64,000 bases of DNA from Myxococcus guangdongensis (GTDB lineage: Bacteria > Myxococcota > Myxococcia > Myxococcales > Myxococcaceae). A program made the translations under genes and the position numbers. The number at the start of each line of letters is the position of its first letter. Within the stretch, counting starts at the first letter, position 1. Under the pieces are notes generated by a model that saw nothing but the letters and a program-made list of their open reading frames with translations, was not told the DNA's origin and made no database searches. The stretch spans positions 1 through 64,000 of the forward strand of contig NZ_JAJVKW010000009.1 of NCBI RefSeq assembly GCF_024198255.1. The letters run 5' to 3'. Below are positions 1 through 64,000 of this stretch, one piece after another.

Positions 1-122
1 GCACCAAGGGGGCCATGGAGTTGCGGTCCGCCGAGTCCGCAGGGTAGGAGTCCTCCTGTCTCGGCCCTCTCTCTTTGGCCGGTTTTGACGGGACCCTCTT
101 TGGCCGGTTTTCACCTGACCAT
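1..122. mobile_element. Probable end of an IS21-family insertion sequence
   Basis: A 16-base motif (ctctttggccggtttt) occurs twice, at 71-86 and 96-111, with a 25-base period. Repeated TGGCCGGTTTT-type units just inside the ends are typical of IS21 (istA/istB) elements, as I know that family. A short open frame at 3-47 ending in TAG could be the last residues of an IstB-like helper, but it is too short to assign. Immediately to the right lies a toxin stub lacking its upstream part, so the element probably inserted into or deleted the toxin gene. The exact outer end (near 113-122) and any target duplication cannot be set without the left end, which is outside the window. Confidence 0.45.
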
Positions 123-125
123 TGA

Positions 126-434
126 GGCACGAACAAGAATCCGATTTCGGATGTGACGGGTGGCCCGTGGACGCCTCTATGCGAGAAGATTTTCAGGAAG
201 GCTGGGATGACGCTTGAGGACGTCGCGAACAAGGTGCGGCTCAAGGGGCACGAGGGGCCTCATCCCGAGCGCTACCATCGGGAAGTGACGGAACGTCTGG
301 AGCGTGTCGTCGAACGATGCCGGACGGTTGATTCCTGTCGGGGCAAGCTGGAGCGCGAACTCGCGAAGATCGCCAACGAGCTTCTGACTCCAGGCTCTCC
401 GCTGCGGAGCTTCATTGTGAAAGAGGGCGGATGA
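126..434 (+). pseudogene. C-terminal stub of an AHH-type polymorphic toxin nuclease
   Basis: The frame is open from just after a TGA at 123-125 to TGA 432-434. A GTG at 153 would give 93 residues, but homology-like sequence starts earlier (residues TNKN from about 129). The TNKN, GGPW, AGM and HEGPHPERYH elements match the C-terminal half of AHH/HNH nuclease tips of myxobacterial toxins (established family knowledge). The His-His catalytic motif expected just upstream of TNKN is missing: the frame is closed and insertion-sequence-like DNA precedes it. The stub is therefore probably not an active toxin. It is followed after one base by an Imm11 gene, the usual partner arrangement. Whether a short product is made from the GTG at 153 is unknown. 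Confidence 0.65.
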
Positions 435-435
435 C

Positions 436-1044
436 GTGGAGCGCCAATTCTATTGGGTGCGGCGGGCGGACGTGCCGCAATGGCTCATCGAGACTCCAAC
501 GCGGGAATCTGGGGAAGCGTTCGATGAGCCCTGGATGTTCGCGGACGGCCGCCAACTCGAGAATCCGGGGAAGATGAAAGCTCGCATATCGACTCCGGGT
601 GCGAAGCGCACGTTCGTGTTCTCCGCAATCGAGAAGACTCCTTTGGTGAGTGGACCCGTCGCAAACGTCTTCAGGGTTCTCGTGCCTGACGACGTGCAAT
701 TGATGCCAGTGTCGGTACAAGGGGAGTCCGAGCCTTACTTCTTAGTCAACGCAACCAAGGCGGTTGATTGTATTGACGAAGCCCGATGTCAGGAGATCCA
801 GCATGACGACGCAGACGACGGCGTCCCTGAGTTTGAGGGGCAGTATCGTTGGATCTACGGGTTGCGAATCGACCCCTCGAAAGCTGAGGGATCCCACGTT
901 TTCCGGCTGAAGAAGTTCAAGGTTGCGCTCATCGTCTCGGAGGAGATCAAGGACGCGCTCGAACAAGTCGGGAACCTGGGCGTGTCGTTCGAGCGTGTAA
1001 CGGGCCCCAGTGGCGGCAATTGTCCGACGCGTGACGTGGGGTGA
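436..1044 (+). CDS. Imm11-family (DUF1629) immunity protein
   Basis: 202 residues, GTG start one base after the stop of the toxin stub. The order of features (N-terminal FYWVRR, central LVSGPVANVFRVL, NATKAVDCID, then a RIDPSKAEGSHVFRL strand and VSEEIKDAL helix) is that of the Imm11 proteins that accompany AHH-type toxins in Myxococcus. The role, by family, is cytoplasmic neutralisation of the cognate nuclease tip. The last dozen residues (PSGGNCPTRDVG) look unlike the family and may be read-through into the insertion-sequence debris that starts near 1050, so the C-terminus may be altered. With the toxin gene truncated, it is probably an orphan immunity gene that may still protect against siblings. 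Confidence 0.75.
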   Translation: MERQFYWVRRADVPQWLIETPTRESGEAFDEPWMFADGRQLENPGKMKARISTPGAKRTFVFSAIEKTPLVSGPVANVFRVLVPDDVQLMPVSVQGESEPYFLVNATKAVDCIDEARCQEIQHDDADDGVPEFEGQYRWIYGLRIDPSKAEGSHVFRLKKFKVALIVSEEIKDALEQVGNLGVSFERVTGPSGGNCPTRDVG

Positions 1045-1084
1045 GCGGTCGATAAAGGACGATGCGGGCTATGCCGGCGCGGCA

Positions 1085-1376
1085 TCGCTCCTCGTTGCGC
1101 AAGAAGGCCCCCAACTCCTCGCCCTGTAGCCCCCGAGTTGCCGCCAGCACGCGCAGCTTCTCTTCCGGCATCCACTTCTTCGGCCCATCGGGCACGGTGG
1201 GCTCCTTCTCCTTGGGAGGCGGCGTCATCGCCGCCTCCCTGTTCGCCTCGCGCAACCACTGCGACAGCGTCGGTTGGGACTCCCACCTGCCGCGCCAGCG
1301 CTGCGGTGCTCACCGCGCCCGGGCCGACCATCTGCTTCACCAACTGCATCTTGAATGCATCCGCGTACGGCACCAC
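1085..1376 (-). pseudogene. IS3-type transposase OrfA remnant, frameshifted
   Basis: Reading leftward from a GTG at 1374-1376, the first segment (VVPYADAFKMQ, then GAVSTAALARQVGVP) is a transposase OrfA helix-turn-helix. The frame is then lost and resumes one base out as QPTLSQWLREANREA, MTPPPKEKEP and KWMPEEKLRVLAATRGLQGEELGAFLRNE. The break sits at the CCC run at 1282-1284, where one extra C restores the frame. Similarity ends after LRNE near 1090, and no OrfB follows, because the Imm11 gene begins there. It is a dead fragment of an IS3-like element. Its right boundary and inverted repeat are not obvious. Confidence 0.7.
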
Positions 1377-1460
1377 GCCCTGCCTGTTCTCGCCCCTCAA
1401 GGCGTCGTCAGCTCGGCATCTCCCCCGAGGCGACAACTTCCCTGACACAGGGGGATTCAT

Positions 1461-2342
1461 CTACGGACAGGTAATGAGCAACGACGTAAGGGCGGTGCAA
1501 GATGCCGTTGCGCTGTCGTTCTGCGCGTTGGGGTCTCCCGGGCTGCTCGCAACTCGCGTTGCCGTCGCAGTCAGCTGCCCCAGCGCCAGCAGCCCGTAGT
1601 TCGCGCGGAAGGTCTTGCTTGTGGAGGCTCCATTCGCAAGTGCGCCCACCGGGCAACTCACCTCACCAGTAGTTGCATCAAGAGTACAGTCTGTTGAAGT
1701 GATAGATGTCGCTGAGGCCGGGAGAGTTGTTGTCACTGTCGCGGATGACGCACCGTCGGGGCCATTGTTCGTCACTGTCAGGTTGTAGAGTACGTTTGCC
1801 CCCAGGAGTGGCGCCTGGGCAGTCAGTCCAACGGCCAAGTCAGCTTCGCCAGGGTAGACGGTATAGCTCATGAATGGCATGCGCTCGCTCGCGGCTGTCC
1901 CGCCTTTTTCCTGAATGACGAAGAGCGGCCGCGTAGAGGCACTTACCGGGCTCGAAAGTGGCAACACGGTGAAGAATGCCGTGACCACGCGAGTCTGATT
2001 TGCCGGGAGGTCTGGTGGGGCGACGACTGCTTGAAAGCTGTTTGAAGTGGAACTACAGGCTGATGCGGGTTCACACCGGTCGAGCGCCAGCAGTCCGGCC
2101 AGGGAGTATTCTACGCGCATCAAGGATACGTCTTGTACTCTCTGGTGAGCAAAGGTGTGGGTGAACACAACCGTCTGGCCCGAGTGGAACTCGTTGTCGT
2201 CTGCGTGAATGACCAGTTCACCCCTTGAGCTGGTGTTGTTGATCGGCTCGGCGAATGCGTCGCCGCTCACCCATGGCTCCGTGAGGCATGCGACTACAAT
2301 GCCCAGAACGCTCGAGGGCACGCTCTTTGTCTTGCCTTTCAT
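1461..2342 (-). CDS. Secreted DUF11-repeat protein
   Basis: 293 residues. The start at 2342 is supported by AAAAGGAGG six bases upstream; longer in-frame starts have no such site. Residues 1-30 form a signal peptide (KGKTK, then a hydrophobic core, cleaving near DAFA). Residues about 190-285 carry a DUF11-type Ig-like domain (ADLAVGLTAQ, YNLTVTNNGPDGASSATVTTTLP), a fold found in bacterial surface and secreted proteins. The preceding 150 residues are a beta-rich stretch with no family I recognise. No lipobox and no membrane anchor are visible. It is probably a periplasmic or extracellular structural protein. Confidence 0.7.
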   Translation of the reverse strand: MKGKTKSVPSSVLGIVVACLTEPWVSGDAFAEPINNTSSRGELVIHADDNEFHSGQTVVFTHTFAHQRVQDVSLMRVEYSLAGLLALDRCEPASACSSTSNSFQAVVAPPDLPANQTRVVTAFFTVLPLSSPVSASTRPLFVIQEKGGTAASERMPFMSYTVYPGEADLAVGLTAQAPLLGANVLYNLTVTNNGPDGASSATVTTTLPASATSITSTDCTLDATTGEVSCPVGALANGASTSKTFRANYGLLALGQLTATATRVASSPGDPNAQNDSATASCTALTSLLITCP

Positions 2343-2758
2343 GGACAGCCTCCTTTTGCCTGTCGCGTGATAGGCAGGAGGGCGAATGATTGGCAAGCCA
2401 CACATTCTGGATTGGCCATCAGTGAACAGCGGGCTTCCTGTGGAACCGCCGAGTTGCGCTTGAGTGTGTCCTGAATGGTTCGCTCGCGTAGACGCTCGAA
2501 TGCCACGCGGTGAAATCAACCCTGCAGGCTCGTGCCAGCTTGGTCACACTTCTCCATCGGCATGTCCTTCAGTTCGTCCGGAAGGTAGTCGACGAGAGGG
2601 CGCTTTCCGCACCCCATCCGCGGTGAGTCCACAGGTATCATGCTGAACACTCTCTTCCGACCTGGGATAGAGGTAGGCAAGTTTGCGGTGCTTTCTTGAA
2701 GCGAAGATCCTCGCCCCCCAATCCATCGCGCGGGTTTTATCTCCCGCCAGGAGTTTGC
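2343..2758. other. Intergenic stretch without a supported gene
   Basis: 416 bases between the divergent DUF11 gene and the VOC pseudogene. It contains the ribosome-binding site of the DUF11 gene (about 2348-2354). A minus-strand run of about 40 codons ending at 2516 (RPLVDYLPDELKDMPMEKCD) reads like protein, but it has no convincing start signal and may be a gene fragment. Nothing else stands out. Confidence 0.4.
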
Positions 2759-3223
2759 ATGACTGCGACCAAGGCAAAGTCCATTCCGGAAGGGTTCAAC
2801 AGCGTTGTGCCCTTTGTGCTGCTGAAGGACACCGCGAAGGCCGTCGAATTCTACAGAAAGGCGGTCTGCGTGGAGGTGCTGCGCCAATATCACACGTCGG
2901 ATGGAAGTGATGGCTATGGTGACCCGCAAATCGGAAATTCACGGGTCCGATTCGCGGATGCGTCGCCCGAAAGGAAGTAGGAACGCTGGAACTTCGCTGG
3001 CTGCACCCTCGTGCTGTGAATCTACGTTGATGATTTGAAGGCGTTCGAGGAACGGGCGCACAAGGCGGGGGCCATGCCAACGAGGCGTCAACATCAGCCC
3101 TGGGGCGATATGACGACCACGTATGAGGACCCTGAGGGTTATACGTGGATGATCTCGCAACACATGGAAGATGTGCCCGAAGGTCAGATCAGCAGCCGCG
3201 TATATCAGAATCGAAACTACTGA
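2759..3223 (+). pseudogene. VOC (glyoxalase/bleomycin-resistance fold) protein with two in-frame stops
   Basis: The ATG at 2759 has CAGGAG five bases upstream. The frame encodes a typical PhnB-like VOC start (SVVPFVLLKDTAKAVEFYRKA) and reaches TAG at 2978-2980. It continues in the same frame through NFAGCTLVL to TGA near 3017-3019, then resumes with IYVDDLKAFEERAHKAGA, and ends with TTTYEDPEGYTWMISQHMEDV at TAC-TGA 3221-3223. The total of about 154 residues equals a full VOC protein, so only nonsense changes separate it from an intact gene. No frameshift is needed. It is probably a recent pseudogene; a second, intact VOC gene lies at 60705-61100. Confidence 0.75.
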
Positions 3224-3463
3224 CGACGCTCGAGTCGCTCGGCACATCGCTCGCCGCGAGCTCAGCTGGGACGACGCGACTTCTCTGCTTCCGCTCGTCA
3301 CAAATGTGGGCGAGTGGAGTTACAGCGGTACGGGGCTCTCCATCACGGAACGTGCTCAGTTCCGTGCTTTCCTTGTCCTGCTGTGGGCGCCGGCACTGTC
3401 AGTTCGAGCTGAGGGAATCGTTCAGTGCCGACGCCGTTTTGACAGCCGGATGGACCCTTGAAT

Positions 3464-3958
3464 CTAGATGGGGCTCGTCATGTTGCTCTGCACGGCATTC
3501 TCCACCTCTCCTCCCGAGCATCGCTGGGCGGGTGGGATCTGCCTGAGGGCCAGGTTGAACCCTCCTGATGCCGTCCGCCCCACCAGGGTGACGTAGGCGG
3601 ACCAGGTCACACTCGGTGAGCCGGGGTACTCGGGGGTTTGGATCTGAAGGAGGCCATCCCATTCACGGGGGTGCGTAATGACGGAGCCATATCCGCTGAT
3701 GACGAACGCCGACCCAAAGACCGGAACGTTGGTGGCGACGATGCAGATGGCGGCGGGTGCCACCCTGATGGTTCCGTATGGCGTATTGAAGAGGTATCTG
3801 CCGTCTCCGGTAGGATACCCTGGGATGTCGCCTGATGGCTCGCCCATGGCGCTGACTTCATTCATGGGTGTGCTTTTGTCTTCGAGGACGAGGCTGTCCT
3901 CGCCCTGACCACAACCTGCGCACAGCATCACGACAAGAATCATGAGGAGCGTTCTCAT
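3464..3958 (-). CDS. Putative lipoprotein of unknown function
   Basis: 164 residues. The start at 3958 is chosen because GGAAGGAA lies just upstream and the N-terminus (MRTLLMILVVMLCAGC) is a lipoprotein signal with the lipid-attachment Cys at residue 16. The mature part is about 148 residues, rich in Gly, Pro and beta-prone segments (YLFNTPYGTIRVAPAAICIV, SAFVISGYGSVI), and has no motif I recognise. It is probably attached to the periplasmic or outer leaflet. It heads a run of exported proteins up to 10.9 kb, but each has its own gap and ribosome-binding site, so this does not look like an operon. Confidence 0.7.
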   Translation of the reverse strand: MRTLLMILVVMLCAGCGQGEDSLVLEDKSTPMNEVSAMGEPSGDIPGYPTGDGRYLFNTPYGTIRVAPAAICIVATNVPVFGSAFVISGYGSVITHPREWDGLLQIQTPEYPGSPSVTWSAYVTLVGRTASGGFNLALRQIPPAQRCSGGEVENAVQSNMTSPI

Positions 3959-4303
3959 AGTTCCTTCCGATGTTGACGTTGGGCAGCACCGGTAAGACAC
4001 CGCCGCATGAAAAGAGTTCCCGCGAATCTTCAATCGTCGCGGTGCTGTCCATTCCTGCGGTTTTCCCTTACGAGAGGGTGGCCCAGGCGCAGTGGTCAAG
4101 TCCCGAATCGTGTGGAGCAAGTGCTATCGGCCATTTGCGGCGAGATACCACAGCCCGATTGGGTGTGACAATGGGGGCGGACTCGGTGGGTGCTGTCTGT
4201 GTCTGCATTGCACGGCGATTGTAAATGCCGCTGCGATACAGAAAATATCCGTGGAGACGCCGCCTGCGGAGGTGGAGGTCCGCAGGCGGCGTCTCGTTCT
4301 ACC
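3959..4303. other. Intergenic region carrying a terminator
   Basis: 345 bases between two minus-strand lipoprotein genes. The right end holds the strong hairpin annotated separately (4254-4295). The rest presumably includes the promoter of the 3464-3958 gene. I see no gene in it. Confidence 0.5.
4254..4295 (-). terminator. Hairpin terminator with a perfect 17-bp stem
   Basis: Arms gagacgccgcctgcgga (4254-4270) and its exact complement (4279-4295) enclose an 8-base loop. It begins eight bases past the stop of the repeat lipoprotein gene transcribed from the right. On the minus strand the stem is followed by ggatattttc, a modest T-tract. Confidence 0.75.
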
Positions 4304-6139
4304 TCACCGGCGGCACAGGGTCCCGGCGGTGGTGTTGCCCGCGCAGCCACCGAAGTACTGGTTGGGGGTGTTCGCCCCAAGTCCACAGTTGCGCCAGTTG
4401 CAGGTGTTTCCTTCGGGGTCGTTCCCCGCGGCCGTGCAGACACGCATGGGCGTGTTCGCGCCGCAGTACGTCCCCGTCGTCGGTGACACCGAGCACGCCC
4501 CCGACCCAGAGCCGCTGTAGCGCAGGTCGTCGTCGGTCCAGTAGTGGTGCGAGGGAGCCGTGGCGCCCGGGCGTGTGGCCCAGGTGGCGGCGTTGCTGAC
4601 CGACCAGCCCGCCGCGCACAGCGAGCCCCGGTTGTTCCACGTCACCCGTCCCGCGCACCCCACGAGGTTGGCGGAGAAGACCTGCTCGACGGTGCCGTCA
4701 GCGCACCCCGACGCGGGCGCCGTCACCGGGACGCAGAGCGCACCCGACGTGTTCACGCAGCCGCCGAAGTACTGGTTGGGGGTGTTCGCACCGAGGCCGC
4801 AGTTGCCCCAGTTGCAGTTGTTGCCCTCGGAGTCCGTCCCCGCGGCCCTGCAGACGCCCATGGATTGGCCCTGGCCACACGCGTTTCCAGCCGTGGTGCT
4901 CACGGAACACGCGGAGGTGCCGGAGCCGCTGTAGCGCAGGTTGTCCTGCGTCCAGTAGTGATGCGTGGGGGCCGCGGTGCCTCGCAGGTTGACCCACTCG
5001 GCGGCGGTGGCGAGCCGGTAGCCCTGGGCGCACAGCGTGGCCCGATTGGCCCACGTCACCCCTCCCGCGCAACCCACCATGCCTCCCGAGAAGGTCTGCT
5101 CGGCGGAGCCGTCCTCACAGCCGGTGGGCGCTGCCCTGGGAACGCAGATCGTCCCCGCGGTGGTGTTGCCGGAGCAGCCGCCGAAGTACCGGTTGGGGGT
5201 GTTCGCTCCGAGGCCACAGTTGCGCCAGCCGCAGGTGTTTCCTTCGGGGTCGTTCCCCGCGGTCGGCGAGCAGACCCGCATGGGTGTGTTCGCGCCGCAG
5301 TACGTCCCCGCCGTCGTCGACACAGAGCACGCCCCCGACCCGGAGCCGCTGTAGCGCAGGTCGTCGTCGGTCCAGTAGTGGTGTGTCGGGGCGACCCCGT
5401 TGAGCAGCGTGCTCCACTCATTCGCGGTCGCGGGCCTGTGGTTCGCGCCGCAGAGCGAGGCCCGATTGTTCCACGTCACCCGTCCCGCGCAGCCCACCAT
5501 GCCGTTGGAGAAGGTCTGCTCGATGGTGCCGTCGGCGCACCCCGCGGTGGTGGGGGTCGCCGGGACACAGAGCGCGCCGGACGTGTTCACGCAGCCGCCG
5601 AAGAACTGGTTCGGGGTGTTCGCCCCCAGGCCACAGTTGCCCCAGTTGCAGTTGTTCCCCTCGGGGTCTCTGCCCTGGGCCGTGCAGACGCCCATGGATT
5701 GACCCTGGCCACACGCGGTGCCTGCGGTGGTGCTCACGGAACATGCGGAGGTGCCGGAGCCGCTGTAGCGCAGGGTGTCCTGGGTCCAGTAGTGGTGGGT
5801 GGGGGCCGTGGTGCCTCGCAGGCTGACCCACTCGGCGGCGGTGGCGAGCCGGTAGCCTTGGGCGCACAGTGTGGCCCGGTTGGCCCACGTCACCCTTCCC
5901 GAGCAACCCACCATGCCTCCCGAGAAGGTCTGCTCGGCGGAACCGTCCGCGCAGCCGGCGCCCACGAGGTCTTGGGACTCGAACGTCTCGGATTCCATCT
6001 GGAGTTCGGCTTCCTGTGTCGCTGCCTCGAACGCCCCGGGTTCTCCCTCGGTTTCGATGGGGGCGTTGCATGCGACGGACAGCAGCAGGGCGCCCAGCAG
6101 GAGATTCTTCCCAGAGTGCATGAATGCAGTGCGAATCAT
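4304..6139 (-). CDS. Lipoprotein of four tandem cysteine-rich repeats
   Basis: 611 residues. The start at 6139 has GAGGAG upstream, and the N-terminus (KNLLLGALLLSVAC) is a lipoprotein signal with Cys24. After a Glu-rich linker come four repeats of 133-140 residues beginning at C63, C201, C341 and C479. Each has ten Cys and the signatures CADG, VGC-GRVTW, HHYWT, LRYSGSG, ACSVS, NCGLGANTPN and FGGC. Repeats 1 and 3 share CGQGQSMGVC and YWTQD. Repeats 2 and 4 share CGANTPMRVC and YWTDDDLRYSGSGSGACSVS. This shows duplication of a two-domain unit. The function is unknown. The Trp/Gly/Cys-rich, disulphide-dense pattern suggests a binding module at the cell surface, but that is inference. Confidence 0.8.
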   Translation of the reverse strand: MIRTAFMHSGKNLLLGALLLSVACNAPIETEGEPGAFEAATQEAELQMESETFESQDLVGAGCADGSAEQTFSGGMVGCSGRVTWANRATLCAQGYRLATAAEWVSLRGTTAPTHHYWTQDTLRYSGSGTSACSVSTTAGTACGQGQSMGVCTAQGRDPEGNNCNWGNCGLGANTPNQFFGGCVNTSGALCVPATPTTAGCADGTIEQTFSNGMVGCAGRVTWNNRASLCGANHRPATANEWSTLLNGVAPTHHYWTDDDLRYSGSGSGACSVSTTAGTYCGANTPMRVCSPTAGNDPEGNTCGWRNCGLGANTPNRYFGGCSGNTTAGTICVPRAAPTGCEDGSAEQTFSGGMVGCAGGVTWANRATLCAQGYRLATAAEWVNLRGTAAPTHHYWTQDNLRYSGSGTSACSVSTTAGNACGQGQSMGVCRAAGTDSEGNNCNWGNCGLGANTPNQYFGGCVNTSGALCVPVTAPASGCADGTVEQVFSANLVGCAGRVTWNNRGSLCAAGWSVSNAATWATRPGATAPSHHYWTDDDLRYSGSGSGACSVSPTTGTYCGANTPMRVCTAAGNDPEGNTCNWRNCGLGANTPNQYFGGCAGNTTAGTLCRR

Positions 6140-6421
6140 AGACAGCGACTCCTCTACGCATCCCGCATGATGCGGGGCGCGCGAGGTCTGCCCTGTCGCC
6201 CGGCGAGAGGCCAGGGGATGGTTGCCACGTGTCGAACGGGCGATAGCGCATTCGTTCAACCCAGGCATCTGGCACGCACTACTATCGACAATCGAGACAT
6301 GCTGGCACTGCGGTGGCGTCAAATCCGACAGTCCAGGGGATTCACGACATGACAGTGCGCCGACGCGCGGGGCACCGTCCGCCCCGCATCCATGGCCGCA
6401 GTCCTCGTGAGTCGAGGGGCA

Positions 6422-6742
6422 CTACAGCTCAGCGAGTTCGGGCAGACACGCGGTGACTTCAGGGAGCGTCAGCCGACAGATTCCGACGAGGCACGCGGTG
6501 ACGTATTGGATGTCGGGCAAGCCGAGGATGCAATTGGTGACGCAGCGGGTGCCGTCCGGGTTTTCGTCGAAGATGCCCAGGCAATCGAAGAATCCGTTGA
6601 GGCTCTCGGCGGAGACCTCGCTGTCCTCACTCGTCGCGGGGGGCGTGGATACGTCGGTTTCGACCGTCGCGTCCACGGGGCCGCAGCCCACGAGACACGT
6701 CAGAAGCAGAACGGAAGCAGTCGCTCTCATCAGGTTCGGCAT
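6422..6742 (-). CDS. Small cysteine-containing lipoprotein
   Basis: 106 residues, starting at 6742 with GGAGGAATCAAC directly before ATG. The signal (MRATASVLLLTCLVGC) places the lipid-attached Cys at residue 20. The mature chain is acidic at first (ETDVSTPPATSEDSEVSAE), then has six Cys in a compact C-terminal domain (FDCLGIF, RCVTNCILGLPD, TACLVGICRL, TACLPEL), suggesting disulphides. No known family is recognised. It sits alone between two larger exported proteins. Confidence 0.7.
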   Translation of the reverse strand: MPNLMRATASVLLLTCLVGCGPVDATVETDVSTPPATSEDSEVSAESLNGFFDCLGIFDENPDGTRCVTNCILGLPDIQYVTACLVGICRLTLPEVTACLPELAEL

Positions 6743-6943
6743 GTTGATTCCTCCGAGTGTGTTGCACCGGAAATCGTCTCCGACTCGAGGAGGATGAGCC
6801 ATTCTGCTTGGGTTCAATTCCGATGTTGGGGTGTCATCAGTGCAGCTCGCCCGCAGCGCTCGATGGGGAGGTGCGGGCACACTCTTGCTCGTCGATGCGG
6901 CGGCGCGCCTCCCGCTGGAACCAGGAGGCGCGCCGCCGAAGAC

Positions 6944-9343
6944 TCAGTACACCACCACCGAGCCGTAGACGCTGGTGCCGCTCGTGTAGGCCACCAGCGC
7001 GCCGCCGTTCGACGGGAGCGCCGCGACGGCTGGCACGGAGCCCGGTCCGATAGTCCTGGCGTCCGTGGGCTGAATCACCGTGGCCCCCACGAGCATCCGG
7101 TCCAACTGGATGTTGCCCGTCCCTCGCTGCGTGACGATGTAGCCGTTGCCGAGCGCGTCCGCGTCAATCGAACGCACGGGGCCGGGCGGGACGTCATTGG
7201 GGAGCCCCGTCACCTGGGTGCTCGTGCCCGGCGCGGACACCGGGATGACGTCCACGTTGTCGTCCCCGAAGGTGCCCGTGACGTAGATGAAGCCGTTGGA
7301 GCCCGTCCAGTCCGAGAAGAACGCCTGTCCCGGCGGAGAACTCTGCGGACCGAAGCTCGTCCCCTGGTCACTGCTCCGACGGATGCGGAACAACGGGTCG
7401 TCGCTCACCGAGAAGACATCTCCGCTGATCTTGTCCACGAGGACGTCGAAGTAGGCATTGCTCTGGTCCACGTCCGTCACGCTGAAGTCGCCCGCGCCAC
7501 GCGCGAAGTTGCGCAGGACGCGCACCCCCGCGCCACCTCGCGAGACGGAGATGTAGAGCGCGTCGCCCCTGGAATCCAGGCTGACGGTGGGGTTGCTCGC
7601 GTTGCTGAGCGTTCGCGGCGCCTCCCAGTTGGCTCCCGCGTCCACGGTCCGCGTGAACAGCAGCGAACCCGCGCTCGTGACCGCGACGTAGGCAATCCCC
7701 GTGGGGCCACCCTCGATGGCGACCTCCGCCGCGTTCGTGATGCCCATCGGCGTGGGCCCCACCCAGGTGAAGCCGCGGTCCGCGCTCACGCTGACATGGA
7801 CCGAGCCCCCGCAGAGCATGACCACATAGAAGCGCCCCAGCGCATCCACCGCGGCCTTGCGGCCCGTGTTCGAATTGGCCGTGGTGCAGTTCAACGTCCC
7901 GCTGATGAGCGTGGGCGGGATGTTCGAGAAGGCATCCAACTGGCACTCGGCATCACAGCCATCCCCCGGCGTCGTGCCGCCATCATCGCACTGCTCTCCC
8001 GCCGCGCTGTCGACCAGGCCGTCACCACACACCTCCACGCCCTGGCAGTCCGCTCGACACCCGTCTCCGGCGACGCGGTTGCCGTCGTCACACACCTCAC
8101 CGGAGTCGACGAAGCCGTCACCACAGACCGGCGGCCCTCGGACGGTGAGGCTGACCGTGGCCGTGTTCGAGGGCAGCGCGCCATCGTTGGCCGTGAAGGT
8201 GAACGAGTCCGCCCCCTGGAAGTCCGCGTTCGGCGTGTAGAGCAACTGGGCGCCCGTCCCGGACAGGGTTCCGTTCGCGGGCGGCGCCGTCACCGTGAAG
8301 CCAACCACATCTCCGTCCACGTCCGTCGCCACCAATGTGATCGGCGTCGATGTGTTGTGGTTCACCGTCACCGTCGCGGAGGCCGCCACGGGCGCGTCGT
8401 TGACCGGCGTCACCGTGACGGTGACGGTGGCGGTGGCCTGCTTCCTGCCATCGGAGACGGTGACCTGGAAGGTGTCGGTCCCGTTGAAGTTCGCGTTCGG
8501 CGTGTACGTCACCGACGCCCCCGTGCCCGTGAGCGCGCCATGGGCGGGCAGGGTGAACGTGTAGGTCAGCGTGTCGCCGTCCGGGTCCGCCGCGGGGATG
8601 GTGATGTTCACCGCGGTGTCCTCGGCGGTGATCGTCTGGACCGCCTCGACGGTGGGCGCCCGGTTGTTGTCGCAGACGCTCGGCTGTCCCGTGCAGGTGT
8701 AGCCCGGCTCCACCTCGCAGACGCTGTTGCAGCCGTCTCCCGAGCGCTGATTGCCGTCGTCACAGAGTTCGGGCCCGCCCAGCACCCCGTCTCCACAGAT
8801 GACTCGCAGGGAGGTCTCCACCGCGTCCACCAGATACACGGCGAGCGCCCCCCTCAGCCGTACGTAGCGATAGGGCACGTTCCCTGGGTACATCGCCACC
8901 GCGATGTGCGTCCCCAGGCCCAACTCGACCAGTTGCAAGGGGCTGGAGCCGACGAACGTCCCGTCTGCCTTCAAGAAGTCCACCTGCGCCACCAGCGCCA
9001 GCGACAGGCCCTGGTAATAGACGCGCAAATCCCCGGTGCCTTCCTCGCCCTGACCCAAATCCAGCACCAGCGCCGCGTTGAGCAGTCCCAGAAGGGCCGC
9101 CGTCCTCCCGTCTGGAGCTCCGAGCGCCGCGCTCGCGTTGAGCACCGCCGCGTTGGTTCCGGGGGCCACCGCGTCCGCATAGGGGTCCCACGCCAGCGCG
9201 GCTCGGAGTCGCTCACTCGCCACGTCGCCCTCACGAGCGGGGCGGTCCGACTCCTCCTGCGGGGCGCCACCGCACGCCCCCAGCGCCAGGACCAGCGGCA
9301 CGGACAGAATCCAGGACGACAGAACACCAGGACGACCAATCAT
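6944..9343 (-). CDS. Large lipoprotein with DUF4215, Ig-like and BNR-like regions
   Basis: 799 residues. The start at 9343 has GGGGGAGA upstream, and the lipobox ALGAC is near residue 24. Order seen: a helical/beta N-terminal region to about 180; a myxobacterial cysteine-rich DUF4215 unit ([16 protein letters not shown]); two cadherin/Big_9-like beta repeats ([40 protein letters not shown]) over about 230-420; two more DUF4215 units ([34 protein letters not shown]); and a 300-residue C-terminal part resembling sialidase/BNR beta-propeller blades ([33 protein letters not shown]). By composition it is a surface adhesion or carbohydrate-binding protein. No catalytic sialidase residues can be confirmed. 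Confidence 0.75.
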
Positions 9344-9531
9344 CGAGTGTCTCCCCCCGAGGAGCTGGATGAAGCCCGGAATGGACTGTTCCCCCTCATG
9401 GATTGAACGGCACCACTCCTGGCGCCCGACAGCTCGCAACGCAATCCACAGTTCGACAACGTCCATTGCGCATCAATCGACAGGCCCTGGAGGCCGTGGA
9501 TATGACAGGATGCGTCGAGGTTTCGTCGCTC

Positions 9532-10236
9532 TCAGGAGTTGGTGATGATGATGGGCCGGAACCTATAGTCGGGCCGAACGACGAGTGGGTCGTTGCTCAG
9601 CGTGATGTTCGTCCGATATTGCAGCCCTGCCTCGATGAGCGGAAGCGTGAGCCTCATGGTCAGCTTCACCGGGTCCTGGACCTGTGGGCAGAAGTCATCG
9701 AAGTATGTGGCATTCCTGCCCGTCAACTCCCACGACAGCGTTCTCTTGTCGGCCGAGAGGATGATGCTGTTCCAGAACTGCAGCATTCGCGCTGAGAGCA
9801 CATTCCCGTCCGTGACGTCACAGCCAGCGCCTACGTTGGTGAGTGCCAGTCTGATGAACCCCGCATCGGGTCGCGGGATGCCGCGGCTCAGGTCATCACG
9901 GAGTTGGGTGATGTAGCTGTCATCGAAGACATGGCTGCTGAGGATGGAGATCGAACCCTTGAGTGGAATGCTGACCGCGCCAGTATTCCCGGTCAGTCGA
10001 TAATCGCAGTTCGCGACGGAAGGTTGGTTCACGCAGACCGAGATGAGGTTGTCACCGAATTCCACATCGCGTGGCGCCACGACGACTGGCGAGCCCATGA
10101 GCGGGGCGGCGAGAACGAGCTCTCCAGGGGCGCCATCCTGCTCGGAGCCTCGGGCCTCCGGCGCGCCTTCCACGAGGAGACCCAGAATCGTTCCCGCTAT
10201 CGCACCGCTCATCCCCAGACGACGTCGCGTTCGCAT
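9532..10236 (-). CDS. Secreted protein of unknown function
   Basis: 234 residues. The start at 10236 has AGGAGGG nine bases upstream; the region further upstream in the same frame looks non-coding. MRTRRRLGMSGAIAGTILGLLVEGAPEARG is an export signal with an Arg-rich head. The mature protein is beta-rich with about five Cys (SVCVNQPSVANCDYRL, GAGCDVTDGN, FDDFCPQVQDP) and has no family I recognise. It is likely periplasmic or secreted. Confidence 0.65.
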   Translation of the reverse strand: MRTRRRLGMSGAIAGTILGLLVEGAPEARGSEQDGAPGELVLAAPLMGSPVVVAPRDVEFGDNLISVCVNQPSVANCDYRLTGNTGAVSIPLKGSISILSSHVFDDSYITQLRDDLSRGIPRPDAGFIRLALTNVGAGCDVTDGNVLSARMLQFWNSIILSADKRTLSWELTGRNATYFDDFCPQVQDPVKLTMRLTLPLIEAGLQYRTNITLSNDPLVVRPDYRFRPIIITNS

Positions 10237-10530
10237 CAAGGTGGACCCTCCTGGCTTGAAGACGCCACCCGGAGGAAAACCATGCAGAGATTTCGTGTTC
10301 CGCACCTGGCGAAATCTTGCCGCCTGGCTGCCTTGATGCCCTCGTGTGGATGATGCCGGCACGGCCCGGGGCTGACGCGTCAAACCCTGCCTTTGACATG
10401 TCAATGCGTGTCGCCTGGGCTCCCGTCGCACGCTGGCCCGCTGGGGCCTTGCTTCTTCGTCATCGCTGGGTGTGGGGCTTGCAGTGCGGACTCCCGCCCG
10501 ATTTCCACGGGCTTCGACCGGAGATGACCG

Positions 10531-10911
10531 ATGATGCCTCGCGGAGTCTTGACGTGCCTCGCGCTGGGGAGCTGTCTGCTGATGTCTGGCGCGGAGGCCC
10601 AGACGCCTTCCTCCCAGGTTCCCACGAACGCGTGTTACCTGTGGAAGGGACGTGGGGGGAGTCCCACGCAAAGCTACATGGCGACCTACGCGAGCTGCCG
10701 GCCCTGGAATCGCAACCACGGGTGGAGCTTCATCCGGACGGCGAATGGGGTGGACTACCATCGCGGGACCTTCGAGGGGGCCGCGGCCACTCCTTCGATC
10801 TGGGCCGTCTACGCGGACTTCGGCTCCGCGGTCCTCACCTCCCGGGCGGACTACGACGCCTTCATCGCCAACACCCGGCTGGGCGGCTCCTGCGCGGAGT
10901 GCCTTCAGTAA
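10531..10911 (+). CDS. Small secreted protein of unknown function
   Basis: 126 residues, ATG at 10531 with GGAG about eight bases upstream. Residues 1-23 are a clear signal peptide (LTCLALGSCLLMSGAEAQ). The mature part is aromatic-rich and Cys-containing (NACYLWKGRG, YASCRPWNRNHGWSFIRT, GGSCAECLQ), with the last Cys pair almost at the end. No domain is recognised. It is divergent from the 9532-10236 gene across 294 bases in which I see no gene. Confidence 0.65.
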   Translation: MMPRGVLTCLALGSCLLMSGAEAQTPSSQVPTNACYLWKGRGGSPTQSYMATYASCRPWNRNHGWSFIRTANGVDYHRGTFEGAAATPSIWAVYADFGSAVLTSRADYDAFIANTRLGGSCAECLQ

Positions 10912-11007
10912 CAGCAGGGGCCCCGGTGTCGGCTGGGGCCACCCCGAACGACAACCTTCGAGATGGGGTGCTCGGGCTCCTCGCGCCTCATCTGGACAGG
11001 CTGTCCG

Positions 11008-12765
11008 TCACCGCAGCGGTGTCTCCAGGAAGGCGGGCCGGAAGTCGGTGATCTGTCCGCCGCCCACGAGGAAGCGGCTTCCCGCGGCGGGGCGGTCGTC
11101 ATCGAGCACGTACCCGAAGTCGAGCCGGAACGGGATGATGTTGAACTGGGGGACCAGCACCCGCACGCCCAGGCCCACGGAGTGCACCATGCTCGGCTTG
11201 CGCTCGAATGCGCTCCCCGCGTCGTAGAAGAGCACGCCGCCCAGATGCAGCGTTCGGATGATGAGCGGTGCGGTGCGGTACTCCACGTTGACGAGCAGCA
11301 GGCGCCTCCCCGCGTAGGCATCCACCTTCGCGCCTCGCAGGCCGTTTCCACCACCGAGCAGCACCACCCGCTCGACCAGGTCGTCGATGTTCACGTCCAC
11401 GAGGCCCCGCGCGACGAAGCGCCCCCCCAGGACGCGCGGCGAGACCTGGTGCAGCTCCGCGGCCCAGCGCCGATGGGTCCAACCCGCGCGGTCGTCGAAC
11501 TGCCGCCGGAGCGACGCGGCCGCCGCCACCGTGGTGAGCGCGTCTCCCACGCGGACCCGATAGCGCGCGCTCAGCCCTCCTTCCGTGAAGTGCGCGCCGG
11601 AGGGGATGGCCGGAGGCGCGTAGCGCAGGGTGAGTGACACGGAGTGGCCGACCTGGAAGTCCTCGGAGAGCGAATACGTCTCCACGTCGCGCAGCACCTC
11701 GTACCGCGCACTCCAGGCTCGCAGCGTCGCCGTGGTGTAGCCCGCGTCCTCCGAGCGCGGCAGGTAGTGCCGCTCGAACCAGGCGCGCTGTCCCGCGTCG
11801 AGCGGGGCCGCCACCGGGGGCGCATAGGCCTTGCGGTACGCGCCCACGCCTCCGCCAAGCTCCCACCTGGATTCCTCGCCCCAGGCGCGCACGTAGAGCA
11901 CGCTGCCGGTCATCTCGCGCGTGTTGAAGACGTAGGGCACCGGCTCCCCATCGGGATACGGCAGTCGCCAGACGTCCGCCCCCCGGAAGGTGCGCGAGGT
12001 CTCCACGTTCCACGCCACCTGCGCCGTGAGACTCCAGGGCGTGGACAGCGAATACAGGGGCCGGCTGAGCGTGACGCCGCCCCGGGAGCCCTCGGCCCTG
12101 CCGCTCTCTCGGCCGATGATGACCGCCGCGGACTCCGTCAGCGTCCACCGGCTGCCGAGCACCTGCTTGTCCACGTAGCTCTGGCCGACCGACCAGGTGT
12201 CCAGGTTCAGGATGTAATCGAGCGCCACCTTCTTCGCGAGGCCGAGGAAGTTGTCTTCGGTGACCTGGAGCCGCAGGTACTGCAACAGCGAGCCGACCGC
12301 CGAGAAGTCGTTGTTGAGCCGCAGCGACCACACGTCCTTGGTGATGACGAGCAGCGACACGGTGTCCGGCCTGGTGCCTCGCACGGGCGCCACCCGCACC
12401 GCGGAGAAGATGCCCAGGCGCCGCAGGTTGCGCGCCGTCTCCTCCGCGAGGACCGTCTGATAGGGCTGTCCGGGCGTCAGCAACACCTCACGCCGGACCA
12501 CCTCCTCGCGTGTGCGCGCGTGCGCCAGGTTGAGGAAGTTCGGATAGGGGTCGCTCTTGGCGACGACGTCCTCGCGGGCCACCCAGACCTGCTCGAGCGT
12601 CTTGCCCTCCGGCTGCGCCTCGCGCGTCAGGCCCTGGCTCTCGAGGCCCCACTGGACGAGTACGTCCTCGTAGCTCTCCTGCGCGGGCTCTTGCGGTGTC
12701 GAGGACAATGAAGCGACGAGAAGACCCAGCCACGGGAAGGACACACGCCCATCCTGGTCCGTCAC
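11008..12765 (-). CDS. Omp85/BamA-TamA-type outer-membrane beta-barrel protein
   Basis: 585 residues, GTG start at 12765. A short signal-like segment (FPWLGLLVASLSS) is followed by a POTRA-like region at about 85-140 (VVRREVLLTPGQPYQTVL, ARNLRRLGIFSAVRVAPVRG), the typical beta-alpha-alpha-beta-beta outline. The rest is alternating beta-strands to a C-terminus with GNGLRGAKVDAYAG, VEYRTAP, LHLGGVLFYDAGSAF and PFRLDFGYVLDD, which match the bacterial surface antigen (Omp85) barrel, including a G-LRG element. Only one POTRA is evident, so it is shorter than BamA (about 800 residues). It is probably a transporter or patatin-type-partner barrel rather than the essential BamA. Confidence 0.75.
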   Translation of the reverse strand: MTDQDGRVSFPWLGLLVASLSSTPQEPAQESYEDVLVQWGLESQGLTREAQPEGKTLEQVWVAREDVVAKSDPYPNFLNLAHARTREEVVRREVLLTPGQPYQTVLAEETARNLRRLGIFSAVRVAPVRGTRPDTVSLLVITKDVWSLRLNNDFSAVGSLLQYLRLQVTEDNFLGLAKKVALDYILNLDTWSVGQSYVDKQVLGSRWTLTESAAVIIGRESGRAEGSRGGVTLSRPLYSLSTPWSLTAQVAWNVETSRTFRGADVWRLPYPDGEPVPYVFNTREMTGSVLYVRAWGEESRWELGGGVGAYRKAYAPPVAAPLDAGQRAWFERHYLPRSEDAGYTTATLRAWSARYEVLRDVETYSLSEDFQVGHSVSLTLRYAPPAIPSGAHFTEGGLSARYRVRVGDALTTVAAAASLRRQFDDRAGWTHRRWAAELHQVSPRVLGGRFVARGLVDVNIDDLVERVVLLGGGNGLRGAKVDAYAGRRLLLVNVEYRTAPLIIRTLHLGGVLFYDAGSAFERKPSMVHSVGLGVRVLVPQFNIIPFRLDFGYVLDDDRPAAGSRFLVGGGQITDFRPAFLETPLR

Positions 12766-13211
12766 CCTTGCATCGCGATGTCACAAGCAGACGACATCAC
12801 GGCACGACTCCTGTCGATGGCGTCTTTGCTGTTCTCGCCGCTGCGCCTCTCCCCGAGCCTCGCGCTCGCGTCCATCGAGAGCCCCGTTGCCGTCGACGAG
12901 CCCCTCCGCGCCTGGCCCCGAGCGCCTCGCCTCAGGCCTCAGAGCCGTCCTCCGAGTCAGGGGTGCTCGAGGTGCTGCACACGAGTGCCCGTATCGCGGT
13001 GGAACTCGGCGCCATGTCATTGACCGCCGTGGAGGTATCTCATGCGGCCAACAGCGCTGCGCCAGTCCCGTCGGACGTCCAGGTGCAGCCGTTGGGGGAG
13101 GGCTGCACACGCAGCCCGCACCTGAGGAACGGCTCCCTCGGGACTCCCATTTGATCTGGTCTTTCCCGGCTCGCCCATGGCATCGTGGACGGTCCCACGT
13201 GGAGGTGCCAG
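12766..13211. other. Divergent intergenic region
   Basis: 446 bases between the Omp85-type gene and the DUF1592 gene, which are transcribed away from each other. It should contain both promoters. I see no supported gene, RNA or strong repeat. GGAGG at 13201-13205 is the ribosome-binding site of the DUF1592 gene. Confidence 0.5.
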
Positions 13212-14963
13212 GTGAAACGACTTCGACTCGCACGCACCCTCGTCATGGTCGCGGCGACCTTGCTGAGTGCTTGCAAGGGTGACGTAACCCTGCCGCCCTC
13301 CCAGCCGCCGCCCCCCGGTGAGCCCCCGCCGCCGCTGGTGCCCGAGGAGCTGCCCTTGCGGCGGCTGTCCGCCGTCCAATTCCAGAACACGGTGCGCGAC
13401 GTGCTCACCCGCGCGCTCGGCGCCCCGGAGGCGGACGCGGTGCTGCAGGACGGCGCGGTGGCGTCGCAGCTCCAGAGCTACCCACGGGACCTGCGAGTCT
13501 CCATCCCCGGCGAGTCCCACGGCGGCTTCTTCCGCATGGACCAGGGCGTGCAGCAGGGGCACATCGACATCGCGTACTCGCTCGGTCTGCGCGTCGGCGA
13601 GCTGCTCGGGAGCAACACGTCGCGGCGAGGGCTGCTGCTGGGCTCCTGCGCCACGGATGCCAGCGCGGCCAATGACGAGGCCTGCCTGGTCGACTTCATC
13701 TCCCGCTTCGGGCGCCTGGCCCTGCGGAGGCCCCTGGACGCGGACGACGTGGCCTTCTACCGCGAGGCCGTGAGCGAGCCTCCTGTCTCGCCCCTCGCCG
13801 TGCAGAAGGTGGTGGCGCTGCTGCTGACGGCGCCCGAGTTCCTCTACTTCGTCGAGCACGGCCAGTCCGACGCGGCCGGCACCGTGACGCGGCTGACGGC
13901 GCACGAGCTGGCCGCGCGGCTGTCGTATCACTTCTGGCAGACCCTCCCGGACGAACTGCTCACCGAGGCCGCGGACTCGGGGGCCCTGCTCACCGACGCC
14001 GGCTATCGCCAGCAGGTCGAGCGCCTCATGGGGGACGCACGCGCCCACCAGGCCCTGGGCGAGTTCTTCAGCCAGTGGTTCCGCCTGGACGACCTCGAGG
14101 AGTTCGACAGGCGCGTGGGAGACCCCATCTTCGACGCGTTTCGCGGTGACTTCACCCCGACGCGCGACACCCGCGAGCGCATCAACGGCGAAGTGGCCGA
14201 CCTCGTCGCCTGGCTGGTCTCTCACGAAGGCACGCTGCAGGACGTGCTCACCGACCGGCATGCCTTCGCCCGCAGCGCCGACCTGGCGGCGCTCTACGGC
14301 GTGCCGAGATGGGATGGCACCTCGCAGCCTCCCACCTTCTCCGAGCCCCAGCGCTCCGGCCTGCTGACGCGCATCGCCTTCCTCGCCACCGGCTCCGCCA
14401 ACACCCGCCCCATCATCAAGGGCTACCGCATCCGCAACGCGCTCCTGTGCGGGAGCATCCCCCCACCGCCCGCCGACGCCATGATGACGCGGGTGGAGCT
14501 GTCGCCCGAGCTCACCACCCGCGAGGTCGTGGAGCGCCTGACCGAGACGCAGGGGTCCTGCCCCTCATGCCACCGCACCCGCCTCAATCCCCTGGGGTTC
14601 GTCACCGAGAACTTCGATGCGCTGGGCCGCTTCCGCTCCACGCAGCGCCTCTTCGACAACACGGGCCAACAAGTGGGCGAACGACCGGTGCGCACCGACA
14701 CGGTGCCCGCCGTGGTTCCGGGCGACACGCGCTCGGTGTCCTCGGCGGCGGAGGTCACCCAGCTCATCCTCGACAGCGGCCAGTACGAGGAGTGCTTCGC
14801 TCGACAGTACTTCCGCTACACCTTCGCCCGGCCCGAGAACGACGCCTCCGACGAGCCCGTCCTGGAGGCCTTGCGCACGGCGGCCAGGAGCCGTCAGTCG
14901 CTGCGCACCGTGCTGGCCTCCGTCGCGCTGCGCCCCGAGTTCCAGCGGAAGGACTTCCGATGA
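13212..14963 (+). CDS. DUF1592-family lipoprotein with a CxxCH haem-binding motif
   Basis: 583 residues. The GTG start at 13212 has GGAGG six bases upstream. The signal ends in a lipobox (LLSAC), followed by a Pro-rich linker (PPSQPPPPGEPPPP). The body matches the DUF1587/1595/1592/1588/1585 series known from planctomycetes and myxobacteria: LRRLSAVQFQNTVRDVL at the start, FGRLALRRPLDADDVAFY, HELAARLSYHFWQTLPDELL, and a C-terminal SCPSCH (Cys450, Cys453, His454) with NPLGFVTENFDALGRFR. CxxCH indicates covalent haem c attachment by family knowledge. The protein overlaps the downstream DUF1552 gene by ATGA, so the two are translationally coupled. It is probably a periplasmic redox protein; its substrate is unknown. 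Confidence 0.85.
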   Translation: MKRLRLARTLVMVAATLLSACKGDVTLPPSQPPPPGEPPPPLVPEELPLRRLSAVQFQNTVRDVLTRALGAPEADAVLQDGAVASQLQSYPRDLRVSIPGESHGGFFRMDQGVQQGHIDIAYSLGLRVGELLGSNTSRRGLLLGSCATDASAANDEACLVDFISRFGRLALRRPLDADDVAFYREAVSEPPVSPLAVQKVVALLLTAPEFLYFVEHGQSDAAGTVTRLTAHELAARLSYHFWQTLPDELLTEAADSGALLTDAGYRQQVERLMGDARAHQALGEFFSQWFRLDDLEEFDRRVGDPIFDAFRGDFTPTRDTRERINGEVADLVAWLVSHEGTLQDVLTDRHAFARSADLAALYGVPRWDGTSQPPTFSEPQRSGLLTRIAFLATGSANTRPIIKGYRIRNALLCGSIPPPPADAMMTRVELSPELTTREVVERLTETQGSCPSCHRTRLNPLGFVTENFDALGRFRSTQRLFDNTGQQVGERPVRTDTVPAVVPGDTRSVSSAAEVTQLILDSGQYEECFARQYFRYTFARPENDASDEPVLEALRTAARSRQSLRTVLASVALRPEFQRKDFR

Positions 14964-16492
14964 GCACGCCCATCTCGCGCCGAACGATTCTCCGCCTGGG
15001 CGGGACGGGGCTCGTCCTTCCCTTCCTCCCCAGCCTCCTGCCCGCGACGGCCCGCGCCCAGTCCGCGCCGTCCCACAAGTGCTTCGTCATGCTGCGCACG
15101 GAGCACGGCGGCATCCTCCAGCGGGACATGTTCCCCGCGGACGCCACGCTGACGGAGTCCTTGTCCTACGCGGGCCATCCCGTGCGCCGGGGCGCGCTGA
15201 GTGCCACCGTGACGGGAGGCGAGGCGCGGGTGTCGCCCGTGCTGCGCGCTCCGTCGAGCGAGCTCACCGCGTCGATGGTGAGCAAGCTGTGGGTGCTCAA
15301 CGGCCTGGACATCCCGTTCTACATCGGCCACCACCGGGGCGGGACGCTCGGCAACTTCTCCGCGAGCGACCAGGCGCCGGACGTCGTGAAGCAGGAGGGC
15401 ATCCGGCAGACCGTCGACCAGATCATGGCCTGGTCTCCGTCCTTCTACGGAAACGCGGCGGGCGTGCGCGAGCGCGTCATCATCCAGGGGTCGCTCTCCT
15501 ACGCGCACTCGGACCCTCGGCTGCGGCAGGGACCGGTGGAGCGGGTGGGGGACACCGTGAATGGCTCCAACCAGGACCTCTTCGACCGCCTGTTCGCGGA
15601 TGTCACCGGAGGCCAGCCGCTCATGAGCGGCGCGGTGCTGGAGAACTACCGACGCCTGCGCAATGGGAACCGGCGCCTGTCGTCCGCGGACCGCCGCCGG
15701 CTGGATGACCACATGGAGCGGCTGGCCGAACTGGACCGCAAGCTGTCCACGGTGGCGCGCTGTCAGACTCCCACGCGCCCAGCGACGTCGACCGGGCAGT
15801 ACACCCAGCAGCCGTCGTACGGACGCGACCCGGAGGCGCAGTCCCTGTCGCACGAACTCTGGAACGACGTGTACACGCTGGCGCTGTCGTGTGGCGTGTC
15901 GCGCATCGTGGTGGCCGGCGCGACGGAGACCTTCAGCACCTACGCGGGCGACTGGCACCAGGAGATTGCCCACCAGGCTGCGAGCAGCGAGCCGGCGTAC
16001 AGCACACTGCTCGCGGCGCACCACCTCTTCTTCCGCCGCGTCTTCCTGGACCTGGCGAGCAAGCTGGAGGCGGTGGACATGGGCGACGGCACCCGGCTGC
16101 TGGACCACACCCTGCTGGCCTGGGGACAGGAGTCAGGCAACTACACCCACGACCACACCAGCGCGCCGATTGTCGCCTTCGGCGGCGCGGAGGGCTTCTT
16201 CCGCACGGGGCAGTACTGCGACTACCGGAACCTGGACAAGAAGACCGGGATGGGCCCCGCCGGCGAGCCCCGCTGGTTCGGCCTGCTGTGGCACCAGTGG
16301 CTGGGCACGGTGCTGCAATCCATGGGCATCCCTCGCTCCGAGTGGGAGGACACTTCGCGGTGCCCGGGCTACCCCGACTACAAATACGACGACATCCCGG
16401 GTTGGGCCGGGCCCGAGAACTCCACGGGCCCCGTGTATCCCAGCTCCGTCTGGAGCGCCGCGGGCGAGGTGTTGCCCTTCCTGCGTGCGTGA
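14960..16492 (+). CDS. DUF1552-family Tat-exported protein
   Basis: 510 residues, starting in an ATGA overlap with the DUF1592 gene. The N-terminus SRRTILRLGGTGLVLPFL, cleaving after TARA, is a twin-arginine signal, suggesting export in folded form. The body shows DUF1552 features (LWVLNGLDIPF, HHRGG near the start, GDWHQEIAHQ, LLDHTLLAWGQESG followed by NYTHDHTSAPIVAFGGA), a family related to DUF1501 and alkaline-phosphatase-like folds. These two families are nearly always encoded together. No function has been settled for the pair as far as I know. The spacing of the conserved His residues is consistent with a metal site, which is inference. Confidence 0.85.
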   Translation: MSTPISRRTILRLGGTGLVLPFLPSLLPATARAQSAPSHKCFVMLRTEHGGILQRDMFPADATLTESLSYAGHPVRRGALSATVTGGEARVSPVLRAPSSELTASMVSKLWVLNGLDIPFYIGHHRGGTLGNFSASDQAPDVVKQEGIRQTVDQIMAWSPSFYGNAAGVRERVIIQGSLSYAHSDPRLRQGPVERVGDTVNGSNQDLFDRLFADVTGGQPLMSGAVLENYRRLRNGNRRLSSADRRRLDDHMERLAELDRKLSTVARCQTPTRPATSTGQYTQQPSYGRDPEAQSLSHELWNDVYTLALSCGVSRIVVAGATETFSTYAGDWHQEIAHQAASSEPAYSTLLAAHHLFFRRVFLDLASKLEAVDMGDGTRLLDHTLLAWGQESGNYTHDHTSAPIVAFGGAEGFFRTGQYCDYRNLDKKTGMGPAGEPRWFGLLWHQWLGTVLQSMGIPRSEWEDTSRCPGYPDYKYDDIPGWAGPENSTGPVYPSSVWSAAGEVLPFLRA

Positions 16493-16619
16493 GCCTTCGC
16501 CCGGCGATGGCGTTCCGAGCACGAATTCATTCGGAGCGCCGCCGTGGCTCGGGTCTATCCTCCCTGAGGGAGGCGGACGACCGTAGAGGGCTACGGTGGT
16601 GTCCTCCGGAGGAGCGTTC

Positions 16620-18032
16620 ATGCAAGGTCGTTCGGGAGCGAGCCTGGTGTTCGGCGTCATCCTCGGTGTCCTGCTCGTGGCGGGGCCCGCGCTGGCGCAG
16701 GGCTCCCTGCGGGATCGCATCGACGCGTTCGTCCAGGCGGAGCAGAAGCGCCAGGGCGTGGTGGGGCTCGCGGTGGGGGTGGTGCACCAGGGCCGCGTCG
16801 TGCTCGTGAAGGGGTACGGCTCCGCCGACCTGGAGCATCGCGTCCCCGTGGGGACGGACACGCTCTTCCAGTCAGGCTCGGTGGGGAAGATGTTCACCGC
16901 GATGGCGGTGATGGCGCAGGTGGAGGCGGGCAAGGTGTCGTTGTCGGACCCCATCTCGAAGCACTTCCCGGACGCCCCCGCGGCCTGGGCGCCCATCACC
17001 GTGCGCCACCTGTTGACGCACACGTCCGGCCTCCAGGACCTGGAGGGGAAGATCGACGAGCGGAAGGACTACACGGACGAGGAGTTCGCCCGGTTCCTCT
17101 ACACGCTGCCGCTGGAGTTCCCGGCGGGCCTGCGCTTCAGCTACAGCAACTCCGGCTACGTGCTGCTGGGCCTGCTGGTGAATCGCATCACGGGCACGTC
17201 GTATGTCGACGTCCTGGACGCGAAGGTCTTCAAGCCCGCGGGCATGAAGACGGCGCGAGGCATCAGCGAGGCCGACATCATCCCCAACCGCTCGTCCGGC
17301 TATCAATTGGTGAAGGGCGCGCCGAAGCACCACACCTGGGTGTCTCCGTCGCTCAACACGACGGGAGATGGGGCGCTCTATTTCTCGGTGAAGGACATGC
17401 TGGCGTGGGACACGGCCGTGCGGAAGCACGCGCTGCTGAGCGAGGAGAGCTGGCGTGAAATCCTCTCACCGGTGCGGCTCAACAGCGGCGCCACGCATCC
17501 CTACGGTTTTGGCTGGCAGCTCCAGGAGCGCAACGGCAAGCCGCTGCACCAGCACGGAGGCGCGTGGCAGGGCTTCCGCGCCAACTACTCCCACTTCGTG
17601 GGCGACTCACTGTCCATCATCGTGCTGGCGAACACGGCGCAGTCCAGCCCCGGGCGGTTCACCGAGGGCATCGCTGCCATCGTCAATCCGGCGCTCGGCA
17701 CGCCGAAGCTTGCCGCCATCGAGGACACCGAGCCGCAGGTCACCGCCCAGCTCACGGCGTTCCTCGAGGAGGTGAGGGCGGGGAAGGTGGACAAGGCCCG
17801 CTTCGCCTACGCGCCGCCCTGGCTCGTCTCGGAGGCGCTGCCGCACTTCACGGAGCGCCTGTCGAAGCTGGGGCCCACGGGGAAGTTGCGGCTCGCCCAG
17901 CGCGAGGTGATGGGGGATGACCGCGTGTACACGTACCTGGTGGACTTCGGCGCCGACAGCTTCGTGTACAAGGTGTCGCTCATCCCGGATGGCCGTGTGT
18001 CCCTCTTCGGCATGAACGAGCTGAAGAAGTAG
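16620..18032 (+). CDS. Serine beta-lactamase-fold hydrolase (class C / PBP4* type)
   Basis: 470 residues. The ATG at 16620 is preceded by GGAGGAG, and residues 1-27 are a signal peptide (GVLLVAGPALAQ). The beta-lactamase family PF00144 motifs are present: SxxK as Ser87-Val-Gly-Lys90, YSN in FSYSNSGYVLLG, and HGG in LHQHGGAWQGF replacing KTG. Members act as D-aminopeptidases, esterases or penicillin-binding-like enzymes in the periplasm; true resistance activity is not implied. A C-terminal extension of about 110 residues (from about 360) has a DUF3471-like beta layout. It stands alone between the DUF1552 gene and a convergent small gene. Confidence 0.85.
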   Translation: MQGRSGASLVFGVILGVLLVAGPALAQGSLRDRIDAFVQAEQKRQGVVGLAVGVVHQGRVVLVKGYGSADLEHRVPVGTDTLFQSGSVGKMFTAMAVMAQVEAGKVSLSDPISKHFPDAPAAWAPITVRHLLTHTSGLQDLEGKIDERKDYTDEEFARFLYTLPLEFPAGLRFSYSNSGYVLLGLLVNRITGTSYVDVLDAKVFKPAGMKTARGISEADIIPNRSSGYQLVKGAPKHHTWVSPSLNTTGDGALYFSVKDMLAWDTAVRKHALLSEESWREILSPVRLNSGATHPYGFGWQLQERNGKPLHQHGGAWQGFRANYSHFVGDSLSIIVLANTAQSSPGRFTEGIAAIVNPALGTPKLAAIEDTEPQVTAQLTAFLEEVRAGKVDKARFAYAPPWLVSEALPHFTERLSKLGPTGKLRLAQREVMGDDRVYTYLVDFGADSFVYKVSLIPDGRVSLFGMNELKK

Positions 18033-18044
18033 CGCGGAGTCGGC

Positions 18045-18425
18045 TCAGAGGTGGTCCCATCGCGGGTCGGAGTCACTGGCCGCGGGGTTCACACAATGGA
18101 TGCCGTTCATGCCCGCTGGTGGGGTCTGCCCGCCCGCCAGCGTGGGGAGGTCCTTCCCCGCGTAGCTGAATCGCAGCGTGACGAGTTTGATGGCGCCGCG
18201 TCCTCGGACCACGAGCGGTGTGCCCGCGAACACGCCTCCCGCGGGAGTTCCCGGGCAGGAGGTTCCCTCCGAGTTGCCAAAGCCCAATGCGATGTCCTGC
18301 TCGAGGACGACGCTCTGGACGGGGCCGTATGCGATGTCCAAGACGAGCTCCTGGCCCACGGCGCACGAGACTCCTCCTGCGATGAAGCTGACGAGGACGA
18401 TGAGGAAGATGGCGGAGCGCGACAT
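18045..18425 (-). CDS. Small secreted protein of unknown function
   Basis: 126 residues, ATG at 18423-18425. The N-terminus (MSRSAIFLIVLVSFIAGGVSC) is an export signal; the Cys at 21 follows GVS, so a lipoprotein is possible. The mature part is beta-rich (LVLDIAYGPVQSVVLEQDI, LVVRGRGAIKLVTLRFSYAG), with two further Cys. It is convergent with the beta-lactamase-fold gene, only 12 bases apart. The ribosome-binding site is weak. No family is recognised. Confidence 0.6.
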   Translation of the reverse strand: MSRSAIFLIVLVSFIAGGVSCAVGQELVLDIAYGPVQSVVLEQDIALGFGNSEGTSCPGTPAGGVFAGTPLVVRGRGAIKLVTLRFSYAGKDLPTLAGGQTPPAGMNGIHCVNPAASDSDPRWDHL

Positions 18426-18587
18426 CGGTGGGGACCTGTGAGGGTTCAGGGGGCGGGACGGGTAGGAGCGCAGCTTACCGCGTGGGCGACGCTGTATGTC
18501 GTTCGAGACCCGCTCCCCGGTCTCGACAGGTCAGGCCATGCTAGGGAGGCGTGGAGGGTTGTGGCCTGCTCCTGACCGCGAGGTCCC

Positions 18588-21500
18588 ATGGCTGTCCAGG
18601 ATGGTGATGAGCCGTTGCTCGGGGCGGCGCTGGCCGAAGGCCTGCTCACCCGGGACGAGGTGGCTGCGATTCGCGAGGAGGCGCTCCGGACGGGGAGCAG
18701 CCCCCTCCAACTCCTGATGGAGCGTGGACGGCTCTCGGCGGAGACGCTGGAGGCGCTGCGTCAGGACGTGTCCAGTCCGGCGGCCCCGATACCCGTGGGC
18801 CTCTCTCCCGAAGACACCGTGACGGTGCCGCCTCCCGTCGAGGCACGGAGCGCGACGTCGCCCGGGGACTTCCCCGTCCCTGGGTGGGACCGCTACCAGC
18901 CCGTCCGGCTCCTGGGGCACGGCGGCATGGGGCGCGTGTTCCTCGCGTGGGACCCGCGCCTGCGGCGTCAGGTGGCGCTCAAGTTCGTCCGCGACGAGTC
19001 GTCGTGGCTCACCCGCCGCTTCATCGCGGAGGCCCGCGCCCAGGCCCGCGTGAGGCACGAGCGCGTCTGCGAGGTCTACGAGGTCGGTGAGGTCCAGAAC
19101 AAGGTCTTCATCGCCATGCGGTTCATCGACGGCCAGCCTCTCGGCGCGCTCGCGCCCTCGCTGCCGCTGGAGCAGCGGGTGATGGTGCTCCGGGACGCCG
19201 CGCTCGGCGTGCACGAGGCGCACCGCGTGGGCCTCATCCACCGCGACCTGAAGCCCTCCAACATCATGGTCGAGCGCGCCGATGACGGCACGCTGAAGAC
19301 CTATGTCATGGACTTCGGCCTCGCCCGTGACTGGTCCGCGAGCACCACCCTGGATGGGACGCTGCTGGGCACACCCCATTACATGGCCCCCGAGCAGGCC
19401 CGCGGCGAGCACGCCTCGCTGGACCGCCGCGCGGATGTCTACAGCCTGGGCGCCAGCCTCTACTTCCTCCTCACCGGGCGGGCTCCGCTCGAGGGGCTCA
19501 CGGCCCTGGAGGTGTTGGAGCGATTGCGCACGGCGGAGCCTCGGGCTCCACGGCTGTTGGACAAGGCCATCCCCGAGGACCTGGAGGCCATCACCCTCAA
19601 GTGTCTGGAGAAGGACCCCTCCGCTCGCTACGACTCGGCCCGCGCGCTGGCGGAGGACCTGGAGCGCTACCTCGCGGGCGAGCCCGTGCGCGCGCACCGG
19701 GGCGCGGGCTATCAGCTGCGCAAGCGATTGCGCAAACACTGGCGACGCGTGGCGGTGGGGGTCGCCATGTTCCTGGTCGTCGCGAGCGCCCTCGGGCAAG
19801 TGGCGCTGACTCGCCATGAGGCCTCGGTGCGGGAGCGCCTGGCCCGCCGCTTCACCGAGCAGGTGGAGCGCATCGAGGCCCTGGCGCGCTACTCCGCGCT
19901 CGCCCCGCTGCACGATACGCGCGAGGACCAGCGCCGGCTGCGCGAGCGGATGGACGTGCTCGCCGTCGAAATCGACACGGGGGGGCCGAGCGCCCGGGGC
20001 CCCGGACACTACGCGCTGGGACGTGGCTCCCTCGCGCTGGGCGACATCGCCCAGGCCCGACGCTCCCTGGAGTCCGCGTGGAGCGCGGGCTTCCGTGAGC
20101 CGCGCGTGGCCCAGTCCCTCGCGCTCGTGATGGGGCAGCTCTACCGGGAGCAGCTGCTCGAAGCCGAGCGGCTGCGCTCCCCCGAGCAGCGACAGGCGCG
20201 ACTGAGCGACCTGGAGCGGGACTACCGGGAGCCGGCGCTCGCGTACCTGCGTCAGAGCCAGGGCGCGGAGGGGCTCGCCCCTGCGTACGGCACCGCGCTG
20301 CTGGCGTTCTACGAAGGACGCCTGGATGAGGCCCTCGGCCTCCTGGACGCCCTGGGCACCCAGCAGCCGTGGCTCCACGAGGCGCCGATGCTGCGCGGGG
20401 ACATCCTGGTGGCTCGCGCGACGCGGAAGGGGACCTCCGGCGCGCGTGAGGAGGCGCTGCGCGACTTCGACGCCGCTCGCGGCGCCTACTCCCGGGCCAT
20501 CGCCATCGCCGAGAGTCTGCCCGCGTCGCACCGCGCCCTGGCCGGACTCGAGTACGCGGTGCTGTTGATGGAGCTCTATGACAAGGGGGACGTGCGGCCC
20601 GCCTATGAGCGCGGGCTCGCCTCCGTCGCGCGGGCGCTGGCCGCCTCACCCGAGGACTACGAGTCGCTCGTCCTGGAGGCGCGCTTCCATCGTCGCTGGG
20701 CGGAGGACCGGGGGCGCCATGGCGCGGACCTCGAGGCGCTGCTCCAGAAGTCCTCCGACCGCCTGCGGGCCGCGCTGGCCCTCGCACCCCAGCGGCCCGA
20801 GGCGCGGCTCGAGCTGGCCAACGTCCTGCTCCAGTGGGGCCAGTCCCGCCGCGAGCACGGAGGCGACCCGCGTGAGCGTTTCCGCGAGGCGTTGGCGATG
20901 CTGGAGGGCATCGCTCCCGAGCAACGTGACCACGGGTTCCACAATCAGCGAGGGCTGCTCCACAAGGAATGGGCGGAGTACGAGGAGCAGGCGGGGCTGT
21001 CCTCCCGGGAGGCCCGTGGGATGGCCATGGAGGCCTATCGCGAGGCCATCGCGCTCGACCCGCGACTGCCCGAGCCGTACATCAACCTGGGAATCGCATA
21101 CATCACCCGCGCGGAGGGCCTGCGTGGCGCGGAGCAGGGAGAGGACCTGGCGCGGGCGCGTGATGCCCTGGCGGAGGCCCGACGCATCAATCCCAGACAC
21201 GTGGTGACGTTCTTCTACGGGGGAGAGGTCCACATCCTCCTGGCCACGCGTCGCCGGAGCACGGGCGGAGACCCGGAGCCGGAGCTGAACACCGCGCTCG
21301 AGCTGTACCGCCAGGGATTGGGCATCAACCCGCGGCTGCCGCATCTGCACAATGGCGTGGGGCGGGCGCTGCGTCGTCTGGCGGAGGATGCGTGGGAGCG
21401 CGGCGCGGCTTCGGAGCCGCTGCTGGCCCAGGCGCAGGCCAGCTACGAGAAGGCGCTCGAGGTGGCGCCCAAGTGGCTCCCCGCGCTCAACAACCTGGGC

Positions 21501-22220
21501 GAGGTGCACGCCGTGCGAGCCCTTCACCTGCGCGAGGCCGGAAAGGACCCGGGCGTGAGCCTCCGCGCGGCGCTGGAGGCCTACCAGCAGGCCGTGGCGC
21601 TGGCGCCGGAGCACGCCCAGCCCTGGTCCAACCTGGGCACCAGCGAGGTGCTGTGGGCGGCGGAGGACCTGACCCGGGGCCGGGACCCGGGGCCGGCCTT
21701 GAAGCGCGCGGAGGACGCGCTCCAGGCGGCCTTGAAGCACAACCCACGGCTGGCGGAGGCGTGGAGCGGGCGGGGAGAGCTGCTCGCGGTCCGCGCCCGC
21801 TGGAGCGCCTCGAAGGGGCGGGTGACGGATGCGGACTTCGAGGCCTCGGCGCGAGCGTTCGACGAGGCCCTGAAGCTCGCTCCCGAGCGCCATGACTTCC
21901 GGCTGGCCTTCGTGAGGCTCTGTCTGGATTGGGCGAGATGGCGTGCCGGAAGGGGCGCGGACGCGAAGGCGCTCCTGGCGCGAGGTCTCGTCCGCGTGGA
22001 CGAGGCGTTGGCGGCGAGACCCGGGTGGCCCAACGCGCAGGCCCACCGCGCGGGGCTGCTCCTGGCGCGGGCGGAGCTCACGCCCGGAGAAGGAGAGGGC
22101 GCCCGGCAGGAGCGGCTTCAGGCGCGGGAGGCGTTGAACCTGGCGCTCTCCCGCAACCCGCATCTGGTCCCGCGTTGGTCGAACGGGAAGGACGCTCCGG
22201 GCGCCACGCTCACGCGTTGA
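18588..22220 (+). CDS. Ser/Thr protein kinase with C-terminal TPR array
   Basis: 1210 residues. A 90-residue N-terminal segment (GLLTRDEVAAIREEAL, SPLQLLMERGRLS) resembles the DUF4388/GSPII_E-N-like helical units often fused to myxobacterial kinases. The kinase domain spans about 103-370: GHGGMG loop at 110-115, ALK lysine near 130, HRDLKPSN with catalytic Asp220, and DFG Asp242 with GTPHYMAPE after it. One membrane helix at about 387-408 (VAVGVAMFLVVASALGQV) separates it from about 800 residues of TPR-type helical repeats (EAYREAIALDPRLPEPYINL, AYQQAVALAPEHAQPWSNL). All catalytic residues are present, so it should be active. The kinase lies in the cytoplasm and the TPRs across the membrane. 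Its substrate is unknown. Confidence 0.9.
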   Translation: MAVQDGDEPLLGAALAEGLLTRDEVAAIREEALRTGSSPLQLLMERGRLSAETLEALRQDVSSPAAPIPVGLSPEDTVTVPPPVEARSATSPGDFPVPGWDRYQPVRLLGHGGMGRVFLAWDPRLRRQVALKFVRDESSWLTRRFIAEARAQARVRHERVCEVYEVGEVQNKVFIAMRFIDGQPLGALAPSLPLEQRVMVLRDAALGVHEAHRVGLIHRDLKPSNIMVERADDGTLKTYVMDFGLARDWSASTTLDGTLLGTPHYMAPEQARGEHASLDRRADVYSLGASLYFLLTGRAPLEGLTALEVLERLRTAEPRAPRLLDKAIPEDLEAITLKCLEKDPSARYDSARALAEDLERYLAGEPVRAHRGAGYQLRKRLRKHWRRVAVGVAMFLVVASALGQVALTRHEASVRERLARRFTEQVERIEALARYSALAPLHDTREDQRRLRERMDVLAVEIDTGGPSARGPGHYALGRGSLALGDIAQARRSLESAWSAGFREPRVAQSLALVMGQLYREQLLEAERLRSPEQRQARLSDLERDYREPALAYLRQSQGAEGLAPAYGTALLAFYEGRLDEALGLLDALGTQQPWLHEAPMLRGDILVARATRKGTSGAREEALRDFDAARGAYSRAIAIAESLPASHRALAGLEYAVLLMELYDKGDVRPAYERGLASVARALAASPEDYESLVLEARFHRRWAEDRGRHGADLEALLQKSSDRLRAALALAPQRPEARLELANVLLQWGQSRREHGGDPRERFREALAMLEGIAPEQRDHGFHNQRGLLHKEWAEYEEQAGLSSREARGMAMEAYREAIALDPRLPEPYINLGIAYITRAEGLRGAEQGEDLARARDALAEARRINPRHVVTFFYGGEVHILLATRRRSTGGDPEPELNTALELYRQGLGINPRLPHLHNGVGRALRRLAEDAWERGAASEPLLAQAQASYEKALEVAPKWLPALNNLGEVHAVRALHLREAGKDPGVSLRAALEAYQQAVALAPEHAQPWSNLGTSEVLWAAEDLTRGRDPGPALKRAEDALQAALKHNPRLAEAWSGRGELLAVRARWSASKGRVTDADFEASARAFDEALKLAPERHDFRLAFVRLCLDWARWRAGRGADAKALLARGLVRVDEALAARPGWPNAQAHRAGLLLARAELTPGEGEGARQERLQAREALNLALSRNPHLVPRWSNGKDAPGATLTR

Positions 22221-22593
22221 CGTGGGTGTCGCCGCGGCGCTCACCCGTGTGTCGGGTGTCCGGGTTCCGCTCGAGGGGCATCAGCGCCTCGGATGCGTCT
22301 TCCGTGCCCATCCCGACATTGAGCGTTCCCGTGATGTCCCCAATGGATTGACAGGGGAGGCGGGTGAACTGGCACAGGAGGGAGTGGGGCCCCTCCTTTG
22401 GCTCGATGGTGCTAGGGGAGGGGTTGCCGTCGAGGAAGAACTCGGGCCGCAGGAGTGAGGGCGCGGCATCGAGGTTGATGGCGACACCTTCTGGGACGGG
22501 GATGGTCGCTCCCGAGGGGTAGAACTGTTTGCCATTGAGGCACCAGCCTCCCGGCACGGCTTCGAGGGTGTCTTCGTTGTTGGCAGTGCTCAT
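22210..22593 (-). CDS. Conserved-looking small protein of unknown function
   Basis: 127 residues. The ATG at 22593 has GGAGG six bases upstream, a strong start. The sequence (GGWCLNGKQFYPSGATIPVPEGVAINLDAAPSLLRPEFFLDG, split by me at 20 for reading) has no signal peptide, no membrane segment and no motif I know. Its gene end overlaps the convergent kinase gene end by 11 bases. It lies next to the sigma-54 activator gene on the same strand (61-base gap), so co-regulation is possible. Confidence 0.6.
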   Translation of the reverse strand: MSTANNEDTLEAVPGGWCLNGKQFYPSGATIPVPEGVAINLDAAPSLLRPEFFLDGNPSPSTIEPKEGPHSLLCQFTRLPCQSIGDITGTLNVGMGTEDASEALMPLERNPDTRHTGERRGDTHVNA

Positions 22594-22654
22594 TCAAACC
22601 TCCACTTCGAGAGAGACCCTATGGATTTGCAATCGCCGGGCCCTCGTCGTCGGG

Positions 22655-24268
22655 TCAGCCGAGCCCCAGCTCCTTGACGCGGCGGCTGAGCGCGCGTCGG
22701 GAGACCTCCAGGCGGCGGACCATGGCGTCCAGGTCTCCCTGGCACTCGTGGAAGCAGCGGGTGATCTCCTCCACGCTCAGGTCGCCGGCGAGCCGGATGA
22801 CCGGGCTGCGCTCGATGAGGTTGTAGATGGACGAGCGGGGGATGCCCAGATGGTCCGCGGCGCGCTTGACGTCCCAGTCTTGCGCGCGAAGGGCCCCGAG
22901 CAACTCCGGCTCCGTCACCTCCGTGGACTTTCGTCGCGCCAGGGGCTCTGCGTCGGGTGACTCGGGTGCGGGAGGACGTGCGCTGGGCTGGGAGGACGAC
23001 TCCAGTTCCTGCGCGAGCCGTGGGCCGAGCTCCAGCCGCGGTTGCCCCCGGCTCCCGACGACGAGCTGCCGGGCCACGTTGCGCAGCTGGCGGATGTTCC
23101 CGGGCCAGGCATGGCGCAACAGTCGAACGGCCAGCGCGGGAGGCAACCAGGGCTCCTGGTAGGGGTCTCCCGGTGTCAGTCGATGCGACTCCCCGATGGA
23201 CTCCAACGCCTCACGGGCGAAGTGGAGGAACAAGGGGGCGATGTCCTCCCGGCGCTCGCGCAGCGGTGGGAGCTGGATTTCATAGCCCGCGAGCCGGTGG
23301 AGCAGGGGGGCCTTGAAGCGGCCATCGCGGATGTGGGTGTCCAGGTCCGCGTCGGTGGCTGCGACCAGTCGCACATCCGCGTGGACCGGCGTGCTGGCAC
23401 CCACGGGGAACAGCTCGCCCGTCTCGAGGACTCGCAGGAGCATGACCTGGATTTCGGCGGACGCCTCCCCGATTTCATCCAGGAAGAGCGTGCCGCCCTG
23501 CGCCGCGCGGAAGAAGCCGTCCCGGGCCTGATTCGCTCCGGTGAAGGCGCCCTTGGCGGCGCCGAACAGCTCCGCCGCCGCGAGCTCCTTGGGAATGGCG
23601 CCCAGGTTGATGCTCAGGAAAGGCTTCTTCGCGCGTGGACTCTGTTGGTGGAGCGCCTGCGCGACCAATTCCTTTCCAGTGCCCGTCTCGCCTCGGATGA
23701 GGACACTCAGCTCCAGGTCCGCGACCCGCTCGATGTCCTTGCGCACCCTGCGCAATCCCACGCTCTCACCGACCATGCCTGGCAATGAGCGCGCGGAGGC
23801 GGACCTGGGTTCGGACAGGTGCAGCAACAGGGCGAGCCGCCCGGCCAGCTCCAGGGGGACGCCCGCCCTGACCTCCTCCAGGCTCCACTCCCGAGCGTCC
23901 CCCAGCGGCAGGCCGTCCGACGTGCACTTCCCATCGGGTCCCACGCTGACGCGAATCCCCGTGTCCGTCTGGTTGAACCGGAGGAAGGGCTTGCGGCTCA
24001 GGAACGGGTCCCCCAGCGGCGCGCCGAAGGCGCTGGAGGCCGGCGTGAAGTCCGGAGCATTGCGCGAGAGGACCCACTCCTGACCCGCGAGGAGGTCCTC
24101 GAGCACGAGCCGCTCACCCACGCGAGCCAGGTGCGGGTGGGCGACGAGCGTCAGCACCGCCACCGGATGGGACACGGACTCGACGCCACGGCGTGGAGGC
24201 TCCGCGGCCGTGGAGACGTCGGCCAGCACCAGGGGCGATGGAGGGGAGGCGGGAGGGAGCCGGGACAC
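22655..24268 (-). CDS. Sigma-54-dependent transcriptional activator with FHA-like sensor
   Basis: 537 residues, GTG start at 24268. Residues about 20-150 resemble an FHA domain (FLSRKPFLRF, GIRVSVGPDGKCTSDGLPLG), the usual sensor of myxobacterial enhancer-binding proteins that read Ser/Thr phosphorylation. The AAA+ core has Walker A GETGTGKE at 193-200, the sigma-54-contacting GAFTGA loop at 240-245, Walker B LFLDE at 261-265 and the WPGNIRQLRNV sensor II segment. The C-terminus holds two Fis-like helix-turn-helix units (AADHLGIPRSSIYNLIE, MVRRLEVSRRALSRRVKEL), one more than usual. The kinase 18588-22220 is a candidate phospho-input by proximity, which is inference. Confidence 0.9.
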   Translation of the reverse strand: MSRLPPASPPSPLVLADVSTAAEPPRRGVESVSHPVAVLTLVAHPHLARVGERLVLEDLLAGQEWVLSRNAPDFTPASSAFGAPLGDPFLSRKPFLRFNQTDTGIRVSVGPDGKCTSDGLPLGDAREWSLEEVRAGVPLELAGRLALLLHLSEPRSASARSLPGMVGESVGLRRVRKDIERVADLELSVLIRGETGTGKELVAQALHQQSPRAKKPFLSINLGAIPKELAAAELFGAAKGAFTGANQARDGFFRAAQGGTLFLDEIGEASAEIQVMLLRVLETGELFPVGASTPVHADVRLVAATDADLDTHIRDGRFKAPLLHRLAGYEIQLPPLRERREDIAPLFLHFAREALESIGESHRLTPGDPYQEPWLPPALAVRLLRHAWPGNIRQLRNVARQLVVGSRGQPRLELGPRLAQELESSSQPSARPPAPESPDAEPLARRKSTEVTEPELLGALRAQDWDVKRAADHLGIPRSSIYNLIERSPVIRLAGDLSVEEITRCFHECQGDLDAMVRRLEVSRRALSRRVKELGLG

Positions 24269-24362
24269 GGGATGTCATTGTAGCCGGCTTCCCCTTCGAG
24301 GCAGATGAGCGGGCGTGTCATGCCAGAGCCCACCCCGCTCCCTCGGGGCACGTCGGCGGACG

Positions 24363-25091
24363 CTAGGGCTGGTGCGCCGCGTAGAGCGAGCTGAGGGACA
24401 GCAGGGAGATGGAGGCCGACTGCGAGTTCTGGATGCTGTCGGCGTTGATCCACACCGTCTGGGTTCCGCTGCCCTGGAGGTTCCACTGCAGCGTCTGGAT
24501 CGTGGTGGTGTTCACCTTGACCTGCGAGGGCGCCGTGGGCCCCGCGAAGAAGAGGGTGGGCGAGGGGTCCACCAGGCAGTTCACGACGTTGACGAGCGCC
24601 GACTGCTGCATGAACTGGACGGAGATGAACTGGTTGACGTTGCTCTGCAACTGTCCCTGGTACCAGTGGGACTGGGGCACGGCGTAGTACCGCGTGAAGG
24701 CCTTGAACGGGTGCAGCTGTCCATCCGCCTCCAGCGGTGTGTTGTTGATGCCCGCGGTGTTGGTGGGCATCTTGACGCTGCCGATGAAGGCTTGCACCTG
24801 GGCTCCCGGCTGGTTCTGGCTCATCGACACAGAGACGCTGTTGGTGTCATTGCCGGACACGAAGAGCAGCGACGCCAGCCCGAGCCGCCCCGTGGTCCCC
24901 GGCACCTGCACCTGCACCGGAGGCTGGCTGTTGCTCCACACGACGTTGAGCGTGGCGCCCGTGTCGTTCTGCGCGCTGTTGTAGAAGAAGAGCGCATAGA
25001 GTTGCTGCTGGTTGAGTCCGCCCGCGCAGCTCGTGGTGTCGCCGGGGTTCAACGTCAGGATGCGGCCGTCGTTCCATTGATAGGAAGCCAT
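24363..25091 (-). CDS. Cytoplasmic-type protein of unknown function, divergent from the protease gene
   Basis: 242 residues, ATG at 25091 with GGAGAG upstream. No signal peptide or membrane helix. It is rich in Gln, Asn, Ser and Thr (NQQQLYALFFYN, SVSMSQNQPGAQVQAF, SNVNQFISVQFMQQSA) and strongly beta-prone, and it begins with SYQWNDGRILTLNPGDTTS. It contains only two Cys. I do not recognise the family. It is divergent from the 938-residue CE-clan protease gene across a 371-base spacer with palindromic repeats, so the two may share regulation. Confidence 0.65.
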   Translation of the reverse strand: MASYQWNDGRILTLNPGDTTSCAGGLNQQQLYALFFYNSAQNDTGATLNVVWSNSQPPVQVQVPGTTGRLGLASLLFVSGNDTNSVSVSMSQNQPGAQVQAFIGSVKMPTNTAGINNTPLEADGQLHPFKAFTRYYAVPQSHWYQGQLQSNVNQFISVQFMQQSALVNVVNCLVDPSPTLFFAGPTAPSQVKVNTTTIQTLQWNLQGSGTQTVWINADSIQNSQSASISLLSLSSLYAAHQP

Positions 25092-25462
25092 TGCTCTCTC
25101 CAGGATTTGGGGACTGGCGTGTCACTCACGCCGAGCCTGTCGAGAGCAGGACATGTGCCACGCACCCGGTGCGGCCTCTCGAGGGCTGTCTCGCGACGCG
25201 CCTGACACGAAGGGCTCGTCGCGGTGTGTCCGCGACATGTCCGCGACATGTCCTGGAGCGCCGCGCTCATGGACGTGGGGAAATCCAATCCCTGGCGTCG
25301 GGTGCTTCCTCGGGGTGGAAAGAGGCGCGCTGCGGCGTGTCACCTACATGCGGCAATCCGCTATGTTACCGCGCGCACGGCGGAGCCCTCCCTTCGATGG
25401 TCCGGCGACAGGGGCGGGTCTGGTGACGCTCCGGGCTCCGCCTGCCAGGAAGGGTGGCGAAG
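25092..25462. promoter_or_regulatory. Divergent control region with GACATGTC palindrome repeats
   Basis: 371 bases between two divergent genes. The 11-mer cgcgacatgtc occurs twice in perfect tandem at 25231-25241 and 25242-25252. Each copy contains the 8-base palindrome GACATGTC, so the two lie one helical turn apart. A third partial copy (GGACATGT) is at 25149-25156. This is how a repressor or activator operator often looks. No convincing -35/-10 pair is seen and the binding protein is unknown. AGGAAGG at 25449-25453 is the ribosome-binding site that favours the ATG at 25463 of the right-hand gene. Confidence 0.45.
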
Positions 25463-28279
25463 ATGCCGTTGCAGGTCGAGATGGATCCGAGTGGAGGCGT
25501 CCGCATCGCCTACGACCTCGAGTGGTTGCACGACGTCATGCTCGCGTCCTCCGGGTCCATGGTGGCCTTTCGTTACTTCTCCGCCACGGAGCCCGCGAAG
25601 GGCGAGTCCAAGAAGGCCGGGGGAAAGACGGGTGGGGCCCACAAGCCTGGGGCCAAGAAGAGCGGGCCGGAGATCAACCGGGTCTATCCCCGCTCGAACG
25701 GACCGGGCTTCCTCCTGTTGGAGAAGACCCCGACCCTCGACACGGCCCCCAAGGCGGGAGGGCGCCATCACCGCGAGGTGGGCCGCTTGGAGCGACTCTG
25801 CGCTCTCTTCGAGACCGGGACTCAGGGCCTGCGCGTCCCCCTGAGCGACATCGCCATCCTGTCCAAGCGAGCGGTCTGCGTGGCGGTGGTCGAAAGCTGC
25901 AAGGCCGTGAACTTCACCATCAGCGGAGGCGCCCCGGTGGAGGAGCGCCGGAGTCCGGGCTGGAGGATTCATGGCTACCCGATGCTCTGCGTCATCGGGA
26001 GGCACGCAGGGGGTTTTCCCGCGAACCAGGGGCAGTGGCGGGCCGTCCAATGTGTCTTCGGCGCGAAGCTCACCCAGTTGATCCGGGCCGCGCGAATCGG
26101 CCTCGAGGTCGTTTCGAGAGAAGGCTTCGGCTCGGTGTTTCCGACCCTCGCGGATCTCCCCAACGGAATCCGGCTCGACCCGGGGCTGCTGCCGCCCGAA
26201 GCGGGCACCCTTGCGATCGCCACTGCGCTGCGGTTCACGGACGCGTTCATCAGCGCCATGCGGAAGTCCACGGCCCCGCTCGCGACGATCGACGGATTGG
26301 GTGGCATGGATGAAACGAAGCTCGCCGGTGTCGACCGCCTGATGTCCGCGTTGCTCGAGTTGATGCGGACCTCCCCCGCGCTTGCGCCCGGCGATTGCGC
26401 CGCGTTCGTCACGAAGTTCGACAACAGGGCCGCCAGCTACAGTCCGGCGGCCATCGAAGGGCTGGTCGAATATCACCTGGAGGGGGTGCCGGTCCCCGTG
26501 GGAGCGATTGGGTTGAAGGACCGCTCCAAGCAAAGGGGGGACTGGAATTACGGTTCAGACTCCGAGGATGAGGGGGAGTGGGCTTCGCCGTCGAAGACGC
26601 CTTCGAAGGGCGACGGTGATGCGGACGTCGTGGTCGCCAATTCCATCGTCGTCAAGAAGGTTTCGTTGATCACCGGCATGGCCGCGCTCCGGATGGCCAC
26701 GAGCTACGGGATGCGGTACTCGAAGTGGCTGTACTCGGACGAAGGCAGTCTGAATGAGAGTCCATTGAAGGACACGCAGTGGGTCGGCACCTGGGCGCCT
26801 TATTTCGAACTCGACCAGGACGAACTCTTCAAGAAGTTGCCTTCGACGAATGGCGTTCGTGTGTTGATCTTCGATGGCGCTCCCAATCCCATCAACATCC
26901 CGGATGCACCCTCTGTCTTCGGGCAGGTGGGGCTGGGGGCCATCGTCATCGACACGACGAACAACACGACGCGCGAGAAGGCTGAGTACCTGTCGCACTT
27001 CGTGGGGGCCCTGGCGCGCTCCCAGGTGCGAGGCGCCGCCGGCGGTGTCCTGCTGATGGTTGACAGCGCGAGCAAACATCCGACGGGGGGTGACCTCGTC
27101 CACGGGGTCATGCGCATCTGTGGCACCCGTGGCTCGGTCGACACCTTCATCGACAAGACGCTCAAGCCCCACCTCTTGTTCAAGCTCGGGAAGGACAAGG
27201 AGAAGGAGCTGGGCTGGGAGAAGAAGTTGTCCGTCCTGTCCCCCGAGGAGACGCGCATGAGGCGGCGGCTGCTCGACATCCGGATGCTGATGCGCAACGC
27301 GGACCTCCTCAACGCGGGCATCGCCATCGGGGGGCTTGGCTCCAAGCTCGGGGGCGCCGTGTCGGGTGTCGCGAGGGTCGGAGCCTCCGTGACGGGGGGC
27401 CCGAGAGTCGGTGGTCGCGGTGGCGAAGGCCCGCCTCCGGCGCCGGTCCTCGATGTCCCGTTGTTGACCCCGAACAATCTGGGCCGAGTCCGGCGAGTCG
27501 TGCTTGCGGCGCTTCCGATGCCGGTCGCGGCCGTCGCGCCGCCGCAGAAGGAGGGCTCCGCGTCGGTGGGGCCAGGGCCGATTCCAGTCGAGAAGAAGGA
27601 CACGGACTCCGCGAAGAAGGCCTACGCGGCACAAGGCGCCTTCGCTGGCCCGGTCCATCACATCCCGGACCTGACCCGCGACGACTCCTATTACGAAGAA
27701 AACGACATCTACAATCTCCAGCGCTACCTGCTGCGAGGCCACGCGAACGTCGCGGTCCTCGAGGGAGTCGACAGGCGCCAGTGGCTGGAGATGAACCGGA
27801 ACTTCTTCACGACGGAATACCACCCCGCCATCACCACCGCGACAGACACCATCATCCAGCCGCTCCAGCGCAACAACAATCACTGGGCGCTCGTCTTCAT
27901 CACCCTGGGGGCGCGAGGGCCTGGGGGACGCCCGGTGAGGATGCTCTACGTGGACCCGCTCAACCCCAACAACGTCCCGGTCGAGGACCTTCGCCGCCTC
28001 ACGCTTCCGTTCCCGGGGTTGGAGGCTGAGCACTGCTTGCTTCAGTACCAGGACGACATCGGAAATGAGAGCGAGGGAGCGCAGACCAGCTGTGGCGCCT
28101 GGGTCGTCGAGCTGGCGGTGAGGTTGGTCCTGGATCAACACGTCCTGCCTGCCATCAGTCCCAATCGCAAAGCGGCGGCGCTGGCGCTCCGGGCGGCCCA
28201 CCAGCTCGTCATCCGCGATGCTCGGGATTTGGACTGGCCCGTCGCTCCCGCCGACGTCCGACTGCATGTGACGGCGTAG
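25463..28279 (+). CDS. Large protein with C-terminal clan CE (Ulp1-like) cysteine peptidase domain
   Basis: 938 residues. ATG 25463 is preferred over GTG 25454 because AGGAAGG would touch the GTG. No signal peptide. Residues 1-330 and 370-670 match no family I know; a Lys/Gly/Pro linker lies near 50-68, an acidic SDSEDEGEW stretch at 365-373 and a Gly/Pro linker near 640. Residues about 735-900 show the CE order His-Asp-Gln-Cys: RNNNHWALVFI with His807, LYVDPLNP with Asp831, LQYQDD with Gln861/Gln863 (or Gln874 in EGAQ), and TSCGAWVVEL with Cys877. Known CE enzymes cleave SUMO, NEDD8 or ubiquitin, or acetylate like YopJ, and many are secreted effectors. The domain call rests on motif order and spacing only. 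The substrate and route out of the cell, if any, are unknown. Confidence 0.7.
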   Translation: MPLQVEMDPSGGVRIAYDLEWLHDVMLASSGSMVAFRYFSATEPAKGESKKAGGKTGGAHKPGAKKSGPEINRVYPRSNGPGFLLLEKTPTLDTAPKAGGRHHREVGRLERLCALFETGTQGLRVPLSDIAILSKRAVCVAVVESCKAVNFTISGGAPVEERRSPGWRIHGYPMLCVIGRHAGGFPANQGQWRAVQCVFGAKLTQLIRAARIGLEVVSREGFGSVFPTLADLPNGIRLDPGLLPPEAGTLAIATALRFTDAFISAMRKSTAPLATIDGLGGMDETKLAGVDRLMSALLELMRTSPALAPGDCAAFVTKFDNRAASYSPAAIEGLVEYHLEGVPVPVGAIGLKDRSKQRGDWNYGSDSEDEGEWASPSKTPSKGDGDADVVVANSIVVKKVSLITGMAALRMATSYGMRYSKWLYSDEGSLNESPLKDTQWVGTWAPYFELDQDELFKKLPSTNGVRVLIFDGAPNPINIPDAPSVFGQVGLGAIVIDTTNNTTREKAEYLSHFVGALARSQVRGAAGGVLLMVDSASKHPTGGDLVHGVMRICGTRGSVDTFIDKTLKPHLLFKLGKDKEKELGWEKKLSVLSPEETRMRRRLLDIRMLMRNADLLNAGIAIGGLGSKLGGAVSGVARVGASVTGGPRVGGRGGEGPPPAPVLDVPLLTPNNLGRVRRVVLAALPMPVAAVAPPQKEGSASVGPGPIPVEKKDTDSAKKAYAAQGAFAGPVHHIPDLTRDDSYYEENDIYNLQRYLLRGHANVAVLEGVDRRQWLEMNRNFFTTEYHPAITTATDTIIQPLQRNNNHWALVFITLGARGPGGRPVRMLYVDPLNPNNVPVEDLRRLTLPFPGLEAEHCLLQYQDDIGNESEGAQTSCGAWVVELAVRLVLDQHVLPAISPNRKAAALALRAAHQLVIRDARDLDWPVAPADVRLHVTA

Positions 28280-28323
28280 GCACGCTCCGCGCCTTGACTT
28301 GGAGTGAGGGTTGACTCCGGCGT

Positions 28324-28366
28324 GCCATCTCATTCACGTGAGATGATTCTCATTGTCTGAGATGGC
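28324..28366. promoter_or_regulatory. Nested TGAGAT palindromes (terminator or operator)
   Basis: Outer arms gccatctca (28324-28332) and tgagatggc (28358-28366) are exact complements. Inside them is a second inverted repeat, TGAGA-tgat-TCTCA (28339-28352). The half-site TGAGA(T) thus occurs four times in alternating orientation. It lies 45 bases past the protease stop and about 195 bases before the next gene. It could be a hairpin terminator without a clean T-run, or an operator for the downstream membrane-protein pair. Confidence 0.45.
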
Positions 28367-28561
28367 GGGCGGGCGCTGACTGCTTTCCTGGTGCTCCAAG
28401 GACGCTGACAGGGAATGCGGGACTTTGGGCGCGGTGGCCCGTCTCGCGAATGTTTCGGAGTCGAAAAATGGCTGCCAGTCGTTTATAGGTGACCGAACGT
28501 TCGCTGAGGCTCGTGCCCCGGTCGGCCCGCTGGGAGTCGTCCCCTGAAGTACTCACACTCG

Positions 28562-29263
28562 TTGGTTTTTCCCACGCACACGCTGTACTGGCTCGCGGGG
28601 GGAATCGTCCTCATCTACTTCGTGCTCGCGATGGTGCTCACGCCCGCGGGCATCCACCTGTTGCCGGTGGACATGGTGAAGGGGATGGTGCGCAGTCAGA
28701 CGGGGTTCGCCTTCGCGCTGCTCGGCATCCCCTGCGGGCTGTACCTGATTCTCTGGCGCGCGGGCGACCTCTTCTACTGGATGTTCTCCCCGAGCTCGCT
28801 GGAGCTGGACGCCCGTGGCATCCACGTGGGCAAGACGTCCGTCTTGTGGCGCGACATGACGAGCATCGTGCGCGAGCACAACAACGAGTGTCTCATCCTC
28901 GCGCACCGTGGCAGCAAGTACCGCCTGCGGCTCCACCTGTGGAGTGACTCGGACGAGCTGGAGGCCGTGGTCACCCAGCAGGTCATCTCCATGCTCCTGC
29001 CCGTCATCCGTCGTCAGGTGGTTCGCGGCGAGCAGGTGGGCTTCGGCCCGCTGTCGGTCCGCGCCGAGGGGCTGGTCTTCAAGAAGAAGCTCATCGAGTG
29101 GGACGACATCGAGTCGCTGCGGCTGCAGGACGACTTCGAGCAGGGCGTCTCCACGCGGGAGCTGCACATCCTCGCGAACGGTCGGCTGCACAAGATTGAC
29201 GAGGAGAAGATCCTCAACGCGCCCGTCCTGTTCTCCTACCTCTCAGACCGGCTCGCCGGCTGA
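28562..29263 (+). CDS. Membrane protein with PH-like domain
   Basis: 233 residues if the TTG at 28562 is the start; no good ribosome-binding site is visible and a CTG at 28544 would also work, so the start is uncertain. Two membrane helices lie in the first 80 residues (LYWLAGGIVLIYFVLAMVL, GFAFALLGIPCGLYLILW). The remaining 150 residues contain two similar beta-rich halves (SLELDARGIHVGKTSVLWRDM and LSVRAEGLVFKKKLIEWDDI), like bacterial PH (bPH2) domains facing the cytoplasm. It is followed after 36 bases by a smaller protein of the same layout, probably one operon. Function unknown. Confidence 0.65.
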   Translation: MVFPTHTLYWLAGGIVLIYFVLAMVLTPAGIHLLPVDMVKGMVRSQTGFAFALLGIPCGLYLILWRAGDLFYWMFSPSSLELDARGIHVGKTSVLWRDMTSIVREHNNECLILAHRGSKYRLRLHLWSDSDELEAVVTQQVISMLLPVIRRQVVRGEQVGFGPLSVRAEGLVFKKKLIEWDDIESLRLQDDFEQGVSTRELHILANGRLHKIDEEKILNAPVLFSYLSDRLAG

Positions 29264-29299
29264 GCGCTTCCCCATCACCCCACCGTCAGGCAGCACATC

Positions 29300-29785
29300 A
29301 TGGAACTCTACCGATCCGCTCCGTCGAAGGCGAAGTCGAACCAGCCCCAGCATTTCTATTACTCGCGCACGAAGCTCCTCATCGGCACCGTCATCTGGGT
29401 GCTGGCCACGGCGTTCTTCGGCTACCTCGCGTTCTCCGCGCGGGACAAGGGCGCGGGCGTGCTCGCCTTCGCCGGGCTCATCCTGTTCGGCTGTCTGGTG
29501 ATGCTGGTCAACTGCATCAAGCCGATGGTGCTGGGCAAGATGGACCAGCCCGGGCTCACCATCGGCTATGACGGCATCCACTTCGCGGATGGCGTGCACA
29601 TCGCGTGGGAGCACATCGAGGAGAACACCTACCTCGACCAGTCCTACATGGGCATCCCCATCGGGAAGTTCGTGGTCATCAAGACCACGCTGAAGAAGCC
29701 CAAGGGAAAGCAGTACCGCGTGGCCGCGCTCGCCATGTCGAGTGACGAGTACCTGGCCACCTGCGACCGCTACAGCCAGCGCTGA
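29300..29785 (+). CDS. Membrane protein with STM3941-like PH fold
   Basis: 161 residues, ATG at 29300. Two membrane helices (LLIGTVIWVLATAFFGYLAF at about 30-50 and VLAFAGLILFGCLVMLVN at about 57-74) are followed by a PH-like beta domain (GLTIGYDGIHFADGVHIAWEHI). The layout repeats that of its upstream neighbour and resembles STM3941-family proteins. The two form a likely two-gene operon of membrane-anchored PH-domain proteins. There are no catalytic motifs. The role is unknown. Confidence 0.7.
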   Translation: MELYRSAPSKAKSNQPQHFYYSRTKLLIGTVIWVLATAFFGYLAFSARDKGAGVLAFAGLILFGCLVMLVNCIKPMVLGKMDQPGLTIGYDGIHFADGVHIAWEHIEENTYLDQSYMGIPIGKFVVIKTTLKKPKGKQYRVAALAMSSDEYLATCDRYSQR

Positions 29786-29894
29786 AGCCCTCGCTCGCCG
29801 GTCGTCCCCAGGCGGCCGGCCGTCCCCGTGTGTTCGTGGCACGGGGACCTTCGTGTCGCTTGGGGTGACCGGCCCTCCGGTCTACCCTCGGGGG

Positions 29895-30503
29895 ATGAGT
29901 TCCGAGCACCGCACCGCGATTCTCGACGCCGCCACGGACAGCTTCTCCCGGCTCGGCTTCAAGAAGACCTCCATCGAGGACATCGCGAAGCGCGCGGGCA
30001 TCGGGAAGGGGACCGTCTACCTCCACTTCGAGAGCAAGGAGGCCCTGCTCGGCGCCGTCATCGACCGGACCCGGGGTGAGGCGCTCGTCGACCTCGAGGC
30101 CGCGGTGCGTGGGGCGCGGACTCCGGAGGCGAAGCTGCGCACGTTCATCGAAGTGCGCGAGGCACAGCTCACCCGCGTGACGCGGACGCTCTCGCTCCCC
30201 GAGTCGGCGATGCTCGAGTTCATCCCCGTCGCTGAGCCCTTCCTCCGGGAGGACCGGGCGCGGGAGCTCGCGCTCCTGGAGTCCATCATCGTCGAGGGGA
30301 AGGCGCAGGGGGCCTTCATCGTCCGCGAGCCCCGGAGCGTCGCGCTGGGGTTGCTGGCCGGGCTCCACGGCATCACGGGGATGCTCCTCACCTCGGTCGA
30401 GGGCGCCCATCAGCGAGCGGCGCTCTCGGAGATGCTGGAGCTGGTGCTGCGTGGGCTGACCCTGAAGACATCCGTTTCCAATGACACTCTCTCGAGAGGA
30501 TGA
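29895..30503 (+). CDS. TetR/AcrR-family transcriptional regulator
   Basis: 202 residues, ATG at 29895 after a CTCGGGGG stretch. The N-terminal helix-turn-helix is textbook TetR (AILDAATDSFSRLGFKKTS, IEDIAKRAGIGKGTVYLHF). The C-terminal ligand domain is about 140 residues with no recognisable ligand signature. Such proteins usually repress neighbouring genes, but nothing next to it is an obvious efflux or catabolic target, so its regulon is unclear. It could control the small lipoprotein gene 78 bases downstream. Confidence 0.88.
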   Translation: MSSEHRTAILDAATDSFSRLGFKKTSIEDIAKRAGIGKGTVYLHFESKEALLGAVIDRTRGEALVDLEAAVRGARTPEAKLRTFIEVREAQLTRVTRTLSLPESAMLEFIPVAEPFLREDRARELALLESIIVEGKAQGAFIVREPRSVALGLLAGLHGITGMLLTSVEGAHQRAALSEMLELVLRGLTLKTSVSNDTLSRG

Positions 30504-30580
30504 CGGCGGGGGACGCTTCGAGACTTCCGGTGAGCGCGGGTAGAGTCGCGCGGTTGTCCATGGATGCCGGGGGTACGCAC

Positions 30581-30988
30581 ATGAAGCGGTCTGGAGTCAT
30601 GTTGGCGTTGTTCGTCGCGCTTTCGTTCATCGGATGTGGAGGGACGGAGCTGGAGCCCGGCTCCGCGGCGCCTTCGGAGGAGGGCGCGACGCATTCCCAG
30701 CTCGCGGTGTGTACCGTGACGTGTCCGGGGGCCGCGAACGCGTCCTGTTCGGGGATGACGTGCACCGGGACGGATGGGCAGGGCGTCACGTGTGACGGCG
30801 TGTTCACCCCTTGTGCCACGTCGACCTGCGACGGTCTGCCGCAGTGCTACCTGTACGCGAACTCGCCTTGCCTCAGGAGAGAGATTGGAACCCAGATTGC
30901 GTGCTGCAACTCCGCCGGGAATCCGGACGGCGTGATCTGCACGGCCGCCCAGAACTCGCCCACGGGCGCGGCGTGGCGATTCTTCTGA
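30581..30988 (+). CDS. Small cysteine-rich lipoprotein
   Basis: 135 residues from ATG 30581 (an in-frame ATG at 30560 is possible). The signal MKRSGVMLALFVALSFIGC has the lipid Cys at 19. The mature part has about 12 Cys in a tight pattern (VCTVTCPGAANASCSGMTC, TPCATSTCDGLPQC, SPCLRREIG, IACCNSAGN, GVICT), implying a disulphide-knotted surface protein. No enzyme motif. It follows the TetR gene on the same strand. Confidence 0.7.
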   Translation: MKRSGVMLALFVALSFIGCGGTELEPGSAAPSEEGATHSQLAVCTVTCPGAANASCSGMTCTGTDGQGVTCDGVFTPCATSTCDGLPQCYLYANSPCLRREIGTQIACCNSAGNPDGVICTAAQNSPTGAAWRFF

Positions 30989-31030
30989 GGTCCTCTGCGT
31001 CGGAGTGAGCGTGCTCGGGAGCTTCGGGTC

Positions 31031-31843
31031 ATGACGTCGCGCCGCATGTGGCTCCCGCGGCAGGGGCGCGCGGTGGGGGTGGACTGGAGTGGCGCGGTCC
31101 ACGCCCACCGGAAGGTCTGGGCCGCCACCGTGGAGTTCGAGAACGCACGCGCGCGGCTCGTGTCGCTCCTTCGCCCTTTCTCCTCCGGAGGCGCGCTCGC
31201 GGTGGCGGAGGGACTGGGGCCCTGGTTGATGGCCCAGGACGTCGACGTGGCCGGGCTCGACTTCTGCTTCAGCCTGGAGGCGAGCCAGCTCCAGCGACTG
31301 GGGCTCCCCGTGACGGGGCCCACGCGATTGGGGGCCGCGGTGACGAAGGCCTATGTGTCGGTCGAACAGTTCAGGGACGCGGTGGGGCCGGAGAAGAAGC
31401 GCGTCACGGACGTGAGGTGCTCCGCGCCGTTCGCGCCCACGAACCTGCGCATGTTCAGACAGACGTACTGGGGGCTGCGGGCGCTCGGGGGCTGGCGCGG
31501 GGCCGTGCCTCCGTGGAGCACGCATCCCGGTCCCGCGGTGGTGGAGGTCCTCCCCGCCGAGGTCGTCCGTTGGCTGGGTTTGCCGAAGACATACAAAGGC
31601 CGTGACTTCGACGAGCGTCGCCGCGACATCCTCCGACGTGTGCGTGATGCCACCGGGCTCGTCATCTCCACCCGGGATTCGCTCACCCTGGTCTCCGATG
31701 CGGATGGTGACGCGCTCGATTCGCTCCTCGCCGCGCTGTCGGCCGCGTCGGCCTGGGCGTCGGGGTTCAGCGGCGCTCCCGCCTCGGCGGTGCGCTCGGG
31801 AGAAGGGTGGATCTACTCGGTGCTGGAGCGCCCCGAGTCGTAG
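31031..31843 (+). CDS. DUF429-like protein (RNase H-like fold)
   Basis: 270 residues, ATG at 31031. The N-terminal GRAVGVDWSGA is the first strand of an RNase H/actin-like fold, with the acidic residue Asp18. The C-terminal SDADGDALDSLLAALSAASAW matches the DUF429 ending, where acidic residues would complete a metal site. The middle has VVEVLPAEVVRWLGLPKTYKG and DERRRDILRRVRDATGL, also as in DUF429 (a Tyr/Lys segment after the E-x-P). These are predicted nucleases or nucleases-like proteins by fold, with no tested role I can cite. It overlaps nothing and is convergent with the membrane kinase gene. Confidence 0.6.
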   Translation: MTSRRMWLPRQGRAVGVDWSGAVHAHRKVWAATVEFENARARLVSLLRPFSSGGALAVAEGLGPWLMAQDVDVAGLDFCFSLEASQLQRLGLPVTGPTRLGAAVTKAYVSVEQFRDAVGPEKKRVTDVRCSAPFAPTNLRMFRQTYWGLRALGGWRGAVPPWSTHPGPAVVEVLPAEVVRWLGLPKTYKGRDFDERRRDILRRVRDATGLVISTRDSLTLVSDADGDALDSLLAALSAASAWASGFSGAPASAVRSGEGWIYSVLERPES

Positions 31844-31867
31844 CGCACCGGCGTCACGTTGCGCGAT

Positions 31868-33667
31868 TCAGCTCGGTGCGCGCAGCTTGCGCGTGGCCTG
31901 GAGCTCCGTGGGCGCGGCCTCCACGGGAGCCACGAGCTGGGTGGGGATGAGCTCCACCGGCGCCACCACGGGCGTGCGCGACTGGAGCGCCTCCACCTGC
32001 TCGGGCGTCGGGTCGCTCAGCTCCGCGAGCTCGCGCTCATGCGTGTACTGCTCCGCGAAGTTCTCGCGCAGCCACCGCGCCAGATTCACCGGGGGCAGCG
32101 TGTGCCTCAGCGCCTCCAGCGCGAGTTCCATCTGCCGCGCATCCTCGAAGCGCCGCGCCGGCATGGGATGCAGCGCCCGGTCGACGACGCCCCGCAACTT
32201 GCGATTCGCCTCGGGCGCCTCGGGCCCATCCCACGACGCACGCTGCTGGAGGCTCAGGCTGATGACGCCCGGCAGCTCCCCCCACAGCAATTCATGCAGC
32301 ACGCAGCCGAGCGCATACACATCCCCGGACACCGTCGCCGGGGCCCCCGCCCTCCGCTCGGGCGGCATGTAGGCGACCTTGCCGATGACATCCCCCTCCT
32401 GGGTGAGGTGACTCAGCGCGGGCACGGACGCGGTCGCCGCCGAGCGCTCCTGTGGCGCGCCCAGCCCGTGCGCGATGCCGAAGTCCACCACCTTCACCAT
32501 GCCGTCGAACGTCACCACCAGGTTGTCCGCGCTGATGTCCCGGTGGATGACGCCGCGCTCGTGTGCGTACGCCAGCCCCCGCAGCGACTGCACGCAGACC
32601 TCCACCGCCACCTCGAGCGGCACCACGCCCCCGCGCCGCACCAGCCGCGCGAGCTTCAGCGCATTCACCCCGTTCAGGTACTCCATGACGATGAACCACG
32701 CGCCATCGACCTGTCCCAGGTCATGCACGGAGACGAGGTTCGGGTGGTGCAGCCGCGCCGCCGTGCGCGCCTCGCCGATGAAGCGCTGCAGCCGCACCGC
32801 GAGGTCCTCGCCGCCCTCGTCCACCATCCGCTTGAGCACCACCAGCCGGTGGAACCCCGCCCGCCCCGTGCGCACCGCGAGCCACACCTCGCCCATCCCG
32901 CCCCGTCCCAACCGCATGAGCCGCCGGTAGCGGTGGATGCCCGTGCCCAGGTCCGCGCCCCTCAGCGAGCGCGCGGTGAGAATCGCGAGCGCCGTCGTCG
33001 CCAGCATCAGGAAGGGAATCCCCACCAGCGTGGTGAGGGACGGCCCCGTCATCCACCCCAGGTCCACCGCCAGCTCCCGCCCCAGGATGCCGAGCGCACA
33101 CAGCGCGGCGAGCAACACCGCCACCGCCATGGCGCCGCGCCGCTTGAGCGCTCGCAGCGCCTCCACCGCCCAGGTCCCGCCCACCGTGAAGGCGAGCAAC
33201 CAGAACATGGGCAACCCCAGGCTGGAGGTCGCCCGGCCCAGCTCCGCCGGCGTCATCCGGATGCTCGCGCTCGCCAGCACCGAGCCCAGCACGTCCACGA
33301 TGCGCAGCCCGCCGAAGGCCACCGCCAGCGCCACCAACACCTTGCGCCAGGGCGTCAGCGGCAAATCGAGCAGCGCCCACAGCACCCGCAGCAGCGTGTA
33401 GGGAAGGGGGATGGCCATCAACGCGCCCAACAACAGCCAGGGCCGCGTGTCGATGAACAGCCGCCCCGCCTCGTGGCTCGTCACGCCGGTGGAGAAGCTC
33501 AGCGCCGCGAAGCCCAGGAAGCTCGTGGCGAGCCAGAGCTGCACGCGCTGGGAGCGCACCGCGCCCCACGTCGCCAGATGCACCAGCGCGAGCACCAGGA
33601 AGGCGCCGGCCAAGGCGAGATGCAACATGGTGTAGGGCGTCACGACGCGGGAGCCTAATCCAGGCAT
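31868..33667 (-). CDS. Multi-pass membrane Ser/Thr protein kinase
   Basis: 599 residues. The first 235 residues contain about seven hydrophobic helices (MLHLALAGAFLVLALVHLAT, LLLGALMAIPLPYTLLRVLW, VAVLLAALCALGIL and others), a 7TM-like sensor. The kinase domain runs from about 247 to 510: GRGGMG at 254-259, Lys279, HRDISADN with Asp377, DFG Asp395 and YMPPE. HRDIS in place of HRDLK is common in myxobacterial kinases and leaves the catalytic Asp intact. The start could also be GTG or ATG about 13 codons later; the ribosome-binding sites are weak. It lies 79 bases downstream of the pigment operon on the same strand, separated by a weak CCACC/GGTGG hairpin. Its signal is unknown. Confidence 0.88.
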   Translation of the reverse strand: MPGLGSRVVTPYTMLHLALAGAFLVLALVHLATWGAVRSQRVQLWLATSFLGFAALSFSTGVTSHEAGRLFIDTRPWLLLGALMAIPLPYTLLRVLWALLDLPLTPWRKVLVALAVAFGGLRIVDVLGSVLASASIRMTPAELGRATSSLGLPMFWLLAFTVGGTWAVEALRALKRRGAMAVAVLLAALCALGILGRELAVDLGWMTGPSLTTLVGIPFLMLATTALAILTARSLRGADLGTGIHRYRRLMRLGRGGMGEVWLAVRTGRAGFHRLVVLKRMVDEGGEDLAVRLQRFIGEARTAARLHHPNLVSVHDLGQVDGAWFIVMEYLNGVNALKLARLVRRGGVVPLEVAVEVCVQSLRGLAYAHERGVIHRDISADNLVVTFDGMVKVVDFGIAHGLGAPQERSAATASVPALSHLTQEGDVIGKVAYMPPERRAGAPATVSGDVYALGCVLHELLWGELPGVISLSLQQRASWDGPEAPEANRKLRGVVDRALHPMPARRFEDARQMELALEALRHTLPPVNLARWLRENFAEQYTHERELAELSDPTPEQVEALQSRTPVVAPVELIPTQLVAPVEAAPTELQATRKLRAPS

Positions 33668-33746
33668 CCCGCTGGTCGCGAATTACGCCTTAGCCGGGGC
33701 TCAAACCAAGCCACCCGGGGTGGTCGAGGACCCCCGTGGAAAGGCG

Positions 33747-34190
33747 CTACTTCTTGCCCGCGACCTTCGCGTACGTGCCCTTGAGGGCGACGCCGATGGC
33801 GAAGGTGCCGGCGTGGCACTCGATTTCCGTCGCGTGCTGCAGCTCGTTCTTCCGGTAGTAGCTGACGATGCCGACCACGGCGTTGGCGCCGCGCTTCTTG
33901 GCGCCCTCTTGGAGGGCGATTAGCGCGGAGAGGGTGGCCCACTTGCAGCCCTCCTCGTCGGACTTGTTGATGCCGTTGGTCTTCTTGTTGGTGACGTCCT
34001 CGCCGAACTCCTTGACGATGTCGGGCGTCTTGGCGCCGGCCAGGTAGAACCGCACCGTGCCGTCCAGCTTCTCCTGGGCCTGGGGCATCGCCAGGACTTC
34101 CTTGAGCGGAATCATCACCACGGTGTCGCGCGCCAGGGCCGGGGTGGAGGCGGTGAGCGCGAGCAGCGACAGCAGCATTGCCTTCTTCAT
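33747..34190 (-). CDS. APE-cluster periplasmic protein (YbjQ-like, often misnamed excinuclease)
   Basis: 147 residues, ATG at 34190 with GGAG upstream. The signal peptide MKKAMLLSLLALTASTPALA is followed by RDTVVMIPLKEVLAMPQAQ and a conserved ANAVVGIVSYYRKNE segment typical of YbjQ/DUF74-like folds. Proteins of this kind sit in many aryl polyene clusters and are often annotated as excinuclease ATPase subunit; no ATPase or UvrA motif is present here. It is the last gene of the operon, 11 bases after the ketosynthase. Its role in pigment assembly or export is unknown. Confidence 0.75.
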   Translation of the reverse strand: MKKAMLLSLLALTASTPALARDTVVMIPLKEVLAMPQAQEKLDGTVRFYLAGAKTPDIVKEFGEDVTNKKTNGINKSDEEGCKWATLSALIALQEGAKKRGANAVVGIVSYYRKNELQHATEIECHAGTFAIGVALKGTYAKVAGKK

Positions 34191-34201
34191 GGAGTTCTCC
34201 G

Positions 34202-35440
34202 TCACTGCCACCGGCGGAAGATCAACGAGGTGTTGATGCCACCGAAGGCGAAGTTGTTCGACATGACGACGTCGGCCTGGATTCTTCGGCCATTTCCCGT
34301 CACGTAGTCCAGTGGGGCGCAGCGAGGGTCCACCGACGCCGCGTCCAGGTGGAGCGTGGGGGCGAACCACTCCGCGCGCATCATCTCCACCGTCATCCAC
34401 GCCTCCAGCGCGCCGCAGGCGCCCAGCGTGTGTCCCATGTAGCTCTTGAGGGACGAGAGGGGCATCCGCTCGCCGAAGACCTGGTTCGTCGCCACGCTCT
34501 CCGCCACGTCGCCGGTGTCGGTGGCGGTGCCGTGGGCGTTGACGTAGGCCACCTGGCCCGGCTCCACGCCCGCGTCCTCCAGGGCCAGGCGCATCGCCAG
34601 GGCCATGGTCTCCGAGTGCGGCTGGGTGATGTGGCGCCCGTCGCTGTTGGTCCCGTAGCCGATGAGCTCCGCGTAGATGCGCGCGCCCCGGGCCCGCGCG
34701 TGCTCCAGCTCCTCCAGCACCAGCGTGCACGCGCCCTCGCCGAGCACCAGGCCGTCGCGCTGGGCGTGGAAGGGGCGGGGCGTCAGCTCCGGCGTGTCGT
34801 TGCTCTTGGTGCTGGTGGCGAACAGGGTGTCGAACACGGCGGCGCCGGTGGCATCCAGCTCCTCGGCGCCTCCGGCGAGCATGGCCACCTGCCGGCCCAT
34901 CTTGATGGCCTCGTACGCGTAGCCGATGCCCTGACTGCCGGACGTGCACGCGCTCGACGTGGTGATGATGCGGCCGGTGAGCCCGAAGAAGACGCCGATG
35001 TTGACGGCGGCCGTATGGGACATGGAGCGCACGTAGGACGTGGCGGTGATGCCCTCGGTGCTCTTGTTCATCAGCATCCGGCCGAAGTCGCCGATGCTCG
35101 GCGGCGAGCCGGTGGACGAGCCGTACGACACGCCCATCTTCCCGCTGGAGAGCAGCGCGTCGCCGAGGAGCCCCGCGTCGACGAGCGCCAGCTCACTGGC
35201 GCGCGTGGCCAGCAGCGCCACCCGGCCCATGCCGCGCATCGTCTTGCGCGAGTACGTCTGCGGCGGCAGCTCGAACGGCGCGGTGGGCGCGCCCACCTGG
35301 GTGTTGAGCCCCTCGTACTGCTTCCAGTCCTCGATGACCTGCACGGCATTGCGCAGCGACTTGAGCCGGGCCTCCACCTGCGGCCAGTCATGGCCCAGGG
35401 GGCTCAGCGCGCCCACGCCCGTGACGACGACCCGCTTCAT
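34202..35440 (-). CDS. Beta-ketoacyl-ACP synthase of the aryl polyene cluster (ApeR-like)
   Basis: 412 residues, full KAS II length. The Cys-His-His catalytic set is complete: Cys165 in SSACTSG, His303 in NAHGTATDTGD and His337 in SYMGHTLGACGALE, with the NNFAFGGINTSL end motif. It condenses malonyl-ACP with the growing chain in the cytoplasm. The start overlaps the ketoreductase stop by ATGA, so translation is coupled. Two intact ketosynthases in one APE cluster (the other at 36625-37803) match the ApeO/ApeR pair of the E. coli and Xenorhabdus systems. Which does initiation and which elongation cannot be told from sequence alone. Confidence 0.9.
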   Translation of the reverse strand: MKRVVVTGVGALSPLGHDWPQVEARLKSLRNAVQVIEDWKQYEGLNTQVGAPTAPFELPPQTYSRKTMRGMGRVALLATRASELALVDAGLLGDALLSSGKMGVSYGSSTGSPPSIGDFGRMLMNKSTEGITATSYVRSMSHTAAVNIGVFFGLTGRIITTSSACTSGSQGIGYAYEAIKMGRQVAMLAGGAEELDATGAAVFDTLFATSTKSNDTPELTPRPFHAQRDGLVLGEGACTLVLEELEHARARGARIYAELIGYGTNSDGRHITQPHSETMALAMRLALEDAGVEPGQVAYVNAHGTATDTGDVAESVATNQVFGERMPLSSLKSYMGHTLGACGALEAWMTVEMMRAEWFAPTLHLDAASVDPRCAPLDYVTGNGRRIQADVVMSNNFAFGGINTSLIFRRWQ

Positions 35441-36168
35441 CCCAGCAGCCCTCCATTCACGGAGATGACCTGCCGCGTGACGTACGCGGCGTCCTCGCTC
35501 ATCAGGAAGCTCACCGCGGCGGCGACCTCCTCGGGCTTGCCCAGCCGCTTCGCCGGAATCATCTTCAGCGCCTCCTCGACGATGTGCGGCTCCACCATCT
35601 CCGTGTCGATGAGCCCCGGCGCCACGCAGTTGACGGTGATGCCGCGGCTGGCCAGCTCCACCGCCAGCGCCTTCGTCGCGCCGATGATGCCCGCCTTCGC
35701 CGCGCTGTAGTTCACCTGGCCCCGGTTGCCCATGAGGCCGGACACGGAGGACAGCGTGACGATGCGCCCGGGCTTGCGCCTGCGCACCAGCGGCATGCTC
35801 AGCGGGTTGAGCACGTTGTAGAACGCGTCCAGGTTGGTGTGGATGACCGCGTCCCAGTCCTCCGCGGGCATGGCGGGGAAGGCGTTGTCCCGGGCGATGC
35901 CCGCGTTGCACACCACGCCGTAGTAGCAGCCGTGGGCCTCGATGTCCGCGAGCAGCACCTTCTCCGTGTCGGCGCGGTCGGCCACGTCGAAGCGCAGCAC
36001 CCGCGCCGCGCGGCCCAGCTCACGCACGCCCGCGGCGACCGCCTCCGCCTCCTCCACCTTGGAGCGACAGTGCACCACGACGTCGAACCCGTCCCGCGCC
36101 AGCCGCAGGGCAATCGCGCGGCCGATGCCCCGGCTGGAGCCCGTCACCAGTACCGTCTTCTCACTCAT
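35437..36168 (-). CDS. 3-ketoacyl-ACP reductase (FabG/ApeQ-like)
   Basis: 243 residues, a classical short-chain dehydrogenase. The NADPH-binding TGSSRGIGRAI is at 9-19, NAG at 88-90, and the active site is Ser140/141, Tyr154, Lys158 (SSVSGLMGNRGQVNYSAAKAG). It reduces the beta-keto group after each condensation. It overlaps the following ketosynthase by 4 bases and the preceding dehydratase by 8, so the KS-KR-DH-KS block is one coupled unit. Confidence 0.92.
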   Translation of the reverse strand: MSEKTVLVTGSSRGIGRAIALRLARDGFDVVVHCRSKVEEAEAVAAGVRELGRAARVLRFDVADRADTEKVLLADIEAHGCYYGVVCNAGIARDNAFPAMPAEDWDAVIHTNLDAFYNVLNPLSMPLVRRRKPGRIVTLSSVSGLMGNRGQVNYSAAKAGIIGATKALAVELASRGITVNCVAPGLIDTEMVEPHIVEEALKMIPAKRLGKPEEVAAAVSFLMSEDAAYVTRQVISVNGGLLG

Positions 36169-36625
36169 CCTTGCCCACCTTCGTCAGGTCCACCGAGGCC
36201 GGCGGCTGGAACACCGTCAGCGCCGCCGTGGCCACCGTCTCCCCGCCCACGCCCAGGGTGCAGTCGAACTGGCTCATGCCCTCGTCCGTCCAGAATTGTC
36301 GGCGGACCTCGATGCGCAGGTGCTCGCCCACCTTGAACGACGGACGGCTGCACTCGTACTTGCGCGTGCCCAGCAGGAAGCCCATCCGCTGGGGCTGTCC
36401 CTGCAGCCGCTGCCGCCAGCCCGCATAGGCGGCGATGGCCTGGGCCATGAACTCGATGCCCACCCAGCCGCCCACCTCGCCACCCTCCTGGAAGAGGCAG
36501 TCCTCGCGCAGCGTCACCTCGGCCACCAGGCCCTCCTCGTCGCCTTCCACCGCCCTGTCTATCAGCCGCATGCGGTCGGCGTGGGGGACAATCTCGGAGA
36601 TGTCGAAGGCAATGGGCGTGCGCAT
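36161..36625 (-). CDS. Hotdog-fold 3-hydroxyacyl-ACP dehydratase (ApeP-like)
   Basis: 154 residues. The FabZ-like hotdog has its His in IVPHADRMRLIDR and a following WVGIEFMAQAIAAYAGW helix, as in the ApeP type that forms the conjugated double bonds of the polyene. Its ATG shares a base with the TGA of the upstream ketosynthase (TGATG), and its end overlaps the ketoreductase by 8 bases. A second dehydratase domain is fused to the ligase at 46095-47789, which agrees with the two dehydratase types (ApeI, ApeP) of known systems. Confidence 0.85.
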   Translation of the reverse strand: MRTPIAFDISEIVPHADRMRLIDRAVEGDEEGLVAEVTLREDCLFQEGGEVGGWVGIEFMAQAIAAYAGWRQRLQGQPQRMGFLLGTRKYECSRPSFKVGEHLRIEVRRQFWTDEGMSQFDCTLGVGGETVATAALTVFQPPASVDLTKVGKDE

Positions 36626-37803
36626 CAGGCCGTCCCCAACAGAAGCGCGGCGTTGCTGCCGCCGAAGGCGAAGGAGTTGCTCAGGACATAGCGCGGAGGG
36701 CGCCCCAGCGTGGTCCCCGGCTTCACCAGCGCCAGCGCGGGCAGCTCCGGGTCCGCCTCGCCGTCCCACCAGTGGGGAGGAAGCCGCCCGTGCGCGTCGG
36801 TGAGCGTCAGCCAGCACAGGGCCGCCTCCAGCGCGCCCGCGGCCCCCAGCGTGTGGCCGGTGAGCGGCTTGGTGGAACTGCACGGCACGGCCTGTCCCAA
36901 CAGCGAGGCCACCGCGCGGCTCTCCATGGCGTCGTTCTGCGGCGTCGCCGTGCCGTGGAGGTTGACGTAGCCCACGTCGGAGGGCGTCACGCCCGCGCGC
37001 TCCATCGCGGTCCGCATGGCGATGAGGGCGCCCCGGCCACCGGGCTCGGGCGCGGAGAGGTGGTGGGCGTCCGAGGACTCGCCCCAGCCCGCGAGCCGCA
37101 CCGGCCCCGGCTCGCGCGTCATCAGGAACAGCGCGGCGCCTTCGCCGATGTTGATGCCCCGGCGGTGGACGCTCATCGGGTTGCAGCGCGCGTCGCTCAC
37201 CGAGTCGAGCGAGGCGAAGCCCGCGACGGTGAAGGCGCACAGCGCATCCGCGCCACCGGTGATGACCGCGTCCGCGATGCCCGAGCGCAAGAGCCGGGCC
37301 GCGGTGGCCAGGGCCTTGGCGCTGGACGAGCACGCGGTGGAGATGACGAACGAGGGCCCCTTCACGCCGAGCACGTGGTTGAGCGCCAGCGCGGGCGAGC
37401 CCAATTCTTGTTGTCGCACGTCGAAGTGCGCGGGCAGCTCGCCGGTGGCCGCGCGCGCCTTGATGGCGGCCTCGCTCTCGCCGATGCCGGAGGTGCTGGT
37501 GCCCAGGACGACGGCCACGCGCTCCGGCCCATGGCGTCGCAGGGCCTCGTCCACGGCGGGACGCACCTGCGCGAGCGCGGTGAGCAGGAGCGCGTTGTTG
37601 CGGCTTCGCAGCGGCACCGGCAGCGCGTCCGTGGACGCGAGCGGCGAGGTGACATGCCCCACGTGCAGCACGCGCGAGGCGAAGTCGGGGCTGGGGGCCA
37701 CGCCCGTCGGCTGGTCGCCGAAGAGGGCCTGGGCCACCTCGGCGGTGCCATGGCCCAGGGCGCACACCACGCCGAGGTGGTTGAGGAAGACGGGCGGCGT
37801 CAC
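36625..37803 (-). CDS. Beta-ketoacyl-ACP synthase of the aryl polyene cluster (ApeO-like)
   Basis: 392 residues, GTG start at 37803. Catalytic residues are Cys158 (STACSSSAKA), His283 (NLHGTATPQND) and His317 (KPLTGHTLGAAGALE), with SNSFAFGGSNAALL at the end. It is more divergent at the N-terminus (LNHLGVVCALG) than the 34202 gene. ApeO-type enzymes are the elongating KS and pair with a chain-length-factor-like ApeC; the candidate partner here is 49645-50376. Functional assignment within the pair is by analogy. Confidence 0.87.
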   Translation of the reverse strand: MTPPVFLNHLGVVCALGHGTAEVAQALFGDQPTGVAPSPDFASRVLHVGHVTSPLASTDALPVPLRSRNNALLLTALAQVRPAVDEALRRHGPERVAVVLGTSTSGIGESEAAIKARAATGELPAHFDVRQQELGSPALALNHVLGVKGPSFVISTACSSSAKALATAARLLRSGIADAVITGGADALCAFTVAGFASLDSVSDARCNPMSVHRRGINIGEGAALFLMTREPGPVRLAGWGESSDAHHLSAPEPGGRGALIAMRTAMERAGVTPSDVGYVNLHGTATPQNDAMESRAVASLLGQAVPCSSTKPLTGHTLGAAGALEAALCWLTLTDAHGRLPPHWWDGEADPELPALALVKPGTTLGRPPRYVLSNSFAFGGSNAALLLGTA

Positions 37804-37807
37804 GGGC

Positions 37808-38374
37808 TCATTCCTCCGTGGGTTGGGAGTCGATGGTCAGCCGGTAGTGTTCCGCTGCGTTGACCAGCTCCGCGCGGCCCTTCCAGCGGGGCTCTCCACC
37901 ATAGCGCACCGACAACCACTCCTTGTCTCCATACCGCAGGACCCGCTGACCCGGGGAATCCTCGAGCGTCCAGCCCTGGGGGAGCGCATCCCGCACCGCG
38001 GGGGCGGGCCAGTAGACGAACTGGATGTCGCGCAGCACCGTGCGCGACTGGAACTGCTCGGGCACCCGCGCGTCCCGCTGCTCCTCCAGTCGCTCGCCGT
38101 CCCATTCCATGGTGAAGACCCGCTGGCCGAGCGCGAAGCCGGCCAGGCGCAGCGCCGCCGGGTCGACCTCCAGCAGGGCCTCCAGCGAGCGCGGTCCACC
38201 CGGGTCCATCTGGTGGGCGAAGCTCAGCCGCTGCGTCAGGCTGACGGTGGCACCGAACGATGCAGGCGTCAGGGCGAGCGCGGGCAGGGCCACCTCCGGC
38301 GCGCCCCGGCGCGGAGCCGGGGTGACGCAGGAGGCGAGCCCCACCAGCGCGAGGAGGGCGATCAGGCCGCGCAC
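37808..38374 (-). CDS. DUF3261 lipoprotein of the aryl polyene cluster
   Basis: 188 residues from GTG 38374 (VRGLIALLALVGLASC), a start that overlaps the flavoprotein end by 13 bases and gives a lipobox with Cys at 16. The body is beta-rich (QRLSFAHQMDPGGPRSLEALLEVD is the hydrophobic start, then RVFTMEWDGERL and RDIQFVYWPAPAVRDAL), as in the DUF3261 family found with LolA-like and MMPL genes in APE clusters. It is probably an outer-membrane receiver or LolB-like partner in moving the pigment. That role is inference from context. Confidence 0.8.
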   Translation of the reverse strand: MRGLIALLALVGLASCVTPAPRRGAPEVALPALALTPASFGATVSLTQRLSFAHQMDPGGPRSLEALLEVDPAALRLAGFALGQRVFTMEWDGERLEEQRDARVPEQFQSRTVLRDIQFVYWPAPAVRDALPQGWTLEDSPGQRVLRYGDKEWLSVRYGGEPRWKGRAELVNAAEHYRLTIDSQPTEE

Positions 38375-39591
38375 AGCTTCTCGAGCACGCCGAGCCGGCG
38401 CTTGCTGTCGGCGACGAAGGGGTTCTCCTTGTCCCACGCGTAGCCGGCGAGGATGGCGGAGATCATCTTGCGCACCTCGGGCGAGGCGTTGGGGTGGAAG
38501 ATGACGGACTGGAAGCCGCCGGCGTACCAGGACTCGACGAAGGTTCGGAACGTGTCCACGCCGCCCTTGAGGGGCACCGCGTAGTCGGCCTCCCAGTTGA
38601 CCTTCTCACCCGCGAACTCCCGGGCGATGCACTTCGCCGCCAGGCTCGCGGACTTCACGGCGATGGTGACGCCCGAGGAGAAGACCGGGTCCAGGAACTC
38701 GCCCGCGTTGCCGAGCAGCGCGAAGCCGTTGCCCCACAGCGACTTCACGTTGGCCGCGTAGCCGGTGATGGCGCGCGCGGGCGTGTCCCAGACGGCGTCC
38801 TTCAAGAGCCCGGACAGCGAAGGGTCCTCGGAGACGATGGCCTTGAGCCGCTCGGTCTCCGTGCCCTTGTACTGCTCCAGGTACTCGCGCTTGGCCACCA
38901 CGCCCAGCGAGCAGCGCCCGTTGGAGAAGGGGATGGTCCAGTACCAGACGTGCACGTGCTGGGGGTGCACGGTGATGCGAATCTTGCTGCGGTCGAACGT
39001 GCCCGGGGCGACGCGGTCCTCCACGTGCGTGAAGAGCGCGCCGCGCACCGGGAAGTCCGACGGCGTCTCCAGCGACAGGAGGCGGGGCAGCACGCGGCCG
39101 AAGCCGCTGGCGTCGAGCAGGAAGCGGGCCTGGACGCGGTACGGCTCACCGTCGGGGCCGCGCGCCGTCAGCTCCGGCGTGGCGCCCGAGACGTCCACGG
39201 ACTCCACGGTGTGACGGAAGCGCAGCGTGGCGCCCATGCGCTGGGCGGCGAGCGCCAGCACGTGGTCGAAGTGCGCGCGCTGCACCTGGTACGTGGTGCC
39301 CCAGCCCTGGGAGGACTTCTCGCGGAAGTCGAAGTCCGTGTACTTGTCGCCGCGCACGAAGGCCGCGCCGTTCTTGTACTGGAAGCCCGCCTCCACGACG
39401 TCGCGGATCATCCCCGCTTCCTCGATGTACTGCATGCTCTGCGGCAACAGGCTCTCTCCGATGGAGAAGCGGGGGAAGTCCTCGCGCTCCAGGATCAACA
39501 CCTGCCGGCCTTGTTTGCGCAGGATGCCCGCTGCCACTGAACCCGACGGACCCGCCCCGATGATGACGACTTCCGTTTTTTCGATCTTCAC
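38362..39591 (-). CDS. FAD-dependent halogenase-like oxidoreductase of the aryl polyene cluster
   Basis: 409 residues from GTG 39591, which forms a GTGA overlap with the MMPL stop and has AAGGA six bases upstream. The Rossmann motif GAGPSGSVAAG is at 12-22, the GESLLP flavin loop at 45-50, a Lys at 73 in FQYKNGAAF (position of the halogenase Lys), and WYWTIP at 216-221, which fits the halogenase WxWxIP signature. Related enzymes in APE and xanthomonadin clusters are annotated tryptophan-halogenase-like, although most APEs carry no halogen. It could halogenate the aryl ring or polyene, or act as a plain flavin oxidoreductase. Confidence 0.85.
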   Translation of the reverse strand: MKIEKTEVVIIGAGPSGSVAAGILRKQGRQVLILEREDFPRFSIGESLLPQSMQYIEEAGMIRDVVEAGFQYKNGAAFVRGDKYTDFDFREKSSQGWGTTYQVQRAHFDHVLALAAQRMGATLRFRHTVESVDVSGATPELTARGPDGEPYRVQARFLLDASGFGRVLPRLLSLETPSDFPVRGALFTHVEDRVAPGTFDRSKIRITVHPQHVHVWYWTIPFSNGRCSLGVVAKREYLEQYKGTETERLKAIVSEDPSLSGLLKDAVWDTPARAITGYAANVKSLWGNGFALLGNAGEFLDPVFSSGVTIAVKSASLAAKCIAREFAGEKVNWEADYAVPLKGGVDTFRTFVESWYAGGFQSVIFHPNASPEVRKMISAILAGYAWDKENPFVADSKRRLGVLEKLCAA

Positions 39592-41885
39592 GACACGTCC
39601 TTGCCTGATGGCAGTCTGCAACAGGGCGTGAGCACCCAGATGGTGACTTCGCCCAACAGCATGGTGAGTCCGAAGGAGCGCAGCGCCGGTGTGGCGGAGA
39701 GCCCCAGGAGTCCGAAGGAGAGCAGGGTGCTCACGCCCGCCAGCGCCACCGCGAGCCAGGCGGAGTCATCCCCAGGGTGCTCCAGCATGAAGATGCCGTA
39801 GTCCACGCCCATGCCCAGCAGGAGCATGAGGCCGAGCACCGTGAAGAGCTGGAGCGGCTCGCCGGCCCAACCGAAGCAGGCCAGCGTCACCAGCGTCCCC
39901 AGCACCGTGGGCACCCACGCCCGCCACGCCTGCCGGCGGAAGCGCGCGACGAGGAGCAGCAGCACCGCGACATAGCCCAGCACGATGAGCCCGCCCATGA
40001 GCTCGCGGTAGCGCTCCAGCAGGCTCGAAATCTCGCGCGTCTTGTCCACCCAGCGCACGCCCTCCAGTCCCTGCGCGACGTCGGCCACGCGCGGCAGCAC
40101 GGACGGGTCATTGAGCCCGCGCAGCATGACGATGCTGAACTGGCTGTCGCCCAGCCTGCCCAACCACTGCGGGCGGATGGCCGCCGAGGCGGGGCTGGAG
40201 AGCAGCCGCTCGGGGGTGAGCACGTCGTCGGAGAAGCGGGCGCGCGTGGGGGCTTCTCCCGTGGCCTGGGCCACCGCGGACACCGCCTGGGCCTCCGCGC
40301 GCGCGCTCAGCTCCGCGTCCGCGCGCTGCCTCGCCGCGCTGGGCAGCCAGTCCGACACCGCGCGGTAGCCCGTGAGCACCTTCTGTGCGACGAGCGGGTC
40401 CAGCTTCGCCTTGAGCGCGGCCTCCCGCTCCAGCACCTGCTCCGAGTCGTCGCCGCCCACCAGGAAGAACTGGGCGGGGCTGGGCAGGCCGAGCAGGCGC
40501 CCCAGCTCGCGCTGGTCGGAGATGAGGTGCGCGGGCGCGTTCTGGAGCTGGCGCACGTCGTCGCGCGTGCCCAGCCGCCACAGGCCGCCGACGACGAACA
40601 GGCCGAGCGCCGCCGTCCCCACCCACCACGCGGGCGTGTGCGTGAAGCGCGGCCAGCGTGACAGCGACGCGGCGAAGCGGGTGGCGAAGGACGTCACCGG
40701 CAGCTCGCCCGTGTCCAGCAGGGGGAACCAGCACGCGACGGTGAGGAACGCGGCGACCAGGCCCGTGGCGGAGAAGAGCGCCATCTGCCGCAGGCCGGGG
40801 AAGGGGGCCACGCCCAGCGCCAGGTACGCCACCACGCTGGTGGCCAGCGCGAGCACCATGCCGGGCAGCAGGCCCCGCATCAGCGGCCAGCGCTCCGAGG
40901 GGGGCTTGCCCTGGCGCGCGGCGAAGTAGTGGAAGCCGTAGTCCTCCGCCACGCCCACCAGGCTGGAGCCGAACACCAGCGTGAGCAGGTGCACCCGCTC
41001 GAAGACGAGGGCCGTGACGCTCAACGCGACGGCGCACCCGAGCGCGAGCGACACGCCGACCAGGACGATGGGCCGCACCGAGCGGAAGGTGAGCCAGACG
41101 AGCAGCAGCACCGCCGCGAGCGAGCCGATGCCGATGGTGGACATCTCCGAGCTGGCCTGGGACGCGGCGGCCTCCGCGTACAGCGGCACGCCCGCGGACA
41201 CCATCCGGCTGCCGGGCACCTGCGCCTCCATGGCCGCGCGGGCCCGCGCCACCGCGGAGGTGATGTTCCCCTCGTCGCCCAGCGCGAACGCGGACACCTG
41301 GCTGTGCCACGCGAGCAGCACCCACTCACGTCCCTCGCCCGACAACCACAAGCGTCCATCGCGGGGGCGCGCGGTGCTCTCCGCCGCGCGCGCCGCCCAC
41401 CAGTCGGGCCACAGGCCCAGCGGGTCCGCCTCCCAGTCCGTCAGCCGGGGGCCCGCGGGCTGGTACAGCTTCATCAGGGCGGTGCCGCCCAACTCCTCCG
41501 GGCTCGCCTTCGACAGCCACTCGCGCTGCGAGGACGTCAAGAGCCTGTCGCGATAGGGCCGGTACAAATCCAGCGCCGTGTCCAGCGCGGAGGCATCCAG
41601 CGCGGAGGCCTTCAGCGGCGAGTCGTCGCGCGACAGCTCCGCCTTGACGACGTCCGCCGCGCGCTGGGCCGAGTCCCAGTCCTCCGCGCCCACCAGCATC
41701 ACCAGCTCACGGCCGGCCTGGTCGGCGAGCTTGCGCGTGGCGGCGCCGACCTCGGGGGCCTGCTCGTCCTCGGGCAACAGCGCCAGCACATCCGTGTCCA
41801 GGCGCGCCGAGCGCCAGAACCAGACCTGGTGCGCCCCCACGGAGAGGACCACCAGCAGCCACAGGATGGCGGCCTTATTTCGCAA
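39588..41885 (-). CDS. MMPL/RND-family exporter of the aryl polyene cluster
   Basis: 765 residues. A TTG start at 41885 overlaps the LolA-like gene by 11 bases. The topology is that of an RND half-transporter: one N-terminal helix, a periplasmic domain at about 30-230, then five or six helices (TIGIGSLAAVLLLVWLTF, PIVLVGVSLALGCAVALS, SLVGVAEDYGFHYFAARQG), a second periplasmic domain and a second helix set (GLMLLLGMGVDYGIFMLEHP). The GVAEDYG and GMGVDYG acidic segments are MMPL signatures linked to proton use. In APE clusters this protein is thought to move the lipid-linked pigment through the inner membrane. Confidence 0.88.
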   Translation of the reverse strand: MRNKAAILWLLVVLSVGAHQVWFWRSARLDTDVLALLPEDEQAPEVGAATRKLADQAGRELVMLVGAEDWDSAQRAADVVKAELSRDDSPLKASALDASALDTALDLYRPYRDRLLTSSQREWLSKASPEELGGTALMKLYQPAGPRLTDWEADPLGLWPDWWAARAAESTARPRDGRLWLSGEGREWVLLAWHSQVSAFALGDEGNITSAVARARAAMEAQVPGSRMVSAGVPLYAEAAASQASSEMSTIGIGSLAAVLLLVWLTFRSVRPIVLVGVSLALGCAVALSVTALVFERVHLLTLVFGSSLVGVAEDYGFHYFAARQGKPPSERWPLMRGLLPGMVLALATSVVAYLALGVAPFPGLRQMALFSATGLVAAFLTVACWFPLLDTGELPVTSFATRFAASLSRWPRFTHTPAWWVGTAALGLFVVGGLWRLGTRDDVRQLQNAPAHLISDQRELGRLLGLPSPAQFFLVGGDDSEQVLEREAALKAKLDPLVAQKVLTGYRAVSDWLPSAARQRADAELSARAEAQAVSAVAQATGEAPTRARFSDDVLTPERLLSSPASAAIRPQWLGRLGDSQFSIVMLRGLNDPSVLPRVADVAQGLEGVRWVDKTREISSLLERYRELMGGLIVLGYVAVLLLLVARFRRQAWRAWVPTVLGTLVTLACFGWAGEPLQLFTVLGLMLLLGMGVDYGIFMLEHPGDDSAWLAVALAGVSTLLSFGLLGLSATPALRSFGLTMLLGEVTIWVLTPCCRLPSGKDVS

Positions 41886-42483
41886 GGCGTCCGGCTTCCG
41901 CGTCGCTGGGAGGAGGCGTCTGGCTCAGCTTGTCGAACAGGATGACGCTCGAGTCTCCGCGAGCCTCCTCCAACTGCACGCGCCGCACGTACTTGTCGCC
42001 CTCCAGGTGGATGCTCCGGAACACGCGCTGCAGGCCGGTGTCCGTGGGCGTGAGCGTCAGCTTCCAGCCCTCCGCGCCCACCAGCTCACCGTCGACCTTG
42101 AAGCGCTTGGCGAGCGCCTTCACGTCGCCGGACAGGAGCGCGAACATCACCTCGTTCACCGCGGCGAGCCCCGGCTCCTTGCTCGCGTCCAGGTGGTACG
42201 CCGCCGCGCCCGTGCCCTGCTCGGCGCTCAGCGACTTGCGCGTCAGCGTGAGGGTGGAGGCGAAGGGCTGCTTCGTGTCCCACAGCACGCCCTGCTCGCG
42301 CGACAGGAGGAAGGCCCCGCGCGACACCAGCGGCTTCTTGAAGCCGGAGACCGTCTTCTTCTGCTCGAAGTCGCCGCGCAGGAGCGGCACGTCCGCGAGC
42401 CGCTCGCGGACCTGGGACACCACGTCACGGGCGCTCGCCGCCGCTCCCCAGAGCAGCGCCACGAGCAGGAGCACGCGCTTCAT
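41875..42483 (-). CDS. LolA-like periplasmic lipoprotein-carrier protein
   Basis: 202 residues. Signal peptide MKRVLLLVALLWGAAASA; the body (VPLLRGDFEQKKTVSGFKKPLVSRG, with the LolA-type FEQ-K pattern) continues with VLWDTKQPFASTLTLTRKSL. LolA folds carry acylated cargo across the periplasm. Here it should carry the pigment-lipid to the outer membrane, working with the MMPL exporter and DUF3261 lipoprotein. The ATG overlaps the thioesterase stop by 4 bases. Confidence 0.85.
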   Translation of the reverse strand: MKRVLLLVALLWGAAASARDVVSQVRERLADVPLLRGDFEQKKTVSGFKKPLVSRGAFLLSREQGVLWDTKQPFASTLTLTRKSLSAEQGTGAAAYHLDASKEPGLAAVNEVMFALLSGDVKALAKRFKVDGELVGAEGWKLTLTPTDTGLQRVFRSIHLEGDKYVRRVQLEEARGDSSVILFDKLSQTPPPSDAEAGRLAK

Positions 42484-42899
42484 TCGGGCTTCACCCCCAG
42501 CCGCTGCCAGAGCACCGGCGGACAGACGTACAGCATCTCCTGGGTGGCGATGGACACGGCGACCTGGATGGTGTGGGCCTGGTTCACCTTCTGGCCCGTG
42601 TCCGCGTCCCGCAGCAGGTAGTCGATGCGCAGCCGGTTCTCCCACTCGGTGATTTCGGCGCGAATCCTGAGCGCCTTCCCGTACGTCGCCGAGCGCACGT
42701 ACTTCAGCCGCATGTCCACCACGGGCCACGCGTAGCCGGACGCCCGCATCTGCGGGTAGTCGTAGTCGAACTTCGCCAGGAGCGCGCACCGCGCCAGCTC
42801 CAGGTACTTCACGTAGTGGCCATGCCAGACGACCTCCATCAGGTCGATGTCATGGAAGGGCGGCGTCAGCTCGATTTCGTGGCTGAGGTCAGGCTTCAT
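42480..42899 (-). CDS. Acyl-CoA/ACP thioesterase (YbgC/4HBT hotdog)
   Basis: 139 residues. The 4-hydroxybenzoyl-CoA thioesterase signature is present as FHDIDLMEVVWHGHYVKYLE, with the catalytic Asp in HDID. It corresponds to the ApeK-type thioesterase in other APE clusters and may release or proofread the polyene chain. It overlaps the ammonia-lyase end by 11 bases and the LolA-like start by 4. Confidence 0.85.
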   Translation of the reverse strand: MKPDLSHEIELTPPFHDIDLMEVVWHGHYVKYLELARCALLAKFDYDYPQMRASGYAWPVVDMRLKYVRSATYGKALRIRAEITEWENRLRIDYLLRDADTGQKVNQAHTIQVAVSIATQEMLYVCPPVLWQRLGVKPE

Positions 42900-44445
42900 A
42901 GAGCCTCCACTCGCGGGCGCGGATGGCCCCCAGCAGCACTTGCAGCTCGCGGTCCAACGCGCGGTCCTCCACCACCAATGGGATTCGCTGCTCCAGCTCG
43001 GCCTGCATCGACGCCAGAGACGCCGTGAGATTCAAATCTTGAGCAACCCGCCGCCGCAGGGCGATTCCCTGACGCGCCGCGATGAGCATGGCGGCCACCA
43101 CCTGCTCGGACAGCTCCAGGACCCGGAGGCAGTCGCGCGCGGCGATGGTGCCCATGCTCACCTTGTCCTGGTTGTGGCACTCGGTGGAGCGGGAGAAGAC
43201 GGACGCGGGCATCGTCTGCTTGAGCGCCTCCGCCGTCCACGCGGAGACGCTGATCTGCACCGCCTTGAGGCCGTGGTTGATGGCCGCGCGGGGGCCCGTC
43301 GCTCCGGAGAGGTTGGACGGCAGGCCGTGGTTGTAGCGGGTGTCCACCAGCAGCGCGAGCTGACGGTCCAAGAGGTCCGCCACGTTGGCCACCGCGTTCT
43401 TCAGCCCGTCCATGGCGAAGGCGATGTGGCCGCCGTAGAAGTGCCCGCCGTGCAGCACCCGCTCGCTGTCCGGGTCGATGAGCGGGTTGTCGTTGGCGCT
43501 GTTGAGCTCGTTCTCGATCTGCGCGCGGAAGAAGGGCAGGGCGTCCTCGAGCACGCCGATGACGTGGGGCGCGCAGCGCAGCGAGTAGCGATCCTGCAGG
43601 CGCTGCTCGTTGCGGCTGGGGCGCTCGGTGGCCAGGTCCAGCCGCAGCCTCGCGGCCACGCGCTGCTGGCCCACGTGCGGCTTGACGGCGAACAGGGCCT
43701 CGTCGAAGTGGTGCGCGTTGCCGGCACTCGCCACCACGTTGAAGGCCGTCAGCCGCGTGGCCAGCCGGCCCAGGTACTCCGCGCGCTCCCACGCGAGGCA
43801 GGCCAGGGCGGTCATCACCGCCGTGCCGTTCATGATGGCCAGCCCCTCCTTGGGGCGCAGCCGCAGGGGCGAAAGCCCGTGCTTCGCGAGCACCTCGGCC
43901 GCGGGACGGCGCTCGCCCCGGTGCCAGACCTCGCGCTCGCCGCACAGCGCGGCGGCCACGTAGGACAGGGGCGTCAAGTCACCGCTGGCGCCCACCGAGC
44001 CCTCGGCCGGAATCAGCGGCAGGATGTCCAGGCGCAGGAACTGCTCCAGTTGATGGAGCAGCCCCATCCCCACGCCGGACACGCCCTGCGACAGCGACGC
44101 CAGCCGGGCCGCGAGCACCGCGCGCGTCTCCTCGGGCGTGAGGAATCGGCCCGCGCCGATGCCGTGGTAGGCGTAGAGGTGGTGCGGCAGCTCGGCCACC
44201 AGCTCCGGGGGGATGGTGACGGTGCACGAGTCTCCGTACCCCGTCGTCACCCCGTAGATGTGCCCATCCTCGGCCAGCAGCCGGTCCAGGAACTCGGCGC
44301 CCCGGGTGATGCGTCCCCGGAACTCCGCGGCGGTGCTCAGCTCGGCTTCGCGCTCGCGGCGCGACAGCGCGGACACGTCTTCGATGGCGAGCCGGCTCCC
44401 ATCGAACCGGACCGCGCGCTCACTGTTGATTCCTGGCGGAGACAT
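42889..44445 (-). CDS. Aromatic amino-acid ammonia-lyase (HAL/PAL/TAL family)
   Basis: 518 residues. The MIO-forming Ala153-Ser154-Gly155 triad is in GSVGASGDLTPLS, the catalytic Tyr64 in YGVTTGYGD, and the family NDNPLID and QDRYSLRCAPHVIG segments are intact. At the selectivity position, where bacterial TAL has His-Leu and HAL Ser-His, this protein has Tyr93-His94 (YAYHGIG), so the substrate cannot be read directly. In an APE context the expected reaction is tyrosine or phenylalanine to 4-coumarate or cinnamate plus ammonia, supplying the starter. This differs from E. coli clusters that use 4-hydroxybenzoate. It overlaps both neighbours (26 and 11 bases). Confidence 0.9.
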   Translation of the reverse strand: MSPPGINSERAVRFDGSRLAIEDVSALSRREREAELSTAAEFRGRITRGAEFLDRLLAEDGHIYGVTTGYGDSCTVTIPPELVAELPHHLYAYHGIGAGRFLTPEETRAVLAARLASLSQGVSGVGMGLLHQLEQFLRLDILPLIPAEGSVGASGDLTPLSYVAAALCGEREVWHRGERRPAAEVLAKHGLSPLRLRPKEGLAIMNGTAVMTALACLAWERAEYLGRLATRLTAFNVVASAGNAHHFDEALFAVKPHVGQQRVAARLRLDLATERPSRNEQRLQDRYSLRCAPHVIGVLEDALPFFRAQIENELNSANDNPLIDPDSERVLHGGHFYGGHIAFAMDGLKNAVANVADLLDRQLALLVDTRYNHGLPSNLSGATGPRAAINHGLKAVQISVSAWTAEALKQTMPASVFSRSTECHNQDKVSMGTIAARDCLRVLELSEQVVAAMLIAARQGIALRRRVAQDLNLTASLASMQAELEQRIPLVVEDRALDRELQVLLGAIRAREWRLYEA

Positions 44446-45364
44446 TCGCCTGATCCCAGAAGGGAAAGAAGTTGAACCAATCGAACGGTGAGCGCTTCAA
44501 CAGCGCCGTCACCTGTCCGGCATAACGCCTGGCGTGCTCCGTCAGCGCGGGCACGCGCTGGCCTCGCGGAAGCTCGACCTTCTCCGCCAGGCACTCGAAG
44601 TGGATGGTGTAGCCGCCGTTCTCGTGGATGCAGCCCAAGAGGTACAGCGGGCACTTGAACAGCGAGGCCAGCACGTACGGCCCCACGGGGAAGGCGGCCG
44701 GGTGCCCCAGGAAGTCCACGTCCACCGTCTGGCTCGCGTTCACCGGCACCCGGTCCCCGGCTATCACCACGAACTCGCCCGCCGCCACGTACTTCTCCAG
44801 CGCGACGGCGGTGCCCGGCCCCATGTCGGTGACCTCCACCAGCTGGAACATGCTGTCGGGGTTGAGCCGCTTGAGCAGCCGGTTGAACTGCTCGGCGTGG
44901 CGGGTGTGCACCAGGATGTGGAGCTTCACCTCGCCGCGCTTCTCCGCCATGGCCCGGCACAGCTCCAGGCAGCCCATGTGCGCGGTGACGATGATGCCGC
45001 CCTTGCCCTGCTTCGCCACCTCGTAGAACTGCTCGCGGCCCTCGGTGTTGACCTGCTCGAAGCGGTAGCGGCCGCTGACGGCCAGCAGCTTGTCGAGCAT
45101 CGTCTCCGCGAAGGTCACCATGTGCTTGAGGCTGTCCCTCCGCCCCGGCGTGTGGCCGATGGCGCCCGTCGCTGCCTGCACGCGCGTGAGGTACTGGAGC
45201 GAGGCGTCGCGGACCACGGGGCGCGACAGCCAGTGGACGAAGACGACGGGATACAGGCACAGGCGGAACGGCCAGCGGCCCAGGAGCCGGTGGACCCAGT
45301 AGAGGATCCAGATGCCGAGCACGAACGTGCTCTCTCCCATCTCCGCCCAGTGCCGCGTCCTCAT
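44420..45364 (-). CDS. LpxL/HtrB-like membrane acyltransferase
   Basis: 314 residues. Its first 60 residues are hydrophobic (LGIWILYWVHRLLGRWPFRL). The acyltransferase motif H-x4-E is in IVTAHMGCLELCRAM, followed by FVVIAGDRVPVNAS. Lipid A acyltransferases use the same motif. In APE clusters such an enzyme is thought to attach the polyene to, or acylate, a lipid carrier at the inner face of the membrane. ATGA overlap with the glycosyltransferase. Confidence 0.83.
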   Translation of the reverse strand: MRTRHWAEMGESTFVLGIWILYWVHRLLGRWPFRLCLYPVVFVHWLSRPVVRDASLQYLTRVQAATGAIGHTPGRRDSLKHMVTFAETMLDKLLAVSGRYRFEQVNTEGREQFYEVAKQGKGGIIVTAHMGCLELCRAMAEKRGEVKLHILVHTRHAEQFNRLLKRLNPDSMFQLVEVTDMGPGTAVALEKYVAAGEFVVIAGDRVPVNASQTVDVDFLGHPAAFPVGPYVLASLFKCPLYLLGCIHENGGYTIHFECLAEKVELPRGQRVPALTEHARRYAGQVTALLKRSPFDWFNFFPFWDQANVSARNQQ

Positions 45365-46098
45365 GAGGAGACCTTCCTCCAGAGGAGCAGGGGCAGCCGA
45401 AGCAGCATCCCGAAGAACAGCTTCGCGTGCATGCCGGAGATGCGCACGTTGTCCCAGAGCACGTCGAAGTGGGAGATGCCGTCGGTGGGGTAGCGCACGC
45501 GGGTGGGCTGGTTGAGGATGCCCATCCCCCGCCAGTACAGCCGCACCAGCACCTCCACGTCGAAGTCCATCCGCTTGCCGATGCGCACCTGGTCGATGAG
45601 CGCCACGGTGGGCGCCAAGGGATAGACGCGGAAGCCGCACATCGAATCGCGGATGGCCAGGGACAGGGTGTTGATCCACACCCAGATGTGCGTGGCGTAG
45701 CGGCCATACAGCCGGCCCTTGGGCACCGACTCGTCGTACACGGGCGTGCCGCAGACGAGCTTGTCGGGCGCGCCCTTCGCCAGCTCGAGGAAGCGCGGGA
45801 TGTCGCCGGTGTCGTGCTGGCCGTCGGCGTCGATCTGGAGCGCGTGGCTGTAGCCCGAGGCCTGCGCGGCCTTGAGGCCCGCCATCATCGCGCCCCCCTT
45901 GCCCTCGTTCTGGGGCAGGCGCACCACCGAGACACCGGACGCGTCCGCTTCCGCGAGCGAGTCCAGCACCCGCGCGCAGCCCGGCTCGCTGCCGTCGTCC
46001 ACCAGCACGCACGGCAACCCATGCGCGCGCACGGCATGCACCACCGCGCCCACGGCCTCGCCGTGGTTGTAGACGGGAATCACCGCGCAGACCTTCAT
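45361..46098 (-). CDS. Family 2 glycosyltransferase
   Basis: 245 residues, GT-A fold. It starts MKVCAVIPVYNHGEAV; the nucleotide-sugar motif LVDDGSEPG and the DxD in LQIDADGQHD are present. The C-terminus (HAKLFFGMLLRLPLLLW) is a membrane-associating helix. This type, close to dolichol-phosphate-sugar synthases, is part of many APE clusters, presumably for a glycosylated lipid carrier. ATGA overlaps on both sides show coupling. Confidence 0.87.
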   Translation of the reverse strand: MKVCAVIPVYNHGEAVGAVVHAVRAHGLPCVLVDDGSEPGCARVLDSLAEADASGVSVVRLPQNEGKGGAMMAGLKAAQASGYSHALQIDADGQHDTGDIPRFLELAKGAPDKLVCGTPVYDESVPKGRLYGRYATHIWVWINTLSLAIRDSMCGFRVYPLAPTVALIDQVRIGKRMDFDVEVLVRLYWRGMGILNQPTRVRYPTDGISHFDVLWDNVRISGMHAKLFFGMLLRLPLLLWRKVSS

Positions 46099-47789
46099 CC
46101 GTGGACCTCGGTGAACAGGATGCGGCCGCTCCCGTGGGTGCCGGCCTCGGAGGTGTACTTGAAGTGGAGGCTGCCCTTGGCCGCGTTCCACGTCAGCTCC
46201 AGCGTCACCTGCGTCTCGGGGACGATGAGCTGCTGGAACTTCACCACCTCCATGTGGAGGAACCGGGGCGGCAGCGTGAACAGCTCGCGGCCGAACTGGA
46301 TGGCCCATTCGATTTGCGCCACGCCGGGCAGGATGGCCTTCTGGGGGAAGTGGCCTTTGAACTGGGGCAGGCTCGCCGGCGTCTCCAGGCTGAGCACGGC
46401 CTTCTCCGGGCCCTGCTCGAGCACGCGCAGGGGCGGCCTGCGGGAGTCGAAGAGGGCGGTGAGCGCCGCCTCGGTGGATTTGCCCTGGCTGTTGACTGGC
46501 ATCGCCTCCAGATACCGGAATCGACGCGGAAGGACAGCAGCCTCGAAGCCGTGGGCCAGCTGTTCCCGCAGGGCCTGGTTCAGCGAGCGCTTGCCCTCTC
46601 CCGCGAGGAGCCTGCCGCCCTCGGCCGTGGGCACGGCCACCACCGCCAGCGTCACCCGCAAGCCCTCCCGCAGCGGCACCACGCGCGCCTCGGCGAGCAG
46701 CCCGCCCTCCACGAGCGCTCGCTCCATGGCGCTCAGCGACACGCGCTTCTCCTCGAGCTTCAGCAGGCGGTCCTTGCGCCCGAGCAGCTCGAAGCCCTCC
46801 GGCAGGAGCCGCGCCCGGTCCTCGGTCTGGAACCAGCCACCCTCCGGCAGGTGCGGAGAGCGGACCGCGAGCGCGTCATCCTCCAGGCGGACCTCCAGGC
46901 CCGGCATCAACGTCCAGCCCGCGTCGTCGTCTCGCGAGCGCTGTCGCCACGCGATGCCGCCCGTCTCCGAGCTGCCATAGACCTCCACCGGGGCTTGTCC
47001 CAGCAGCGTCCGGCACGCGTGCAGCGCCTCGGTGGGCAGCGGCCCTCCGGACGAGTACACCGCGCGAAGGTTCTCTCGCCCGTGCGCCCAGTCCAGCGTC
47101 TGGGGCAGTCGCTTGAGGTGTGCGGGGCTGGCCACGAGCACGGACGCGCCCTTCGCCAGCTCCGCGAGCAGCTCCTCCGGATACGGCAGGCTCCGCGCGA
47201 GGAATGGCCGACCCGCCGTCAGCGGCCAGAGCACCCGGAACAGGAGCCCGTAGATGTGCTGGTGCGACACGGTGGCGAGCACGCGGGCGTCACCGACGCG
47301 CGCGTCGAACAGGCGGCCCAGCGTGTGGACCTCGCGCGTGAGCTGGCCCAGGTGCTTGTCGATGGCCGCGGGCTCACCGCTGGAGCCCGACGTGTAGACC
47401 ACCAGCGAGCGCGCCCCCGAGGACAGCGGCCTCCAGTCGAAGCGCCGGCCCTCCTCGGGCACGAGCGGGGAGAGCGCGGCGGGGACCTGCCCGGCGAAGC
47501 CGTCCACCTCGCGCGCGAGCCGCTCCAGCGTGGCGGGCTGGATGTCGGACGGCAGGAAGACACACCGCCCCGCGTGCCAGGCGCCCAGGAGCGCGGCGGC
47601 GAACTCGAACGTGTCCTCGAAGTACAGCGCCAGTCGTCGACCCTCGCGACGCTCGATGGCCGCGCGCCAGCCGGCGGCCCGGGCCTGGAGGTCCGCGAAC
47701 CCCAGCACGTGGCCGTCCCGCAACGCCACCGGGGAGTCGGAGGGGCGGCCGTGGGTGAGGAGTTGTTCGAGGGCGAGGCTCTCAGCCAT
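46095..47789 (-). CDS. Acyl-adenylating ligase fused to a hotdog dehydratase (ApeH-ApeI-like)
   Basis: 564 residues. The N-terminal 450 residues are an ANL adenylation domain: YTSGSSGEPAAIDKH phosphate loop, VYGSSETGGIAW, a TEDRARLL aspartate motif, RKDRLLKLEEKRVS hinge and the VNSQGKST catalytic Lys near 440. Residues about 455-564 are a separate hotdog domain (LPQFKGHFPQKAILPGVAQI) of the FabA/ApeI type. In the characterised APE systems the ligase (loading the aryl acid on an ACP) and the dehydratase are separate genes. The joining is continuous with no frame break, so the fusion looks real. Confidence 0.87.
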   Translation of the reverse strand: MAESLALEQLLTHGRPSDSPVALRDGHVLGFADLQARAAGWRAAIERREGRRLALYFEDTFEFAAALLGAWHAGRCVFLPSDIQPATLERLAREVDGFAGQVPAALSPLVPEEGRRFDWRPLSSGARSLVVYTSGSSGEPAAIDKHLGQLTREVHTLGRLFDARVGDARVLATVSHQHIYGLLFRVLWPLTAGRPFLARSLPYPEELLAELAKGASVLVASPAHLKRLPQTLDWAHGRENLRAVYSSGGPLPTEALHACRTLLGQAPVEVYGSSETGGIAWRQRSRDDDAGWTLMPGLEVRLEDDALAVRSPHLPEGGWFQTEDRARLLPEGFELLGRKDRLLKLEEKRVSLSAMERALVEGGLLAEARVVPLREGLRVTLAVVAVPTAEGGRLLAGEGKRSLNQALREQLAHGFEAAVLPRRFRYLEAMPVNSQGKSTEAALTALFDSRRPPLRVLEQGPEKAVLSLETPASLPQFKGHFPQKAILPGVAQIEWAIQFGRELFTLPPRFLHMEVVKFQQLIVPETQVTLELTWNAAKGSLHFKYTSEAGTHGSGRILFTEVHG

Positions 47790-48333
47790 GGACGTGGCCC
47801 GCCCTCACGCGTCGGCGCACCAGCCACTCACCGGCGAAGAGCAGCCCCATCAACCCGTAGGAGATGAGCCCGTTGTACAGCGCCCACGTGGCGTCGCTCG
47901 CCCACAGGGCCGTGGCGAGCGCGATGCCGCCGTTGACGACGAAGAAGCCGCACCACACCTGCGTCACCCGCCGCGTATAGGCCACGCCCGAGGGCGGGAG
48001 CTCCGGCTCACGCAGCCTCGCCAACCGCTCGATGACGGTGGGCGGATACACCAGGCTGGTGGCGAAGACGGCGAGCAGCATCGAGTTCACGAGCACCGGA
48101 TAGAGCTTCAGCGGCAGGGCGTGGTTGCCCAGCATGCTGGTGCCCGCGAGCACGAGCGCGAGCGCGGCGGTGACGAGCCACACGCGCTCCTTCGTGGCCA
48201 CGGCGCGCAGCACGGCCATGACCCCGAGGGGAATCGCCATCCAGCGAGGCTCGAACCGGCCCAGCCCGCTGTACATCAGCAGCGGGTACGCGAGGCTCAG
48301 CACGCCGAGCAGCGCTGGACGCAGGTGCTTCAC
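47782..48333 (-). CDS. COG4648-type inner-membrane protein of the aryl polyene cluster
   Basis: 183 residues with about five membrane helices (LLGVLSLAYPLLMYSGLG, LVTAALALVLAGTSML, LVNSMLLAVFATSLVYPP, FFVVNGGIALATALWAS, GLISYGLMGLLFAGEWLV). It matches COG4648-type proteins found with ACPs in APE clusters and sometimes wrongly labelled DNA gyrase subunit B. The role is unknown; it may hold the biosynthetic complex at the membrane or flip lipid. It is coupled to the ACP (4-base overlap) and to the ligase (8-base overlap). Confidence 0.78.
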   Translation of the reverse strand: MKHLRPALLGVLSLAYPLLMYSGLGRFEPRWMAIPLGVMAVLRAVATKERVWLVTAALALVLAGTSMLGNHALPLKLYPVLVNSMLLAVFATSLVYPPTVIERLARLREPELPPSGVAYTRRVTQVWCGFFVVNGGIALATALWASDATWALYNGLISYGLMGLLFAGEWLVRRRVRAGHVHG

Positions 48334-48596
48334 GCCGCCACGGATTCGTCGAGCAGGCTGTGCAGCGCGTCGACGACGTCCTGAATCGTGCGGACCGACT
48401 TGAAGACCTCCGGCGAGATGCGCTTGCCCGTCACGGGCTTGAGCTTCACCAGCAGGTCCACCGCGTCGATGCTGTCGATGTCCAGGTCGTCCCGGAGGCG
48501 GGCCTCGGGGGTGATTCGCGCCGGGTCGATGTCGAAGGTGTCCTGCAGGAGCGTGCGCAGGTTCTCGAAGAGCTGGTTCTTGGTCATGTGGTGCAT
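48330..48596 (-). CDS. Acyl carrier protein 2 of the aryl polyene cluster
   Basis: 88 residues. The phosphopantetheine attachment site is Ser42 in DDLDIDSIDAVDLLVKL. The acidic helix II is typical. The start at 48596 is read with a GAGGGGG stretch upstream; the second ATG, three codons in, is a lesser option. APE clusters use two ACPs (ApeE/ApeF); one carries the aryl starter and elongating chain. Confidence 0.9.
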   Translation of the reverse strand: MHHMTKNQLFENLRTLLQDTFDIDPARITPEARLRDDLDIDSIDAVDLLVKLKPVTGKRISPEVFKSVRTIQDVVDALHSLLDESVAA

Positions 48597-48625
48597 GGGG
48601 GCCCCCTCGAATGGTTGTTGGATGC

Positions 48626-48886
48626 TCAGGACTTGCGGTGGGCGCTCACGAAGGTCGCGAGGGCGCGCACGCTGGCGAAGTGACGACGGTTCTCCTGGGA
48701 GTCGCTCGCCAGGGCGACGCCATAGGTCTTCTGCAGCGCCAGGCCGAGCTCCAGGGCATCGATGGAGTCCAGCCCCAGGCCCTCGACGAACAGCGGCGCG
48801 CCCGGGTCGATGTCCTCGGGTTTGACGTCCTCGAGATTCAGGGTCTCGATGACCAGCTTCTTTATCTCCTGCTCAAGCACCTGCAT
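48626..48886 (-). CDS. Acyl carrier protein 1 of the aryl polyene cluster
   Basis: 86 residues. The phosphopantetheine site is Ser41 in EGLGLDSIDALELGLAL. The N-terminus (EQEIKKLVIETLNLEDV) is a standard ACP helix. Its start overlaps the acyltransferase end by 14 bases. A 29-base gap separates it from the second ACP, one of the few spacers in the operon. Confidence 0.9.
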   Translation of the reverse strand: MQVLEQEIKKLVIETLNLEDVKPEDIDPGAPLFVEGLGLDSIDALELGLALQKTYGVALASDSQENRRHFASVRALATFVSAHRKS

Positions 48887-49652
48887 GACGTTGTGTCTCC
48901 GTGGAGAAGTAGTCGTGCAATCTCTCGGTGAGATGGCGGGCCGCGAGCGCCTCTCCGTGCGCTTCGTCGACCATGGACGAGACCGCGATGTCGTCCTGGA
49001 CCACGATGGTGAAGTTCATCTTCGAGGGGGGCACGCGCCACCAGGGCAGGCCCTTGGTGAGGCTCAGCGGCTGGCAGCGGATGGTGACGGGGGTGATGTC
49101 ACAGGGCCCGCGCACCGCGATGTTGGCCGCGCCGCGCTGCAGCTTCATGGGGCCCGTCACCGGCGTGCGGGTGCCCTCGGGGAAGATGATGAGGTTGTTG
49201 CCCGCCTTCACGGACGCGATGCACGCCTTGACCAGCTCCGGGCCGGAGTCGTTGCACAGGTAGCCGGTGGCCTCCACGGGCCCCCGGGTGAAGGGGTTGT
49301 TGGCCAGGCTCGCCTTCACCACGCAGTCCGCGTTGGGCACCAGCGAGATGAGGAACACCACGTCGATGAGCGTGGGGTGGTTGGCGAGGATGAGCAGGCC
49401 GGGGCGCGCGAGCTTCTCCACGCCCTCGATGCGGTAGGCCAGGACGCCCACCACGCGCATCAGCTCGATGAAGAAGCGGAACGAGTGGTGCACCGCCAGC
49501 CGCGCCAGCCGCGTGCGCCGGGGCCTGTCGCGCACCAGCAGCGACAGCAGCGGGAAGAAGAGGACGCGCAGGGCCAGCCCGCCCAGCCCGAAGGTGGTGA
49601 AGCAGAAGCCCGTGGCGAACACGCGCCAGTAGTAGTTGAGGCGCTCAGACAT
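48873..49652 (-). CDS. PlsC-like acyltransferase of the aryl polyene cluster
   Basis: 259 residues. An N-terminal membrane helix (FCFTTFGLGGLALRVLFFP) is followed by the acyltransferase motifs NHPTLIDV (H-x4-D) and FPEGTRTP. It is related to 1-acylglycerol-3-phosphate acyltransferases and corresponds to the ApeD-type gene next to the ACPs. It probably transfers the finished chain to a lipid. It overlaps both neighbours (8 and 14 bases). Confidence 0.87.
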   Translation of the reverse strand: MSERLNYYWRVFATGFCFTTFGLGGLALRVLFFPLLSLLVRDRPRRTRLARLAVHHSFRFFIELMRVVGVLAYRIEGVEKLARPGLLILANHPTLIDVVFLISLVPNADCVVKASLANNPFTRGPVEATGYLCNDSGPELVKACIASVKAGNNLIIFPEGTRTPVTGPMKLQRGAANIAVRGPCDITPVTIRCQPLSLTKGLPWWRVPPSKMNFTIVVQDDIAVSSMVDEAHGEALAARHLTERLHDYFSTETQRHAGA

Positions 49653-50376
49653 CGCGTTCCCACCGCCACACGCGAGAGCCCAGCACCCGCTCCAGGCGCG
49701 CGTCGTCCAGGACGAGGAAGCGCAGCACGGACAGCTCTTCCGCAATCCCCTCCGGCGTCGGCGTGGGAACGGCCCCCTCCGCCGCGCCGCAGGACAGCCG
49801 GAAGCGGGGCCCGTCGCCCGCGGGCCTCACGCTGCAGGCCCAGGCGTGCGCCAGGGACACCTGCTCCGGGAAGTGCTGGAAGGGCACCGGGCGGGGCTCG
49901 TCATAGACGACGACCACGACCTCGGGGGCGCCCTCGGCGAGCAACCCGCACGCCTCCACGAAGGCGGCCTCCACCGTCTCCGCCCCCGCGGCCACCGCGC
50001 TCTGCGCCGACAAATCCCCCCGGGCGATGGAGTACAGCCCGCCGATGGCGTTGTGCACCGACAGGCTGAAGGACGTGGGCGACAGCGGGGTGGACTTCGC
50101 GAGCTGCTCCAGCAGGTCCACCGAGCGGCCCATGTCCCCATAGCGGGAGGCGAACACCAGGGGACACGCCGGGGCGTCCGCCTGGCACGTGTACGCCGCC
50201 TGGAGCGCGATGCGGCCCAGCCTGTCCACCCGACGGCGCATCATCGGCGGCATCTCCGTCAGCGGAGGGGTTCCCTCGGACGGAAGCGGATGGGGCTGTG
50301 AGAGCCAGGACCTCCAGGCGTCTTGCCCGACAAGCCCGGGAGCCCACGCGGCCCAGTGGTGGACGGAAAAAACCAT
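49645..50376 (-). CDS. Ketosynthase-like protein, probable chain-length factor (ApeC-like)
   Basis: 243 residues from ATG 50376. The pattern AAWAPG, PPMMRRRVDRLGRIALQAAY and SPTSFSLSVHNAIGGLYSI matches the short Ketoacyl-synt_2 (PF13723) family. No active-site Cys is present at the KS position: Ser/Val/His-Asn occupy it. In APE systems this kind of protein forms a KS/CLF heterodimer with ApeO. It is the first gene of the operon, so the promoter should lie just upstream. No clear ribosome-binding site is visible. Confidence 0.8.
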   Translation of the reverse strand: MVFSVHHWAAWAPGLVGQDAWRSWLSQPHPLPSEGTPPLTEMPPMMRRRVDRLGRIALQAAYTCQADAPACPLVFASRYGDMGRSVDLLEQLAKSTPLSPTSFSLSVHNAIGGLYSIARGDLSAQSAVAAGAETVEAAFVEACGLLAEGAPEVVVVVYDEPRPVPFQHFPEQVSLAHAWACSVRPAGDGPRFRLSCGAAEGAVPTPTPEGIAEELSVLRFLVLDDARLERVLGSRVWRWERDV

Positions 50377-50892
50377 GATGGCGGGGAGAAAAGGCGGGTG
50401 CTGCCTGCTGCGGCGGTCCTCTACCAAAGCATCATATACGAGACAATTGGCTCCAATGGGGCGTTGCCTCGGAGGACGAGACAAGGCACCCGCGCATTCA
50501 CTCGCTCATGCTACGCCGCGCCCGCACCGGGCCGAGAGGGGTGGGGCGGGTGGCGCGCTCGCATGGCCGGTGGGGAGGTGGCCGCCGCGCGCCGGTGCGC
50601 CGCCTTGGGAGCACGACGCGCCCGCCCTCGTGCCGCCACCGCTGGCTGGGTGGTAGGGGGTGGGAGCGACCTCGTCGTGGGTTTTCCCATGGTGTGAGGA
50701 ATACCCGGGCGCGCGAGTGACTGCGCAAGCGCTGTCGCCTCGGATCCGGGGATTTCCACCCAGGCGGAATCGCGAGGGCTGCCCGTTGCCCATCCGCGCG
50801 AAGGACCTGCTCGGAGGCCGTTGCTCCCCGGGAAGCGAGGTTTTCTCACGGAGAGGGAGCGCGGAGGTGAGGCGTTCGCCGGGTCGCCCGAC
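50377..50892. promoter_or_regulatory. Upstream region of the aryl polyene operon
   Basis: 516 bases with no supported gene, between the operon start (leftward) and the end of the response regulator gene. An A/T-rich island at about 50423-50455 stands out in this G+C-rich DNA. On the minus strand it reads ttgtctcgtatatgatgc, which includes a TATGAT -10-like hexamer. The spacing to a -35 hexamer is not ideal, so this is only a candidate promoter. Nothing else was recognised. Confidence 0.4.
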
Positions 50893-51447
50893 TCAGTCCC
50901 GGGCGTTGAGGATGTGCTGGAGGAGCTGCCGGGAGATGTGGAGCAGCCTGGCGGCGCCGCGAACGCTGCCCTTGGCGCGGGCGAGGGCCTCATCGACAAG
51001 GGTGTCGCGCACGAGGTCCTCGAAGTGATGGAGGGGGACCTTGCCGGCGCTGGCTCTCAGGACGGGGACGAGCTCCGGGGGACTGGCGAGGGTCCGGGTC
51101 CACACGTCCTCCAGCCGCGCGAGGTCCAGCGGCTTGGGGACGAAGGCGCGCACGCCGCCGGCGGCCAGGCGGAAGGCCTGTTCGGCGGTCGCGCTGCCGC
51201 TGATGGCAATGACATACGGCAGTGGCTCCACCGCGAGCAGGTCCTCCAGCAGCGCGTCGCTGGTCCCATCCGGGAGGCTGACGTCCAGGAGCACCGCGTC
51301 GGGAGGTTGGGTTCGCAGGGCCTCGCGCGCCTGGGCGAGCGTGGTGACGTGGGTGATGCGGTGCGCGCGGGGGGCCAGGGCCTCTTCCAGCACGCGCGCC
51401 AGGCTCACCGAGTCCTCGACGAGCAGGAGGTGTTGGACCATGGCCAT
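50893..51447 (-). CDS. Response regulator with Fis-type helix-turn-helix
   Basis: 184 residues (ATG 51447, or 51441 two codons later). The receiver domain starts VQHLLLVEDSVSLARVL; the phospho-acceptor Asp is in AVLLDVSLPDG, with Ser in AISGSA and Lys in FVPKPLD. The C-terminal 45 residues (DEALARAKGSVRGAARLLHI, SRQLLQHIL) are a Fis-like DNA-binding helix-turn-helix, the ActR/RegA architecture. Its start overlaps the start of the divergent histidine kinase gene. It lies next to the pigment operon and could control it, which is inference. Confidence 0.88.
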   Translation of the reverse strand: MAMVQHLLLVEDSVSLARVLEEALAPRAHRITHVTTLAQAREALRTQPPDAVLLDVSLPDGTSDALLEDLLAVEPLPYVIAISGSATAEQAFRLAAGGVRAFVPKPLDLARLEDVWTRTLASPPELVPVLRASAGKVPLHHFEDLVRDTLVDEALARAKGSVRGAARLLHISRQLLQHILNARD

Positions 51448-52744
51448 GCGTGAAAGCCTAGCACGCAAAGTCCTCTCCGACGCGTCGAACGACGCCGAGG
51501 TCCTGGTGAGCGCGGTGCGCATCGTCTTCTGCGCGTTGGTGCTGACGCGCTTCCTCGCGCTGGGGGGCGCGGACGCGGAAGGAGGGCCATCGGCGGCGCT
51601 GTTGGAGGTGTCGCTGCTGGTGGGCGGGATGGCGCTGTCCGTGCTGGGGCTGTGGGCGGGACGGAGGCGGTGGTTCGGTCCGTGGCTGCTGTTGGGTTCG
51701 GTGTTGCTGGATGCGGTCGTGGCGCTGGGCACGCTGGGGTCCACGCTGTGGTGGCACGGTCCTCACTACACGGGGCTCTTGCGCATGCCGGACCCGTCCG
51801 CGCTCATCGCGGTGGTGTTCGTCACCGCGCTGCGACTGTCTCCGCGTATCGCCTGGGTGGGGACGGGGTTGAACCTCGTGGGGGCGCTCGCGCTGGTCGC
51901 GCTGGACTTCCACCGCAACGCCGACGTCATCACCTATGGCGCCTCCGAGGTGGCGCTGTGGGTCATCTTCATCGGCAGCGCGGGGGCGGTGGCCGCCGTC
52001 ACGTGTGGGGTGGCGCGGCGCCTGGTGCTTGCCTCCGGCGCGGCGGGGCAGCGCGTGCGGCGGGCTCGCAGCAACCTGCGCGCCATCCTCCGCGAGCACC
52101 ATGACGTGCGGACGGTGTTGTCCGCGGCCCGGCTGCGCGCGGACCTGTTGCTGCGGGAGGCGGGCGGCCAGGGGGACTCGCACCACGCCCAGGGGCTGGC
52201 GCAGGACCTTCGGGAGCTGTGGGAGTTCGTCGAGAGCGTGAAGTCCCGTGCGCTCGGGGAGCTGACGATGATCGATGAGGCGTCGCCCGTGGAGGTGTGC
52301 GCGGCGCTTCGTCATGCCACGGCGGTGGTGCAGACGCGCTACGCGCATGTCCGCATCGTGCTCGGCGCCGTGTCCGCGGAGTCACAGGCGTTGCGCGTCT
52401 GGATTGTCGGAGGCGAGCGGGGACTGGCGCACGTGATGACGAACCTGCTGGTGAACGCGTGCGAGGGGGATGGGCAGCGAGGCGCCTGTACTGTCGAGGT
52501 GAGCGTGGAGCCCGAGGGACGCACGCGGCGGGTGCTCCTGCGGGTGAGCGACGACGGCCCTGGCTTCCGGGCGGCGGCGCTGGACGCCACGCGCCTCACG
52601 GGCGTCTCGACGAAGCAGGCCGGCTCCGGACTGGGGATGCGCCTGGTGGGAGGGCTCATCGAGGCGAGTGGAGGAACGCTGCGCGCGGCGAACCTGCCCG
52701 GTGGCGGAGCCCGGGTGGAGGTCATGCTCCCCACCGGTGGCTGA
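51440..52744 (+). CDS. Membrane sensor histidine kinase (RegB/PrrB-like layout)
   Basis: 434 residues, ATG at 51440 with AGGAGG nine bases upstream (51425-51430). Six or so membrane helices fill residues about 20-195 (IVFCALVLTRFLALGG, LLEVSLLVGGMALSVLGLW, LWVIFIGSAGAVAAVTCGV). The probable H-box is EHHDVRTVLSAARLRADLLL. The HATPase has N-box NLLVNACEG, G1 DDGPGF and G2 GSGLGMRLVGGLIEASGG. The partner is the divergent response regulator. The signal could be redox or membrane-derived by analogy to RegB. Its end overlaps the convergent DUF4105 gene by 23 bases. Confidence 0.87.
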   Translation: MAMRESLARKVLSDASNDAEVLVSAVRIVFCALVLTRFLALGGADAEGGPSAALLEVSLLVGGMALSVLGLWAGRRRWFGPWLLLGSVLLDAVVALGTLGSTLWWHGPHYTGLLRMPDPSALIAVVFVTALRLSPRIAWVGTGLNLVGALALVALDFHRNADVITYGASEVALWVIFIGSAGAVAAVTCGVARRLVLASGAAGQRVRRARSNLRAILREHHDVRTVLSAARLRADLLLREAGGQGDSHHAQGLAQDLRELWEFVESVKSRALGELTMIDEASPVEVCAALRHATAVVQTRYAHVRIVLGAVSAESQALRVWIVGGERGLAHVMTNLLVNACEGDGQRGACTVEVSVEPEGRTRRVLLRVSDDGPGFRAAALDATRLTGVSTKQAGSGLGMRLVGGLIEASGGTLRAANLPGGGARVEVMLPTGG

Positions 52745-54011
52745 GGCCCTCGGCGCCCACGGTGGCCCTGCTCCGTGCGGGGCGGGAGTGCCACCAACGC
52801 TTCGCATGGATGAGCCCCAGCCCCGCGTTGGTGATGACCAGGATGGGGAGGACCTCACGAGTGTCCTGGTCGAACGAGGGCAGCAGTGGCCCGAGCACGA
52901 GCGGCACCAGCGAGCCGAGGACCAGCAGCCCGACGCACCCGCGGACCCAGACCTCCGCGCGCGGGTGGCCCCAGGCCACCAGGAGCCCGAGCGGGAGCAG
53001 CGTCATCGTGAGCGGGTTGGCGAGCCACTGGTTCTCGTTGATGCCGAAGTACGGATGGACCGAGAAGAGCATCAGCGCGAACCCGGCGGTGGCGGCGGCG
53101 CCCACGGTCGCGCCGATGAGGGCGTGGTACAGCCCGAGAGCGACGCGGTATGCACGGCCGCGCTCGAACCTCCGCGGTGTGAGGAGCAGCGCGCATGCCC
53201 CCAGGGCGACGGCGATAGGGAGGAGCCTCGAGCCGTGCTCCCGGGAGGGCGGCACGTCCCGGGACAGGTGCTCCTCGTGGCCCCGGAGGACGAGGGGCTT
53301 GAGGGTGCCCGTGTCATCCACGATGCGGACCTCGTCCAGGGATTGGGAGAGCTCGCGCGGGAAGGCGGCCTCCTGCCACCGGCTCATCGGCGCATCCACG
53401 TCGTCGCTCAGCCAGAGCATCAGGAGTGTGCTCGTCACGGGGAGCTCGCGAAGCGAATCACGCAGGTGCTCGCGCTCGTCGCGGCCGGCGGGGCCGGAGA
53501 GCTGGAGGCGGAGCGCACCACCCAGCGCCTCGTCGAGTGCGTCGCGAAGGCGCGTCGCGCAATTGTCCCTCAGCGGGTCATAGGCATAGGTCCGCGTCTC
53601 GGGCTTCACGTCGCGTTCGAGGCGCTCGAGCAGCCTGCGCCGCTGCTCCACGGACAGGTCCAGCTCCTGGACGAAGATGGAGCGATTGCGTGCGCGGTAC
53701 AGCAGGAGCGCGTTGTCCAAGGGGAGCCGGGCCGCCCAGTAGGTGGGTCGCTCCATCAGGAGGCGCAGCTCGGTCGCGCGGCCATATGACGTCACGCCGT
53801 AGCTGTAGAGGGCGCGGGCGCCACGTCGTGTGTCCTCGGCCCAGACCGCGACGTGGCCGAAGCGCTCGTGCAGGTGCGGGCCGGGGCCGAAGGTCACCAG
53901 CTTCACGTGGACGTCCTCGGGGTGGGCGAGGAAGTCCACGGTCGCGCGCGCGGGTGCGCTCCAGAGCAGACAGAGGGCCAGGATGATGAGGCCGGAGGAG
54001 GGGCTTCCCAT
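52722..54011 (-). CDS. DUF4105 membrane protein
   Basis: 429 residues from ATG 54011 (GLIILALCLLWSAPARA signal). The N-terminal half matches DUF4105 (LVTFGPGPHLHERFGHVAVW, YSYGVTSYG, TYAYDPLRDNCATRLRDAL), a family with a likely His/Cys catalytic pair related to NlpC/P60-like folds: His in RFGH, Cys in DNCATRLRD. The C-terminal 180 residues hold about five helices (LLPIAVALGACALLL, ALIGATVGAAATAGFALMLF, LTMTLLPLGLLVAWG). The function is unproven; it may be an envelope hydrolase. The 3' end overlaps the histidine kinase gene by 23 bases. Confidence 0.8.
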   Translation of the reverse strand: MGSPSSGLIILALCLLWSAPARATVDFLAHPEDVHVKLVTFGPGPHLHERFGHVAVWAEDTRRGARALYSYGVTSYGRATELRLLMERPTYWAARLPLDNALLLYRARNRSIFVQELDLSVEQRRRLLERLERDVKPETRTYAYDPLRDNCATRLRDALDEALGGALRLQLSGPAGRDEREHLRDSLRELPVTSTLLMLWLSDDVDAPMSRWQEAAFPRELSQSLDEVRIVDDTGTLKPLVLRGHEEHLSRDVPPSREHGSRLLPIAVALGACALLLTPRRFERGRAYRVALGLYHALIGATVGAAATAGFALMLFSVHPYFGINENQWLANPLTMTLLPLGLLVAWGHPRAEVWVRGCVGLLVLGSLVPLVLGPLLPSFDQDTREVLPILVITNAGLGLIHAKRWWHSRPARSRATVGAEGLSHRWGA

Positions 54012-54169
54012 GTCGCGAGCCTCGCGCCGCGATGAGCGCCGGGGCAGTGCAAGAAATCTGGCAGTAGGCGGGTCGAGGGCATCACGGCACGGTGGCGTCA
54101 TGCGTGCCCGCTGGGTCCCGTGCGCGCCGGAGTCCCTCCCATCCGACCCGCTTCCAGGAGTTGTCTGTC

Positions 54170-54685
54170 ATGAATCCAGTCCCTTGCTCGGTGAAGCCGC
54201 GCTTCCTGTCGACCCTGACGATGCTCGTCGCGGCCGCCGTCATGATGCTGATGCCCGGTCGCGCGCTGGCCGGAGACGGAGACCGCCTCATCACGCACCT
54301 GCGGGTCTCCGTCACCACGGGCAACGACGACCTGCGCAACGAGAGCCACGCGGTGGCGGTGCTCAAGTACACGGCGCTGTCCGGCAACGTGGGCTTCGCG
54401 AGCTCCAGCCTGAACAACCGCGCGCGGTGGGTGGACCGCTCCACGCACACCGTGGACGTCGCCATGCCCGCCGGAGTCCTCCTCAGCCAGGTGCTCGAGT
54501 TCAGCATCGAGTTCACCTCGGGGCAGCCCGACATCTTCAGCACGGGGGACACGTGGATGATGAACGCCATCACCGTCACGGCCATCCTCGATGATGGCGG
54601 TGAGGTCCTCCTGCTGTCCCGTGCGGGGGCTCCCGTTCACACCTTCCACCACGACCGGGACAAGCGCTGGGCCGTGGACCTCTAG
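54170..54685 (+). CDS. Secreted protein of unknown function
   Basis: 171 residues, ATG at 54170 with CAGGAG nine bases upstream. A long signal peptide ends near MPGRALAGDGD. The mature part is a single beta-rich domain (LITHLRVSVTTGNDDLRNES, VGFASSSLNNRARWVD, ILDDGGEVLLLSRAGAPVHTFH). The layout resembles lectin-like jelly-rolls of unknown target, but no motif is diagnostic. There is no cysteine in the mature protein. Confidence 0.65.
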   Translation: MNPVPCSVKPRFLSTLTMLVAAAVMMLMPGRALAGDGDRLITHLRVSVTTGNDDLRNESHAVAVLKYTALSGNVGFASSSLNNRARWVDRSTHTVDVAMPAGVLLSQVLEFSIEFTSGQPDIFSTGDTWMMNAITVTAILDDGGEVLLLSRAGAPVHTFHHDRDKRWAVDL

Positions 54686-54946
54686 CCTGTGCGGGACGAG
54701 GGGGGCCGCCGTGCGGGCGCGCTCCTCCTCGTCGTCGTCGCTCCTCAGGGCGGGGACATGTCTCGCATCGACCTGACGGCGCCCGGGAACCGCCGGGCCC
54801 ATGTCTGCAAGACGTGGACGTCGATGGGCGACGGCGTCTGCGTCTTCAACGCCGCCTGGAGCGGCGAAGACTCGGGCGCCCAGCGCTTCCTCTTGCGGCT
54901 GTGCAACACGAGCACGGGACGCTGCTCCGCCTGGTGGTCGCCGCCG

Positions 54947-55516
54947 TCAGGGCGCCGCGCTCCAATCCCATGCCACGACGGCCCACTCGTCCGTGGCGTC
55001 ACGGTAGGTGTGCAGCGTCTTGAAGCCCACGCGCTCGTGGGCGCGCAGCGAGCGCGTGTTGCGCGCGGACACCTCCGTGACGAGCAGGTCGAAGCGCTCG
55101 CGGTACAGCTCCCGGTGCTTCGCGTAGAGCTGGTCGAAGAGCCCCTTGCCCCGGTGCGCCTTGTCCACGCAGACCTGCCCCATGACGTAGAAGCGCCGCT
55201 CGCGCAGGGACCGTCCCTGGTACTCCAGCGTGTCAAGCAGGTCGAACATGGGGACGAGCAAGGGCATCAGCGCGCGGCACTCGCGGGGCATCGTCAGCGC
55301 GTACGCCACCAGCTCGCTTCCGTGGTGCGCGACGATGCTGGGTGCCAGCGCGTGCATCTTCTCCAGGGCCGTCACGTCGTGCTCCACCGTGACGAAGCCC
55401 TGAGAGCGCATCTCGTCGTCCTCGAGCACCTGCTTCAGGTTCCTGCGCTGGAGCTCCAGGATGCGCGGGAGCTCCGACGGGCCGCGCACCGCCATCACCT
55501 CATAGGGGCTTGCCAT
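54947..55516 (-). CDS. GNAT-family acetyltransferase
   Basis: 189 residues, ATG at 55516, overlapping the end of the upstream kinase by 17 bases. The acetyl-CoA signature QVCVDKAHRGKGLFDQLYAK contains the R-G-K-G loop, followed by LLVTEVSARNTRSLRAHERVGF, the standard GNAT C-terminal strand and helix. It transfers acetyl groups to an unknown acceptor. It is probably co-transcribed with the kinase gene upstream. Confidence 0.85.
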   Translation of the reverse strand: MASPYEVMAVRGPSELPRILELQRRNLKQVLEDDEMRSQGFVTVEHDVTALEKMHALAPSIVAHHGSELVAYALTMPRECRALMPLLVPMFDLLDTLEYQGRSLRERRFYVMGQVCVDKAHRGKGLFDQLYAKHRELYRERFDLLVTEVSARNTRSLRAHERVGFKTLHTYRDATDEWAVVAWDWSAAP

Positions 55517-58415
55517 GGTGCTGGGAGGATAGACGAGGCGCGGTGTGTCGCACGAGCCAGCGTTCGACGTCCTTGAACTGCTGGGTGCGAGCGGGCAGGT
55601 GGCCCTGGTTGTGTCGCTGCGCGGCGTTCGCCAGCGTGAGGGCTCGCTGGCGCTGGCCGGGCTCGGACTCGAGCGCCCGCGCCATCGAGTAGCGGGCGCT
55701 GGCCAGCTCATCGGCGTAGCGCTCGGCGGAGGGCTGCTCGAGCAGCCCGAGGGCCCGCTCCAACAGGGGGAGGGCCTTGCGCGGCTCACCCAGGCCGAGG
55801 TGGTCATCGGCGACGTTCACCAGCTCCATCCCCACCCGGGCATCCCCGGGGCCGTACCGCTTCTCGCGGATGGTCACCGCGCGCAGGTGCTGCTTCAGCG
55901 CCTCCTCGTACCGCCCCAGCGAGGCCAGCACCACGCCCATGCGCGACAGGGACGCGCCCACGTCGCTGGCGTCGGGGCCCTGCACCTTCTCGTGGATGCG
56001 CGCCGCCTTGAGGTAGTGCTGGAGGCTCTCCTCCGGGTGCCCCTGCGCCATCAGGAACCCCGCCAGGTTGTGGTACGCGCTGGCCACCGCCTCACTCTCC
56101 TCGCCATAGACGCGCCGGTTGATGAGCAGCGCCTCCCGCCCGTAGCGGAGCGCGGCCTCGATGTCGCCGAGCCGCACGTTGAAGACGGCGAGGTTGCTGA
56201 GCACCGTGGCGAGGTACGGATGCTCGGGGCCGTACTTCTCGCGGTAGATGGCCTCCGCCTCGGTGAGGAAGCGAATCCCCTCCGCGTGGCGGTCGAACTC
56301 GTGCAGCGCGTGGCCCATGGTCAACAACGCCGTGCCGAGCTCGGGCTCGTTCGCGGTGTAGAGCTTGCGCGCCAGCTCCACCGCGCGCTGGCTCGCGGCC
56401 AGCGCCTCCTCGCGTCGTCCGCGCTTGCGGTGGAGACTGGCGAGGTTGCGGAAGTACATCGCCTCGATGCGCGCGTCGCCGCCCAGCCGGCGCAGGGCCG
56501 CCTGCGCGTGTCCAGGCACGGCGCCGTCCGGGTCCACCTCCGGCCCCACCAGGCTGAGCAGGCGAATCATGCCCGCCCACGACTCGGCGGCTTGTCGGTC
56601 ATGGCGACTGGCCGTGGCCACCTGGATGGCCTGGTGCAGCGTCTTGATGGCGTCGCGGTACGCGAGGTTCTTGCCCTGCGTCTCGGCGAGCAGGTCCAAC
56701 ACCTCCGCCTCCAGAGGCCCGTAGCCGATGGCGTGGGCCTCGGTCGCCACGTCGTTCGCGAGCAGGAGCGCGGGCGCGACCTGTCCCGCATTGAGCTTCG
56801 CGCGCACCTGGGCGCGTCGGGTGCGCAGGGCCTCCATGCGCTTCTGGCTGGCCTCGTCCGTGGGCGGAGGCTCGGGCGCGGCCAGCGCGGACAGGTTGGC
56901 GCAGACGGAGACACTCTCCAGCGAGTGCACCACGCGCGTTGCGTTCTGGATGACCTGCGCGTCCGCGGTGGCCAGCGTGTCCACCACGGCGCCCAGGTCC
57001 TTGAGCCGCTGGTCCAGGCAGATGACCTGCCGCTCGAGCAGCCGCTCCGTCTGCTGTCCCTTCACGCGGGTGGCCACGCACGCCTCGTGGCTCGCGGCGA
57101 CCCAGGCCCGCGCCTGGCCGTTCAGCGTGCGCTCCACCTCCGTCCATGCGCCCGCGGCGTAGGGCAGGGGGCTCTGCGTGAAGAGCGCGCGCACGGTGGA
57201 CCTGCGGGCGTCATCCCAGACGCCGACGAGGGCCTGCTCGTTGCCGGAGCAGGGTGACGCGGACGTGGTGCGATGAAGGACGGCGCCACCCCCGAGCAAC
57301 ACCAGCCCCGCGGCCGTGGCGAGCGCGGCGCGGCGCCACCGGGCTCCGGGCGCATGGCTGAGCCTGCGCAGGAGCACGTCCATCGACTCGTGGCGCGCCA
57401 CCGGCAAGTGGGCGAGTCCTCGCAGCAACACCTGATGCAGCCACGCCGGGACATTCGAGCCCGGCGGAGGCCGAGGTCCGGGCGGCACGCGAACAGAGGC
57501 CTCCGTGGGGAGGCTCGGGGACTCGGCGGGGGCGAAGGGCCGCTTGCCGTAGAGGGCCTCGTACAGCGCGACGCAGAAGCTGTACTGGTCGCTGCGCGCG
57601 TCGGAGGGCTCGCCGCGCTTCTGCTCGGGCGCCATGTAGGCCGGCGTCCCCAGCACCATGTCCGAGCGGGTGTGCCACTCGCTGCGCAGCGGCGCGGCCG
57701 TGGTGCCCGGGGTGGGCGTGGGCGTGTCCTCGACGCCCTCGACGATGCGCGCCAGCCCGAAGTCGGTGATGCGCACGCGCCCGTCCTTGCCGACGAGCGC
57801 GTTGTCGGGCTTGAAGTCCCGGTGCACCAGCCCCTGCGCGTGCGCCGCCGCGAGCCCGCGTCCGGCCTGGATGAACAGGCCCAGCGTCTCACGCCAGTCC
57901 TTCGGTCCCTTGCGCGAGCGGATGTGCGCGCGCAGCGTGGTGCCGTCCACCAGCTCCATGGCCAGGAAGACGTGCTCACCGAAGCGGCCCACGTCATGGA
58001 TGGTGATGACGTGCGGGTGGATGACGCGAGCGGTGGCCTGGGCCTCGCGCAACAGCCGCGCCTGGGCGCGCTCGAGGTGGGCGGAGCTGGTGGAGTCGAT
58101 GCGAATCAGCTTGAGCGCGACGCGCCGGTCCAGCTCCGGGTCATACGCCGCGTGGACGACGCCCATGCCCCCGGAGCCGATTCGCTCCAGAACGACATAT
58201 CGCCCGAGCAGCGCCCCGCGCTCGAGCCACGAGCGCGGCGCGGCAGGCATCGACGGTGGCGGGCTCGCCTCCTCGTCCCGCGAACGCGCGGCCTCCGCCA
58301 GGAGTGCTCGACAGGAGGCGCAGGAATCAAGATGCTGCTCCACCTGATGCGTCGCTTCGACGTCCAGCTCACCCTGTGCGAAGGCGAAGAGCCGTCGTGT
58401 CTCGATGCATTCCAT
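55500..58415 (-). CDS. Ser/Thr protein kinase with zinc-finger N-terminus and TPR array
   Basis: 971 residues. The N-terminus is an anti-sigma-like zinc finger (HQVEQHLDSCASCR: His28, Cys32, Cys35), then the kinase domain from 73: GSGGMG 80-85, Lys102, HRDFKPDN with Asp200, DFG Asp218 and APEQKRGEPSDARSD. A single helix at about 365-385 is followed by 550 residues with TPRs (LGDIEAALRYGREALLINRR, YEEALKQHLRAVTIREKRYG). It is divergent from a sigma-factor gene with only 38 bases between starts. This is the zinc-finger kinase/sigma pairing seen repeatedly in myxobacteria, suggesting the kinase controls the sigma factor. Confidence 0.9.
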   Translation of the reverse strand: MECIETRRLFAFAQGELDVEATHQVEQHLDSCASCRALLAEAARSRDEEASPPPSMPAAPRSWLERGALLGRYVVLERIGSGGMGVVHAAYDPELDRRVALKLIRIDSTSSAHLERAQARLLREAQATARVIHPHVITIHDVGRFGEHVFLAMELVDGTTLRAHIRSRKGPKDWRETLGLFIQAGRGLAAAHAQGLVHRDFKPDNALVGKDGRVRITDFGLARIVEGVEDTPTPTPGTTAAPLRSEWHTRSDMVLGTPAYMAPEQKRGEPSDARSDQYSFCVALYEALYGKRPFAPAESPSLPTEASVRVPPGPRPPPGSNVPAWLHQVLLRGLAHLPVARHESMDVLLRRLSHAPGARWRRAALATAAGLVLLGGGAVLHRTTSASPCSGNEQALVGVWDDARRSTVRALFTQSPLPYAAGAWTEVERTLNGQARAWVAASHEACVATRVKGQQTERLLERQVICLDQRLKDLGAVVDTLATADAQVIQNATRVVHSLESVSVCANLSALAAPEPPPTDEASQKRMEALRTRRAQVRAKLNAGQVAPALLLANDVATEAHAIGYGPLEAEVLDLLAETQGKNLAYRDAIKTLHQAIQVATASRHDRQAAESWAGMIRLLSLVGPEVDPDGAVPGHAQAALRRLGGDARIEAMYFRNLASLHRKRGRREEALAASQRAVELARKLYTANEPELGTALLTMGHALHEFDRHAEGIRFLTEAEAIYREKYGPEHPYLATVLSNLAVFNVRLGDIEAALRYGREALLINRRVYGEESEAVASAYHNLAGFLMAQGHPEESLQHYLKAARIHEKVQGPDASDVGASLSRMGVVLASLGRYEEALKQHLRAVTIREKRYGPGDARVGMELVNVADDHLGLGEPRKALPLLERALGLLEQPSAERYADELASARYSMARALESEPGQRQRALTLANAAQRHNQGHLPARTQQFKDVERWLVRHTAPRLSSQHHGKPL

Positions 58416-58453
58416 GACCGTGGTGACGATAACCGACGTGGGCGGTCAAGACG

Positions 58454-59149
58454 ATGAATGGCACCGAGCATGAAGAGGACCTGGCCTTCGCGCGCGCCTG
58501 TGCGCGGCAGGACGCCAGCGCCCTGAGCGAGTTCGAGTCGCGCTTCATCCCGTCGCTCCGCAAGGCGCTGCTGCACCGGGGCCTGGAGGCCACCGTGGCG
58601 GACGAGGCGCTCCAGTTGCTGCGCGTGAAGCTTTTCCTTCCCAACGGAGAGCGCGCGCCGCGCATCGCCGACTACGAGGGACAGGGCACGTTGATGGCGT
58701 GGCTCCGGGTGGCCGCGCTGCGCACCGCGCTCAACCTGATGCGAGAGCGGAAGATTTCGCTCGACCTGAATGACTCCAAGCTCGCAGAGGCGAGCGTGCC
58801 GGACGTGGATATGGACCGGCGCTTCATCCAGGAGCGCTACCGCGAGGACTTCACGGTGGCCTTCCAGGAGGCGCTCGGCGCGCTGGAGTCCCGGGGACGG
58901 ACGCTGTTGCGGTTGCACCTGGTGGAGGGGATGGGCACGGCGCAGATCGCCCGCGCGTACCAGGTGGACCGCTCCACGGTGAAGCGCTGGCTGGCGCAGT
59001 TCCGCGAGCGGCTGCGGCAGGATGTGCGAGACCGTCTCGCGGCCCGATTGGGCGAGAACTCCGAGGGGCTCACCAGCCTGCTGCGAGTGCTCCAGAGCCA
59101 GCTGGACCTGAGCATCCGCTCGGTGATGCGGGACGCGACACCGTCTTGA
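58454..59149 (+). CDS. ECF-like RNA polymerase sigma factor
   Basis: 231 residues, ATG at 58454. Region 2-like helices (DEALQLLRVKLFL, YEGQGTLMAWLRVAALRTALNLMR, with the W-L-R-x-A motif) precede a region 4 helix-turn-helix (GTAQIARAYQVDRSTVKRWLAQFRERL). It belongs to the myxobacterial ECF group that pairs with Ser/Thr kinases. The long tail (about 40 residues after the HTH) is unusual. Divergent from the kinase, sharing a 38-base control region. Confidence 0.85.
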   Translation: MNGTEHEEDLAFARACARQDASALSEFESRFIPSLRKALLHRGLEATVADEALQLLRVKLFLPNGERAPRIADYEGQGTLMAWLRVAALRTALNLMRERKISLDLNDSKLAEASVPDVDMDRRFIQERYREDFTVAFQEALGALESRGRTLLRLHLVEGMGTAQIARAYQVDRSTVKRWLAQFRERLRQDVRDRLAARLGENSEGLTSLLRVLQSQLDLSIRSVMRDATPS

Positions 59150-59352
59150 GCGCCCGCGCTCGTGCGGAAAAGCGATGCGCGAATGCGCCACTTCGCGCCA
59201 GGGCGTGTCCAGGCAGTGATGTGCCCGCTTCCGCGCTTGCTTCCCCACACCCCTTGCGCGGACCCGGGGAGGGCTGACCGCTCCGGGTCGGGACTTCGAG
59301 GGGCGCGTGGAGGCGGCCCGCGGGGGGCCTCTCCACGCTCCTCGTCGAAGGT

Positions 59353-60150
59353 TCAGGCCCGCGTCGTCGCGAGCGCCTGACGGATGGCGACCACCACGGG
59401 GCAGTCGTCCTTCTCCAGGTCGAAGGGCTTGCGAGGAAACAGCGGCGGCTGCGCCATGAAGCGAGGGCGGGTGCCCCGGTGCGGCTGCGCGGCGTGGGCG
59501 ATGAGCGGGTGGCAGAGATAGACGGTCCCCGCGTCACCCTGGGCCAGCGCTTCAGGACGCGAGGCCGTCGAATCCATCCGTTGGGCCAGCTCCATGAAGG
59601 ACAGGCCCGCGTCCCCGGCGGGGGCCAGCATCCGCGCGACGTCGTGATGCGAGCCGATGCGGATGCGCGTGGGAGCGTCGTGCTCGCCGACGTCGGAGAA
59701 CAGGAAGAGCATCAGGAGCGCGCGCCCCTGGGTGGAGACGTTGCTGCGCCACTCGAAGAAGGAGTCGGTGCCGCCCGGTGGAGGGAAGCTGACGTCGACG
59801 TGCCAGCCGTCGTCACCTGGGTTCTCGGTGCTGGGGAAGCGGACCGGGAAGGAGCCCAGGCTCATCCTCGGCCACCATCGCTCGACGCCGACGAGCTGGT
59901 CGTACGCGGCATTCAATCTCGGCGTGTTCGCGGCCGTGCGGAAGACGTCCTGCGTGTATTCGCCGAGCCGGACGACGGGGCGTTTCCAGCTCGTCGGATC
60001 ATCGGGGGAACAGCCGGTGTCCTTCCAGAGGAGGGCGCGCGCCTCGGCGGCGACTTCCTGGGGAAAGGCGTCATCGAGTCGGACGAAGCCCTGCTCGATG
60101 AACTGTTGAATCTGGGACGCACTCAGGACCGGGGAGGATTCAGGGGACAT
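59353..60150 (-). CDS. Phytanoyl-CoA dioxygenase (PhyH)-family Fe(II)/2-oxoglutarate oxygenase
   Basis: 265 residues, ATG at 60150. The iron-binding facial triad is His117-x-Asp119 in WHVDVSF and the distal His219 (or His214) in CHPLIAHAAQPHRGTRPRF; the Arg in RPRF would hold 2-oxoglutarate. It should hydroxylate an unknown small molecule. There are no neighbouring biosynthetic genes. Downstream is free of genes for 203 bases. Confidence 0.82.
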   Translation of the reverse strand: MSPESSPVLSASQIQQFIEQGFVRLDDAFPQEVAAEARALLWKDTGCSPDDPTSWKRPVVRLGEYTQDVFRTAANTPRLNAAYDQLVGVERWWPRMSLGSFPVRFPSTENPGDDGWHVDVSFPPPGGTDSFFEWRSNVSTQGRALLMLFLFSDVGEHDAPTRIRIGSHHDVARMLAPAGDAGLSFMELAQRMDSTASRPEALAQGDAGTVYLCHPLIAHAAQPHRGTRPRFMAQPPLFPRKPFDLEKDDCPVVVAIRQALATTRA

Positions 60151-60205
60151 GGGCGCGGGGACGAAGGGACGCGCGAAACCTGACCGCCGCGCGAGGTGGG
60201 GCAGT

Positions 60206-60616
60206 TCAGGAGGGTTGCTTGAAGATGAAGGGGTAGCTCACGACCACCTTGCCCAGCTCCTTGGAGGGCTTCGGAAACCGCCAGGTCCTGATCTGTCCAA
60301 CCATGCAGTCCTCGAGTTCCGGCTCGTGCACGAGCGTCTGCTGGACCTTGGCCTCGGAGACGTGTCCCTCGGCACCGATGACGAAGCGGATGGTGATCTT
60401 CCCGTCCCGCAGCGGCCGTGTGCCCCAGACCCACGAGTAGCACTGGAGAATCTCCTCGCGGTGACTCTGGATGACCCGTCGAATCGAATCCACGCCGAGC
60501 GGGCCCTCGAGCAGCCGGGTCAACCTGTCCTGTCCGCGTGGGAGCTGCGCGCGGTCCGGGGTGTGGTGGCAGGCGAGGGTCGATAGGAGGAGCAGGGGGG
60601 CGGTGGTGCGCAGCAT
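60206..60616 (-). CDS. Lipoprotein with AgmX/PglI-type (TonB-like) C-terminal domain
   Basis: 136 residues, ATG at 60616. The signal TTAPLLLLSTLAC has a lipobox Cys at 17. The mature domain is of the TonB-like AgmX/PglI C-terminal type (DSIRRVIQSHREEILQCYS, ITIRFVIGAEGHVSEAKVQQ, EDCMVGQIRTWRFPKPSK, VVVSYPFIFK). AgmX and PglI relate to gliding motility in Myxococcus, but many paralogues have unknown roles. Located 55 bases past the PhyH-like gene start on the same strand. Confidence 0.78.
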   Translation of the reverse strand: MLRTTAPLLLLSTLACHHTPDRAQLPRGQDRLTRLLEGPLGVDSIRRVIQSHREEILQCYSWVWGTRPLRDGKITIRFVIGAEGHVSEAKVQQTLVHEPELEDCMVGQIRTWRFPKPSKELGKVVVSYPFIFKQPS

Positions 60617-60704
60617 CCGGGGCACTCTGCCACGGGCACCGTGATCTCGGGCGGACTGTGAGGAGGCCCGAGGTCCATCATCCGCCTCGGGCCCCCGCGC
60701 TTCG

Positions 60705-61100
60705 TCAGGGCTGTCCCACGACCTGGAGCATCTGGATCAGATTGCCGCAGGTGTCCTCGAACGTGGCGATGATGGCGGGCCCGAACTGGGTGGGCTCCTT
60801 CGTGAACACCACGCCGCGCGCCTTCAGACGCTCATATTCCTCGTGGATGTTCGTCGAGGTGAAGGCCGTCGCGGGGATGCCGTCCGCGAAGATGGCCTTC
60901 TGGTACGCCACCGCCGCCGGATGCCCGTTGGGCTCGAGCAGCAGCTCCGTGCCGTTCGGGTCGTCTGGCGACACCACGGTCAGCCAGCGCGCTCCACCCG
61001 CGGGCACGTCCACCTTCGTCACGAAGCCCAGCTTCTCCGTGTAGAACTTCTGGGCCTTGGCCTGGTCGTCGACGAACACGCTATTCATCGAGATGCGCAT
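60705..61100 (-). CDS. VOC/glyoxalase-fold protein
   Basis: 131 residues, ATG at 61100 directly after GGAGGAACCG. The fold shows paired beta-alpha-beta-beta-beta modules (SVFVDDQAKAQKFYTEKLGF, YERLKARGVVFTKEPTQFG, FEDTCGNLIQMLQV). The metal ligands of glyoxalase I are not all present, so a binding or dioxygenase-like role is possible. It is the intact counterpart of the decayed VOC gene at 2759-3223, though the two are not close in sequence by eye. Confidence 0.8.
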   Translation of the reverse strand: MRISMNSVFVDDQAKAQKFYTEKLGFVTKVDVPAGGARWLTVVSPDDPNGTELLLEPNGHPAAVAYQKAIFADGIPATAFTSTNIHEEYERLKARGVVFTKEPTQFGPAIIATFEDTCGNLIQMLQVVGQP

Positions 61101-61231
61101 CGGTTCCTCCAAAGGGGATGACGTCGTCGACGCGGACCCTCCGCGTGACGTTCAACCATTTCGTTGAGGATAGCGATGGAGCCGGGACAGTCAACCATCT
61201 GGTTGTGAATCGACCTCGCGCGTGACGTGGG

Positions 61232-62116
61232 TCAGCTTCCGGAGTCCTTCGCGCGAGCGCGGACCTCGGCGGCGAACAGCTCCGCGGCGGGGGCTCGGGG
61301 CGCGCCCTTGCGCCAGAGGAGGGCGGCCAGCTCGGAGCGTGGCGCCGGGGACAGTCGCTTGACGACCAGTCGCTCCACGTCGGCGAGGCGTGGCTCGGGC
61401 AGCACCGTGACGGCGAGCCCCGCGCGGACGATGGCGAGCACCGTGCCCACCGCGTTGGACTCGAGCGCGATGCGCGGGGACCACCGCAGCGTGGCGAAGT
61501 ACGCGTCCACGCGCGAGCGCACCCGCAGGCCCGGGGAGAGCAGGGCGAAGGGCTCGTTCGTGAGCTGCTTCACGCCCACCGTCTCCGCGCCGGCCAGCAC
61601 ATGGCCACGCGCGACGACGAGCGCGAGCCGGCTGTCGAACACCGGCTCGGTGTCCAGGTCCGGAGCGCGCGCTGGCGCGTAGCCCAGCCCCACGTCCAGC
61701 TTTCCGTCCGTCAATCGCCGCTCCATCCTGCGCACCACCAGCTCCTCCGCGCTGAGCGCGAGGCCCGGGTGACGGCGCAGGACGGCGGCGAGCGCGGGGA
61801 CGACGAGGCCGCGCATGCTGGGGGGATAGCCCACGCGCAGCGCGCCCGTGGCCAGTCCCTGCAGCGCGCCCACGGCCATCCGTCCCGCGTCCACATCCTC
61901 CAGCGCGCGCGACGCGTAGCTGCGGAACAGCTCTCCGGCCTGCGTCAGGCGCACGCCCGCTCGGGAGCGCTCGAAGAGCGGCGTCTCCAGCTCCTCCTCC
62001 AGCTGACGAATCTGCTGGGACAGCGTGGGCTGCGAGACGTGGACCCGCCGCGCCGCACGGCCGAAGTGCAGCGTGTCGGCCACGGCGGTGAAGTAGCGCA
62101 GGTGTCGGAGCTCCAT
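61232..62116 (-). CDS. LysR-family transcriptional regulator
   Basis: 294 residues, ATG at 62116. The winged helix-turn-helix (LRYFTAVADTLHFGRAARRV, HVSQPTLSQQIRQLEEEL) is canonical. Residues 90-290 are a type 2 periplasmic-binding-protein-like effector domain (ALRVGYPPSMRGLVVPALAA). Divergent from the ThDP enzyme/aldehyde dehydrogenase pair across 104 bases, so it is the likely activator of that operon and represses itself, as LysR proteins commonly do. Confidence 0.92.
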   Translation of the reverse strand: MELRHLRYFTAVADTLHFGRAARRVHVSQPTLSQQIRQLEEELETPLFERSRAGVRLTQAGELFRSYASRALEDVDAGRMAVGALQGLATGALRVGYPPSMRGLVVPALAAVLRRHPGLALSAEELVVRRMERRLTDGKLDVGLGYAPARAPDLDTEPVFDSRLALVVARGHVLAGAETVGVKQLTNEPFALLSPGLRVRSRVDAYFATLRWSPRIALESNAVGTVLAIVRAGLAVTVLPEPRLADVERLVVKRLSPAPRSELAALLWRKGAPRAPAAELFAAEVRARAKDSGS

Positions 62117-62220
62117 GGCGGCATCATAGATGGTGCCTATCGAAGCGATGCGAACAAACGAATGTACGAATCGACCCCGGTCCGTAGAACTTCGGTGTCA
62201 CCGGAAGGAAGGACCGCGAG
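62117..62220. promoter_or_regulatory. LysR-type divergent promoter region with phased CGAA repeats
   Basis: Between the two divergent starts, CGAA occurs at 62141, 62151, 62159 and 62167, roughly every 8-10 bases. An ATAG-N7-CTAT inverted repeat (62126-62140) has the T-N11-A form favoured by LysR proteins. CCGGAAGGAAGG (62200-62211) is the ribosome-binding site for the right-hand gene. The operator assignment is inference. Confidence 0.4.
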
Positions 62221-63870
62221 ATGAAGGCATCGGACCTGTTCGTCAAAGCGCTGGAGGCCGAGGGCGTGCGTTACGTCTTCGGGCTGCCCGGCGAGGAGAA
62301 TCTGGACCTCTTGGAGTCGATGCGGGGCTCCAGCCTGAAGCTGGTGCTCACCCGTCACGAGCAGGCGGCCGGCTTCATGGCGGCGACGTGGGGGCGGCTG
62401 ACCGGCAAGGCGGGCGTCACCCTGGCGACGCTGGGGCCGGGCGCCACCAACCTCGTCACGCCGGCCGCGTACGCGCAGCTGGGCGCCATGCCCATGGTGA
62501 TGCTCACCGGGCAGAAGCCCATCAAGGCGAGCAAGCAGGGCCACTTCCAGATTGTCGACGTGGTGGGGATGATGCGCCCGCTCACCAAGCTGACGCGCAC
62601 GCTCGTCTCCGCGGAGCACGTCCCGTCCGCGGTGCGCGAGGCCTTCCGTCGCGCGGAGGAGGAGCGCCCCGGCGCCACGCATCTGGAGTTGCCCGAGGAC
62701 GTCGCGCGCGAGGCCACCGAGGCGCCGTTGCTCGCGCCCAGCGCGTGGCGCAGGCCCGTGGCGGACGAGGGCTCCATCGCGCGGGCCGTGGAGACCATCG
62801 CCTCGGCGCGCCGGCCGCTGTTGATGGTGGGCGCGGGCGCCAACCGGAAGCTCACGTCGGAGATGCTGCGCGTCCTGGTGGACCGGGTGGGGATTCCCTT
62901 CTCGAGCACGCAGATGGGCAAGGGCGTCGTCGACGAGTCCCACCCGCTGTGGATGGGCACCGCCGCGCTGTCGGATGGAGACTTCGTCCACCGCGCCATC
63001 GAGATGTCCGACTGCATCATCAACGTGGGACACGACGTCATCGAGAAGCCGCCGTTCGTGATGCGCGACAGCAGCCGCGCCGTCGTCCACCTGAACTTCT
63101 CGTCGGCGGAGGTGGACCCGGTCTACTTCCCGAAGCTGGAGGTGACGGGGGACATCGCCAACGCCGTGTGGCGCATCGCGGAGGGGCTGGGACAGCGTGG
63201 GGCGAGCTGGGACTTCGCGCCGTTCGAGAAGGCTCGGGCGGGGCTGGAGGCGCAGCTGGCGCGAGGGGCGGCGGATGACCGCTTCCCCATCTACCCCGCG
63301 AGACTGGTGGCGGAGGTGCGCCGCGCGCTGCCGGATGACGGCATCGTGTGTCTGGACAATGGCATGTACAAGCTGTGGTTCGCTCGCTACTACCGTACGC
63401 GGCGGCCCAACACGCTCTTGCTGGACAACGCGCTCGCGACGATGGGGGCGGGGCTGCCCTCGGCGATCGCCGCGAAGCTGGTGCATCCTCGCCGCAAGGT
63501 GGTGGCGGTCTGCGGCGACGGTGGGTTCATGATGAACTCGCAGGAGCTGGAGACGGCGGTGCGACTGGGGTTGGACCTCACGGTGGTCGTCGTGCGCGAC
63601 GACGGCTACGGGATGATTCGCTGGAAGCAGGGGGAGATGGGCCTGCCGGACTTCGGCATGGCGCTGGGCAACCCCGACTTCGTCCGCTACGCGGAGGCGT
63701 ACGGCGCCAGGGGGCATCGACCCACGAGCGCGTCGGAGTTCGGCGCGACCCTGTCACGCTGCCTGGAGTCGGGCGGCGTGCATGTCATCGACCTGCCCAT
63801 CGACTACTCGGACAACACCCGCGCGCTCGGCGTCGGGGAGAAGGAAGGCGAGGTGCTCCATGTTGGCTGA
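62221..63870 (+). CDS. Thiamine-diphosphate-dependent enzyme (acetolactate synthase-like)
   Basis: 549 residues, ATG at 62221 with GGAAGG nine bases upstream. The three-domain POX/AHAS layout is complete: N-terminal pyrimidine domain with Glu47 (RHEQAAGFMA), central domain (LLMVGAGANRKL, INVGHDVIEKPPF), and C-terminal PP-binding GDGGFMMNSQELETAV. It is closest to the biodegradative type, which pairs with an aldehyde dehydrogenase rather than a small regulatory subunit. The reaction is probably 2-oxoacid decarboxylation or carboligation. The 3' end overlaps the aldehyde dehydrogenase start by 11 bases. Confidence 0.85.
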   Translation: MKASDLFVKALEAEGVRYVFGLPGEENLDLLESMRGSSLKLVLTRHEQAAGFMAATWGRLTGKAGVTLATLGPGATNLVTPAAYAQLGAMPMVMLTGQKPIKASKQGHFQIVDVVGMMRPLTKLTRTLVSAEHVPSAVREAFRRAEEERPGATHLELPEDVAREATEAPLLAPSAWRRPVADEGSIARAVETIASARRPLLMVGAGANRKLTSEMLRVLVDRVGIPFSSTQMGKGVVDESHPLWMGTAALSDGDFVHRAIEMSDCIINVGHDVIEKPPFVMRDSSRAVVHLNFSSAEVDPVYFPKLEVTGDIANAVWRIAEGLGQRGASWDFAPFEKARAGLEAQLARGAADDRFPIYPARLVAEVRRALPDDGIVCLDNGMYKLWFARYYRTRRPNTLLLDNALATMGAGLPSAIAAKLVHPRRKVVAVCGDGGFMMNSQELETAVRLGLDLTVVVVRDDGYGMIRWKQGEMGLPDFGMALGNPDFVRYAEAYGARGHRPTSASEFGATLSRCLESGGVHVIDLPIDYSDNTRALGVGEKEGEVLHVG

Positions 63871-64000
63871 ACGCTACCCGTACTACGTGGCCAACCGTCG
63901 GTGCTGGCCAAACGCGGACCTGCCCGTGGTGGACAAGTACACGGGAGAAGTGGTGACGCGGGTCGCGCTCTCGGACGCGGCCGCGGTGGAGGAGGCCATC
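63860..64000 (+). CDS. Aldehyde dehydrogenase, N-terminal part (runs off the window)
   Basis: Only 47 codons are inside the window. The ATG at 63860 lies in the end of the ThDP-enzyme gene. The visible sequence (YPYYVANRRCWPNADLPVVD, KYTGEVVTRVALSDAAAVEE) is the standard aldehyde dehydrogenase N-terminus: an adapter strand, the V-D-K-x-T-G-E substrate-loop segment and the A-x-x-A-V-E-E-A-I helix. The catalytic Cys and Glu are beyond the end. It probably oxidises the aldehyde made by the ThDP enzyme. Confidence 0.8.
   Translation, partial: MLAERYPYYVANRRCWPNADLPVVDKYTGEVVTRVALSDAAAVEEAI

Follow-up and report, generated by a model that had tools for sequence, protein, structure and literature searches.

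The window, the whole stretch of 64,000 nucleotides of Myxococcus guangdongensis DNA analysed here, carries a gene for a lipoprotein with four tandem ten-cysteine repeats (R1 to R4), of which R1 is an extra copy of one of the three repeat types (D1, D2 and D3) present in related proteins. Judged from trees and site patterns, R1/R3 is the only recent pair among those in the window, and it is very improbable that the alternating similarity of the repeats goes back to duplication of a two-repeat unit, the history that an earlier note on this DNA had proposed. As to the nature of the repeats, our preferred reading, to which we give a probability of roughly one half, is that this is a lipoprotein of the outer membrane or matrix in which three or four disulfide-locked, divergent C-type-lectin-like domains, nearest to the Fib_succ_major family, would form a multivalent binder.

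Table 1. Features of the lipoprotein gene and its edges in the window.
Feature	Coordinates	Strand	Description and basis
Four-repeat lipoprotein gene	4304..6139	(-)	611 aa; ATG 6139, stop TGA 4304-4306
Shine-Dalgarno-like GAGGAG	6149..6154	(-)	9 nt 5' of lipoprotein ATG; by inspection
Lipoprotein signal peptide	6068..6139	(-)	end LLSVAC, lipidated Cys24 (+2 Asn, +7 Thr); recognised by eye
Acidic N-terminal linker	5957..6067	(-)	from lipid anchor to repeat 1; sequence
Repeat R1	5543..5956	(-)	138 aa, extra D2-type copy; identities, trees
Repeat R2	5123..5542	(-)	140 aa, D1-type, patches common to R4; identities, trees, site patterns
Repeat R3	4709..5122	(-)	138 aa, D2-type; identities, trees
Repeat R4	4307..4708	(-)	134 aa, D3-type, terminal; identities, trees
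17-bp hairpin, terminator-like	4254..4295	(-)	weak U stretch; starts 8 nt past stop codon; computed fold

The extent that the earlier note had given for the gene was exact (Table 1), and to this we add the strand, which it had left out. Its description of the product as a lipoprotein is borne out by an N-terminal signal recognised by eye, in which LLSVAC is followed by N; by inspection of the translation, the lipobox with its Cys is MIRTAFMHSGKNLLLGALLLSVAC, and all nine relatives looked at have VAC, TAC or GAC, then N, at this place. The protein ends in LCRR and has 41 cysteines, namely Cys24 of the lipobox and 40 in the repeats, each of which holds ten in identical order and with near-fixed spacing (positions 2, 18, 31, 72, 82, 91, 103/104, 108/109, 122/123 and 130/132/133 within the repeat). 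The signatures NCGLGANTPN and FGGC, reported before, are present in all four repeats. The repeats can be aligned end to end, and in each of the five genome pairs computed for concatenated D1-D3 dN is lower than dS (0.017/0.313, 0.017/0.336, 0.035/0.193, 0.049/0.449 and 0.134/0.384), so that they are not a product of chance; the orthologous repeats are under purifying selection.

With a profile of 33 rows (E up to 0.001), the repeat family was found in 15 of 195 Myxococcota genomes, distributed as 9 of the 27 of the same genus, two of another genus of the family, three of another family of the order and one elsewhere in the phylum. It should be kept in mind that 11 of these 15 had supplied rows to the profile (G115 being counted through L002, Citreicoccus inhibens) and thus match by construction, while G116, G082, G083 and G188 are the carriers newly found by it; one of the two carriers in the other genus has the same protein as C. 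inhibens. When a broader profile was used at E up to 1, the best E-values of the same 15 genomes were below 1e-36 and the next genome followed at 0.03, which indicates that the family is sharply bounded at that sensitivity. The domain of this lipoprotein is rare in Myxococcota. A scan of genome contigs with the full protein as query matched only Citreicoccus, no relative was found in plasmids and phages with R3 alone as query, none was found in the IMG/VR viral contigs, and no title in the open-access literature searched describes this repeat family.

The tandem lipoprotein is present in 11 of the 15 carriers, with three repeats (D1-D2-D3) in nine of them and four in two, the window genome and G016; the comparison with relatives thus agrees with the previous suggestion that the number of repeats can change. 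In the other four carriers there is a single distant copy within a larger protein, which in L024 lies beside DUF1565 and in L027 follows Flg_new_2/Flg_new repeats. In P0002 (from L026) the copy is flanked by a sub-threshold Flg_new_2 on one side and DUF1565 on the other, and in L025 it closes a repeat protein that has no Pfam match. The copies at L024:1501-1983 and L027:1498-1950 are longer (161 and 151 aa) and have 14 Cys each, and some of the additional ones are located in an insertion that separates Cys 72 from Cys 82.

If only the window is considered, the closest pairs are R1/R3 (identity 87.7% in protein and 89.4% in DNA) and R2/R4 (76.1% and 80.6%), as had been noticed before, against 62.9-66.4% in protein and 70.1-72.7% in DNA for the remaining four pairs. 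This is the pattern on which the duplication of an A-B pair was based, and it changes its meaning when the three-repeat relatives are taken into account, as R2 then corresponds to their first repeat (D1), R3 to D2 and R4 to the terminal D3. In the main tree, made of 35 repeats from 11 lipoproteins (G116 included) together with three distant copies, the 11 D1 repeats, R2 among them, were found on one side of a branch with support of 81/95, and the same was true of the 11 D3 repeats, R4 among them, with a weak 66/77; in an earlier tree of 32 repeats from 10 proteins, with G116 left out, the grouping of R4 with the D3 repeats had support of 100/99. A clade of R2 and R4, when forced, was rejected (delta lnL 41, AU p 0.008).

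The identity of R2 and R4 is also patchy at the DNA level, being 44% and 67% at alignment positions 90-180 and 90-93% at 180-360; at positions 45-90 it is 91%, and the other pairs also reach 80-91% there. In site quartets composed of R2 and R4 of the window with D1 and D3 of either G016 or G010, the sites consistent with orthology outnumbered those uniting R2 with R4 (38 vs 19 and 34 vs 20, respectively). The latter formed a cluster, in codon columns 68-115 in one case and 60-114 in the other (p 0.002 and 0.0004 by permutation), with a minor further group at columns 19-28. Such clusters are signs of exchange, and the recombination between copies envisaged in the earlier note is therefore supported. 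In comparison with the relatives, R2 is nearer to D3 than to D1 at columns 52-98 and not so at columns 98-118, and thus R4 was likely the donor for a part of the common patch only.

R1 and R3 were placed together inside D2 (support 100/98 in the 35-repeat tree). The D2 rows without R1 did not make one clade in the best tree, which is to be expected if R1 arose from D2, and constraining them together was not rejected (p 0.146). The extra first repeat of G016 is a mosaic that resembles D1 at columns 0-24 and 75-98 and D2 at columns 24-52, and is undecided or slightly D3-like elsewhere; it is found at the base of D2 in the trees, and its placement as a sister of R1 was rejected (p 0.0003, in a test picked after the tree was seen). 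The simplest account would be that an N-terminal copy was gained and subsequently converted from D2, completely in the window genome and partially in G016. Alternatively, two independent gains may have occurred, or a repeat may have been lost in the other species, or, as a variant of the A-B history, the D1-D2 pair may have been duplicated to give five repeats, of which the first was then lost. Within-protein identities alone would in this case have led to the wrong duplication history.

G016, with four repeats, and G010, with three, have a common flank of 8.3 kb on one side (91%), which means that, at a single locus, related species have different numbers of repeats. Flanks are also shared by G013 and G007 and by Citreicoccus and G116, and the window and G025 loci stand alone in their surroundings. 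No operon partner was found when ORFs of at least 90 codons from window positions 1-22000 (the gene itself and its edges aside) were compared with seven loci, with the exception of one 32% match in L002/L082. G003 resembles the window over much of 6900-20390, as well as at 604-1090, at 71-95% and in a partly rearranged form; the 19.9-kb stretch used for this comparison holds no counterpart of window 1090-6900, and G003 was found to lack the lipoprotein gene. These comparisons indicate that the lipoprotein gene is accessory and lies within a variable segment, in surroundings that differ between carriers.

Several other observations were made in this neighbourhood. Between G003 and the window, the order of the blocks 6900-9464 (87%) and 13136-16506 (95%), which adjoin the variable segment, is changed. 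About 55 bp at window 1400-1455, which drew most of the matches of one search, recur at many sites in the genus; several of these sites are 70-130 bases from a contig start, a position that would suit the end of an insertion element. A DUF11-domain ORF (1464-2519, minus strand) lies downstream of the lipoprotein gene. At 6947-9466 (minus strand) there is a gene for a large protein in which Big_9, cadherin-like and three DUF4215 stretches were recognised; 15 of the other 26 genomes in the genus match most or nearly all of this DNA at 82-87%. The product of 11011-12765 (minus strand) is a protein of the Omp85 superfamily with a POTRA match, possibly an outer-membrane pore.

On one hand, the unequal number of repeats beside a common flank, the mosaic repeats in both four-repeat proteins and the patchy presence in the genus (9 of 27 genomes) might suggest that the lipoprotein serves in variable recognition, with shuffling of its repeats as the means by which specificity towards kin, phage or prey is altered between strains. 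On the other hand, the repeats are under purifying selection overall, no conserved partner gene was seen beside the lipoprotein gene in the loci compared, and the within-class variation, despite peaks at columns 20-30 and 40-50, is spread across the repeat. We thus find this explanation rather unlikely.

No Pfam or NCBIfam model exceeded its cut-off for the lipoprotein, and in this sense the previous remark that the signatures of the repeat could not be assigned still holds. What can be added is a distant and partial relation to Fib_succ_major (PF09603), a C-type-lectin-like family. In the Pfam search the whole protein scored 15.2 bits with this model, whose cut-off is 33.9; among 33 single repeats, three had a match with E no higher than 1 (the best being 0.034). 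This similarity lies at the same place as the profile-profile match. For the latter, four Myxococcota Fib_succ_major domains were used out of five loci, L047 being dropped as partial and under the cut-off, and for Lectin_C 30 loci supplied 26 segments, chosen by motif. The hhalign score of the repeat family was 26.6 over 38 columns with Fib_succ_major, a value reached by none of 200 column-shuffled nulls (maximum 19.7; reversed 12.4), and 20.3 with Lectin_C, where one of 200 nulls was higher (reversed 15.9); the hhalign probabilities were low, 14% and 4%. As the Fib_succ_major score lies above every null, we consider the core C..GG.xW / CxxGW.xPTxxEW recognisable in the repeats (aligned as C..GG.xW....CxxGW/YxxxTxxEW), though incompletely, since the window repeats do not retain the His-x-Pro of the Fib_succ_major GWHxP. 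MRVC/MGVC of the repeats resembles the C-terminal SVRC strand of that family, a part that hhalign left unaligned. The two also differ in that the Fib_succ_major profile has 187 positions, while the window repeats have 134-140 aa with ten Cys and stand in a tandem array.

The relation to typical C-type lectins is more remote. EPN/QPD and WND are the calcium-sugar motifs of these proteins, and neither was seen in the translation of the lipoprotein; Lectin_C (PF00059) was absent from the Pfam listing at E up to 10, and its profile score was not clearly above the nulls. The likeness consists of a weak N-terminal match, W..x...C..G..L, and of the structural matches listed for the R3 model (below). 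PDB sequence searches returned chance-level matches only. Other candidates were judged to be chance: Tcp10_C recurs in 3 of 33 single repeats, but its match in the whole protein (E 0.00029; 20.9 bits, the cut-off being 36) spans 13 residues, and the matches to S_tail_recep_bd, Recombinase, TGF_beta_GS and PHROG families (best E of the last 0.0068) are short or weak.

Structure prediction of a single repeat, which the earlier note had named as a check, gave a divided answer. The AlphaFold model of R3, from a 7-row alignment, has a mean pLDDT of 49.5, with residues 1-47 and 126-135 as its better parts, and a topology that starts beta-beta-alpha-beta-alpha and ends in a C-terminal strand. In VIA-align, 24 of 36 realigned chains had Z of at least 2, and the listed 18 entries, which we take to be C-type-lectin-like structures, had Z of 2.1-3.0 from residue 9 to 132-138, values that can be trivial. 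Foldseek gave no match with E < 3 in the PDB for this model, and in BFVD the best match (E 4.0) was unrelated and a C-type lectin protein was fourth (E 8.6). The R4 model (pLDDT 45.6) did not reproduce the R3-model fold, and VIA-align, which had one chain to realign with it, gave no match.

In C-type lectins, disulfides connect helix 1 with the last strand, and loop with loop before the last strand. Cys 38 and 131 are present in all four distant copies and absent in 11 of 11 aligned lipoprotein repeats, and this co-variation suggests that the end of helix 1 is near the last strand. One distant copy, P0002, lacks both Cys 108 and Cys 122, and thus a 108-122 bond is probable; it is also without Cys82, for which there is no single clear partner. 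These co-varying pairs would fit the C-type-lectin plan, and we infer five disulfides per domain.

It is also possible, if less likely, that the repeat has a small disulfide-scaffold fold of its own, not related to C-type lectins, and makes a rigid stalk or coat instead of a binder. The lack of any Pfam, NCBIfam or PDB family at cut-off or with a convincing E-value would agree with this, as would the low confidence of the better model and the different result for the second one, and in PMC3325183 a stalk was proposed for the Cys-rich repeats of TraA. However, the Fib_succ_major match beats all nulls, the matches listed for the R3 model are all of one fold, the domain is also found singly in larger proteins, and the Tyr-Trp, Gly-Asn and Trp positions are invariant in 14 aligned rows, a conservation that seems to go beyond the requirements of a stalk. 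TraA itself, a myxobacterial surface protein with tandem Cys-rich repeats (PMC3325183), differs in several respects: the window protein is lipid-anchored, its end LCRR is unlike MYXO-CTERM, PA14 is absent from its Pfam listing, and the TraA repeat TIGR04201 is absent from its NCBIfam listing at E up to 10, in which only TIGR02171, sub-threshold, appears. On balance, we thus lean towards a lectin-like domain, which is probably a new and rare branch of a known superfamily.

According to PMC3222651, Lys is at position +2 in 8 of 12 identified inner-membrane lipoproteins of M. xanthus, those of the matrix show a tendency towards Ala at +7, and those of the outer membrane have no conserved residue. 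In the window protein and all nine relatives looked at, the +2 residue is Asn and never Lys; at +7 the window protein has Thr, and four of these nine relatives have Ala. By these residues, the outer membrane or the matrix is the expected location.

In our preferred reading, that of a surface-exposed multivalent binder, the lipid anchor would display, at the outer membrane or in the extracellular matrix, an array of three or four small domains. Each of these would belong, in a diverged and shortened form, to the C-type-lectin-like superfamily, with Fib_succ_major as its nearest family. Avidity would be gained by such an array, which we picture as an adhesin or receptor; its putative ligand, either a glycan or a protein, may be carried by the cell's own matrix, by neighbours, by prey or by a substrate. 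The lectin-like fold, the surface location and the ligand binding are thus all parts that we infer. Myxococcus haemagglutinin belongs to the OAA-type lectins, whose beta-barrel is not known to contain disulfides and whose repeats, of about 66 aa, set them apart from the window protein. These lectins likewise have tandem copies of a binding domain, the number of which varies among members (PMC8166773). Proteins diversified by retroelements include some with Fib_succ_major domains, among them a predicted lipoprotein (PMC4159848). One could go further and suppose that the repeat founds an undescribed C-type-lectin-like family in Myxococcota, that D1, D2 and D3 bind different ligands, and that copy gain and gene conversion alter valency and specificity between close species, a doubtful proposal at this stage.

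The lipoprotein offers a small and clear case of the growth and partial homogenisation of a repeat array by copy exchange. If the fold assignment is true, the surface proteins known from social and predatory bacteria would include a further lectin-like family, one that is uncurated.
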